Assembly: GCF_003073045.1 (NCBI RefSeq)
Contig: NC_037597.1
Coordinates: 4,522,717-4,586,716, forward strand
Direction of reading: 5' to 3'
Length of the DNA: 64,000 nt
Origin: Pomacea canaliculata
Lineage: Eukaryota; Mollusca; Gastropoda; Architaenioglossa; Ampullariidae
Every line of letters starts with the position of its first letter. Within the stretch, counting starts at the first letter, position 1. The translations under genes were made by a program, and so were the position numbers. Under the pieces are notes generated by a model. That model was not told the DNA's origin and did no database searches. It worked only from the letters and a program-made list of their open reading frames with translations. Positions 1-64,000 of the stretch are shown here, one piece after another.

Positions 1-281
1 GAAAGAAGGGTAGTGCCATGGGTACCCGGCAGCGCTGGCTATGCTGGACCCAAAACAAAGCAGCGCGCCAATCCCGTCCGCCTTCAGCTGGCATCTTAGC
101 CAGCCTCTACCACATAATTGAGATGCGCACTTAGTCTAGGTGTTCCGCATTGCTTGTATCTGTATGTTGTTAAAGTTGGACTGTCAGGAGGAAACAAGCA
201 ATGTTTCTATTGAATCCAAACAAAGTGATAATGTCATGCACGTCGACGAACAGCTTGCGCCATGATCAATACTGAGAGTCC

Positions 282-338
282 TGACGTCACGTTCAGTGCC
301 GCAGACCCGCTTCCTACAACAAATACCTCTGCTATAAA
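282..338 (+). promoter_or_regulatory. Putative TMEM87 core promoter: CRE palindrome and TATA-like box
   Basis: A perfect CRE palindrome TGACGTCA lies at 282-289 and a TATAAA at 333-338, about 155 bases before the TMEM87 start codon at 493. Spacing fits a transcription start near 360-370 with a 5' leader of about 130 bases. The motifs are seen; promoter function is inferred. Confidence 0.4.
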
Positions 339-492
339 CCTTGCTGCCAGCTAGAAAAACTCAATCATATCAACTAATGATTTCTTTTACCGAAAATAGC
401 CAGAAAGAAATGTGTTTCAGTTTGTTTCAGGACCACTCACTGACACGAGACTGCGTAAGTGCGGTCCGTCTCTGCGTGTTGTCAAAAGCAAA

Positions 493-3400
493 ATGGCGAC
501 AGTTGTAATATTTATTTTCCTGTCTGTTGTCGGCGTTTCAGCAGTTCCAGAAGAAGGCCACTGGAGTATAGATGTTCGGCAGGTAGTCCTCCATTTATGT
601 TTCATGATTTAATTAATTATACTACGAATTTCCGATTTTTTTTAATGACTAATTTCTGCTTTGTGACAACACGCGCAGTGAGATTCACTTAATGGTCCAA
701 GTATTCAAAGGGTCACCAAGATGAAAAAGCAAAATTAAAATGTACATTCATAGAAGTGTTTTATTTTTCAACAACCTATCATTCTTAAAGTTCTCGAAGA
801 GGAAAAATGTAGACATTTTTGATCGATTTGCACCAGTATAAACGAGCGAGGAAAGACTACACAACTGATGTAAAATGGTTTTTACTGTATTCTACAACAA
901 ACTTAAAAAGCCATTTTGTGCCCAGATGTGCCGTGAATGTTGTTACTCATTTTTCTCAGTTATATTGTTAGTGCATGAGTATAGATATGTTTCTCCAGAA
1001 AATGCTGATTTTTCTCAATTTGTTTCTGACATTGCTATGTCCCATTTTAACATCATTATTATAAGCACGAATGTGTGTTTTTCTGTGTGTGCACATACAA
1101 GCATGTGCAGAGAGAGTGTAAATAAGAAAAGCATGCTTTAAATAACTTTTGTATAGATGGTAATGCAAAATTTTCATTTCAGTCCCTTAGTTGTAATGAA
1201 TTCACAAGAAGTTAACACTTTGAAGTTTCTTTTAATGTTAACATTTAAATGTTTATTTTGTATCCAGCTTGTGTGTGCGTATATATATTGAGAGATTTTA
1301 TTTTATTTTTGTGGCAGGACAGCCCCTATGTATTTCTTCAAAAGCACATGTTTGCTCACAGTCAGATTACAGTGTCAGGTATGTGCAATAAGAGATATTT
1401 ACTGATAATAGGATTATAATAATACCCAGGTTTTCCTATTCACAAAATGCAAGAGGTTTCCAGATGCGAAGAATATAGATCAGATAAAAATATATTGGGG
1501 TAGAAAACGTTCATAGTAGTTGCATTTTTTAATATTATCTTTGCCTTTAAACTTAATGTTATCTTTTTATGCATGCAAAAGTTTGTCATTGATGTTTGAC
1601 GGCAGTGACAAATCTCATCATAATATAAACAATGTCTAGCTTATTACAAGATTAGCCAGGGTACCTGACTTTGTCCAAGTTACCTTTTCCTGATAATTCT
1701 TCCAGCTGTAATTTTATTGTCCAATTACAATTAATGACTTTGTTTGAGACAAACTAATTCATGCATAGTGATGGTATGATGAAAGACTCATTATCTTATT
1801 GTCCTCTAACTTGACCGGCTCACAGTTCATGTTTAGTAGACATGACTTTTTGAATGAAAGAGGATATAATTATTGTGTTGCCAGGCACTCTGGCCACCTA
1901 ATCCCTTTTTCTCACTCTGTGAAACTGTTATTCTCACTTGCTGTTTGCATCCCTACTACCTCTTTCTCTTTCCCTTGCCTCACAGAAGATGTACATCAAT
2001 ATTTCTGTAGTCTAGCATTTTTTATTATTTGGAACCAACAGAAACGTGTAATGGATACAAAACTGTAAAAAATAAACATGCTTGTAGAATTCAATCTACC
2101 TGTAGATGAAATGAATAATCCTGCCAGATTTTGTGAAGATCATCCAGATGTACATAATATGCAACCCTCCCCCCCACCCCCCAGCTCCACAACATTTGCA
2201 CAGTAAAAAAACATCAGATAATAACATAATCTATTTATTCTAACGCTTTTGCATGCATACACTATATAGCCTAAACTCTGTGGCTGCATATGTGTAAGTA
2301 AAATGACTTAAAGAAGTTTTGGAAATACAACACTTCTTTTTGTATGGCCAAAAGGTCACAGAAAAAGCATCAAGCTGCAGAAGCCTGTATCTGTGAAACG
2401 CAGCATTAGTTATCACCTTGAGTAATGTTTATTTGTTTCTACTTTTTGTGTGACTATTTAAAGTCTACTGCCATAGTCTGCATAACTCTGTAATCTTGTA
2501 GACAGGCCTCATACCTTTTAAACTTATTTAAAAAATGCACTTTTTAGATAGAATCGTTGATTTGTACTTTTCTTACGTGTCTGTTTTGTCCATCTATCTT
2601 GTTTAGTTCATTCTAAAGGGTTTTTTTTTTTTGTGCATTCCAGGGTAACTAGCTTCATCTCATCTGGGAAATTATTAAATGCCATTGTATATAGATTCAA
2701 GATTTACCGTGTTGTGCCACATGGTGATATTACAATCTGTTTATAATTGTTGAGCTTGACAGACATCATCTTAAATCTTTGGATTTTGCTATGTTGTCAG
2801 TTTCATTACCATGTGAGAAAGAAGATTTCAACATGACTTTCTCTTGGGTGCTTCGAACTGCATCTTGTACCGTTTCTTTTCAATATGATGATAAATTAAA
2901 GGTGAGTTAAGGATTGATCGCTCATCTTTCGCAATCTTCTTCTTCCATTTTTAAGATTCATGACAATAAACATTACTATGCCCCAAAATGAGGTTAACAA
3001 TACAGAGATTTGAATTGTATATGTTAACTAGAAGGTATGTAGATATAACATGATGAGTTTGACCTCTCTCTGTGCATATTGTTTGTATTTTGTATCTTGA
3101 GAGAAGGAGTTAGGGGTAAGGCATCTTATTTACCCAGATTTTGAAAAACTGTCTTGCACGGAATTTAACCTTATCAAAAACTAGATAATACTTGGATTCA
3201 GGGGAGATAATTACATACAGAGAAGAGATTTGGTTTGCATGATCGTCTAGTTTATAAAATATCTGTCAAATACTGTATGTGCACTTTCATGACGATATAT
3301 TTCAGTGTGTACATATTAACTTTGAATTGGTTTTTTTTTTTTTTGTTAATCTTTTTCTTATTGCTAGCAGTGCTTTAATTTATCTTTTAATGGCAAGTTT

Positions 3401-6400
3401 ATAAATAAATACAAGGAGTGAATTTCAAATGTTCACTGAAAATGTGCTAGACAACAGCAGATCATGTTTAACAGAAGTGACCTTTAAAATCTGTACGATG
3501 GGATAGAAAATCTCTGTCTACTATGTCATATTTCCAAGATCTCTTGCCTAAGATTTTAACTTCCATCATTCTGTTCTTCAACAAATGATTTATATTTTTG
3601 AACATAGGAAGAACATGAAATTGGCTTCCAACCATATACTGATTCCAGAGATCTATATTTTTTATTCAAATGGAAGAAATATGCCTACCATAGTATACTG
3701 TTACATGAATGTTGCCATAATGGTACTTTCATCATCACTTATGGTATTTTAATTGGACCCCACTGACATCTCAGCAATTATATGTTGGAATATTTACTTA
3801 GTATTTCTAATTTTGCCTGCTTTGGTTTATTTGGTGCTTCTAACTTTGTGTGTATATCTATATTGTCTGTTGATACTGGTGCACAATTTTTATTCCTGCT
3901 TTAAATGTTGTTTTAGAAAATGTTTAAGCAGCTTGGTCTTATTTCTTTCACTGAGGTTCTCTTATAAGTATTGTTGATACTTAAAAACAACATAGGAACT
4001 ACAAAAACAGCAAAAATTCTAATGATTTAGAAACTAATAGAAAGAGAAATAGATTTACTGTTAATCTGGTTTGATATATATTTGCAGGATTTTTAATATA
4101 TATTTTTAATATTTATTTGCAGGAGAACATTGCCCTTTATGTGAATCGTCCATTCCTGGACTTTGATAAACCATTAGATGCTGTAAGTGTCTTAAAAAAC
4201 AGTACCCAGCAGCAGTGTCAACCACATCCATTCCAGCTACCTGTGAGTAAATTTCCATAAATGTGTGCATGTATGTGCTTACATTCTTTCGCATAATATT
4301 TTGCATTAAAAAATGTACAAATGCAAGATTTGTTTCGATGTTTATTCTTGTGTTTAGTGTATTATTTTGTTGCTGGAAACATTTTTTCCTAGTTATATTC
4401 AAATCAAGTTTTCAGTGCAGTAATCGTATGGAGAAGTTAACTATAGCTTATAAGGATTGATAAAAATATTTTTGCCATGTAATGTTGCTTTAGATGTCGG
4501 TTTGTTTTTGTTTTTGTTTTTTTCTTCATAGGACCATGGACATGATGTGCCTGTCAGACTGAATGTTTCCAGTTTCTCACAGGTAGTAGCTTTGGCATGT
4601 ATATGAAAATGACATGGGATTGTAAGTAAAAATATATAAATACAGGTGTATGCAAGCAGGCTAGTGTAGTTGTCCATAAATGAATCTGTTCAAATGTAAA
4701 TGCGTAAATGTAGAATATTCACTTAGGGTTTATACTTCACAAGCAGTGAATTTAGCAGCTGTAAAAATCTGCACATTTGCTGGAAACTGGGGTTTCATTA
4801 TCAACTGTATAGTTCTCACTGCCTCAGGCACTGAGGAGAAGAAACTAAACACAGAAGTGCACAGTAGAGCAAGCAAAATTTTCTGCATCTTTTTAATATA
4901 TTTATCTGTTTACAATGCATTACTTGCAAATCTTAACACATGTAAGTCATGAGATTCATGTATATTATTGTTACAAATCTATGATTTAACAGTAAGAGAC
5001 ATGTTGACAAACAGGATTCTGAAGCGCTGTCACAAAAGGACAATGAATATGACTTAGAAAGCCAAGAATCTGTGGGTGGTGCTTTACTAGACAAAGAAAG
5101 GGGAAAAACTACACAACGACCTGCTGGCAGTCTGTCAACTGCAAGTTCTCCACCAGCAAGCACCTCTCCACAGCCCCTTGTGAAAGACAATTCAGAACAA
5201 GTGAAGGGTGCAAAGCAAGAAAAAGCAGCAAAGACTGTGAAACGAGCAGCAGACACAAAGCCTGAGGAGAAAAAAGTGGAGGTAAACTGCTTAGACATCT
5301 CTCCATATTTGTCATGTTATAAATGACAGTCTCACAGTTGATGTCTATGGATTTCTTTACATGCATCATATGGAACATACCTTTTAAATGTAAAATTCAC
5401 TCTCACTTCAAGTGTTTCTTTTCATTTTTTCTTGTTGAAAGTCAGAAAATGGTGATGTATTTAAGGCCAAACTTTTAGCTTATGGTGGGAAAGAATAGTT
5501 CGACCCAAAGGAGGGAGGTAAGAAGAGTATACAGTGCTGGCAACCCTAGTGGTTAGTCTTCTATTCATGGTCATTCTGTGGTTATTGCTTCTATCTGGCT
5601 TGAGAAGTATCCTCACTGGATTGAATCCATTCTTTCCTTCTAGACAGTGAAAGTCTGGCCTTTAAGACATAAAAGTGTTCAAGAAATTACAGACATTTCT
5701 TCACATGAATATAACCGACAATTCATCAGTGTTAATTTTTGCAGGCACAGCTCCTGAAATCTGGTGCCAATGTAAGTTTTGTTGTTGGGTTTTTTCCCTG
5801 TATGTTACCTTTTTTTTTATTTACATTTTTAAAAAATGGAAACAATTGTTCCGTTTATGTATAAACTTCTTGGTCTGTTAGAAAAGGGGTTTATACATTA
5901 GTGGAGTTAATTTAGTGTGATAAAAGAATATTATTATACTTGTTAGCTAGTTTTCTTCAGTGTGTTTACAACAAACACACAAAAATTTATTTCCTTTGGG
6001 AGAAGATAAGAATAAGAATGAACCTCATTTTTATTTTTTTTCAGTTGGACCATCCAGTTGTAGGGAGAACATGGATTGATGGCAACTATCTTTTTGTTAT
6101 CAAGCTTACTCCAGAACCAAAAGGAGCACAATTTAATGCCCTTGGTGATTATTTAATTAAATTACTTGAGCTTTAGAATAATAACTTGAAAAAACTTTTG
6201 GCTATGGTTCCTGACATATTTTAGAGCTGAAAATAAACAGTTTAATGTATAGCACCTAGAATTACTAAAAACAGCTGCATATTGTGATTATTTGTTTGAT
6301 GTGTAAATTTGTTGCTTTTGTGTATGATATAGTGGAAGTACGGATGACGTGGGGTAATGGGAACTACATCTCGGCAGTAGATTATCCCCTCCTAGTATTC

Positions 6401-9400
6401 TATGGTGTGTTGGGGCTGCTGTACATGGTCTATGGCCTGGTCTGGCTTGTGCTTCTTGCCTGCAATTGGCGAGACCTTCTGAGAGTGCAGTTTTGGATTG
6501 GAGGAGTTATTGTGCTCGGTAAGTAACTGTTGGTGATAAAAGTTTTGTGCTTTTCTTTCCAAGGTGTTGATGTTCCAGCTTTGCTGGCTAGGGTTGTGTA
6601 CTATTTTAAAAAAATTTTTTATTTAATTTAAGCTAGTTTGATTGCTTTGGTATGCAGATGACTTGAGCTCAGTATTATTTTCAGGTTTTGCTTTATTTCA
6701 GTTTTTCCCTAAAAATATTTTTGCATGGAAATCTAATTAGCTGTGTAACCTTTATGCAAGCCATTTAGCCAGAAAATGAGTACTTTTAAAATAGTTAAAT
6801 TCTTTGCTCTGAGGGGTTTGAATTGTCTGTCCCACTGTCTCCTGTGTGTTTGCAGTATTAAAAATATAGATGTTAAAGATCATGATGGTGTCTACATGTC
6901 AGCCATGAAAGTGTAGGAACATCTAGATTGGAGAGATGTTTGATACATTTCAAGACCATGCCAGATGCTGAACTCTTATTGAAATAGAATGTTCAAGTTT
7001 GGTGGCTATTTCTGTTTCAGGTATGCTGGAAAAGGCAGTGTTTTTTGCTGAATATGAAAATATTAACAACACTGGTGTTTCAGGTATGTATATTGATTTT
7101 TTTTCTTACTTTGAAAATGGATCTATTCATATTTAAGACAAATGGAAAACAAAGCCATCAAAGCCTAGTACACTAGAGATGGCTGAAGTACATTGTATTC
7201 AAATATATACATGCTTACTGATAGACACAAGAAGCGCATGAAAATATTTCTGGAAGATACATGCGCTTGTGTTACTGATTACTTTCGTAATCAAATTACA
7301 CCAAAGAATGGCTTTCAGGTCTTGCAATTATTATTACTTAGATTTCTAGAAAACTTGGAACATTAACTGTGCATGTGATCAGCGCGCTAAAGAGACTTTT
7401 TCAGTTATCTATATATGGCAGATAGGCATCAAAATTAACTCTTTGATTATTTATTACTAGAATAGTAATACAGGTATTTCAGAACATAGAGAAGACCAAA
7501 GATTCATAAATAATACCTCTTTCCAACCGTATATGAGAAAAACTTAAGCATTGATGACTGTCACTTAGGTCCTTACAAATGCATAAAAGGTCCTTATAAG
7601 TTTCTTACTTGGCACCATCCCTGAACCCTGGGAACCCTGTTAATAGCATCTTTGTCTGCCATAGTATATGTGTATCGATTGGTCTTACCTGTAGATCTAG
7701 TTCCCCTATAATTCTTCAGTAAAGCCTACCAATGCATGACTAAGTAAAAGCAAAAAGGACAAAAAAGCATCATGATATGGTTGTTTAATAGTATTATTTC
7801 AACACTTAAATAAATGAACTTGATAGGTGTTTAAAGTCATGGGTTATGGAATGAAAACAGACTGGTTGATCTTCCTGCTATGTCACCTCTCAGTTACAAC
7901 CCCATTTTGATGGAAGCGAGTCTTAATAGGAATGTTTTACTGTATCACAATAATAGTTTTGCTAATGTCACTGCTCTTCAGCTTCATTTAATGCACCTTC
8001 TTGCAGTGCGTGGGGCAGTTATCTTTGCAGAGCTTGTGTCGTGCCTGAAGCGAACTCTGGCACGAATGCTGGTCATCATTGTCAGCTTAGGATTTGGCAT
8101 AGTCAAGTAAGTGCTATTTTCTTCAGGTGTTTTTTTTCTGTATTTTGTTTTTATTTTTGTTTTAAACTTTATAGTTATTTAGAAACCAGGGAGGCTTCAT
8201 AGTCTAGTGATAAGTGTGTCATAGGAGCAGAAAGTTGATGGCTAGACACCTAAATGCATATTTGTAAAGCATATTCAACATGCTGCCAGAGGATACAGCA
8301 GCTTCCAATAACTTTTCTAATATCACAGTTGACATGGTAACCTATTTTATTTCTTTTGGTCATTTTGTTTTTGAATTAAAATAAATTTTGTTTTTTCCAT
8401 CTAATGCTTTCTTAAGGAAAATCTATTTGTCAGAATAAATACATTTGGCTTTCTGCAGCTTTTTTTTTTTTTCTTTAAGTATTGTCTTAGTAATTGTAGT
8501 CTTCCAGTCTCACTCTCTGACAGAACAATGTATTATTGCACCTTTTTGTGGGATACCCACTACACTGATCTGTAGGTAACTTTGCCTACTTTGTGGTTTA
8601 TGGAGTGGGACATAGGTCTTCCATTAACTTAACGAGTAGGTCCCTACTTAGCAGAGTTTTACTAATGGATATGAATACAGTTCCAGCTGTTGCCTGAGAC
8701 TGGGTAAGTCTTCATACCCATCAGAAACATGTACTGTTCTATCATGTGAAGACAGCAGAAAAAGTTGGGTTTTTTCCTTTTTACACGTGCTATTCCCTAA
8801 ACATAAGGAAACATTTATATTTCCAAATCCTACTACCACTAGGCTTCATCTTTACCTGTTTACTTAAAAGTATTTTAGTTCACAGATTTTCAGTTTGATT
8901 CATTAAGACTTGAAAAGCTATGGCAGAAAGGATAAAGCAGTGTTTTAATAATGATGTGTCTTTTGTTAAACTGTGTGTAATACCAGTCAGATCTGTCTGA
9001 AGTAGTTTGCTTTCGTGCATAGACCAAGGCTTGGGCAAGCTTTCCACAAAGTTTTATTTGTTGGAGCCCTCTACTTTATTCTGGCAGCAATTGAAGGATG
9101 CATGCGTGCTACCTCTGTAAGTTGAAAAAAAAAAAAAAGGGTTGCGTGTATTCCATATTGCTTTTTATGTACCTTTGTCTATAGAAGTCAGAACTGATAA
9201 TCACAAAATGTGTCTTTTGCGGATTTTAATGCCTTGTAATGATCTTTCTGACATCTTTGTTAGCACTAGACAGAAGTGGACATGAAATTGTTTAGAGGTT
9301 AATATAGATAATAATATAGATATATAGATAATATAAGCTGACTTTTGACTTTCAATTCAGACTAGAGCAAATTAATGTTTTTTCTATTTCTGCATTAAAT

Positions 9401-12400
9401 TTATTTAAGGTATTTTGCAGGTGATTCATATTGTTGGTTTCTATTTCAGCCAGACATTCAGACCAAAAACCAGTATTTCTTGGCTGCAGTTCCTCTCGCC
9501 GTTGTAGATGCAGTAATTTGCTGGTGGATATCCTTATTGTACATAAATTTGTTTAGGACTGTAAGGAAAAACTTGGCCCTATAATTGGCTCTACAAATTG
9601 AGTGAAATTGAAGCTTGAAATATCTTCAGAAGTTACCTATCTGCCTTCTTTTATTTAAGTAAAGCATCCATCAAGAATATTTTAAACATGCTTTATAGTC
9701 TTTGTGTAAATCCTTGACTTAGCCACATCTTTACTAGCTTAGTACAGACCATGCGCACATTGCGGCTGCGTCGCAATGTGGTAAAGCTTTCTCTGTATCG
9801 TCACTTCACCAACACCCTCATCTTTGCTGTCTTGGGTATGTACCTCTTTATAATTCTCTATGTATGCAGTCTGCCACAGAAATAGCCAGCCAGAATGTAC
9901 TTCAGTTTACTCTTGACTCTTTAAAGCTGGTTGGTTTGTTTTGTAAATACTGATTTATCTTTTAAGTGTCATTTCATGGACGTCATGTCGATTCCATATG
10001 ATTGCAGTAAGGGCAGAAAAACTTGGTAAAAAGCATGTTAAAGAAAAACAGCCTAAAATGATTAACATGTATACAGGAGACCCACATTCAGGTGGTGGTT
10101 GTGTGTGTTTGGTTTTTTTTGTTTTTGTTTTTGCTGTGTTCTTCTGGTCATAGTCCAGTGGGAAGAGTTCCTCTAACGAATGGTGATTTAGCACTGTGGA
10201 AGAGCGGAACATGGGGTATGTTGAGTAAAGGGGTGATAAAAGGAAAGGGTTAAGATGGATGTGTGTAGTGGCTTGCTGCTCTGTGATGCTGCAGGTGTTG
10301 GTTACTGCTGTTAGCAAGCTCTTCCTTTTATGTTTAAAATAATACGAATTTTCACTTTTTCTCCTTTTAGCATCAGTGGGCTATATCATCTGGTTTATGA
10401 CACAGCGAACAAATGGAAACTGTATGAAGGTAATCTGTATTATCTGCAGGTATCAGCTGAATACCCATTGTTTCAGAAACATTTTTTTATGTAGAACAGT
10501 TTATAGCTTAATGCACCTGTGCTATTTCTTTCTCAAATACGAGTGAGGAAACACACAGCACATTATAGATAATATAAATAATCACGTCTTTTGATGTATT
10601 GTGATTGCTATGAGTTTTGATGAATAGCTCCTTAAAGAGGAACTCAATCAAGTCTTCTCACAAAAATAATTAGAAATTGGCCTTGCTTCTTTGCATAGTC
10701 CTTTCACTGATATTTTTTATGTTAATCTTTGTGGTAGGACTGGAAACAGATGTGGGTGGATGAAGCATTTTGGCATGTTCTTTTCGTGCTTCTGTTGTTT
10801 ATCATCATGTTGCTGTGGCGACCAACTGCTAACAATCAAAGGTGGATACCCAAGCTGCATTGTAGATTTCCTTTATTTATTTGTAGTAAAAAGAGCCTTG
10901 GATTTTTGGTCACGGATATATTAAAAATTGTCCACAGATTTCATGATGATTAATTCATTACCTTTCTACATTTAGAATATGCTCTCCGTCAGTTTATAGA
11001 TGTGTATGCTGTATTACTCATTCTGGATCCTCAGTTATCATTTAGCAATTGTCAATATTGTAGAATACTAGAGGATGGAAATTCCAGACTAGAGGAACTT
11101 AGTTTGGACTTCAAAATCAGTTTGCTAAGAGTATGAGGATCTAGATGACATGCTTAACATATTTTTTTAAATAATTTACTAACAGACCTTTTATGCCTTC
11201 TTTAGATATGCTTTCTCCCCACTGTTGGATGCAGCAGATGATGAAGATGAAGATGATTCTGTGCTTAATGATGCTTTTGGTGAGTCTGAGATAATTGCTT
11301 GTTTTGGGTTGTTTTTTTTTTAATTCGAAGACTTTAAAGTTTATTCCGTTTGGTTATTAAAGCTTAAAATGTGTGCAATTGCCATTTCATATTTTGGCCA
11401 CAGAACACTGCTTTGCTGTGCTTACTCTTTGAAGAAAGGACATTTGGGATATACAGCTGGTGGAGGAAAGGCTATAATTTTTCATATGTCTCAAGATGTT
11501 TAAATTTAACAGAACAAATTTCCTTTCATGCTTTTTTTATTCTCTTCAGAGGGCATGAAGATGCGGAGCACAAAGCAAGTAAATGGTTCTCCTAAACAAC
11601 GTGATAGCAAGAAAATGGTAAATTTCTTACATCTTTGTTTACATATCTGCAAAGAAAATGAAAATAAAAATTTATTTTAAAACAGAATCAGGAATCTGAA
11701 ATGAGATTTCCTTATCTACTATGTATTAAAATCTTCTGAAAACCTGCTGCAAACCATGTAGTCAGAAAATTAGGTATCGGCACACAAAATTAATTTTTTG
11801 TTAAATGAATATTTTTTGCATTCAATGATATTACTAGAAAATATAAGAAAAAAATACCATCTCTATCTTCGTTAATTTTGAAGATATTGCTGTTTAAAGT
11901 TCGGGATTTGCATCACAGCTATATTTATTTATATGTAGCATCATGAAATCTTAGAAGATCCCAAGGACTTTGCATGAGAAGTCTCTGATTTTCTACTCAA
12001 GTAACTGAAAAACTAAGTTGCAAAAAAAGACATACTGGAAAAAACATCCAAATTTGGAAAGAAAAGTTTTGCACTTGGTCATTTTGCATGAAGACATCAT
12101 ATTTCAAGTACTCCATTTCAAATAGTAATTTACTAAATGCACCTAAAGCATATTTTTTCAAAGTAACCACTATATACAGTTCTAATTTTTTCTACAAACT
12201 TTTAAGGTCTCTTTTGTGAAATGTCCAGCTTCCAATATTACAAAATCATCAATTTTGAAGTGGAAAATGACAAAGTTGACAGGTATTTTGCGTCATCTTT
12301 TATTGTGCTTTAGAACTGTTCAAGTTCATTAAAAAATACAGTCATAGCCATCAATCTTTGCTGATTTAATTCAATATGCATGCATCAACATCCATTGCAA

Positions 12401-13406
12401 AAAACTGAATGCAAGCAAGCTCTGATTCTGACCCAGCCATCAAAGCGCATTACATTGCGCACAGAAAATGGTTACTTCGTGGCTTTCTGATTTTTGTGTT
12501 GGGTACCATTTATCCCCACAAAATACATATTGTTCTCCACGTCACATAAAACAAAGACATGGACTCTGAACACATGGGAAAAAGTTTTCCTTATTGTGAT
12601 TTGAAATTGATATTTCTGCTCCTGATATTCCATGAAATGAATTGTATTAAAAAGGACCAATTTTTGCACAATCACCCAACTTTCGACTAGGAAGGTGTGT
12701 GTGCCGGTACCTAATGAAATGGAGCAGATAAGCGAGCCCAATAAACTTTACGACATGAGTAAACATGGCTGCTTGTAAATGGTAAAATTAATTTTCCATA
12801 TTAGGCATTGAGCACAAATATTGAATCCTCTGAAATATAAATCACTACCTTTTAACTGAATTTTTTTTTTTCCTCATTATCAGGAGGATGACCTCAAGTG
12901 GGTGGAAGAACATATTCCATCTTCAGTAGCAGACAAGTGAGTTAATATAAGTTGTCCCTTTATATTTACTGCTCTACCAACAACCCCAACCCCCCTTATT
13001 TTTTATTTTTTTAAGATATTCACATTTCCAAATTTTCTTCTCTTCATTAACTTGCAAAAGTTCTATATTGAGGAGCTACATAACTGATGAATTATAGAAA
13101 TGGTTGTTGGATTAGCCAGATTGGGATATGATTAAAAGTTTATTTTCCTTTATGTACTGTTGCATTCAAGAATATTTTTACTAGTGCTGATTTTCTGGAG
13201 CTGTGCACAATCCACTTCGGTTTGTATCTTTTCTATGCGTGTTCAGTCATTTCAGTTGTTTTCCTAATTCTTTGTTATACTTCTTGTTTATTCATTGTGT
13301 TTACTATGTCAAACAAATAATTCACATTTTCAGAGCATTGCCAAGTCTTCTGGATTCTGATGAAGAAATAATGACCACCAAGTTTGAGATGTCAAAAATG
13401 GAGTAA
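493..13406 (+). CDS. TMEM87: TMEM87-family GOLD-domain seven-transmembrane Golgi protein (20 coding exons)
   Basis: Coding exons by GT-AG sites with phases that chain: 493-582, 1318-1378, 2801-2901, 4123-4242, 4532-4582, 5015-5281, 5745-5771, 6045-6144, 6333-6518, 7021-7083, 8007-8106, 9023-9116, 9450-9538, 9738-9835, 10371-10429, 10738-10841, 11206-11279, 11550-11617, 12884-12936, 13334-13406. They sum to 1878 nt, 625 residues plus TAA. Residues 1-17 look like a signal peptide. About 272 residues form the luminal GOLD-like part with paired cysteines in exon 3. Seven membrane segments run from about 288 to 532, followed by an acidic cytosolic tail. Family hallmarks include [56 protein letters not shown] and the terminal DSDEE...SKME block. 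Vertebrate TMEM87A/B are about 555 residues; this one is longer mainly because of the low-complexity exon 6. Family members sit in the Golgi and are linked to retrograde traffic and mechanosensing. A or B cannot be decided here. The 27-nt exon 7 and the exon 4 end are the least certain parts. Confidence 0.93.
5015..5281 (+). other. Low-complexity luminal insert exon of TMEM87
   Basis: This exon (exon 6) is open for 89 codons, phase 0 at both ends, with an acceptor ending ACAG and a donor GTAAAC. It encodes Ser/Thr/Pro-rich sequence followed by a Lys/Glu/Ala-rich stretch with no cysteine and no hydrophobic run. It lies between the GOLD-like strands and the first membrane segment, where vertebrate TMEM87 has only a short linker. 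It is symmetric in phase and so could be skipped without breaking the frame. The disordered luminal linker role is inferred. Confidence 0.75.
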
Positions 13407-16400
13407 CAGATGAGGCTGACTGAAACTTTACTTGCTGATGTATAACCTGCAAAGAGGTCACCAGATCCTGGTGACTAGTGGTGCCCTACTGCCGTCTTCC
13501 TTGGATGCCATATGATCAGACTATTCTTAGCAGGGACAACTGTGTCAGCATGCAAAAAGCTACCCAAAAGAAAGCAATCTGGTGATATAGGTCAACTAAA
13601 GCAGCCATTATCAGTTTTTTTATAGTTTTTTTTTTATTGTTTATTATTGTTATGTGTAGGAAGTCCAACAGAGAGGGTGTGGGGTACTGTGTAGGCTGTA
13701 AGTTTGTGGTTTTTATTTGTGATGGTGTGCTAATGTATGCAAGCATGTGGGAAGCAATGATTGCTTTTTTTTTTTTTAAAAGAATCATCAGAGAACACTT
13801 GTGTGTAATATTTATTTTACATTATACTTATAAGGAGGGTTTGCAATCTGTGTTGCATTTAGGGGAATTCTGCAGCATGTAAACACATGTCCATATCAAC
13901 ACTTTATTACCCTTAATTCAGTGCTAGAGCCTTATAATCTGTTTACTCATACTAGCTTTGGGAGCTGGCGAGGCTGGAAAAGTCATGAATAACTTATGGC
14001 TGTTGCCGTCCACCAGAGTACAGGAAACATTGATAGATATCAAAGCACAACTGGATGAGTTTACACAGGTGCTGGCATAATAGGAGGGAAGATTGAGAAG
14101 AACTTTTGACACATGCTTTCTCCGTAAATGCCACTATAAATCTGCATTACAAACTACTTGTTGGGAAGTGCCAACATGAAAATTTGCAAGATTAACTGGA
14201 TTGTTGGTTGGTTGATTTGTTCTCTATTGTAATGGTTGATGTAGGCTTTAACTGAATTATATTGTAGCATGAGGCATATGCTTTCTTTTCTGCTCACTCA
14301 TTGAATATTCATAGTAAGTGGGACTGTTTTACAACGGGTTAGGGGAGGGAACTGAAAAGCAAATAATATGTGAACGTACATTGCTAAAATGTGTTGTCCA
14401 CCTCAAAAACAAGTTAATGAAATGTGCATGTAAGTTAATACAAAGTGCAATTTTTGCAACACAGCAAGGATGAAGCCTTAACAACCATTGAATGAAACTC
14501 TTTTCTTTGTTTTGTTATTGACACTTGCATCGATAAACTAAGTATGATATAGAAGTATTTAAGAAAAGTGAAACTATGGAGTATATGTGGCAGGAACTTT
14601 GTTACTTTAAGCCATCGCATCATCATTTACATTGAGTTTGATGCATTGTATTACCCAGTTAAAAGAACAACAAGTGTTGCTAGCAGACAGCAAAGAAAGT
14701 TACTGTTATTTACTTAGTAGCAATGTGATGTTTCCATCATGTGTTGACATTTGTGACAGAAATTAAAAGCAACAGAGAGCATGACCAAAAGAAAAAATCT
14801 GGCAGGCCAGTCCAACGTTTGCTTTAGTATATTTAGTTTTAGCTAACATAGCTTTACAGAGTTGAAGGCCAATCAATGAGGTGTGCAACACCCAATTACA
14901 TATTTCACAATGCTGTTGTTTAATCCACCTCCATACTACAACTTTCCACTGATTCCACTTTGATACAAATTCAGTATCAAACAGGATGTTTTGCTGTTTT
15001 GGATGTGCTTGAGATAAAGTCACAGAAATGTTGGTCAAGACATTACTTGAAATTAAACTTCCATGTCTGTTCTGTTCTCGCTGTTTATAGATGGGTATTT
15101 GTGATAGTGAGGTATTTTGTGACTGCAGTTTTATGAAAATTTTAAGCAGAAGTCTTTAGTAAATCTTCTCTTGGCAGTCTTTGGTGTCTGTTTCCACCCC
15201 TACCCCTCATCCTCAAGATTCTTAAACATTTTGAAAAAAGATGCCAAGAGGATTACATGATTGTGTAGGTAGATACTGTTCTTTTCATTTGGCATACAAG
15301 AGGAAAGGTCACTGTCATGCTAACATTTTAGGGCAGGAAATTTCAGCACCAGTTTGACCAAGGAACAAATAGCAAAGCAGTTGTGTCAGAATCTGTGATT
15401 CTTGCATGCATTCAAGCAGGAACTAGGTATCACTCATAAAAACATAAATATCCAACAGTGCTCAAGATAATATTTACTGTTTGATTTGTAAGTTGTTGAT
15501 ATTATCCTCCGTTCTATATGTTTCATTCATAGCGAGCAAATGGTGTTATTGTATTATTTACACTTGAACATTTGATGGTACCATTCCTGTCCCTTCATGT
15601 TATGAAGACCCAGTCCCCTATTACATATTTGATAAGTATAATTAAAAACGTTTAACCAAGGTGCTAAATTTTTTTCACATGAATGGATTCAGTTGATTGT
15701 AAATAGTGACTCCTCAAATCTGAGCAAATGTTTTTATTCCATGTTCTACAAGTCTTTAAACTTAATAATTCTGTTTTGGAAAAGAACTCATTTTCTTCAG
15801 GACTTGTTATGGTAGTATCTTAGAAGCATGCACTTGGTTATCAGATTGGCTGCATCTTTCAGGAGTTTCAGAACCTAGCCAGCCCATAGTATGCTGCTTC
15901 TAATAAATTTGATGTATTAGTGCAAAATTAATAAAACTTTTTTTGTCTCTTAACTTGCCAGCAATTTTGACTTAGGTCAACCTTTAAAACTTCTGTTACA
16001 AACAAGTGTGCCATTAGCTCCCCTCTGTCACCTATGAGGCATTTCAAATGATTGCTAAAAATATGCTGAGCTAAATTCTTCAGGGAAGAATATTTCACAA
16101 ACCATTGTTTTTGTATCATTATATAGGGAAAAAAAAATAAAAGGCAGTATCTGCAGCAAGAATACAGCAACTACTCACAAGAATGTAAGTGGAGAGTGTG
16201 AGTGGTGGTTGTCAAATACTACGATCCCATTTCCTTTTGCTTGCATATGTTTTTGACTTGGGAACTGTTTGCTATTTCTCCCTGTAAATAGGTAATTATG
16301 TACATATTTTTATTATTAAAGAACTTTTTTTGTTGTTTTTAACAAGCCATGTTCTGCTGTGTATTTAATTTTCAAACTGGGATATGTCTGCTCTTGTGGC

Positions 16401-17833
16401 TGCATCAATAAACAACAAGAAAACTTTGCATTTGTATTGGAAGAAAGGAAGAAATGCTTCCATGTTCTCATAGCTTATCGCCCCAGAATTCATAGAAAAA
16501 ATTGTATCAAGAGGAATAAAAATAGTTTAATGCATGGTCACACAATCTGTTATTCTAAAAGAACAAGTTACATAATGTGTTGTATATTATGTACACATGT
16601 CCCTCAATGGAAAATTATTTCTGCCACCCAAAGTTAAAATCTTGTATTCACTTTGAGGCAGAAAAGGATTCACAAACACTCTACGATGTTATAACTGAAT
16701 CATAAATCTGTCACAGCACATAAAAACAGGCAAACCAACACTTCATATTATTTATTAAATCTGTTGCAGCACACAAAGCAAAGGCATTAATGCTGACTGC
16801 CACTTTGTATTCAAACAGCTTTTGGCAGCAATTCACAAAAGTCAGCAAAGATTAGTTTCAAATATAAGCAAATATGCACTCTGCACAATTTTTGTTTGCT
16901 TGTCTTTGTTGGGTTTTTTTTTTGTTTTTTGTATTTTGGTAAGAAAACTTAAGTTACCACTGAAGAGATCGATACAGCCTGTAGCTTTTGAAATAGAATT
17001 TTCTCTTAATTTTATCCTAATGGTAGCCTTTCAACAATGTGATTATATTATGTCATGTTGGAGAATTTGGGCCATTAAGAATGGAGTTTACAGAATGTTT
17101 TATGAAAGCACCATTCCAATGAAAAATAGAAATTACAGCTCCGATACCCATATTGCATGCTTTATTTATACTGAGTGAAAAAAAATGACGAAAACTTTTA
17201 GACCAATAGTTATGCTGTCTGTACATGCCACACTTTAGCATGGAGTACACAGTTGCACAACCTACGTCATTCTGTTAAGTCATCAGCTTATTTTGATTTT
17301 ACACCACCTACTGTGAAGCACCTTGAGCATTCCCAACAGGCAGGGATGGAGCACTATATCAGCCAACTTTTACTTTATATACAGCTGAGAACCAATGCAA
17401 TCTTCTCCAACGTGCTTTGTGTGCAGGTTTTTCTGTCTTTTGATCTGTCTTGTCTTATTTGCAAGCTGTGTCCATCTGTGTGTTATGTGCATTTTGTATC
17501 CGTCTTACTTTGTGTGTTAGCCTTTTTCATTTAAAATGCATCGAATCTTTTGCTAATTAGGGAAATGTGGTATACAATGTATTTTATTGTTATTATTAGT
17601 TAAATGCTATTTATGTACCTCATAGATTTTATATACATAAACAGAGATCTTCATGGTTTATGTCAAGAAATCTAAGATTATCCAGTGATTCATTTGGCAA
17701 CAGTCTGGGCACCAGAAAGCATACATTGAATATTTTATGATGGTTTGATTCAGTATTGTTGGCTTTAAGCAAATGTATCTAGCAACTAAAATAAGTTGTT
17801 ATGCTTGCAAAGTTTTCTGCTTTATTGATGTTT
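13407..17833 (+). other. TMEM87 3' UTR and 3' flank
   Basis: No convincing coding sequence. Candidate polyadenylation signals AATAAA occur at 15902-15907 and 15930-15935, suggesting a 3' UTR of about 2.5 kb, with further AT-rich flank after it. Positions about 16785-17205 are the source of a decayed copy at 33900-34304, and about 17262-17833 match 46125-46670 in an SRF intron. The stretch 17400-17600 ends in a TA/TTATTATT-rich tail like those of SINE or LINE 3' ends. The similarity to the SRF intron stops where an LTR-like sequence begins at about 17834. Confidence 0.55.
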
Positions 17834-17835
17834 TG

Positions 17836-18877
17836 TGTAGCGGATAAGTACGTAGTAGAGGGGGTATGGCGGGAAGGTAGACAACCGTGGTTGACCTGGT
17901 AGTGGGCTGGATGTTATTTGGGAAGTCCTTGAGCAAATGACATAAGTTGTGAGGTCAAAATAACGTGAAGGCAAAAAGGAGACTACCAGTAGAGAGGAAG
18001 AACGCTAAGCGGCGAGTGGACGGCTGAAGACAATTTGGTGGATTTGTGGTTTTCTTCTGCACCAACTCACTGCTGCTGTATTACCGTGGGAGTAATACTG
18101 TGTATGTACTACAGTGGATGTACATCACTGGTCGTGTTTTTCTGTAGTCCGAGTCATCGCCGTGAGAGCTCTGTGGTTTGAGCAATAAGCCGTGCAAAAT
18201 TCTTGGGGGCCAAGAAACTGTACCCCGACTTTGGCGAGCAGGAGCAGTGGACCTGGAGTGAGCAGGGAGGGGGCTACCCTGCCCTTCCTTACGCTGAAGC
18301 ACCGACCACCACCAGGGAGGGCACCAGGACAGCCGAGACTAACCCGCCGGAGGAGGGGAGGCTTCCTCTTAGTTTCGTCTCAGCTACATCTCGTGCTACT
18401 CACCCACCTGACAGCATTCACAGCAACTTATCGGTATCGTAAAAACACTCTTTTTTCCCATTTATTGAACTATAGGAAAGAGGATTAGAGTTGACTACAT
18501 AAAACCGGGGACTGGAGAGCTGCAGGGACTAGACGGGTATTAACTTGTTGGATTTCGTCAAAGACGTACATGTGTTATGTATGATGATAACACTGTGGAT
18601 ATAAATTGTCGGACTGCGTCAAGGATTATTATTGTAACTCTCTGATTGATGCCGTGTGGATTCCGGCAGAGTGACATGTTAAACTTTGTTGGTGTGAACG
18701 TGATGGAGTGTTGTTTCTATTGACGGGTGGATTACTGTTGATACTTTGTCCCCTTTTTAAACTTGTGTTTGATCTTAATAATTATTGGTGCCTCTAAAGG
18801 AGGGACGCCGACCCTCTAGCGACCTCTTTACTTCTTTTTGTGGAACGAATGCGCGTGTCAGCGGACGGTCCGTGACA
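17836..18877 (+). mobile_element. Probable LTR of a CsRn1-like Ty3/gypsy retrotransposon
   Basis: The segment begins TGTAGCGG just where homology to 46.1-46.7 kb stops and ends GTGACA, directly followed by a primer-binding-site-like sequence at 18879-18896. That PBS (TGGTGACCCCCGACGTG) fits the 3' end of tRNA-Trp, as used by CsRn1-type Ty3/gypsy elements, except for one extra C. The end of the LTR (about 18785-18877) is repeated at about 19072-19107 and 19224-19310. No intact gag or pol follows. LTR start and length (about 1.04 kb) are inferred from the break in homology. No target-site duplication was found. Confidence 0.5.
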
Positions 18878-18878
18878 T

Positions 18879-19315
18879 TGGTGACCCCCGACGTGTTCAC
18901 GTAATAGTCAAACGTGATGCTGTACGAGGCGAGGCAGGTTTACATACATTTATTGTTACAAGAGTTTTTATCGTGCATCTTGGGTTTTGTTTTTCTTCCC
19001 GTCTCCGATTACACGGGTCTGCCGGCGTTTATAGTTCTGCCGACAGAGAGGGCAAGTAGGACTGGTCTTGTGGAACGAATGCGCGTGTCAGCGGACGGTC
19101 CGTGACATATTGGTGACCCCCGACGTGATCACCTTAATGGTCGAGGGTGATGCTGTACGAGGCGAGGCAGGTTTACATACATTTATTGTTACAAGAGTTT
19201 TTATCGTGCATCTTGGGTTTGATCTTAATAATTATTGGTGTCTCTAAGGAGGGACGCCGACCCTCTAGCGACCTCTTTACTTCTTTTTGTGGAACGAATG
19301 CGCGTGTCCAAACGG
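18879..19315 (+). repeat. Direct repeats of LTR end plus tRNA-Trp primer-binding site
   Basis: Copy 1 spans about 18838-18980 and copy 2 about 19071-19215. Each runs from the TGGAACGAATGCGCGTGTC motif through the primer-site-like sequence (18879 and 19111) into a shared block ending near TCGTGCATCTTGGG. A third partial copy (about 19224-19310) repeats the LTR tail but lacks the primer site. Copy 2 keeps the TGATC continuation of the tRNA-Trp complement while copy 1 has TGTTC. This is a rearranged, non-autonomous remnant. Confidence 0.6.
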
Positions 19316-19656
19316 TGCACGACATCATATTAATCGAAAGCATTTTAACATTCAATATACCTATGTGGTTTAGCGTTCTCTTTGTCAAAGATAAAGCTTG
19401 TTTGACGAGGGTGGTCAAGAGTGCCAGTAAGATCATTGGTTCTCCACAAAGACCTTTAGGTGAACTACACATCAGGGCTGTGAGGTTAAAAGCGGTCAGC
19501 ATCATCACAGACCCTTCTCACCCACTACATCGCCATTTCCAAATGCTACCCTCTGGCCTTAGATGGAAGCAAGTGGTCGCCAAGAAGAGTGCCTTTGCCA
19601 AGTCATTTTTACCAACCGCAATAGCACTCTTAAACAGGTCTAACAAATATACCTAG
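19300..19656 (+). pseudogene. LINE reverse transcriptase C-terminal fragment
   Basis: An open stretch of about 110 codons carries the tail typical of some non-LTR reverse transcriptases: a KIIGSPQRPLGEL segment, then DPSHPLHRHFQMLPSGLR and a SFLPTAIALLN ending. It is fused in frame to upstream LTR-derived sequence and lacks the catalytic reverse transcriptase motifs, so it is a 5'-truncated insertion. A related but more decayed tail is antisense in SRF intron 1 near 40.1-40.5 kb. The exact clade is not certain. Confidence 0.6.
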
Positions 19657-21954
19657 TCTGAATGTGTGTGTGTGTAAGAGAGTAAGATCGAGGAAATGCA
19701 TCTGACAATTGTGACATATGGTTAAGCATGAGTATAACTGCCTGAGTGTATGAGGTGTAATAGTAATCTCTTCAGTTTATTATTTTCAGTTGACTGTGGG
19801 AGCTCCCAGCAACAAAGGAAAATTTCTATCTCTGTTACGACCAGACATAGACAATAAAGACATATTGTATTGTATAACCGACCGAGCATCAGTTCGCATA
19901 CACTACTGTGTTAACAGCTGCCTTGGATATAATTCACCGAGCCTCCGTGACATCCGTGACGACGATTCGTCGACGTGGAGATAATTCTACGATCGTCTGT
20001 TCGGCAGACTTCTGTACCGACAGTGTGTGTGTGTGGACACTGAATCATCGGACTGCTGGCATCAGATGACCTGAAAGAGCGGAGTGTCAAGTGTCGGGAG
20101 GATTATTAACTTTCTACGGACGGTAGACAGTAGGCGGTAGAAGTATTTCATCGTTTTCTTTCTCATTCCATTGCCATTTATTTTTAAAACATTAAATGTG
20201 TTAATTGTTGGCCGGACCTTTTTGTTTGAAAAAGGTTGAAGAGTGCGGCGAGCGACTTGTTACATGCAGATGTTTATACACGCTCGCATACATTTGTAAC
20301 GCACTCTCCACGAAACGTTACAATTCCCATTAACTTTACAGAGTCACAGGAATTTTGTCTGTCTTGTGTTTTTGTGTTGGTAATGCGCGAACATCCTGGC
20401 TATAGCTGGGATACTTATCAACCCAGTACATCGACAGGCTCCAAGTCGGCGGGCAGTCGGTAACGGCGAAGGGGAAGAGGATGAAGAAGTGAGGATTTCA
20501 CGTCGGCGGCGACGGAAAGGCAAACAGAAAGAACGACAACGCGGGCGACGAAACACCACCTCGATTCGTTTTATCTTTCAAATCTCTCCATCTTCGTCGT
20601 CTTCTGCGGGGGCTCGTCGAGTGTTGTGTGTGTGTAATACGTCGTGCGTACGCAAGCTAAGTCCTATTACAAATCGCCCGCAGACGCTTTTAGCGCGGTG
20701 CTGAGCTTTGTGCGAGTGTTTGGTAGCTTGTTGGATTTTTGGGCTCTTTGTTTATGTTTTTCTCTCTTTTAGATCGTTTTTTCTCCGTTTTTTCTTTTGA
20801 CATTAATAAGCGTACATTTTGTACTGTTCCCGTGTTTGTGCATCAATTTGTGCACTGAGGAGCGGGAGCGGAGGCTGAAAGACATAATGGAGAGTATAGT
20901 GTCCTCTCGTCTAACAGGCTTGAGGGAGCCAGCTCTTCGCATTTTCGTTTTCTTCTTGGATTTGTTGTGCTTATAGTGCCTGTTGTACTTATCTGCACTT
21001 TTTCTATCCACCCAGTACATCGACAAGTACCGAGTCGGCGGGCAGTCGCAAGCGGCGAAGGCGCAGTGGCTGTGAAGGCGAAACTTGCAAAAAGATTCGG
21101 CTACGGAAATGTCAAAAGCAACAACGACAATGCGGGCGGCGAAACACCACTTCGATTCATTTTATCTTTCAAATCTCTACATCTTTTACTATTTTACCAG
21201 TCCATTGACTGTCGATCTGTCCCACTGACATCTTGATCTATGACTGTCATCAGGCAGAAGAAGGACCTGTTAATCCGCTGGACGCGCTGGCTTTAACAGC
21301 GGGTAGGTAATAGCGCCTGAAGGTTTTATTCGGGGTAAGTGAAGCGCTGGATATTAAATCCACCCCTGGCATTCCCATTAACTTTACAGAGCCACAAGAA
21401 TTTTGTCTGTCCTGTGTTTTTGTGTTTGTAATACGCGGGCATCCTGGCTATAGCTGGGATACTTATCAACCCAGTACATCGACAGGTAACGAGTCGGCGC
21501 TCAGTCGCAAACTGCGAAGGAGAAGCAGCTGAAGAAGAGGATATAACGTCGGCGGCGACGGAAAGGCAAAAAGAAAGAACGACAACGCGAGCGACGAAAC
21601 ACCACCTCGATTCGTTTTATCTTTCAAACCTCTCCATCTTCGTCGTCTTCTGCGGGGGCTCGTCGAGTGTTGTGTGTGTGTGAGTGTGTAATACGTCGTG
21701 CGTACGCAAGCTAAGTCCTATTACAAATCGCCCGCAGACGCGTTTAGCGCGGTGCTGAGCTTTGTGCGAGTGTTTGGTAGCTTGTTGGATTGTTGGGCTC
21801 TTTGTTTATGTTTTGCTCTCTTTTAGATCCTTTTTTCTCCATTTTTTCTTTTGACATTAATAAGCGTACATTTTGTACTGTTCCCATGTTTGTGCATCAA
21901 TTTGTGCACTGAGGAGCGTTGAGTTGTGACTGTGAGCGTGCTTGCGTGGGTAGG

Positions 21955-22722
21955 ACGTGTGGCGCCCGATTGCATAATGCAACACGCCCCAGTTCTGTTC
22001 ATTTTGTATATGAATCCACTTTCATCTTGCATCAAGTTTTACCATGTTTCTCATCAATCATATGCTGAAGACACACAACTGTACTGTTCCACTCCACCTG
22101 CTGGGTTACACTCTGCTACCAAGACCATAGAAACGACTTCAGAGACTGGATGGTAACAAACAAACTTAAACTCAACGATGATAAAACGGAAGGTCTGCTA
22201 TGTTCGAGAAGAAATCCATCTTCACTCGTTTGTCCATCAAATCACATCAAGGTGACCGAAACGAACATCACCTTTGCGTCCTTTGTCAGGAATCTGGGAT
22301 GTATTGTCACTGCAGACATGACTGTTACTAAACAAGTGACAGCTGTCTGTCAGTCTGCCTATTATGATAAACAAGTGACAGCTGTCTGTCAGTCTGCCTA
22401 TTATGATAAACAAGTGACAGCTGTCTGTCAGTCTGCCTATTATGATAAACAAGTGACAGCTGTCTGTCAGTCTGCCTATTATCATAAACAAGTGACAGCT
22501 GTCTGTCAGTCTGCCTATTGTGAGCTATTCAAGATCAGCGCCATCCGTCACATTCTCTCTACGCGCGCTGCCAACACTCTTGTCTGTGTGTTTGTTTTAT
22601 CCAGACCTAATTACTGTAATTCCTTGCTTGGTGTCCTGCATACCTTCTTCACAAACTCCAGAAAGTACAGAACTCCGCCACACGTCTGGTGCTTACAGCC
22701 AATGACTGTCCGACACGGGTAA
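21955..22722 (+). pseudogene. CR1/L2-like LINE reverse transcriptase fragment with internal minisatellite
   Basis: Sequence from about 21970 encodes the reverse transcriptase stretch PVLFILYMNPLSS followed by YAEDTQLY, where the active-site YADD motif has Asp changed to Glu. After a frame change it continues with NKLKLNDDKTE, an expanded 13-residue repeat, and IRHILSTRAANTLV...NYCNSLLGVL, all typical of CR1/L2-type LINEs. Upstream palm and endonuclease regions are missing and replaced by the composite repeat. It is decayed and not expected to be active. Confidence 0.75.
22330..22520 (+). repeat. 39-bp in-frame minisatellite, about five copies
   Basis: Units of 39 bases start at 22330, 22369, 22408, 22447 and 22486. 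Each encodes the 13-residue motif KQVTAVCQSAYYD or a near variant. The first three are identical, the fourth changes GAT to CAT, and the last runs into the normal downstream reverse transcriptase frame. Since 39 is a multiple of three, the frame is kept. The related copy near 24660-24780 lacks this array. Confidence 0.93.
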
Positions 22723-24469
22723 TGCACCCAAAAGAATTTTAATTAAAAAATGTGCCCATGACGTGGGATTCCACAACTAGGACTGACGTGACGGCTGATG
22801 TTTTGAAATGGTGCTTCCCTGTTGGGAGTCTTCATGTCAAAGACACTGAAAATCAGTACTAGACATGTGGTAGCTACATTCCTTAGGTTTCGCAATGTGT
22901 TTAGTAAAATACGGACGGCTAAGTGATTCTTGGTAACAGAACTCTTTCTGGAAAGAAAAGCCTTGAGCGTTTAAGTATTTCTTTATTGACATCGGTGCTG
23001 GGAGCGGAGGCTGAAAGAGGGAGCCAGCTCTTCGCATTTTCGTTTTCTTCTTGGATTTGTTGTGCTTGTAGTGCCTGTTGTACTTATCTGCACTTTTTCT
23101 GATGCTTCGGCATTAGGTTTGACTAAGTGTCCGTGGTTTTTATTCGTTCTTTTGTTAATTTCAACTTTCCCATCGAAATTAATCCTCTTTTGCTAACGCC
23201 ATCAAGTCGTGCCTGTGATAGACTTTGCATCGGTGCCAAATAGTCATGAGTTTCAACATTGTACTGCAATTTCTGCTTTGTGATCATTTGGATTTTCTCT
23301 TGACGATTTGATCGACGTGTTTAATTATTACTCTATTCTGCTCCAGTCCATTGACTGTCGATCTGTCCCATTGACATCTTGATCTATGACTGTCATCAGG
23401 CAGAAGAAGGACGTGGCATTCCCATTAACTTTACAGAGTCACAGGAATTTTGTCTGTCCTGTGTTTTTGTGTTTGTAATGCGCGGACATCCTGGCTATAG
23501 CTGGGATACTTATCCACCCAGTACATCGACAGGTAACGAGTCGGCGGGAAGACGCAAGCGGCGAAAGCGCAGTGGCTGTGAAGGCGAAACCTGCAAAAAG
23601 ATTCGGCTACGGAAATGTCAAAAGCAACAACGACAATGCGGGCGGCGAAACACCACTTCGATTCATTTTATCTTTCAAATCTCTCCATCTTTTACTATTT
23701 TACCAGTCCATTGACTGTCGATCTGTCCCATTGACATCTTGATCTATGATTGTCATCAGGCAGAAGAAGGACCTGTTAATCCGCGGGATGCGCTGGATTT
23801 AACAGCGGGTAGGTAATAGCGCCTGAAGGTTTTATTCGGGGTAAGTTAAGCGCTGGACATGAAATCCACCCCTGGCATCCATATTAACTTTACAGAGTCA
23901 CAGGAATTTTGTCTGTCTTGTGTTTTTGTGTTTGTAATGTGCGGACATCCTGGCTATAGCTAGGATACTTATCAACCCAGTACATCGACAGGTAACGAGT
24001 CGGCTCTCAGTCGCAAACTGCGAAGGAGAAGCAGCTGAAGAAGAAGATGATATAGCGTCGGCGGCGACGGAAAGGCAAAAAGAAAGAACGACAACGCGAG
24101 CGCCAAAACACGACCTCGATTCGTTTTATCTTTCAAACCTCTCCATCTTCGTCGTCTTCTGCGGGGGCTCGTCGAGTGTTGTGTGTGTGTGTGAGTGTGT
24201 AATACGTCGTGCGTACGCAAGCTAAGTCCTATTACAAATCGCCCGCAGACGCGTTTAGCGCGGTGCTGAGCTTTGTGCGAGTGTTTGGTAGCTTGTTGGA
24301 TTGTTGGGCTCTTTGTTTAGGTTTTGCTCTCTTTTAGATCCTTTTTTCTCCATTTTTTTCTTTTGACATTAATAAGCGTACATTTTGTACTGTTCCCATG
24401 TTTGTGCATCAATTTGTGCACTGAGGAGCGTTTGAGTTGTGACTGTGAGCGTGCTCGCGTGGGTAGGAC

Positions 24470-25013
24470 GTGTGGCGCCCGATTGCATAACGCAACACGC
24501 CCCAGTTCTGTTCATTTTGTATATGAATCCACTTTCATCTTGCATTAAGTCTCACCATGTTTCTCATCAATCATATGCTGAAGACACAACTGTACTGTTC
24601 CACTCCACCTGCTGAGTTACACTTTGCTACCAAGACCATAGAAGCCTGTATTAACGACTTCAGAGACCGGATGGTAACAAACAAACTTAAACTCAACGAT
24701 GATAAAACGGAAGACCTCCTATGTTTGAGAAGAAGAAAAATCCATCTTCACTCGTTTGTCCATCAAATCGCATCAAGATCAACGCCATCCGTCACATTCT
24801 CTCTACACGCGCTACCAACACTCTTGTCTGTGCTTTTGTTCTATCCAGACTTGATTACTGTAACTCCTCGCTTGGTGTCCTGCATACCTTGTTCACAAAC
24901 TCCAGAAAGTACAGAACTTCGCTACACGTCTGGTGCTTAGAGCTAGGAAACGGGACTATGCCATCCCTCTCATTCGTTTTCTACACTGGCTACCCATCCG
25001 TTCTGGCTATCGT
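24470..25013 (+). pseudogene. Second LINE reverse transcriptase fragment of the composite array
   Basis: This repeats the 21955-22722 fragment: PVLFILYMNPLSS, then a frame break, NKLKLNDDKTE, and a DYCNSSLGVLH stretch ending in HWLPIRSGYRV at about 25010. It lacks the minisatellite and a block around the expected NLGC motif. A possible continuation RIQYKLSVLCF appears at about 25326-25360 after roughly 300 bases of unrelated A-rich sequence, suggesting an insertion in the copy. Several frame changes show it is dead. Confidence 0.65.
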
Positions 25014-25599
25014 GTGTAGCAACGAATCCGATCGCTCTCCAGTGCAAAACAAACTACAACCACACGCGAGAACACCACAAATACACAATAAAAAAAAAAA
25101 AAGCGAAAAAAACAAAACAGATTCCTCACAGCTCAATATTGCTCCGTTCACACAACCGATTTCTTTTCCAGCTTCACCCCCTGGTGACCGCTCTTTTTTC
25201 TTTCCCTTCCAAACGTGCCAAAGCGTCAAAAAAGAAAATTGCGTCAGATTAGAGTGACGCAGCAGGCCCCTCCTCCTCTCTAGAACTAAGGCTCGGGCTG
25301 AGCCAGCATGCGACACGCGACACTGGCATCCAGTACAAACTGTCCGTGCTGTGTTTTTTGATTTCTTTGCTGGCACCTGCCTTGATTATTTCTCTGAGCT
25401 GCTCTTCCCTTGCACCTCAGCTAGACAAATCTGCACCTTGTCTGATGATCGTCTCCTTACTCTTCCTTTCATCAGAACAACAACATATGGCCACAATGTC
25501 GATTTGTAATGCGCAGGTATCCATTCCGAAGAATGCTCATTGCGCAGAAAAAAGAACAAATGAAGAACAAAAAAAGTGAACAAATATATAAAACTCTTT

Positions 25600-26011
25600 G
25601 GAGCCGATCCAACTGAGTAGCAGGTATACCCCACAATGCACTGTTACAATAGTCCAATCGTGATGTGATGGTGGCCACAGCAAGTGAGTTGGCAGCAGCT
25701 TGAGTCAGCATGGGCCATAGTCTACCTAAAGTCCTCAAAAAGTAGTAGGACTTAGCCACAACAGAACTGACATGGTTGCACATGGAGAGCTCTGCATCAA
25801 TAAACAGCCCTAGGTCCCGTACACAGTCAGCAAAGGCTATGGAGGCATCACCGACCTGCACGGCACTAATGCCAATCTGCTCCCGTCTGGCCCTGGGGCC
25901 ACACAGTAACGCTTCTGTCTTGTCGTCATTGAGTTTAAGACGATTCCTGGTCATCCACGCCTTCACCGCAACACAACAAGATTCAAGTCGTTGAAGCGCA
26001 ACCCTAGCCAC
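25600..26011 (-). pseudogene. Antisense CR1/L2-like LINE reverse transcriptase fragment
   Basis: About 135 codons are open on the minus strand. They contain WMTRNRLKLNDDKTEALLCG, VRDLGLFIDAELSMCNHV and ITSRLDYCNSALWGIP, the C-terminal part of a CR1/L2-type reverse transcriptase. The catalytic YADD segment should lie before 26011 on this strand and is not visible. The fragment stops near 25600 in A/T-rich sequence. It is less diverged from the family pattern than the plus-strand copies and belongs to a different subfamily. Confidence 0.75.
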
Positions 26012-26035
26012 TGCCGGGTCGGGGGGAAACTGTTC

Positions 26036-27365
26036 AGAATCTGCGCACTAGGGTAACAGACAGCAACTTCGAGGCCAAAGTTCTGGTCAAATTCAATTCT
26101 ATGAAGGACTAAAAGAATGTAGATTTGTTTTAAGGTTACCGGTACACTCCAAAAATTAAAATCCATATTTTAAATATCTTTAAGGGTTTTTAAATATAGA
26201 GTAACAAAATAACATAAATATAGCACTTTAAAACTGTTTTTGAGTACCTAAAGTGAAAATTGTGACTTTAATCAACGTTTTTGTTTTCAAAACGTACAAG
26301 CATTTTAAAAACAAATTTACACAATACCATAAGTCATATACCAAAGGTTTTGGATTTTTTGTAAACTAGAGGCACCGATAAGAAAACTTATGCATAAGCC
26401 ATTTTGATATCTCAAGATTTCTAGGAGATATAAAAAATCAGATATGGTACCCCCCGACTCAGTGTGAATGTGGCAATTAAATATTTAGAAAAATGTTAAT
26501 TTTATCAAAAGTAATGTTTATACCATATTCTCAAATTCATCACTTTGTAGCTTATGCATTTCTAAACAAAATTGCAAAATTTTACTGTTGTAGCACAAGC
26601 CAATCTTGAGAAATATGTTTTTATAGTTTATGACTGGATGTCAAAAACGACAAACAGAAATTCAAGCTTAAAGATTTAAAATAAATATATCTTGTATCGG
26701 ATCATTTTTGAAAAATTTATTTCAGTGTTTATATGCTACACTTGACATCCTACTATATAATTAAAGTCTATTCTAGTATGCCAGGACTATACTTTTCATC
26801 CTATCAGCTTTTGGAAACAATTAGTTTGTGTTCTTTTCTTTGTTTTCAGTGTCAGTGTTAGAAAAATATGCCTTATGATCTGCTTGCCTAAATTAGATTA
26901 AGCAGTGTTTTACTTATATTTCATGCAAACTCATTTATTTCAATGGTCTGTTGTTTATTGTCACAGCATTGATAAGAGGTTGACATTTTTCATCACCACA
27001 TAACCTAACTTATTGAAAATTCCAGCAGGTACCTGATACTTAAGCATCTGTTTAGTTTTCATTTCTAAGTAATAGGGAACAAATAGTTATAGAAAACAAA
27101 TGTTTATCGGAAAACTTATATAATTTCTTTTGTCACTAAAACAGGATGAGGAAGAAGATCCAGAAATGTTTAATATAATCGTAAAATACGTGTACTTATT
27201 GTGTGAAAAAGGCCGAGGGAGGAAGGGGGCAAGGAATGAATGAAAGCATTTATGGATTCACTAAATAAAATTGTCGGTATATCGCAGTTCTCCGTTTCAT
27301 TATTATAATAAAAACTTTGTAAAGCAAGTAATAGTGTTTTGTATGTATGTTTGATGTTTGTGTAT
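26036..27365. other. AT-rich sequence without recognised genes
   Basis: No coding sequence, repeat unit or RNA gene was recognised. Base composition is strongly AT-rich compared with the CG-richer array to the left, marking a clear compositional boundary near 26.1 kb. Confidence 0.4.
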
Positions 27366-27561
27366 GTTGCTACAGCCAGCTGGCTACAGCTAACTTGTTA
27401 TAACATCAAGCTTTTAAAAGTAGCCAAAAGAAGCTGGCTACATTTTAAAAGTAGCTGGCTACGTTTTGGAAAATTGTAGCTGTAGTGTAGCTGGCTACGT
27501 TTTGAAAAAAAGTAGCTGTAGCCTAGCCGGCTACAAATTAAAAGTAGCTTGCCCTTCCCTG
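27366..27561 (-). mobile_element. hAT-like transposon end with subterminal GTAGCTGGCTAC repeats
   Basis: The interval carries several variants of a GTAGCTGGCTAC core separated by T-rich spacers. It ends with AAAGTAGCTTGCCCTTCCCTG. Read on the minus strand this begins CAGGGAAGGGCAAGCTACTTTT, close to hAT-type terminal repeats of the form CAGNGNTGGGCAAG, which often have such TAGC-rich subterminal repeats. The opposite end and an 8-bp target duplication were not found, so it may be a solo end. Confidence 0.45.
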
Positions 27562-28454
27562 CTCTCGTCTCGGCATACACACATGTGCCCCTAACAAATT
27601 GAGAAAAGTCGCTGATGTTGGCACGTGTTTCCATTGCCATAGCAATATCATCAACGGCCAAATGAACAACAATGGCGGCGACGTTCTAGGCAAAATCGTT
27701 CCAATAGCGCCTATCATGCCGCTCGAATGAAGTGGGCGAAGTATAAAGCATGGCATAACGATATCTACCAATCTACATTCACCTACCGGCAAATTCTCAC
27801 CATACTACGCTCAGTGAAGTGTCGCGTTTGCGCCGCAGGACGGGTTGAAATCCTCAACTGGCAAGGAAATCAACACGACTTCACCATACAGTGTACACTT
27901 TGTAGTTTTACAACAAAATTATAAAAACACGAAAAGGTATGCAAAGGCTGTGATTTTGTTGCTTTCTTGTGCAACGTCTTTGCTCTTCCATATTCTTAGA
28001 TTTCTTTTAGTTACAAGTTGTATTTGTTTCTCTTAAATTTTACTTTGTTGCTGTTTTAACTGCTTGTGATTGCCTTGCTTTCTGTTTCTTTGGATTTTAC
28101 TGCAACGGTTACGCTCTCCGCCATTACCTTAGATCTGATTCCTACTGCTCGTACTGTTTTCTTTTTTCTAAAACTTAGTCTCACTTTAAATTCTCACATG
28201 GCGGACCTCCACTATGTTGTATAGCCGTGAGTACCTTCTCGCACTCTCTCTTACTTCGGCGACCCTCCATTATGATACTTCCACCTTTCCAACTAATATC
28301 CTACCTCAAGACTCGACCGTCCATCAGAAAAAAAAGCGAAAGAGAGGTAGGAGAGGAGTTCAGCGCCGGCTCTAAACGACAAATGTAAATCTCCACCACT
28401 ACTACACCTTAGCACCAAACGAGGTACAAATGGTGGGAAAAAGAAAGGTGACCT

Positions 28455-29040
28455 AAATTTTAATGTGAATTTTCCTTTGTCAAAGAGCGGGCGACTTTCA
28501 ATAGAAACGAAAAATGTGACAAGTCTATGTGTTGGTCACTTAAATGTGCAGTCAGTCTGCAACAAGGCTGTGGACATTCATGATTTAGTGTTGGATAATG
28601 ACTTTGATGTATTTTTCTTGTCAGAGACATGGTTAAAAGAGATAGGTGATGAGTCAGTAATCAAAGACCTTACGCCACAGGGCTATACATTTGCACAAAA
28701 TCCCAGGAGTGGTAGGAGTGGGGTGGAGTTGGAGTTTTATTTAAAGTACATTTGAAATTTACCGTGTTGAAGAGACAAACACAGTACAGGTCCTTTGAGT
28801 ACATAACAGCAAGACTGACATTAGCCAAGCAGACATTAGAGATCATTTGTTTGTATAGACCTCCTCCATCTAACAAGAATCAGCTTTCCGATTCTCTGTT
28901 TCATGAGGAATTTACTATGCTGCTGACAGTTTATTCACAAAGGAGAAGATTCTTATTTTGGGGGATGTAAATTTTCACTTTGATAGACCTCAAGATAGTG
29001 ATGTGAAGCGGTTGATTGAATGGATACCTGCGCCTTACAA
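28455..29040 (+). pseudogene. LINE apurinic endonuclease domain fragment
   Basis: The plus strand encodes LCVGHLNVQSVCNKAVDIHD, then DFDVFFLSETWL, the N-terminal signature of the endonuclease of CR1/L2/Jockey-type LINEs. After a frameshift near 28730 it continues with RSFEYI...LEIICLYRPPPS and, in another frame, a GDVNFHFD motif near 28962-28985. The fragment is cut off near 29040 and followed by a short ATC microsatellite (29047-29060). With at least two frame breaks it is a dead copy. Confidence 0.75.
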
Positions 29041-29060
29041 ATAGACATCATCATCATCAT

Positions 29061-30006
29061 ATAAAATGACGCAAGGGAAGGGACCGGAGGAATTCTGGGG
29101 AATAACGTTCGAGGAAAGGAACGGGTCGGGAGTTAACTGGTTATAACGAGTTGGTAGGACAACCCTGCTACATTGTTTTCGTGGGTTAGATTTACAGGCA
29201 CGTGTTTGTAATTATAATTATTTTTTAGATTGTTAAATAACATAAATATATTTTAGACTTTATGGCTGTCAGAATCTTAAATATATATATAATCAAGAAC
29301 GTTCACTCGCGCAAATCTTCGCACGTATTTTTGTTTGTGCCATATATAGATAAATAGAGCAAAATTAATTGAGTCAGTCTCTCTCTCTCTTTTCTTCTTC
29401 AGTTACAGATTTTCAGGTTTCATCAAAAGTTGTCAAGGTACTAGTATCCAGATTTTAAATATTCATCGATCAGCAAATAAATAAAAGTTGGCTTGTATAG
29501 CTCTTTATCCTCCCCTTTGGACAAGCTAAGGTGCTTCACGAATGACAGGTGTTATGACGTATAAATAAGATGACGTCAGAACAAAATGACGGCACTCCAC
29601 GCCAAAGGGTGGCGTCTACACACAGCACGAAAACAATGGTTAGTCCTATCAGCAACGGCATTAGGCTTGGGATTAATACAAGTTCTCTTCAGCAGTCAAA
29701 GGGCTACAATCCTAGAGAGTTTTTTTTAGGCAATGTGGTCTTAATAAAATTGAAAGGTGGAAAGAAACAGAATTCAGGCAGTTGCTATACTTTGTAGTGG
29801 TATTGTAGCTTTCAAAGAAACATCTCACGGCTTTTGTGTTATCCTTTTCTTCTTTTTTATAGACATATATTACCTAGCAAGTTAGACTTTTGGCAAACTT
29901 ATGCTGCTTATGCTCATAGTCGTTTATGTATGTTTGAATGTATGAATATACAAAGATATATAGCCCAGGATTTTTAACATAAAATGTTCATGGTCATCTT
30001 GCTAAC
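29061..30006. other. Spacer between LINE fragment and mosaic block
   Basis: No gene is supported. There is a CRE palindrome at 29571-29578. A 75-codon ORF starting at 29570 has no recognisable domain. Confidence 0.4.
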
Positions 30007-30342
30007 ATTTGTGCATTTATAGTTGCCGGTACAATAGCAGTAACACCGAGTCAGATCATCGTGTATCAAACTCCACAAAGGGTGGTATATGCTACATCAA
30101 CCACCCGTGCAACACTTGGGGATCGAACCATCTTCAACTTCCAACAACCTGCCACCGTCATCTCCATAACACAGCCAGGAGTGGTTAGTTGGTTTTTCAT
30201 CTGTTAGCATAAGTGCACCTAATATAGACACAGATTCATCTTTGCGTCCATACAGACCTGCTTGTCCATGCATGCTTACACATATTTGCAGTTGTCTAAT
30301 TCTGAGTCAGTTGAAAGAAATGAGTAATTGCACTTTCGAGAT
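30007..30342 (+). pseudogene. Decayed copy of SRF exon 7 with flanking introns
   Basis: This matches SRF 46960-47286 including parts of both flanking introns, so it is a DNA-level copy and not a retrocopy. The exon-like part is 30023-30183 (161 bases, against 162 in SRF 46978-47139). The reading frame has no stop and the GTTAGT donor is kept. The first base after the acceptor AG is changed, and one base is missing near the 3' end. Coding changes include Q-G to Q-R and several Thr/Pro replacements. No MADS-box copy lies nearby. Confidence 0.85.
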
Positions 30343-31739
30343 CACTTTTGAAATATATTCACACTAAGAAGTTTTGAACATTCGGGGTGCACTGAAACTT
30401 TTCACCAAACAAATTTCTACAATTTCCACACAAAAATTATTTTTCAATATATTCCTGCAAAAAATTAATACGATCTGAAGTCATCTGACGGGCGTCATGG
30501 TACTTCGTCCCGAAATCCCGGAAACTTTGATCATAATTACTTTTATCTAATAGATAACGAAAGTCGTGCGTAAAAAAATGGTTGTCCGAACGTTACTTTT
30601 AAATAATTGCTGAGAATATTTACAGCAATATATAATCGTGATGACCTGTGTTCCGTGTCGACTTTTTACACACATAAAAACCAGAAGAGCAGTTAGCTTT
30701 TAACTACATTTAAGGACACTTCATGCACATATTTTCAACAAATACAGCACACACACACAAAAAAAAAATAAATAAATCCAAGAAAAGAAGCAGAAAACTT
30801 ACCTGGTTGTATACTTCGCGAAGCAGAAAGTTTCCTCTGTCCATCCACCAGAAGAAGGTTCTTTATTTTTCACGGTTGATAATTGCAGCTGTCGGTTTCT
30901 GTGACCCATAAAGTCGTGTGTAAAAAACAAGTGCATGGTTGTCTGAAAGCTAATTTTATGAAATATCTGCTAATGATCTCAGAAACATAGACAAATTTAC
31001 AGCAGTTATTTACATTTTGCTTGAAACGGAATTTGTCCAGTCGTGATGACCGTTGTAATAGGACGAACGTACGTACACTTACCTCGCACACGTACGACGT
31101 ATTATAAACACAAAACGACGAAGCCACGCAGATGAAGATGATGATGAGATTTGTAGTTGATGTAGAAGCCGGATAAACGTAGAAGCTTGGAGAAATGGTA
31201 GGAAGAAGATGGCGGAGGAAGACCGTTATGTTGTCGCTGCTCACTCGGCCGTAGAACTCTGCTTTCTTCAGGCAGCGCAAAGCAGACGATCAGTTTTGAC
31301 GTCATTTCAAGGCTATTTTTATCCACACCTCTTTCGCTGATTCGCGCGGAGCTTGACGTCATTCCCATTGAATGACATCATGGGTTAAAATTTTCTTCAC
31401 GTAAGCAAAAAATGTTTTTTCCATTTAGCCTTTGTATAAAATAAGCTAAGTAATTTAAAAGAATTAATAGTAATAAAGTAAGATATCAAAGGAGAGTGGA
31501 AGGTGAATATGTACAAAAGTGGTGGTTAAAACAGGTATGTACAGGTGTCCTAGAGTTGGGGAGTATCTCTAGAGACCTCATCTAGTTTTCATGCATGTAT
31601 TTTGGTAATTGGCCTCAAAGCAGTTCAGGGAGTTCAATTGTTCAAGATGGAGAGGAAGGCTATTCCACAGCACACCCCTTGTTTCAGACTTGATTTGAAA
31701 AGGTATATTTTAGGGATGGGAATATTAAATTTTAGAGAA
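30343..31739. other. Filler between mosaic segments, with imperfect direct repeats and two CRE palindromes
   Basis: Positions about 30555-30650 and 30908-31050 resemble each other (shared AAAGTCGTG, TGGTTGTC and CGTGATGACC motifs). Positions 30819-30860 resemble 44310-44350 in SRF intron 3 (shared AGAAAGTTTCCTCTG). Two TGACGTCA palindromes lie at 31297-31304 and 31354-31361. No coding region is supported. Confidence 0.4.
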
Positions 31740-31769
31740 GTTCCAGCATTATTTTAGGAAAGTACTATA

Positions 31770-32610
31770 GGGTTCATCTGTACCTGTTTACTTAAAGTAT
31801 TCAAGTTGACAGATGTTTAGCTGGATTCATTAAGACTAGGATATGTTGACCAATTTTATAATGCGGGCTTTCAATTTCTTTTTTAGGAAGTTTGAAAAAC
31901 AAAGAAGCATGTAAACTTTCATGAAAGTTTAATAAGGTAACATTTGACTTTCAATTCAGACTAGAGCAAATTAATGTTTTTATTTCTGCATTAAATTTAT
32001 TTATGGTATTTTGCAGGTGATTCATATTGTTGGTTTCTATTTCATTCCTGACATTTAGACCAAAAACCAATATTTCTTGGCCGCAGTTTCTGCAATTACT
32101 GCAGTAATTTTCTGGTGGATATCCTTAGCCTAGATAAATTTGTTTAGGACTTCAAGAAGAAACTTTGTAAAAATGAAGAGAGGCCTTTAGAAGCGTTAAC
32201 TGATCAGTGAGTGGTATAACTGGCACTATAAATTAAGTAAAATTGAAACTGGAGATATCTTCAGCCATCTGCCTTCTTTTATTTAAATAAAGCATCCATC
32301 ATAATGGTAGCCAGTTAATACGTTTGTTTCTGATGTACAGTTAAATAGACATTTTGCTTAGGTAAAGAATATTTTAAACATGTTTTACATTCTTTGTGTA
32401 AATCCTTGACTTTACTAACTAAATACAGACCATGCACACATTGCCTCTTTGTTGCAATGTGGTGAAGCTTTCCCTTCACCAACACCCTCTTCTTCGCTGT
32501 GTTGGGTATGTACCTCTTTAGAATTCTCTCTATATATGTAGTTTGCCACAAAATAGCCAGCCATCTGGTTTATGACACAGTGAATGGACACTGTATAAAG
32601 GTAATGATCT
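31770..32610 (+). pseudogene. Decayed copy of TMEM87 exons 13-15 and introns
   Basis: Successive pieces match TMEM87 8840-8920, 9340-9660, 9680-9880 and 10380-10430. The exon 13-like part (about 32047-32134) has lost its acceptor AG and has TAG where TMEM87 has CAG. The exon 14-like part (about 32418-32505) has an altered acceptor and an internal deletion that shifts the frame. The exon 15-like part is about 32560-32600 and still has a GTAATG donor. Intron sequence is retained, showing segmental duplication. It cannot encode a working protein. Confidence 0.85.
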
Positions 32611-32841
32611 GTATTACCTGCAGGTATTGAATGCATGTTGTTTTAGAACAATTTAGTAGCATCTGAACAGTGGATAGCCCTGAAAAAAATTAAGAATATC
32701 TTCACAATTACGATTAATGCTGATGTGGATGGATTTGATGAACTTCTGCACTTGACATCTTTTGTTAGGGATGTTTGTATGAAACTGATATTGATTTATT
32801 AACATATTTGCAAATATGCTTGTGCATTTTCTTTCAGGAGG

Positions 32842-33010
32842 GTATTGTATGTGCAAAAAAAGTAATTTTGTGCAGTAACCTCTCAAGTGAGAGACTGTTA
32901 TTTGATTTTCAATGGCAGGAGGGCAGCAGATTATTACCATACCTGTTCCTTTCTCACTTGTTAATTCCCAATAGGTAAGTTGTTAAAACACCAACATGAC
33001 GCTTTTGTAT
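32842..33010 (+). pseudogene. Decayed copy 1 of SRF exon 8
   Basis: This matches SRF 47640-47840 with flanking intron. The exon-like part 32919-32974 is 56 bases like its source (47734-47789). It keeps acceptor and donor but ends in TAG where SRF has the last Gln codon CAG. Flanking sequence at about 32640-32780 resembles about 33045-33210, so the exon 8 copies lie in a small tandem duplication. Confidence 0.85.
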
Positions 33011-33234
33011 GCTGCACATATATAAATAATAGAGCTATGAGGCTGTGACAAGATTGTGTGCTTGACATCTTTTTCTGAGGGGTGTTTGTAATATAATCTT
33101 ACCGTTTCAAGTATATAAAAATAAGTTGGTAGCATCTGAACATACAGCCTTTCTCTGAATATAAATCTTACCTTTTCAAAATATGTAGGAAATATCTGAA
33201 TAATCAGTGCAGTGTTTGCTTGACATTTTTTTGT

Positions 33235-33395
33235 GAAGGTGTGCAGATAGAACACAGTAATTTTGTGCTGTAACCTCTCAGAACATCTCAAGTGAGAGAA
33301 TGTTATTTGACTTTCATTGGCAGGAGTGCAGCAGATTACTATGTGAGTATAACCTAATTCTAAACAGGTAAGCTCTCAAAACACCAAGATTCCAT
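33235..33395 (+). pseudogene. Decayed copy 2 of SRF exon 8
   Basis: A second copy of the same SRF exon 8 region. The exon-like part 33324-33367 is only 44 bases, with an internal deletion removing most of the IPVPVSLAN coding part, though the following GTAAGC donor and intron match SRF closely. It lies about 400 bases after copy 1. Confidence 0.8.
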
Positions 33396-33479
33396 ATAAA
33401 CGGTTTGTATATTCAGACTATTAGAAGTACCATTTTTTGTTATGTTCATATCAAGAGATTTATTTGTATTAAATGTATT

Positions 33480-33860
33480 ACAAGCTTATTTTGTTTGGTT
33501 ATTAAAGCTTAAAATGCGTGCAATTGCCATTTCATATTTGGGCCACAAAACACAGCTTTGCTATACTTACAATCATCTTTGAAGAGTTTGGTAGAACATT
33601 TGGGATATGCTGGCAGTGGGGGAGAGGCTATTAGTTTTTATATTGTCTCAAGATGTGTAAATTTAACAGAGAACAAATTTTCTGTCATTTTTTTTATTCC
33701 CCTCCAGAGGGTATGAAGATATGGAGCATAAAGCAAAGTCAATGGTTCTCCTAAACAACGTATTAGCAAGAAAATGGTAAATTTCTGACACCTTTTTCTG
33801 CATAGCCACAAAGAACACAAGAATAAAAATTGTATTTTAAAATATTATGTAATCTGGAAT
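33480..33860 (+). pseudogene. Decayed copy of TMEM87 exon 18 and its intron
   Basis: This matches TMEM87 11340-11690. The exon-like part is 33708-33777, with an extra base in the AAAGCAAGT stretch that shifts the frame. The acceptor CAG and donor GTAAAT are kept. It follows the SRF exon 8 copies directly, so pieces of the two genes alternate. Confidence 0.85.
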
Positions 33861-33899
33861 CTGAAAAGAGATTGCCTTACCTTTATATTAAATCTTCTA

Positions 33900-34304
33900 A
33901 AACATAAATGCTGACTCTGCCATTTTATTCAAACAACTTTTGGCAAAAATTCACAGAAGTCAGCAAATACTGTTAGCAAAGTTTAGTTTCAAATATAAGC
34001 AAATAATTATGCACTCTGCTCAGACAATTTTTGTTTGCTTGTTTTGGGTTTTTGTTTTGTTTTATAAGAAAACTTTAGCTACCACTGAAGAGATTAATAT
34101 AACCTGTAGTTTCTGAAATAGAATTTTATCTTATTGGTAGCCTTTTAACTAAGTAATTATTTTATATCATATCGGAAAATTTGGGCCATTATAAATGGAG
34201 TTTGCACAATTCCAAAGAAAGAAAATGCTGATACTCATATTGCAAGCTTCATTTACACTAAATCATACCAAGCCAAAAAAAAAAATTACACAGTTTTAGA
34301 CCAA
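33900..34304 (+). repeat. Copy of TMEM87 3' flank at the TRMT61A 3' end
   Basis: This matches about 16785-17205, including the GCACTCTGC, GACAATTTTTGTTTGCTTG and TTTTAGACCAA segments. Small deletions distinguish the copies. The homology runs to about 34304 and so covers the TRMT61A stop codon (34296-34298) and all sequence just downstream of it on the minus strand. Confidence 0.8.
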
Positions 34305-36861
34305 ATAAAGAGATGCAAATGTAAGAAAGCCTGTGTGACCTTGCCTAACTAATGAAGGAGCAGAGACTCTAAACTCATGCCTTTTGAGATCAGATCTGCC
34401 TTCTTGTCTCTTCACAGATCTGCTTCCTGCATCTGATTGTGGATCACTGTTCTTCGAATGTTCTTTTGGAGGAGCATCCACACCAGCATTCAAATTTCCG
34501 GTGGTGTTGCCTTTAATCTCATCATGCTCTCCATGATCTGTCTTCAGCTCTTCCTTGAACTCTGCACTTTCCAGTTTCGCCATTTTATGTGGTCTGGTTT
34601 CACTACCATTACCGGTAACTTTAGCATTTCCAAAATCCACTTCTTGCAGGTGAATAGTTTGCACTGAATATGGTTGTGCCAGGCACTCAACGGTTATCAA
34701 GTCTTCAAACCCATGTTCCCGAAGAGTGTCACAGGTACGCTGAACTTGCTCGATGCACGGTGAAAAAGTGCAAATGCGGCCACCTGTAACAAGAGACAAA
34801 AATTCTGTACAATGCTGGCTTCTGACCAGTCTCTGGGATGGAAATAACAAAATGCAAGGAAACACTGCTTCTAAACTTATTAATCTCAGCCACTAAAATA
34901 AAAGATATATATATATACAAACACAGATTTTGACTTTAAAGCAAAGTTGAATCTGACACTGAGTTTTCTTGTTCTCCTTAGATTATTTTGCTTTACAGAA
35001 TTTAAATTGAATTGTTTGGTTGTATGGTGCCTTCCATTTTTCTGTCCAGTTTTCTATTCTTTTTGCTGAATGATCATTTTGCCCATCCTGTTCATTTTTT
35101 ATTCTTTTCAAGAGGTGCCACTCTCCACCATGACACAGATTCTTGATCACAGCTCTACTTTTCTCTTTATAAAGCCAAATTTAAGTTTTATTATCTACTC
35201 TAGTTTTTAATACCTTTTAGTTCTATTCAACAGTTCCATCTAAATTATCTTCATAACTTAGATCTTGGTTATTATTACTCTGATAAATTTGTTCTAAGCC
35301 TCCTGCCTGTGTAGTCAACACTCAGTTTGTCACCATTTTTCCGGTTCTGTGACTTATAATGTTGAACAAAGAAAACAGACTTATTTTCTAGTGTCTGGAG
35401 ATGGACAGCAGCATGATCCCCCGCCAGTTGTTGCACTGAGAAAGGTCTCCTTTCTTTGGTAACTTGACCAGGTAGTCTAGTTTCCAGTCTGTTGGTACTA
35501 GCTCTTGTTCCCAGATCTTGTGTAGGAGGGGCTGTAAAATTTTTGTTGCTGTTGTTTCTGGGTCTGCCTTTAGTGCTTCTGGGGGTATGTCATTCTGGCC
35601 TGCTGCTTTGCCACTTTTTATGCTTTTGATAGCTTTGATGAATTTGTAACCTCATTGTGTCATCAGTAAGAATGTAGAATAGATTAATAAAGATTTGTGT
35701 CAACAGAGCTGAAATCACCAGAAGACTGCTGGCATCGATGCAATCTCAAAGCAGAGGAAAACTGCATGAAAACTACACAAATTAGTATTGCTAAATTACT
35801 TTCACTTCTCAAATCTTTGACATGACTGTAATTGCTCTTTAAGATGAATAAAGTTTTACGTAATTTAAATATTCATATTGCACTCCACAAACCATGATAC
35901 TGATTTTTGTGCTGTATACTGGACATTGTACACTGAAGTGATAGTTGAAGTAAGTTTTTAAAAAATATATGACCAGCATACTGGTATCTACAGCTTATGC
36001 CAACATTAGCATACCTGTTTGCAACACCTGTTTAGCACTTTTGACACATTCCCATGGTGATGGAAGATCTAAGAACACAGCATCTGCTGCACAATCCAAA
36101 GGAAAGCCCTTGTCACACACATCATGATGTTTCACTGTTACAAAGTTGCTCAAGCCATGATGTTCAAATTCTTTCTGAACTGCTGAACACCTTTCTGCAT
36201 GAAACTCATATGTGTAAAGATGGCCAGTGGGCATCACACTTCTTATTAACGCATGAGACAAGGATCCACTGCCAGTCCCTATGAAACGGATACAAAATTT
36301 GAAGAAGCATTTTCATAAATCTGTTTGTCAAAGTCCATCGATTTAATAATCTGTGAGCAAAGCAAATTTAAATGTAATAATAAAACAGCAGAAGATACCA
36401 TTTATTTCTTATTAATGCAAGCTGCTGATAAAAATGAAAGGAGGTTAAAAGGCATTCCTATGTGTCCTATAACTGTTATCTCTGAATCCTGCGCTTTAAT
36501 AATTTAAGAATAATTGCGTCGTAGTGACAAACTCACCAGCCTCGACCACTACAGAACCAGGTCTCAAATGAAGCTGTAGAATAATGAGGCTGATATCAGT
36601 GGAATAGAGAATTTGAGTCCTGTGAGGAAGAGCTAGAGTCCACAATTCCGCTGTAGGTTGAAGAGGATGTAACCATCCTTTCGGGCACTGTATTTTCCGA
36701 CCGTAAGGTGTGTTCATTAAATTGTCGTGCCTGATGGCGCCGTATTTAGTTTGATCTACCCGGCCACGAGTTAATCGTATGGGCAAGATATTATCGTATC
36801 CCAGATGGAGGAGCACCGTATCCCCTTCTTCCATATTTTTCTTACTCTTTGTGAAACTCAT
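34296..36861 (-). CDS. TRMT61A: tRNA (adenine(58)-N(1))-methyltransferase catalytic subunit TRMT61A
   Basis: Coding exons on the minus strand: 36861-36537, 36278-36015 and 34783-34296, with phases 1 and 1, 1077 nt in total, 358 residues plus TAA. The enzyme uses S-adenosylmethionine to make m1A58 in the T-loop of tRNAs, working as a heterotetramer with TRMT6. Visible hallmarks: N-terminal [13 protein letters not shown], the [14 protein letters not shown] block, the GTGSGS SAM-binding loop formed across exons 1 and 2, [19 protein letters not shown] in the catalytic region, [12 protein letters not shown] and terminal GHTGFLTFA. Human TRMT61A is 289 residues. The extra length is a hydrophilic Lys/Glu/Asp-rich stretch at roughly residues 245-340, before the final strand. 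The last codons (Leu-Val-stop) lie in the duplicated segment at 33900-34304. The gene is head to head with SRF. Confidence 0.95.
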
Positions 36862-37899
36862 GATGCCAAAATTACAAACAACCGACTATCAAAAGATTGT
36901 ATTTTCACTCCAGCGTGCTTTTCTGTGGCCGGAAGCGAAAGTTGCGAAGGGAGACACCTCTTGTCGGCTTGTGTCGCGTTGTATCCCTTTACCCGCAAAT
37001 GCGCAAATATCTACAGTCGTCATAATTCCTAACCCCGTTTTCCCCTTGCTACAGAACTGGGTCAGAAATAGGTTGAAGTTTTTAAAAAAAATTTATTTAC
37101 AGCATTTTTTTAATCCGAGCGAATGAAAAAAAAAAAAAAAAAAGAGTAAATGTCTACGGAAAGTTATCGGATGACAAGATCAGTATATATATATATACGC
37201 GTATTAAATTAAGTATAACTTTTCTTTGTACGTGTTGTAAAGCCAATTAAACGATGTGTAGTAACGGATCGAAAGTAACATTTTCATAAACAACAAACAA
37301 TTAGAGCAAACAAAAGCACAAAAACGTTATTGCATTATCGGTATATTGACCATTGCACAAAATCTGGATTTCGCAACAATTATCCCTTAATATAGTCAAA
37401 TTTCATGTTGCAATCCTTATAGAAGCTTAATTATCTGTTGATGTGAGCTATTGCACAGAACTGATATTTTAGTGATGCTTTGTTTGGACTTTCTTTTATA
37501 TCATGAGGTAAAAGTCGTCCCTTAAACTTTTTTTTTTTTTTTGAGGTGGGGGGGGGGGTGAAATTAATTAGAGATCTCACTTTTCTCGGCGCCAACTTGC
37601 ATGCGAAGGCGATGCCATAGATATATGCTCTTCCTCGATCGTTGGTTTACCTTCCCCAAACCGCTTTTTCATAACGAGTGAGCCGGTGCGCGCCTTTGCC
37701 GTTCCAGTACAAATTTTCTCTATACGCGTCGCGAATCTTAAACTATTAATTACTATCTATACACTGAACGGCAAGCAAAATTTTCACCAACAGCAACAAT
37801 TAACAAGTATCTAGTGTAATACTGTAGTAACCATGCATATGTGGTTACAACATGAACAGCGACAGAAATAATGATTATAACAACGACGACAAAGAAGAA
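36862..37899. other. TRMT61A upstream region
   Basis: No second gene is supported. There are homopolymer A (37125-37143), T and G runs (37525-37558) and AT-rich sequence. A CG-richer patch at 37580-37740 has no coding signature. The TRMT61A promoter should lie in the first few hundred bases; no TATA box was recognised. Confidence 0.35.
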
Positions 37900-38097
37900 T
37901 TAACTTTCAATGGCACCTGCATGATCGCCTTTGCACGGTGTCCATGCTATTTTGTACATGCACGGGCCACTGTCATGTAAATGACGAATGACAAGTATTG
38001 CCTCTTTTAAAAGCCAGTGAAGCTGGGTATTGAAACCATGCAGGTTGCGTGGCTCAGTTGTCTGGCATTCTATGTGTGTCACTTTGTTTTCGTTCAT
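37900..38097 (-). CDS. Small hypothetical ORF (65 codons) behind a TATA-like promoter
   Basis: An ATG at 38097 opens 65 codons on the minus strand, beginning MNENKVTHIEC and ending GDHAGAIES. No domain, signal peptide or membrane segment is recognised. It is mentioned because the DNA just before it on this strand (38213-38124) carries, in order, a CRE palindrome, a GC box, a CTATATAAGG TATA-like box and a CArG box, with the TATA-like box about 50 bases before the ATG. It may be the first exon of a small gene, or chance. Without a homologue the coding call is weak. Confidence 0.25.
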   Translation of the reverse strand: MNENKVTHIECQTTEPRNLHGFNTQLHWLLKEAILVIRHLHDSGPCMYKIAWTPCKGDHAGAIES

Positions 38098-38123
38098 GAT
38101 GTCTTTGATTGATGGTCAAGAGC

Positions 38124-38213
38124 CCATATTTGGCCTTGGAAACCTTATATAGGACAAGGCACCCGAAACTAAACTTTGTAGCTCTTTCCTGGTAGCTCCG
38201 CCCCATGACGTCA
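38124..38213. promoter_or_regulatory. CArG box, CArG-like/TATA box, GC box and CRE cluster upstream of SRF
   Basis: A perfect CArG box CCATATTTGG lies at 38124-38133. CCTTATATAGG (38143-38153) is a CArG-like site with one extra A/T and reads CTATATAAGG, a TATA-like box, on the minus strand. CCGCCCC (GC box) lies at about 38199-38204 and TGACGTCA at 38206-38213. The cluster is about 0.9-1.0 kb before the SRF ATG. Vertebrate SRF promoters are known to contain CArG and GC boxes and to be autoregulated. Which direction this one serves is not certain. Confidence 0.45.
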
Positions 38214-39120
38214 CAGCAATATGTACACGCTTTGTGTATTTGTGGATAAAATATAAATAAATTCATCATTTTAGAAGAAAAAATTTAAACAGCCTCTTAA
38301 TTCTTGTCACACAGTACAGGTGGGATTATGAACAACAAGAGAATTTAATAATAAAACCTCATACTCAGGGAAGATCGATAGCTATATGTGCCTACAGAAG
38401 TATAGTATATATCGGTTTGAACAATATTACAAACAAAAATAGTAAGTAGAGAGTACAGTATAATGAACCTATGATACAAATGCGACGTGTGGTCATTATT
38501 ATTCTTTCAATCAAATCACGAACTAATATCCATTAAAGCGACTACTGGGAGAGTGCGCGTGTGTTTAATTTTTTGGGGTTGGGGAGGTAATTAAGTTGGC
38601 GATGCGTGTTTTTTAACGAGGAAATGTTTCGTTCTGCGGTTGATTCTGTTACATGTTTCTTTTTTCTTACCCAACAGCCTTTTGTAGAGTGTTGTTACTC
38701 CAAAGTTTTGACAGAGTATGTGTTTGTGTTGCATTGTTTGGTTGCGTCTGACATTTTCCCACGAAGGTCAAAAACTGTCAATCAATGTAAATAAGGGTCA
38801 CGCACAACCTCATTCGGAACGCCATTTCTCCAAACATGGCTCGCACCATGGAAGGAAATATCACGGTATTCCTGCGCCTGCATTTTGAAACTGGCGATGT
38901 TTGTACTGTAAAGTTCAGTTTGGTGGAAAATAACTCATTTATTTCTAAAATTCCATAACGACTCAATACCATTATGAAATATCATGAAACGAGCATCTCT
39001 GTTGTAGATCTATGTTTCATGCGGCCGAATATATCTAATCGTAGCACACGGTTCCCGTGTAAGGCAGAAGTCACGTAAAATAAGGTAGTAACTCTTGGAT
39101 ATTTTCCTTTGGCGATAAGA

Positions 39121-42100
39121 ATGCAGACAAGTAACCATTCCGGTGCAGTTACTACAGTTTCCGATTTGAACAGCGCCACAGGTTTGAATGGATGCTCCGG
39201 TTTTGCTACTGCAAATGGGCCCGGAGTGACACACGTTCCGCCTGATAACTTCATCTTCGAGCAAGTGGACCCCACGCGTTCAGACGGAGATGATGACTCT
39301 GACAGCGAACTGCCCACTGGCCACTGCGGCCAGGGACAACAGTCCACGCCCACCTCTGGCCTCAAGCCTGGAAAAAAGACAAAGGGTAGAGTCAAGATTA
39401 AAATGGAGTTTATTGAGAACAAGTTGAGGCGATACACAACCTTCAGTAAACGTAAGACTGGAATCATGAAGAAGGTAAGTAAACTGTTGTTAGGCGCAAA
39501 TATTTTTACTTACAGTGCTCGGTTATTGTTTTCAGCTTATTTACACTTAATTGTAAATCTAAAAAGATAACTTCAAATCATATGCCCAGTATTCAGCTAG
39601 TAGGTTTATCTGAATTTACATAGATACATAGAGTTTGCATCAAGATAGGAAAGTAATGGATCATATACATAAAGGTATAAAAAGACAAAATAAGTTAGAT
39701 CCCTTTTTGAGAGGGGTTCTGCTATTCCATATTTCAAATCAAAAACCATTCAATGCCTTTTTCTATTCTAGTACAGTAGCATTTACAAAATTACATTAAC
39801 AAAAATTAATCAGTCTATATTGTCTGTATAAGGCACAAGTCCAAAACAGAAATTTTTCTTTAGCTCACATGAACATTTAGAGGACATGTTGCAGGTTAAT
39901 ACACATATGCACATGCACAGACACACCTCACTTCCCCAAACACATAGCACCCACTAACCAAAATAGTGCTAAAATACAACAAAATAACCCCAAGAGACAG
40001 AATAATCTTAAGAGTGTTTCTCATTAAGGATGGTGATGGCTGCCGGCATGAAGGATCTTTGGTGTGCATTTCTTTGTGCAAGTGACACTTTGTATCACCT
40101 GCCAGAAATTAGTACTTGAAAGTTGGGTTGAGAGGGTGGGTAAGGTCTGCAATAATGTGATTCTCCATCTTCTGACATCATGGAGATACATATCAGAGAG
40201 CAAGTTTTTTGGGGGTGTTTTTTGTTGGTTTTTTTTTTTTTTTTTGAAAATTATCTTGCTTGCCTGGTTGAGAACTCTGGCCAGCCTTTCCTTGTCTTTG
40301 ATGAGTATGTGGCTGTACCAGTGCTTATTTATACATAGTTTACATGACCACAAAATAGATCTATCCTTGACTGTGCCAAGGGTCTTAACTCTGGCATCCT
40401 TCTGCATCTGCTGACTGTTGATGTCCTGTGATGGGGAGAGGTGCTTGGTGCCATCTCTTCCCTCACATCCTATATCAAAGGCCATCACCTCTGTTTTTTA
40501 ATATTCTGCTCCAAAAAGCTATGTTCAAACCATTCCTCTAGCTCCTCAGTGCAGGCAAGGTACTGTGACAGGGACTGTTTATTCTTGAGATAGGCCACTA
40601 GGGCTATATTGTCACACGTTTTAGAGTAGCATTGTTAAAAGTGAGCTTATTAGTGTACACAGGGAACAAGATGGAGGGAAGCACCACACCCTAGGGGGAT
40701 TCCCACATTGAGGATCTGCTTGTCTGACAGAATCATTCACTGAGAAATTCACTCAAAATTTTGCTGAGAATGTTGTCATAGGATTATTTATTCTCCTGCA
40801 TGTAATAAGATATTAGCCACACTCTATTTTGCATCATGCTAGGCTTATTTCACATTTAACATATTCTAGTATTTTCAACCCAAACAGTACATCTATTCTT
40901 AAATTTTGTTGTTGCAAGGATGTCTGTGCACTTAATTGCTTCATAGTGCTGTTGTATGATTAATGATATTAATGATATATATGTATTTTTTTGGTCATGG
41001 TAATTTTGCATCATATTGTTATGGTACTTTTCCATATGTTATGAGCATGAGTGTATTTAATAAGTTATTATATAGGGACCATGTATATTTTCACAATTCT
41101 GTGATATCCCCATGCCCATGCTAATCTTAGTTGCCATGACATTTACCATCAGCACCACCAGTGCTAGTTTGCAGATCATGAGACTTAAACAGAAGTCTTC
41201 AGTATGTTAAACAAAAACTTTTGCAAGAGTGACCAGGTAGTAAACTTCTTTAACTGATGTCTAAGACTGGAAGATTATTACACTCTTTCTCAAATGAAGA
41301 GAGCAAGATGTTTTTCAGTTAATGTTATGTCAGAAGGTTATACATCTAGAAATAAAATAAAACTAAGAGACCAAGAATAAATTTGATCCTTGCTCATTTC
41401 CAGTAAACCATAACCATTTTTAGAATTTTGAATAATAGGTTATTTGTAAATAATCAAAGAAAATAGTCTTGTAGGGCAGAAATGTTAGTAAACTGCATGG
41501 TAACTATAAAATATTCCAGCTGTTCTTACATTCCATTTGCCTTGTATTTCAACAGGCTTATGAGTTGTCAACACTGACTGGTACACAAGTGATGCTGCTT
41601 GTAGCTAGTGAGACAGGACATGTGTACACATTTGCTACACGCAAGCTGCAGCCAATGATCACCAAGTGACAGTGGAAAAGCACTCATACAGACCTGTCTG
41701 AATTCTCCGGACCCTCCACCAGGCTCCTCTGCCCATACTACACAGGAGCAGCGCATGAACCCTTCAGGCTTTGAGGAAACGGAGTTAACGTACAGTGTTG
41801 GAGAAGATGACAGCAAGGTGTGCCATATGTTTCTTACAAAAATCAGTACTTTTGCTTTTTTGGGGCTTTTAATTTTTTTTATTAAGAGCAAACTCTTATG
41901 GACACTTTTAGTCCAGGCCTTGACCTTTGATTATGATACCCAGGTATGCACAAATTTGAAATATTAAAAAAAAAATCAAAAGCTGTAAACATGACAAAAA
42001 GATGTATCAAAATTATAATTAAAATTCAAAGTTAGGAGGAAAAACCAATTTCTGTCACATTCCATCTTGAAATAGCACTTTCCTGTAAAAACTGTGTTTC

Positions 42101-45100
42101 CAAAATGAAAATTTTGATCCAGGCTTACAACTGATGATTACTGCCTTGTTTCATCCTGTTTTTAATGGATTTGAATAATCACACATGGTGAAAAATTGCT
42201 AGCTGTCGTCATGTATGCACTTGTGTCACCATCACCGTTCAAACAAAAGGTAATTGTGGAAAAGTTCAAATCTTCAAATTAGCATCATCCTGTTCCCATG
42301 TTAAGAGATGTAGCCCTATTCAAATGCTATTCACCTAGCTAAATACCAAAACTTTTGGATATAACACACACAGGTGGGCCTGAACTTAATACTTGCTGAA
42401 GAAGCCCAGATTTGAAGAGTTAATATGTGCCAGCATAATTTTGTTTCAGTGTAGCAGTGCTATTCCTAATGTTACATCTTGTAGAAATTAAATGATGTTT
42501 GATCTGTTTGTCTTTACATCTCTTGCAGTTATTTTTTCATGCAGTTGTCAAAAGTATTTGAAGCTGTGTAATTATCAGGGCAGAGTTTAAAAAACCCTTT
42601 GCAAGTACTTTAGTCACACAGTAGAAATAGCTAGAGAGCTATTATCTGAAGTGGGTATGCCCAATTTTTAAGGTTTTCTGTTTTCTTAACACATCCAAGT
42701 GGTGCTATTTAATTTGGTATCAGCTGGCTCTGGGCATTCAATGTCCCCTCACTCCATAGGACTAAAAATTGTAATTCTGTCATTAACTTTTTAAAATATC
42801 TATTTTTGTTTATCTCTTGAAGGAAATCTATAATTCATGCTCTCACAATTTCCGTCATTACCCTTTGATCACAAGGACTAATAATCATTCTGGTCCACTA
42901 TGGTAAACACTCCCTATCCCCTTTTATACCATCTCATTGTGTATTTCATTTTTTTAATAGACCTGTATCATGTTCGCTGCCTAACTGAGCTGTGGCAAAG
43001 GCCACACTAAACATTGGCAGTTATGGGACCTACTTATTGGCTTATTGGTGATGTGATCTGCTTATAATTTCCTGAAGGGATTAATAAAGTTGTTTTGTAT
43101 TTGTATTTTATTTGATTAAGTCTCATATACTTGCTGCAGCTTTTGTATCATCTGCAACACAAAAAGTAGGATTCAGATAGTTATTTACCAAGCAAGAGGC
43201 TGTCACATTAAGCATGCATGGTATGACTTGAATACCTCTGTGCTGACAGTTGATGACAGGGAATGGAGTGATTAAAAAAGCACATTTATGTTTCAGATGG
43301 CCACAGCTACCCTGCAGTCATCTCTGGACTCTCAGAGTCAGACTCCACCTGCCACGGTGAGTTGCCCATCACTGCAGTGCTCTTCACTGCAGCTTATACT
43401 GCTGCATCAAGATCTTACAGACCAACCCGGATGATTTGCGCTTTATGCAGATATCGGTAGATATCAGAGGTATAAATGTAACCTGTAAATTTCAGCCTCC
43501 AAAACCCATAGGTGCAGTCTTTTCACATCCAAATAATCTGAAATGTCGCTCATTCTCTCTTTGTGTTTAGTGTTGACTGCTGGCAACATTGAGAATGCTG
43601 CACTAGCATGATGTAGTACACTGTTAGCGGCGCTCATTGATCGCAGGTGCGAATCATGTACTTTGCTAGCGAATAATTAATTGATGGTTGGGTTTTGGAG
43701 GCTGAAATTTACAGATTACGTTTATATCACCATCTTCTTCTTGTTCCTAATCACACCCAATGGAGTATAGTACCGCAACTACACCACACAAACTTGTGTT
43801 GTCTTTGCGGTTTCTGTAGCAGAGGTCTTTTGTGGGTGGTGTTGCTAGCCCCATGCCCAACCCTCCTCCTTCATCCTGGCTTGGGTCCAGCAGGTTATCC
43901 GGGGGTTGCCAGGTGGAGTTTTATATCACCTATATCTACCAATATCTTCACAAAAACAAAAAAACAACAACACACAAACCATTCGGGTTGGTCTTTAACA
44001 ATAGCATTAGCACCTCTGTTGGGTGTTACTAGCTTCATTCTGAGTTCTTATATTTCATGATTTACAAATTGGGTTCCAGTGCTTATCCTTATTTTTCTCA
44101 CACTTTATGCAACTGTTACTTTGCTACAATTAGCAAAACTGAATAGAAGATTTGGTAGTTGGAGTATTTTACAGATTGTTTCCTGTATAGTGATGTTGAC
44201 ATTCTTACCTGTTGTTTGGTATACAACCTACATTTATCCCTTAGGCTGTGAGCATTATTTCAATATTATAGCATGTAACTTACCTACTTGGTGTGCTCTG
44301 TGGGACAGAAAGTTTCCTCTGCCCACCCACCAGAAATGGGTTCCTGATTTTTCAGGGGAGATAATGGCTACAGGAGGAGAGGGTTGGCTCCAACTTTCAT
44401 GTGTTGTGTCCTTGACACAGTCTATGATGCTATGTACACTACCTTTACAGCTACTTGTCTCTGGAATCCTATGGTTTTACCTTAGGGACTGGTAGCAGCC
44501 TAATGTTACCTGTCATATTATTTGTTCCAACATATAAGCTGTCATAAGAAAATTGCATGCATTTTAAAAGCTTTATTGTTGGAATCTTTCCAGCATGTTC
44601 CTGTTTATACTGTTCAGCAGCAAGCAGTGGGCGGATCATCCTCTGCTAGTCATGTTGTTCCTATATCCACGACAGTTCCACAGCTAACTGCCTACGCAAG
44701 CCAGCCCATCACAGTTGCAGCACCACCTGTGGTAACAGCTCCTGCAACAGGTGAAAGTGGAGGAGGAGGTGGTGGTGGCAAAGTGACAGGCATTCCTCTC
44801 CAGCTCCCTGGCCTTATATTGCAGACAGGTGTGCATGTGTGTCTGCATGCATCGTTCTTTATTTTTCCTAACTGTCGAATGGGATTGTTATTTATATATG
44901 TTGCCTTAGTATTGCTTCTGTCTAGAAAATTGCAACAAGAAAGGATCTGTGACCTAAAAACATTGTTCTGCCATTGTTCTCAGAACTTCTAAGATGATAT
45001 TTATCATGGGTGTATTCAAAGTTGGATACATCTACTTCTTTAGTATTGCATTCTGTTGTGCAAGGGTATGTTTGTCATACATTTGGGGGCGGCTCGGTGG

Positions 45101-48100
45101 CGCAACAGTTAGCGACCGTCACAATACAGTGAAGGTTGGCTGTCCTGGGTTCAGATCTTGTCTCAGGCACACTGTTCTCTCTCTGCTTGTGGCATCTGTT
45201 TACAGAGCTTGCTGCCTTGCCTTGAAATAGTCTCTTAGTTGCTGGCTCAGCGTAAAACACCAATTTCCCTCCCCTTTGTTGTACTTTTGGGGCACAAGTA
45301 TAATGTATAGTTTTGAACATTTATTGAATGTCACTATCCTGCTCTCAAAGTTCTTAAACATCTGAACACTGTAATATGGTTGAAAACTTCAAGGTTTATA
45401 ATAAATGCAGTGCTTTAGATAGGGAAGAGTTTAAATCATGACAAAGGAAAACATACACTGTTGATTCTTTATAGCATTGTTATTATGAGCATCTTTTTTT
45501 CTGATAATTGTGAAAATAGTTGTTAACAGTTGCATGTGAATGTGGCTTGCTTATGTTTTCATGTGCATGTTCATTCATGCACTGTTTTTTGTTGGGGTGT
45601 AGGAAGTGGGCAGCCCTTGACCTTTTCACCTGGACAGCTTAGTGTTTCCACTTCCACCACACAGCCACAGACAGTTTATCGTACAGTATCAGGTCAGCTG
45701 GTCACTGCCATGACAAGTGAGTGACAGTACCACCCATTCAATTTCTTTTTTAAGCATTTCTATCTTTGAGAAGAATAAGTGTTTATAAATAAAAATTCAT
45801 AAGGCATTTTTCACCAGTTGAAATAAGTAAATTTAATGAAAGAAAAAATATTCAGAAAAAATATTCACAAATTGCCTGAACATGCAGTTTGGGTAAACTG
45901 TCAGTTGTTCACAACAATGTAATGATGCCAGAGATTGTAAAGATCAAGACAGCAGCTATGCTCGCTTTCTTTATCTTGGAATTCATTGTCCAGTTTAAAG
46001 AAGCCCGTTAATGTAAGGATTGGATAAGTTGGCTAGAATCATGACATTAAAAATAAAATTATGTTGCGTCTGCGTAAAATGAGTGGGCCGTAGGTTGGGC
46101 ACCCCCGTATTATGTCATCAGCTTATTTTGATTTTACATCTCCTACCATGAAGCACCTTTCGCTTTCCTGACAGCTATATCAGCTAACTTTTACTTTACT
46201 TTATATAAAGCTGAGAACCCATTCTTCTCAGACATGCTTTGTATGTGGGTTTCACTGTCTTGTTTCTCCAATGATCTGCCTATCTTGTTTGCAAACTGTA
46301 TCTATCTGTGTGTTATGTGCCATTTGTGTCCGTCTTACTTTGTGTGTTAGCCATTCTCATGTAAAACATATTGAACCTTCTGCTAACTGGGGAAATGTGC
46401 TATATAAATACTTATTATTATTATTAGTTGAATGCTGTTTACGTACTTTATAGATTATATATATATAAACAGAGATCTTGATGATTTGTCAGGAAAATTA
46501 GGTTTATTCGGTGATTCATTTGGCAACAGTCTGGCTTCCTCAAAGCATACATACATCCAATATTTTAAGGTGACTTGATTCTGTATTGTTGGTTTTAAGC
46601 AAATGTATCTAACAACTAAAATAAGTTGTTGTTATGCTTGCAAAGTTTTCTGCTTTATTGGTGTTTATTTGAATACCTTATCTCATTCAGTCATTTTATC
46701 TGTTCCTTTTTTTTTTTTAACTTTTAGATCAGCCCATTACAACAGCTGCATCTGAAACCTCATCAGTAGCGACTCCCTCAACACTTAGCTTTTTATCCAG
46801 TAAGTCTATGGTTGTGTATAGGTGTAACTGTGTATTCTTCAAACCTGGTTACCTGTATGATTTTGGCATATTTCCTATGATTTGGGAATGGCTAGAATGC
46901 CAGTGCATTTTTAAAACAAAAAACCTCTAAAACATTAATTCTCTCAAAAATACTATTTTATACATATGCATTGATAGGTGCTGGTACAACAGCAGTAACA
47001 CCAAGTCAGATCATCATGTATCAAACTCCACAAGGGGTGGTATATGCTACACCAACGCCCAGTGCAACACTTGGGGATCGAACCATCTTCAACTTCCAGC
47101 AACCTGCCACCGCCATCTCCATACCACAGTCAGAGAGTGGTTAGTTGGTTTTTCACCTCTTAGCACAAGTGCACCAAATATAGACATAGATTCATCCTTA
47201 CATCCATACAAACCTGCTTGTCCATGCATGTTTACACATATATTTGCAGTTGTCCCTTGAAAGAAATGAGTAATGGCACTTTCACTTTAGGATCTATATA
47301 AATTTTGTGCGAAGAAACAAATTATATTTTTTGATGCAGGGAAGTTGGCAAATATTTATGTTTTTATAAACTCTGAATAATGTGGGCAAATAATGATGTT
47401 TCTATAAACTCTGAATGATGTAGACATTAGCCTTACTTCAGGGCTGCACACTTTCACAAGATTATTTTCCGATCAATCGTAATAAGTCCACTGTCAGTCA
47501 GTAGCAGTTTTGATGTGGGTTGTACAGATTGCAGTAGATGTATAACATAGAAGGTGTTTTACCTGATCAGACTGGAATGATAGGAAGAAATGGAAGGAGA
47601 GAGTATTCAACGTGCAGAAAGATGCATGCATGAAGGTGTGCTGTGTGTGCAGATAGAACAGAGAGAGTAATTTTGTGCAGTAACCCCTCAGATCATCTCA
47701 AGTAAGAGACTGTTATTTGATTTTCATTGGCAGGAGGACAGCAGATTATTACCATACCTGTTCCTGTCTCACTTGCTAATTCTCAACAGGTAAGCTCTCA
47801 AAACACCGACGTGACCTTTTTGCATGCTGTTAATATTATATATCCTTCAGCAGTAAGACCCGCATCTTCAACACCAATGTGAAGGCAGTCCTACTGTATG
47901 GTTCTGAAACCTGGTGAGGGACAAATGCCATCAACAACAAGCTCCAGACCTTTATCAACCGATGCCTACGCCATATTCTGAGAATAAGATGACCTGAAAA
48001 GATCTCCAACAGCAGACTGTGGAAAAGAACTAACCAGAATGCCACTAGTCAAGACATCAAAAAGTGCAAATGGGGCTGGATAGGACACACCCTGTGCAAA

Positions 48101-49063
48101 CTAGCTGACACCATTGCCAAACAGGCACTTGAATGGAACCCTCAGGGGAAGAGGAGAGTTGGAAGACCAAAGCAGACTTGGAAAAGAACAGTAGAGAGCT
48201 AGGCAAAGGACATGGGAACCACATAGGCACAACTGAAGGGAGCCGCCCAAAACCAGGTCCACTGGCGATTTGTTGTTGCAGCCCTATGCTCCTCCAGGTA
48301 GCAATATATCCTTCAGGGGCAGTAGGATTGGATTTCAGTGAGACTGTATTAGAGAGATTTAGCCAGCCAGCATGTGTGTTAAATCTGGAACTACGTTTGC
48401 ATGACAGTATTATGTTATTGGCCAAATTTATGAATAGTGAGAAGCATATCATTTTTTACAAAAAATATACTTTAAACATCTCATGACAGCAAAAGATCTT
48501 ATGTATGCAGCAGATCAGTTTTGAATTTGGTAAGAGTTTGGGTGACATTTTGGAGGGTTGAATAATCGTGTCAGAGCTTTTTCGGGGTTGACTACTTGCC
48601 TGTTTACTTTGTTTGGTCTGGGATACATGATCTTTAATTTCTTATTGATGTTGTTTTGCATACTAGAGTGGATGCCAGGAAGTGCTCGTGACAGTGAAAT
48701 GGGTGTAGCTGTTGTTGGCGTGTTTAATGTTATTGGTGAAGCAGATGCTGAAACCACATGGTTTAATACTTTGAGGGTTTGCTAGCATAGTTTCAGCATA
48801 GAAAAGCACTACTTGTACAATTACTGACTTTATTTCTTAATTTGTTTTAGGAGTGTAGGTCTTAGTACTGTTAATTTGTATATTTTGGCAGCAGTGGTGA
48901 AACAAAGACATGGGACATAGAGAAAATTGTTTTCATTAAAAAGCTTATTTTGATCAAAGATTTTTGTTTGCAGGTGCTGCAGCTGTCAACTGTACCTCCA
49001 GGGGAGACAATAATGTCAGATATGTCGGGACATGTTACACCATCAAAGAAATCAAGAAAGTGA
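39121..49063 (+). CDS. SRF: Serum response factor (MADS-box transcription factor), with a frame break in exon 2
   Basis: Coding exons: 39121-39474, 41556-41817, 43297-43356, 44594-44828, 45603-45716, 46728-46799, 46978-47139, 47734-47789, 48974-49063. SRF binds CArG boxes as a dimer with ternary-complex or MRTF partners. Exon 1 encodes an acidic N-terminus and the first MADS half (GRVKIKMEFI...RRYTTFSKRKTGIMKK). Exon 2 gives AYELSTLTGTQVMLLVASETGHVYTF, then reaches TGA at 41667-41669. The conserved sequence continues in the +1 frame (SGKALIQTCLNSPD and on). All later phases chain in that shifted frame, so the sum is 1405 nt, one base over a 467-residue reading frame. Later exons encode the Gln/Ser/Thr/Pro-rich activation region with MYQTPQGVVYA and GGQQIITIPV, ending TPSKKSRK. 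The start is the first in-frame ATG. The break may be an assembly error or real (see findings). Confidence 0.93.
40015..40640 (-). pseudogene. Antisense LINE reverse transcriptase tail in SRF intron 1
   Basis: On the minus strand, sequence such as LARVLNQASKII, then LLSDMYLHDVRR, follows the C-terminal pattern of the same type of non-LTR reverse transcriptase seen at 19.3-19.65 kb. A poly-A/T run at 40227-40245 interrupts the fragment. Upstream minus-strand sequence to about 40640 is compatible with more of the element. It is old and decayed. Confidence 0.5.
43469..43728. mobile_element. Foldback/MITE-like element in SRF intron 3
   Basis: Two 39-base arms, 43469-43507 and 43690-43728, are inverted copies of each other with about four mismatches, sharing the core CTGTAAATTTCAGCCTCCAA. 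The 182-base interior has no coding capacity. A target-site duplication was not established, so arm ends may extend further. Sequence after the right arm (43735-43790) resembles 55435-55490. Confidence 0.65.
45085..45275 (+). mobile_element. tRNA-derived SINE in SRF intron 4
   Basis: The element begins GGGGCGGCTCGGTGGCGCAA, with an A-box-like TGGCGCAACAG at about 45097 and a B-box-like GGTTCAGATC at about 45148, spaced as in a tRNA promoter. It ends around GCGTAAAACACCAATTTCCC, a tail style common in metazoan tRNA SINEs. Flanking duplications were not identified. Confidence 0.7.
46125..46670 (+). repeat. Copy of TMEM87 3' flank (17262-17833) in SRF intron 5
   Basis: The segment matches 17262-17833 over nearly its whole length, with small indels. 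It includes a GTCATCAGCTTATTTTGATT start, a TTATTATTATTAG tail-like stretch in the middle and single-copy-looking sequence after it (GTGATTCATTTGGCAACAGT). At 17.83 kb the match stops at the LTR; here it stops near 46665 just before SRF exon 6. Whether it is a dispersed repeat or part of the TMEM87/SRF rearrangement is not settled. Confidence 0.75.
47849..48310 (+). pseudogene. LINE reverse transcriptase C-terminal fragment in SRF intron 8
   Basis: Plus-strand reading gives KTRIFNTNVKAVLLYGSETW, KLQTFINRCLRHILRIR, KKCKWGWIGHTL and ALEWNPQGKRRVGRPKQTWK, the well-known tail of a non-LTR reverse transcriptase family common in invertebrates. At least three in-frame stops show decay. It begins 60 bases after SRF exon 8. 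Confidence 0.8.
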
Positions 49064-52000
49064 AAGTTGTAGATACAGCTAATGACTATATGCAATCTTG
49101 GAGGTGAAAGGATGGAAATATTTCATATGTTGTTACTTTTGGTGCCAAAGAGAAGGGGTACAGTGGAAAGAGTGGTTTAGTAAATATAAAACAGTTGAAG
49201 AGTTCAAAACAAAGGTGGTCTGTTTCTGTGCTGTCATTTGTAGGCAGTGTACAGAACCTTTCAGGATATAAAATATTTGCAGCCACCTTAAACAGTGATC
49301 TTTGTTAGCTCCAAGAAGGCTGTAATTGTGTCTACAGCTGTTCTTAACTGCAGCAGCAGCATCTCGTGCATATCACAGGACTGACACAAACCTGGAATGT
49401 GAGAAAACATGAGAATACAAACTCGCGGATTAGGTAATGATGAAAGCGTGTGTGCTGTGGTTGAGTCTGAACCCTTTGTGTAGATGGCACCATGGTGATG
49501 TAGGCTGCATGTAGATGCGGGTTTTTTTCTAAAGTGCTTCTCTTCTTTGACTGAAACTTTAGCAAATTGTGGTTTTGGTTTTGTTCTAGATTTGAAAGAT
49601 GCAAATACAGGCGGTCCTCAAGTTACGTCAGCCCCGAGTTACAATGTTTCGTGGTTACGACACATCTCCCATTTACTGTATAAAGCCTTGTTTCGACTTA
49701 CAGTGGTTTTGCATTGTAAACGTCGTAACGCCAACTTCGTGTTTGGTGTGCATTTCATTTCATTATTAAACATATTTTACATATGTTTTTTGATAATTAC
49801 TGTGTTAGGATAGGATAATTGCTTACAGTATGTTATTTACGTACACTATGAGCGTATGTTCCGACTTACATCGAAAATCGATTTACGACGCGACGTAGGA
49901 ACAAAACATCGTAAGTCGAGGACCGCCTGTACAATCCTCGCAGAAATGGTAGAGCAGTGGCCCTTGAAGAAAAACCTGTCAGTGAAATATATGTTGTGGG
50001 GTTAAAACCAATATGAAAAGTGCTTCAACAGTTTCATTAATGATGCATCTTGTTTATTCCCTGAATCATTAACAGATGGTTCATTGTAATCTTAGGGACA
50101 GAGTGTCCCAGAAGCTTATAGCAGAACTAAGCCAGAAGCTTGAAAATGTACATTGCAGACCAATGTGGTTTTCAGGGATTGTATTAAAGCAGGTATTTTC
50201 AGAAAAAAAAAACAAAAACAGGTAAGTCTGAACACCTATTCACAAGATACTGAAAACCTGCAAAATCCTATAAATTTGGAAACAAAAAAGCCACCCCCAC
50301 CAAAAAAAAAAAAAAAACAAAGAAAAAAAAAACTACAGAGTCCTTTGCACAAATGAAATATATTTGTTGCTCAAGTAAACGATTTGGCCATCAACAGAAT
50401 TGCTCTGATTTTGTTGAATGCAATTTTCATAGCCCCCCCCTTTTTTTTTTTTTGACAGCAGGTGATGTAGATACAGGATATCAGTCTGAAATGATGTTTT
50501 CACATTTGTGTGGCTTGAAGCTTTGTAGTGGGGACTGCAGTTATGTTTCGGTATTACAGACTTATTGTGAAGCTGTATCATATTGAGATCATGGTATACC
50601 ATGGCAGCATAATGTATTTGGAACTGTTGTTTTTGTGGTCAGTACTATAAGTAATGTGCAAATCTGAGTTCAAAGATGTACATATCCATATATTATGCAG
50701 GCACACACACATTTCACGCTTAAACTCAAAACTGTTTCCATCTGGACTAAGAGTTGTATCATTACTTGTGTTGTTTGATGTACATAATTGGGACTGGCAT
50801 TTTCCTTCTAGTTGTGGACTAACTATAAAAAGGTAGAAGACTGCACTTGCAGTGCCCGTAGATTTTAAAGCAAATCATATTTTAGTTAATGTACAGTTGT
50901 GCCTTGCCATTGATGTTTTTCGTTAGACAGATGCAAGCATGTGGTGAATTTTAACTGTGCTGAAAAGTCCAACATTGTGTGATAATATATAAATATAATG
51001 TACAAATTTGAATAAGGACATAGGACAGTTGATTTTTGTATACTCTTTTAATCAACAAAATATTTTGATTGCATTCTTGGTCAAATGTTTAGTAAATATG
51101 TCTATAGTAATCTCGCAATGCTGGACCCTTAGTTTCAAGGGGATGTACAAAACAACTATTTTTATACATTTTTAACTGAAACGTCTGACTGTAAAAATTC
51201 ATAAGCCAGTGCACTTTAAGTATCTTTTCATGCTGATTATGGCAGCAAGCTATTTAAAACCCATCACTTATGCCATTAAAAGAAAAAAATTGATACAGAG
51301 GGTAAATATGGAGGGTTTCTGTGTACCCAAATATAGAAGGGGTGAGATATTCTTGTGCAGAGAGTTTTCAAGAATTATAAAGCCGATGTTTTCATCTCCA
51401 TTTGTGTCTTGCATTTTTTTGTATGCCCACATCTTCCAGATGAAATTTTCTAGTGCAGACATTTTGGAGAGTGTTGCAACTACCATGCTTAGAAGCATCT
51501 GATTTCTCTGGTTTCTAGTAACTGTCATCCTAAGCAATCACAGCAGGACACTTTTAGTCTGTAGCATGTGCTACAGGGTTTTTTTTTTCAAAAGGAGTCA
51601 GTGAAAAGCTAGCAAAATGCCAAACCTGCTTTTGTACTGTGTGTTTCCTCCTCATTTAACCATTCATATTTTTAAACTATAATTGAGAGGCAGAGATAAG
51701 AAACAGTCAGGTAAAATGAACATAAATATATATATTGATAAAATAAATTTGTCTTGTTTAAAATTTCTTCCACTCAAGTAAAAAAAAAAATGGAAAAGCA
51801 TGTTAATTGTAGCTCGCGAAACCTAACTAAACCATAGAAATAAGGGATGAACCCCAAAACTGACAAAGAGTGTTAAGAAAAATAGATTTGTTTCCTTAAG
51901 TCTGGTGGGAAAAGAAAAGAACTGCTTGTACCAGCTGGTCATTATCTAGAAACCCTGTATCTGAAAAATTGTATTCATGTTTGTAAAGTAAGTTTCAGTG

Positions 52001-54921
52001 GCAGCTGTTATTTTTTGCATATAATAATTATTCACAGACTTTCCATTTTATAAACAAAGCTACATGGTAAAATTTGTTTTCACGAAGATGTCTAGCATGA
52101 CTGATTTCTATCACTGCATACCATTGCCTAATTCCAACAAGAGATACCCTTTTATAATACTAACAGCTTTAACTGGACAAGCTCAGTGCACACTGTGGCT
52201 GTCACAGAGCTACTTCACAGTTCCACCTCGTACTCAGTGAGTTAACTAGACAACTAGACAATGCCCTGCAGCAGCTGCATTTTAAAGAAGTACCAGCTAC
52301 GTTCAATTCACATTCTACTGTGCAAATCTGTTTTGTAAACATGATAACACTGAGACTAAAAAAACTCACTTCTTACAAAGGCTTCAAAAATACCAAAAGC
52401 AATTTTAAAATACAAATTGACACAATATAAGTTCTTTGTCATAAGTTTCTAACCTTTACAGATAATAAAAAAATAATAGTGGTAATTATATCACAATGTT
52501 GTCTGGACAGCCCGTCTTTCTCAACTATCAGCTGGCTGGCAATCACACGGTCCATCTGTAAAAACTATCCATCTATATGCATATGGAATGTACATCAGGC
52601 TGAACTTATAGTGCATAGTCTGCTTCTACAAGCTAAATGTAAATTCTGGAGAAAAAAAAAATGTTGTCAAAGGGCAGATACTTTTATAAGACATCGTAAT
52701 GGGTGATATTCAGTCATGTTAGCGGTAACTAAAGACATGACTTGTTATATCCTCACAGCTTTGAGTCTAATGGAAAACCTTTTCATCACAAAAATAAAAA
52801 TATTAATATGATCTCCCTTTATAGCAAGTTCTTGCAAAACCTATACCAGTAACTATCAAACAAAATGTCAAAAATACATAAAATAGTAAAAACAAACTTG
52901 AGGTCTGCGATCCCACATATTCAAATGCTTGTGAAAATAATCTGCATTACATAAAACATGTATTAAACAATTACACAGTGCAACATAATAAGACTTCAAG
53001 TCTAATCTTCATGATAATGCCTTGGTTGAATACAGCACCAATCTTTTTTAGCCAGATATCATTGATTTAGTTAAATCTGTGTGGTCTCAAATGAGGGGGA
53101 CTTCCCTCAACACTCCCAGTCCAAACTAGACATCAAAGATCACTTACAACAGTACTGTAAATCCCTGTGCCATTTTCTAACTGGCAGAACATTGTAAAAT
53201 CTACTGGCAGCTTTACCTGAGAAGACATATGTCAGAGTAGGTGATGGAAGAACGCAGTAAGGCACTGTAGGTCTTGCATACAGTTAAAAGTACATGAGAG
53301 GCAATGTTAAAATATATATAAATATAAGACAGTTCTTGTTTTTACTAATTGCAATTTTTACACCTATAGAATTCAAACTGGACTTGTGCCACTGTAAAAG
53401 TTCTTCTCTAGCACCTGCCACCTACAGACAACCTTTTTATCAGTGATTATGGAAAGTTAAACAATGATGGTTTCAAATAAACTTGGTCTAGCTAAATAAT
53501 AATTTTTGTAAATCACAATTCAAGATTTTCTACAATCCACATTTTCTGAACTAAAAATGCCCCTGGGCTTATAGCCATTAAATAAAATGTTCAAATTTCA
53601 ATGAACATTCATCTCCCCACTCCCTCTTTTTTTTTTTTTTTTTTGCTTGAAATGATAATTGAGCTTTAGTCACATTAGGATTTATCATTGTTTTATCACT
53701 AGGCAAAAAAATGGTTTAGAAAGAAATCATTTAATAAGTAGCACCCCAATGTCTCTACCTGCCACATCAACATATTGCACTAGTAACAAAGTATAAATTT
53801 TATTTTTGACCCACAAAGTTCAGCAGCAAAACATTAAAATATACTTCTATGTTCTACCAAATCAGATTTAAAACATTCAGTTAACTGCTAAATTTTTTTT
53901 TGAGGATGTGGGAGGAAGGAGAGGTAATTGTAAAGCAGAATTCAGAAATCTCTGAGGGAATCAACATCATAACAAAATCATAGAGATGAAACCAAACTGC
54001 CACCAATTTCTTAATAATATAGGTTGTGGAAAACAATGCACATAACTGTTTTTAGCAACTTGTTTTCAGATCAACAATAAAAACACCCATTTACCACATA
54101 AAAGTCCGAACAAAAGTATGTTTTAAATTCCCACACCCACTTGATAATTTTTAGCAATCAAGCAGCAGTGATAGAATATTAATAATCCTCAGACTTGAAT
54201 AAACTCTAAAGACACGAACTGGTGTACACTTCATGTACACACATTACCCAGTGAACAACTATAAATAACAATAACGTATTTTAACATACAAATCATTATG
54301 CTGAAATGACACTGAATCACACAAACATGAAAACAATGATCACAGACTTCCTTCGTTAGTTCCATACTGGGAACAGTAGGCATGCTCTGCACAATGTTAC
54401 TATGCAGTCCTCAACTCTCCAGAAGAGAGGGAGGATATCATAATCTCTTGTAAACACTCTATAAAGTGTCAGTTAGGCTGACATTTCTTAATTTCTGACA
54501 TTTCCAGATAAAATGAATTAAACTGATTATTTACTTTCCTGTTGGTAAGAAAATGCATGAAAATTCAACACACCTTTGCAATTTGGGTTGTGCCACAGCA
54601 ATGAATTGTGGTATACAATGTCTTATTATTATGTAACTTCTTGCGACTACTTTCAAAAAAATGAACACAGCTTAAAAGTAACTCCCAGTTTCGGAACAAT
54701 CTGTATGTAACCAAACATTTGCCATAAAAAGTTTACTTACAGATAAAAAAAAACTAAAAGGTATGTGATTTTTTTTCTAATTTTAAAGATATTTATACCT
54801 GTCAGTATTTTATTTTTTAATATTTGTATTGGATTGAGAAAAAAATCATTACTCCGGAGTAATAAAATATATGCAACCTGACCAATAACCCCTTCCACTC
54901 TGACATCAAAAACTGTAACAA
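49064..54921. other. Tail-to-tail region: SRF and QPCT 3' UTRs
   Basis: No further coding sequence is supported. A candidate SRF polyadenylation signal AATAAA lies at 51742-51747, though earlier ends are possible. On the minus strand AATAAA at 54813-54808 lies 109 bases after the QPCT stop. The interval holds the MITE at 49608-49929, an A-rich tract at 50195-50332 and a T run at 53626-53644. It is otherwise AT-rich and featureless. Confidence 0.4.
49608..49929. mobile_element. MITE with pogo/Tigger-like terminal inverted repeats
   Basis: The 322-base element begins CAGGCGGTCCTCAAGTTACG and its reverse complement begins CAGGCGGTCCTCGACTTACG, so the termini match at 18 of 20 positions. It is flanked by TA on both sides (49606-49607 and 49930-49931), the target duplication of Tc1/mariner/pogo elements. 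Further GTTACGAC and CGACTTAC copies lie inside. There is no transposase. It sits in the SRF 3' UTR or just after it. Confidence 0.9.
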
Positions 54922-62264
<7,343 letters not shown>

Positions 62265-62333
62265 CTTTCTCAGCTGACAACCCTGCAAGGGAGATGATTT
62301 CAACCACCGTCGTCAAAAATCACGTTGCGGAAG

Positions 62334-62341
62334 TGACGTCA
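62334..62341. promoter_or_regulatory. CRE palindrome in the QPCT proximal promoter
   Basis: TGACGTCA lies 70 bases before the QPCT start codon (62264) on the minus strand, in promoter or 5' leader position. A CRE at a comparable position also precedes TMEM87. No TATA box was seen close by. Confidence 0.4.
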
Positions 62342-64000
62342 GAGAGAAATGTAAACAAACAGGAAGAATGATTGTGTGTCAACAGCAGGTATCTGTAAAA
62401 ACAATTGTGTCGGACTCACAACTTCCCTTTGATTCAAATCACTCTTATTTCAATGAAGCTAAGGTATAACTTTCTTATAAATAGTCGATAGTCATTACGA
62501 CAATGGCGTACCGGCAGGCGTCTGTCGTCTGCTTAATCCAATCGAACACATTAACCACAAATATCACTATACGTGTTTTAACCGATGCAAAATAAATAAA
62601 TAAAATACCTTTATTTATCACCTGGTTTATTAACGGCACACAACTCCACACACGCTGCTAATCTAAACCGATACAAGAAAACTAAACTCTCCCTATCACC
62701 CGGTACGTTAAAGGCAGTTCATTAACAGCATCCACACCAGCTGCTAATATAAGTCGACACAATCATATCCTTAACAAATAATTATTTCATTAAAGGCAGT
62801 TAATTAACGGCACACAACTCCACGCTTCGCTCCTGTAAACAATAGATCATACCCGAGTACGATCGCTTCTCCTCTGTTTCATAGGATCACAAACTTAATT
62901 GTATTATATATATACGTCCGTGGATGGACCGACCTGTGACATGCTACGTACGTTAGTCGATGAGAAATCGTGTAGATAATTGAAGATGCTCACAGTGAAA
63001 GAATGCTGTAAGCTACCCCACGCACGTACACCCGATCCCTTTTGCATACCATCACTTGTGGCTGTGCAGTGGCAGCATCTGTGAAGTTTTAGGTGATCAT
63101 CCACACACCGCAAATACAAGTCACGACATAATTGTCTTTCAACCGCTCTCTCCATAAAGCAAGAAATGGGGCTTAATGCACTCTTGTTTTGTAGTTTTTT
63201 TTTCATTCCTTAAATATGTCTTGTATCATGTCAAGTTTTTCCTGTGGGTGCATATACTTCTTGGATGATGGGGAGAGTGGTGTCTGCACCTACCATACTT
63301 GAATCTTACTGTTACAGATAATCATTTTGATTATACACAACGCATCAGTCAGTTATAAAATATGGTTTGCAGATTAGGATAAGAGCTGTCTCTTTCAAGA
63401 CTTTTGTTACCAGGAGCTAAATTTTAAGTCAGAAAGGGAGGTTTTTAAATTAGAATAAAACTACAGTGTTGTTCTTCAGAACGCGTGGATATTGGCATTT
63501 TAAAAATGTAAATCAATATACGGTGGAAAATATACTGAAAGTAAACTTCACAGCCAAAAAAAAAAAAAAACAACCATCGTGAATAACATAATCTAATAAT
63601 TTGTAAAACTTGTTTTGAAAATGGAATGTTTTAAAGGACGCCACGGGATAAAGACTGCATTTTTTTCTGATGTTTCAGTTCTATAGACAGCTCTCACATG
63701 CGCCATTTCAAAGGTCTCTCTCACACACACATGCAAAAGTAATAATTTCAATTTGCCTGTGTGGAAAGCAGTGATAGTCGGCCATTTTCACACTGATAAA
63801 TGAGAAAATTTTTATGCAGGTGGCATGGCAGCAAACGAATTAGTCATAGACCCGATATGTATAGAGATACGCTATACACAACTCTGACTAGATGAAGATA
63901 TCGAAGTAGCAGATGAAGCAGATGGCGAAGAACTGTTATGGTTAGGATGAGTCTATGTTCGTTAAATTTTGCAAAGTGCAGCTGACCATTAGTAACCAGC
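62342..64000. other. QPCT upstream region with degenerate tandem repeats
   Basis: About 62615-62830 holds three degenerate repeats sharing TTAACGGCACACAACTCCAC or variants and GCTGCTAAT blocks. A 100-codon minus-strand ORF at 63206-62904 has no recognisable domain and is not called. The rest is AT-rich with short CA and A runs (63555-63570 and 63722-63734). Confidence 0.4.

What the first reader, a model, noticed from the sequence alone, without database searches (positions are those of the whole stretch)
30007..34304. Mosaic block: alternating decayed pieces of two neighbouring genes, SRF and TMEM87
Within 4.3 kb the order on the plus strand is SRF exon 7, filler, TMEM87 exons 13-15, SRF exon 8 (twice), TMEM87 exon 18, TMEM87 3' flank. 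Introns are retained, so these are DNA-level copies. The sources lie on opposite sides of the block, about 20 kb to the left and 14 kb to the right. Alternation is not explained by one tandem duplication with deletions unless the two genes were once interleaved. Template switching during replication (MMBIR/FoSTeS-like) or repeated non-homologous insertion fits better. All pieces keep the orientation of their sources.
Basis: partly seen in the sequence, partly recalled or inferred. Interest (0 to 1): 0.8.

Follow-up and report, generated by a model that had tools for sequence, protein, structure and literature searches.

The report
Decayed tandem duplication in snail genome
The patchwork of broken pieces from two neighbouring genes is mostly the wreckage of an old side-by-side duplication of that stretch of chromosome, later eroded and filled with repeats, with one small part (two copies of one exon) still out of place; it is a well preserved example of an ordinary process.

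Summary
In detail: broken copies of TMEM87 (8.8-17.2 kb) and SRF (46-47.8 kb), introns kept, all in source orientation. The window is an animal chromosome (440 Mb assembly; probably apple snail, recalled). It also missed that homology of the TMEM87 flanks reaches the stop codon of TRMT61A, the gene between TMEM87 and SRF. That fits a large tandem duplication of TMEM87-TRMT61A-SRF with reciprocal loss: left kept TMEM87, right kept TRMT61A and SRF. Divergences are compatible with one age overall (p = 0.16), though the new SRF piece alone is more diverged (p = 0.013). Most of the filler searched is dispersed repeats. One duplication plus deletions does not place the two SRF exon-8 pieces inside the TMEM87 copy; two tandem duplications do, or exchange between repeats, since fragments of one repeat family bracket both. 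Template switching remains possible, above all for that step. Ordinary duplication decay; low interest.

The parts
8840..17206 (+). Surviving TMEM87 gene, 3' half and 3' flank: source of the T pieces; last coding frame ends at 13403, flank runs to the relic of the TRMT61A stop codon
17178..17206 (+). Relic of the TMEM87/TRMT61A boundary in the left copy: aligns with 34278-34304, which holds the TRMT61A stop codon
   Evidence: 34260-34360 against 17173-17274 scores 33, reached by 0 of 1000 shuffles; a shorter test around the final 11 bases is weak (3 of 1000)
17275..17833 (+).
   Evidence: (40 of 47 candidates scored)
17834..30011 (.). About 12 kb between the two left SRF pieces; both sampled ends are dispersed repeats (17836-19070 and 29186-29995); the middle was not searched genome-wide and holds internal direct repeats
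30012..30337 (+). SRF exon 7 and flanks, 91.7% ungapped identity to 46967-47283, one-base deletion near the exon end
30338..31767 (.). Filler between S7 and T13: dispersed repeats at 30342-31054 (with a gap) and 31401-31767, reaching both neighbours; 31055-31400 had no listed match
   Evidence: (40 of 591 candidates scored)
31768..32654 (+). TMEM87 exons 13-15 with introns (87-91% ungapped); source stretch 8911-9332 with the preceding exon missing; exons frameshifted
32641..32856 (.). Repeat fragments between TMEM87 exon 15 and the first SRF exon 8
32861..33014 (+). SRF exon 8 copy a (90.3% ungapped), stop codon at the exon end
33046..33239 (.). More fragments of the same repeat family, between the two exon-8 copies
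33239..33385 (+). SRF exon 8 copy b (89.8% ungapped), exon deletions of 7, 2 and 3 bases
33386..33481 (.). Fragment of the same repeat family, flush with exon 8b and with TMEM87 exon 18
33482..34304 (+). TMEM87 exon 18 joined directly to the TMEM87 3' flank (source stretch 11742-16784 missing), running to the TRMT61A stop codon
34296..36885 (-). TRMT61A (GCD14 family): three coding stretches recognised by Pfam, right copy only
39079..49063 (+). Surviving SRF gene (source of the S pieces); exons recognised by PDB, Pfam and short motifs

Best explanation
A stretch running from the 3' half of TMEM87 through TRMT61A into SRF (about exon 7 or 8) was duplicated head to tail. One copy of each gene was kept: TMEM87 in the left copy, TRMT61A and SRF in the right. 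The redundant parts (left TRMT61A and SRF, right TMEM87 exons 13-18 and 3' flank) decayed by deletion, frameshift and insertion of dispersed repeats. What is left between the two surviving genes is the alternation seen. Shown: homology, order, orientation, low copy number of the pieces, repeat nature of most filler searched, broken exons. Inferred: the duplication itself and reciprocal loss. Not settled: how SRF exon 8 came to lie twice inside the right TMEM87 remnant. My preferred sub-step is a second, overlapping tandem duplication or an unequal exchange between repeat copies, because fragments of one repeat family bracket both exon-8 pieces.
For: SRF relics 17275-17833 and 30012-30337 are colinear with SRF 46110-47283 and start 69 bases after the TMEM87 flank homology ends. 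The last ~230 bases of the first relic match only SRF among the places listed in the 440 Mb genome (40 of 47 candidates scored). TMEM87-flank homology reaches the TRMT61A stop codon in both copies, as expected if TMEM87 and TRMT61A were neighbours before the copying. The right T remnant runs straight into TRMT61A and SRF. All T and S pieces are plus strand. Non-exon divergence does not differ significantly among ten segments (chi-square p = 0.156). A translated search of all frames of 20 aa or more from 34200-50400 against 17100-34300 (E up to 0.001) shows no remnant of TRMT61A beyond its own stop region and none of SRF exons 1-5, as reciprocal loss predicts. Two tandem duplications plus deletions give the full order.
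Against: One duplication plus deletions does not place the exon-8 pieces. The 17.3 kb SRF piece is more diverged than the rest (76 of 536 against 149 of 1477 non-exon sites, p = 0.013). Order alone is weak evidence: 505 of 2520 orders of the same seven labels are also reachable with two duplications. The short test around the TRMT61A stop is marginal (3 of 1000). No related species could be compared, and the duplication junction cannot be read (repeats cover it). A second, complete left TRMT61A-SRF copy was never seen; its former presence is inferred from relics only.
Confidence: 0.8

Rival explanations
1. One complex replication event (MMBIR/FoSTeS-like template switching) copied short pieces of TMEM87 and SRF between the two genes in a single step.
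For: Divergences are compatible with one age. The two exon-8 copies show no excess of shared differences from the source (private differences 8 for 8a, 22 for 8b, 5 for the source). Homologies overlap by several bases at some repeat/gene joins, for example 32641-32654 and 33482-33494.
Against: It does not predict that the SRF relics lie in source order from 17.3 to 30.3 kb, nor that the T remnant ends at the native TRMT61A boundary. T and S pieces are separated by repeats or other filler, so the original joins cannot be read.
Confidence: 0.12
2. A variant of the best explanation for the exon-8 step (odds not exclusive of it): one large tandem duplication, then a templated or repeat-carried insertion that placed the repeat/exon-8 composite (32641-33481, about 840 bp) into the TMEM87 remnant in place of source stretch 10485-11336 with exons 16-17 (about 850 bp).
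For: Both exon-8 pieces are flanked on both sides by fragments of interlinked repeat loci that I treat as one family; the composite fills the gap between T15 and T18.
Against: Outside the block the exon-8 part of the query matched only the SRF source (8 of 8 candidates scored), so no captured and amplified fragment is seen. The repeat fragments lie in an order different from that in L016, which a simple insertion does not predict.
Confidence: 0.35
3. Assembly chimera or unmerged haplotypes.
For: No reads could be checked here.
Against: Pieces are 86-92% identical to their sources without gaps, broken, and separated by repeats, unlike alleles. The window lies within one contig of a 24-contig assembly; if this is Pomacea canaliculata, its published 440-Mb genome is long-read (PMC6129957, start of abstract in the listing).
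Confidence: 0.03

Closest known systems
Partial tandem (segmental) duplication followed by decay and reciprocal gene loss (general knowledge)
   Same: Head-to-tail copies in one orientation, one copy of each gene kept, pseudogene remnants between them, repeats inserted
   Different: Two SRF exon-8 pieces are out of the order that one duplication gives
Complex duplications by replication template switching (MMBIR/FoSTeS; PMC6258378 and PMC5120786, seen only in the listing)
   Same: Short neighbouring pieces interleaved
   Different: Most pieces here keep native order and a native gene boundary; original joins are not readable; two plain duplications suffice
Circular-DNA-mediated segmental duplication (PMC7450558, abstract and outline seen)
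   Same: Changed order of copied segments without inversion
   Different: That model turns A-B/C-D into B-A/D-C, described for large, in part distant duplications; here the copies are local and only exon 8 is displaced

Membership tests
Tandem duplication with reciprocal loss | Adjacent copies in the same orientation | tested here: met
   all T and S pieces plus/plus
Tandem duplication with reciprocal loss | Remnants colinear with source, native gene boundary kept | tested here: met
   exception: the two exon-8 pieces
Tandem duplication with reciprocal loss | Same divergence for all pieces | tested here: inconclusive
   p = 0.156 over ten segments; the 17.3 kb piece is more diverged, p = 0.013
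Tandem duplication with reciprocal loss | A single duplication accounts for the order (defines the one-event form only) | tested here: not met
   at least two tandem duplications
Tandem duplication with reciprocal loss | Single ancestral copy in outgroups | not testable with these tools
   the genome tool states that this genome has no relatives held
MMBIR/FoSTeS rearrangement | Microhomology at piece-to-piece junctions | tested here: inconclusive
   overlaps at some joins, not tested against chance; filler separates T from S pieces, so original joins are not readable
MMBIR/FoSTeS rearrangement | All pieces made in one event | not testable with these tools
   needs related species; none held
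Gene capture by a mobile element | Other copies of the element carry the captured fragment | tested here: not met
   outside the block exon 8 matched only the SRF source (8 of 8 candidates scored)

The most novel reading that the evidence does not exclude
The ~840 bp repeat/exon-8 composite replaced TMEM87 exons 16-17 in one templated event that drew alternately on a low-copy repeat family and on SRF exon 8, leaving a fossil of germline template switching in an invertebrate.
Probability: 0.15. Interest if true: 0.4.

Novelty: new member of a known kind. Interest (0 to 1): 0.2.

Why it matters
It shows that an alternating mosaic of two genes can come largely from plain tandem duplication and decay, so interleaving alone should not be read as template switching. 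As a locus it offers a case, datable once relatives are compared, of reciprocal loss among three neighbouring genes.

Tried and rejected
Rejected: one tandem duplication plus deletions as the full account. Rejected: the 17.3 kb SRF piece as a mere dispersed repeat; 38 of the 40 places listed lie within its first 329 bases, but only the piece itself and SRF cover the rest. Rejected for lack of support: duplication by recombination between copies of the repeats now at the S7/T13 junction; the representatives tried (L004-L008) have no match in the window next to the source breakpoints near 8840 or 47283. Led nowhere: alignment of 32655-32860, 33015-33238 and 33386-33481 to TMEM87 or SRF introns (within the range of 100 shuffles each); much of them proved to be repeats.

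Rows set aside: 30824-30886 with 44306-44368; 31077-31153 with 20662-20579 (inverted); 29477-29591 with 17378-17265 (inverted); 29018-29048 with 25526-25496 (inverted); 34035-34077 with 11295-11336. The first two lie in or beside repeat filler, the third pairs two dispersed repeats; the last two are short and were not pursued. In one search one further match was set aside: a minus-strand frame at 40027-40497, in an SRF intron, with 19261-19428 (35% identity), taken as a repeat. One search listed only exon 8a against the SRF source, not 8b; 8b rests. In one search exon 8b shows more differences than because the three-way alignment placed its deletions otherwise.

Pfam gave nothing for 4 of 6 proteins and 3 of 5, all frames from repeats or filler, so any retrotransposon name for them is a recalled impression. 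The paper search found no paper holding all five terms; some searches were read as listings only.

Full report
What is there. Self-alignment of the window finds all the pieces named in the finding, at the stated places and on the plus strand. Ungapped identity to source is: SRF intron piece 17275-17833 85.8%, SRF exon 7 91.7%, SRF exon 8a 90.3%, exon 8b 89.8%, TMEM87 13a 87.1%, 13 90.8%, 14 89.8%, 15 87.8%, 18 88.4%, 3' flank 89.8%. The sources are TMEM87A (PDB 8hsi/8ctj, E 6.5e-60) and SRF (PDB 1hbx, E 7.4e-19; Pfam SRF-TF). Between them, on the minus strand, lies a GCD14-family tRNA methyltransferase gene, which I call TRMT61A from recall. The copied exons are broken: a one-base deletion in SRF exon 7, a stop at the end of exon 8a, deletions in 8b, and indels in TMEM87 13, 14, 15 and 18.

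First, 17275-17833 copies SRF 46110-46666. It starts 69 bases after the TMEM87 3' flank homology ends and is in order and orientation with the exon-7 piece at 30 kb, which copies 46967-47283. Its first ~330 bases hold a dispersed repeat (38 of 40 listed places fall in bases 1-329), but its last ~230 match only SRF among the places listed (40 of 47 candidates scored) and are 87.2% identical there. Second, homology of the two TMEM87 3' flanks runs on to 34304/17206, over the stop codon of TRMT61A (34260-34360 against 17173-17274 scores 33, reached by 0 of 1000 shuffles; a shorter test around the last 11 bases is reached by 3 of 1000). So the left copy also seems once to have bordered TRMT61A.

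Filler. The genome search places the window on contig C8 of a 440,159,624-base assembly in 24 contigs. I take this to be the apple snail Pomacea canaliculata, from recall; a 440-Mb long-read genome of that species is in print (PMC6129957, start of abstract seen in the listing). Between SRF exon 7 and TMEM87 exon 13 there are dispersed repeats reaching both neighbours (30342-31054 with a gap, and 31401-31767; 40 of 591 candidates scored; ends read), while 31055-31400 had no listed match. Both sampled ends of the 12 kb between the SRF relics are repeats (40 of 330 and 40 of 156 candidates scored); its middle was not searched. Much of the sequence around the two exon-8 pieces consists of fragments of interlinked low-copy repeat loci that I treat as one family (8 of 8 and 14 of 14 candidates scored). 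The SRF exon-7 piece and the TMEM87 pieces were found only in the block and at their sources. The tool warns that it skips very common words, so these counts are not proof of rarity.

Age. Non-exon differences in ten segments do not differ significantly (chi-square 13.1, 9 d.f., p = 0.156; exon limits are my own reading). Against this, the 17.3 kb SRF piece taken alone is more diverged than the rest (14.2% against 10.1%, p = 0.013). TMEM87 13-15 and 18 plus flank do not differ (p = 0.49), nor do SRF and TMEM87 pieces overall (p = 0.36).

Model. Take the old order TMEM87, TRMT61A, SRF and duplicate from about TMEM87 exon 12/13 to SRF exon 7/8. Keep TMEM87 at left and TRMT61A and SRF at right, and let the rest decay. 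This gives, in order, TMEM87, TRMT61A stop relic, SRF relics, TMEM87 13-18 remnant, TMEM87 flank, TRMT61A, SRF, as observed. Only the two exon-8 pieces, between T15 and T18, do not fit. A label search over tandem duplications followed by any deletions shows that the full order needs at least two (36 of 5940 two-step products contain it). Without exon 8, or with one exon 8 next to exon 7, one suffices; with one exon 8 where it lies, two are needed. The control is weak: 505 of 2520 orders of the same seven labels are also reachable with two. Orientation adds some support (seven of seven plus; 1 in 128 if random), though template switching need not invert pieces.

The exon-8 pieces. They lie in the order repeat, 8a, repeat, 8b, repeat, filling the place of TMEM87 exons 16-17. 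In a three-way comparison the private differences were 8 (8a), 22 (8b, part of it badly aligned) and 5 (source), with 102 identical and 2 all-different sites; so 8a and 8b show no excess of shared changes, and a late local doubling is not supported. Exchange between repeat copies or a second overlapping duplication would give this arrangement; template switching could too. No copy of the repeat family was found beside SRF exon 8 in the surviving gene, so exchange would have involved a repeat now lost or present only in the decayed copy. I cannot decide without relatives, and the tool states that it holds none for this genome.

Verdict. This is best read as a decayed tandem duplication with reciprocal loss, an ordinary process in a good state of preservation.

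Noticed in passing
window 47841-48320: SRF intron 8 holds a dispersed repeat fragment (48151-48294 recurs at other loci), flanked on both sides by similar ATATCCTTCAG sequence, suggesting a later insertion into the surviving SRF gene.
   Followed up: partly
window 20323-24943: Cluster of long internal direct repeats (pairs 76-99% identical, the longest 1269 columns at 94.6%) in a G+C-richer stretch (about 43-47%).
   Followed up: no
window 22329-22523: Five copies of a 39-base tandem repeat, 98% matches, inside one open frame.
   Followed up: no
window 57760-58098 and 59404-59709: Inverted pair of about 67% identity.
   Followed up: no
L024:25-886: Tandem array with a period of about 61 bases at about 97-98% identity, beside a member of the repeat family that brackets SRF exon 8.
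   Followed up: no
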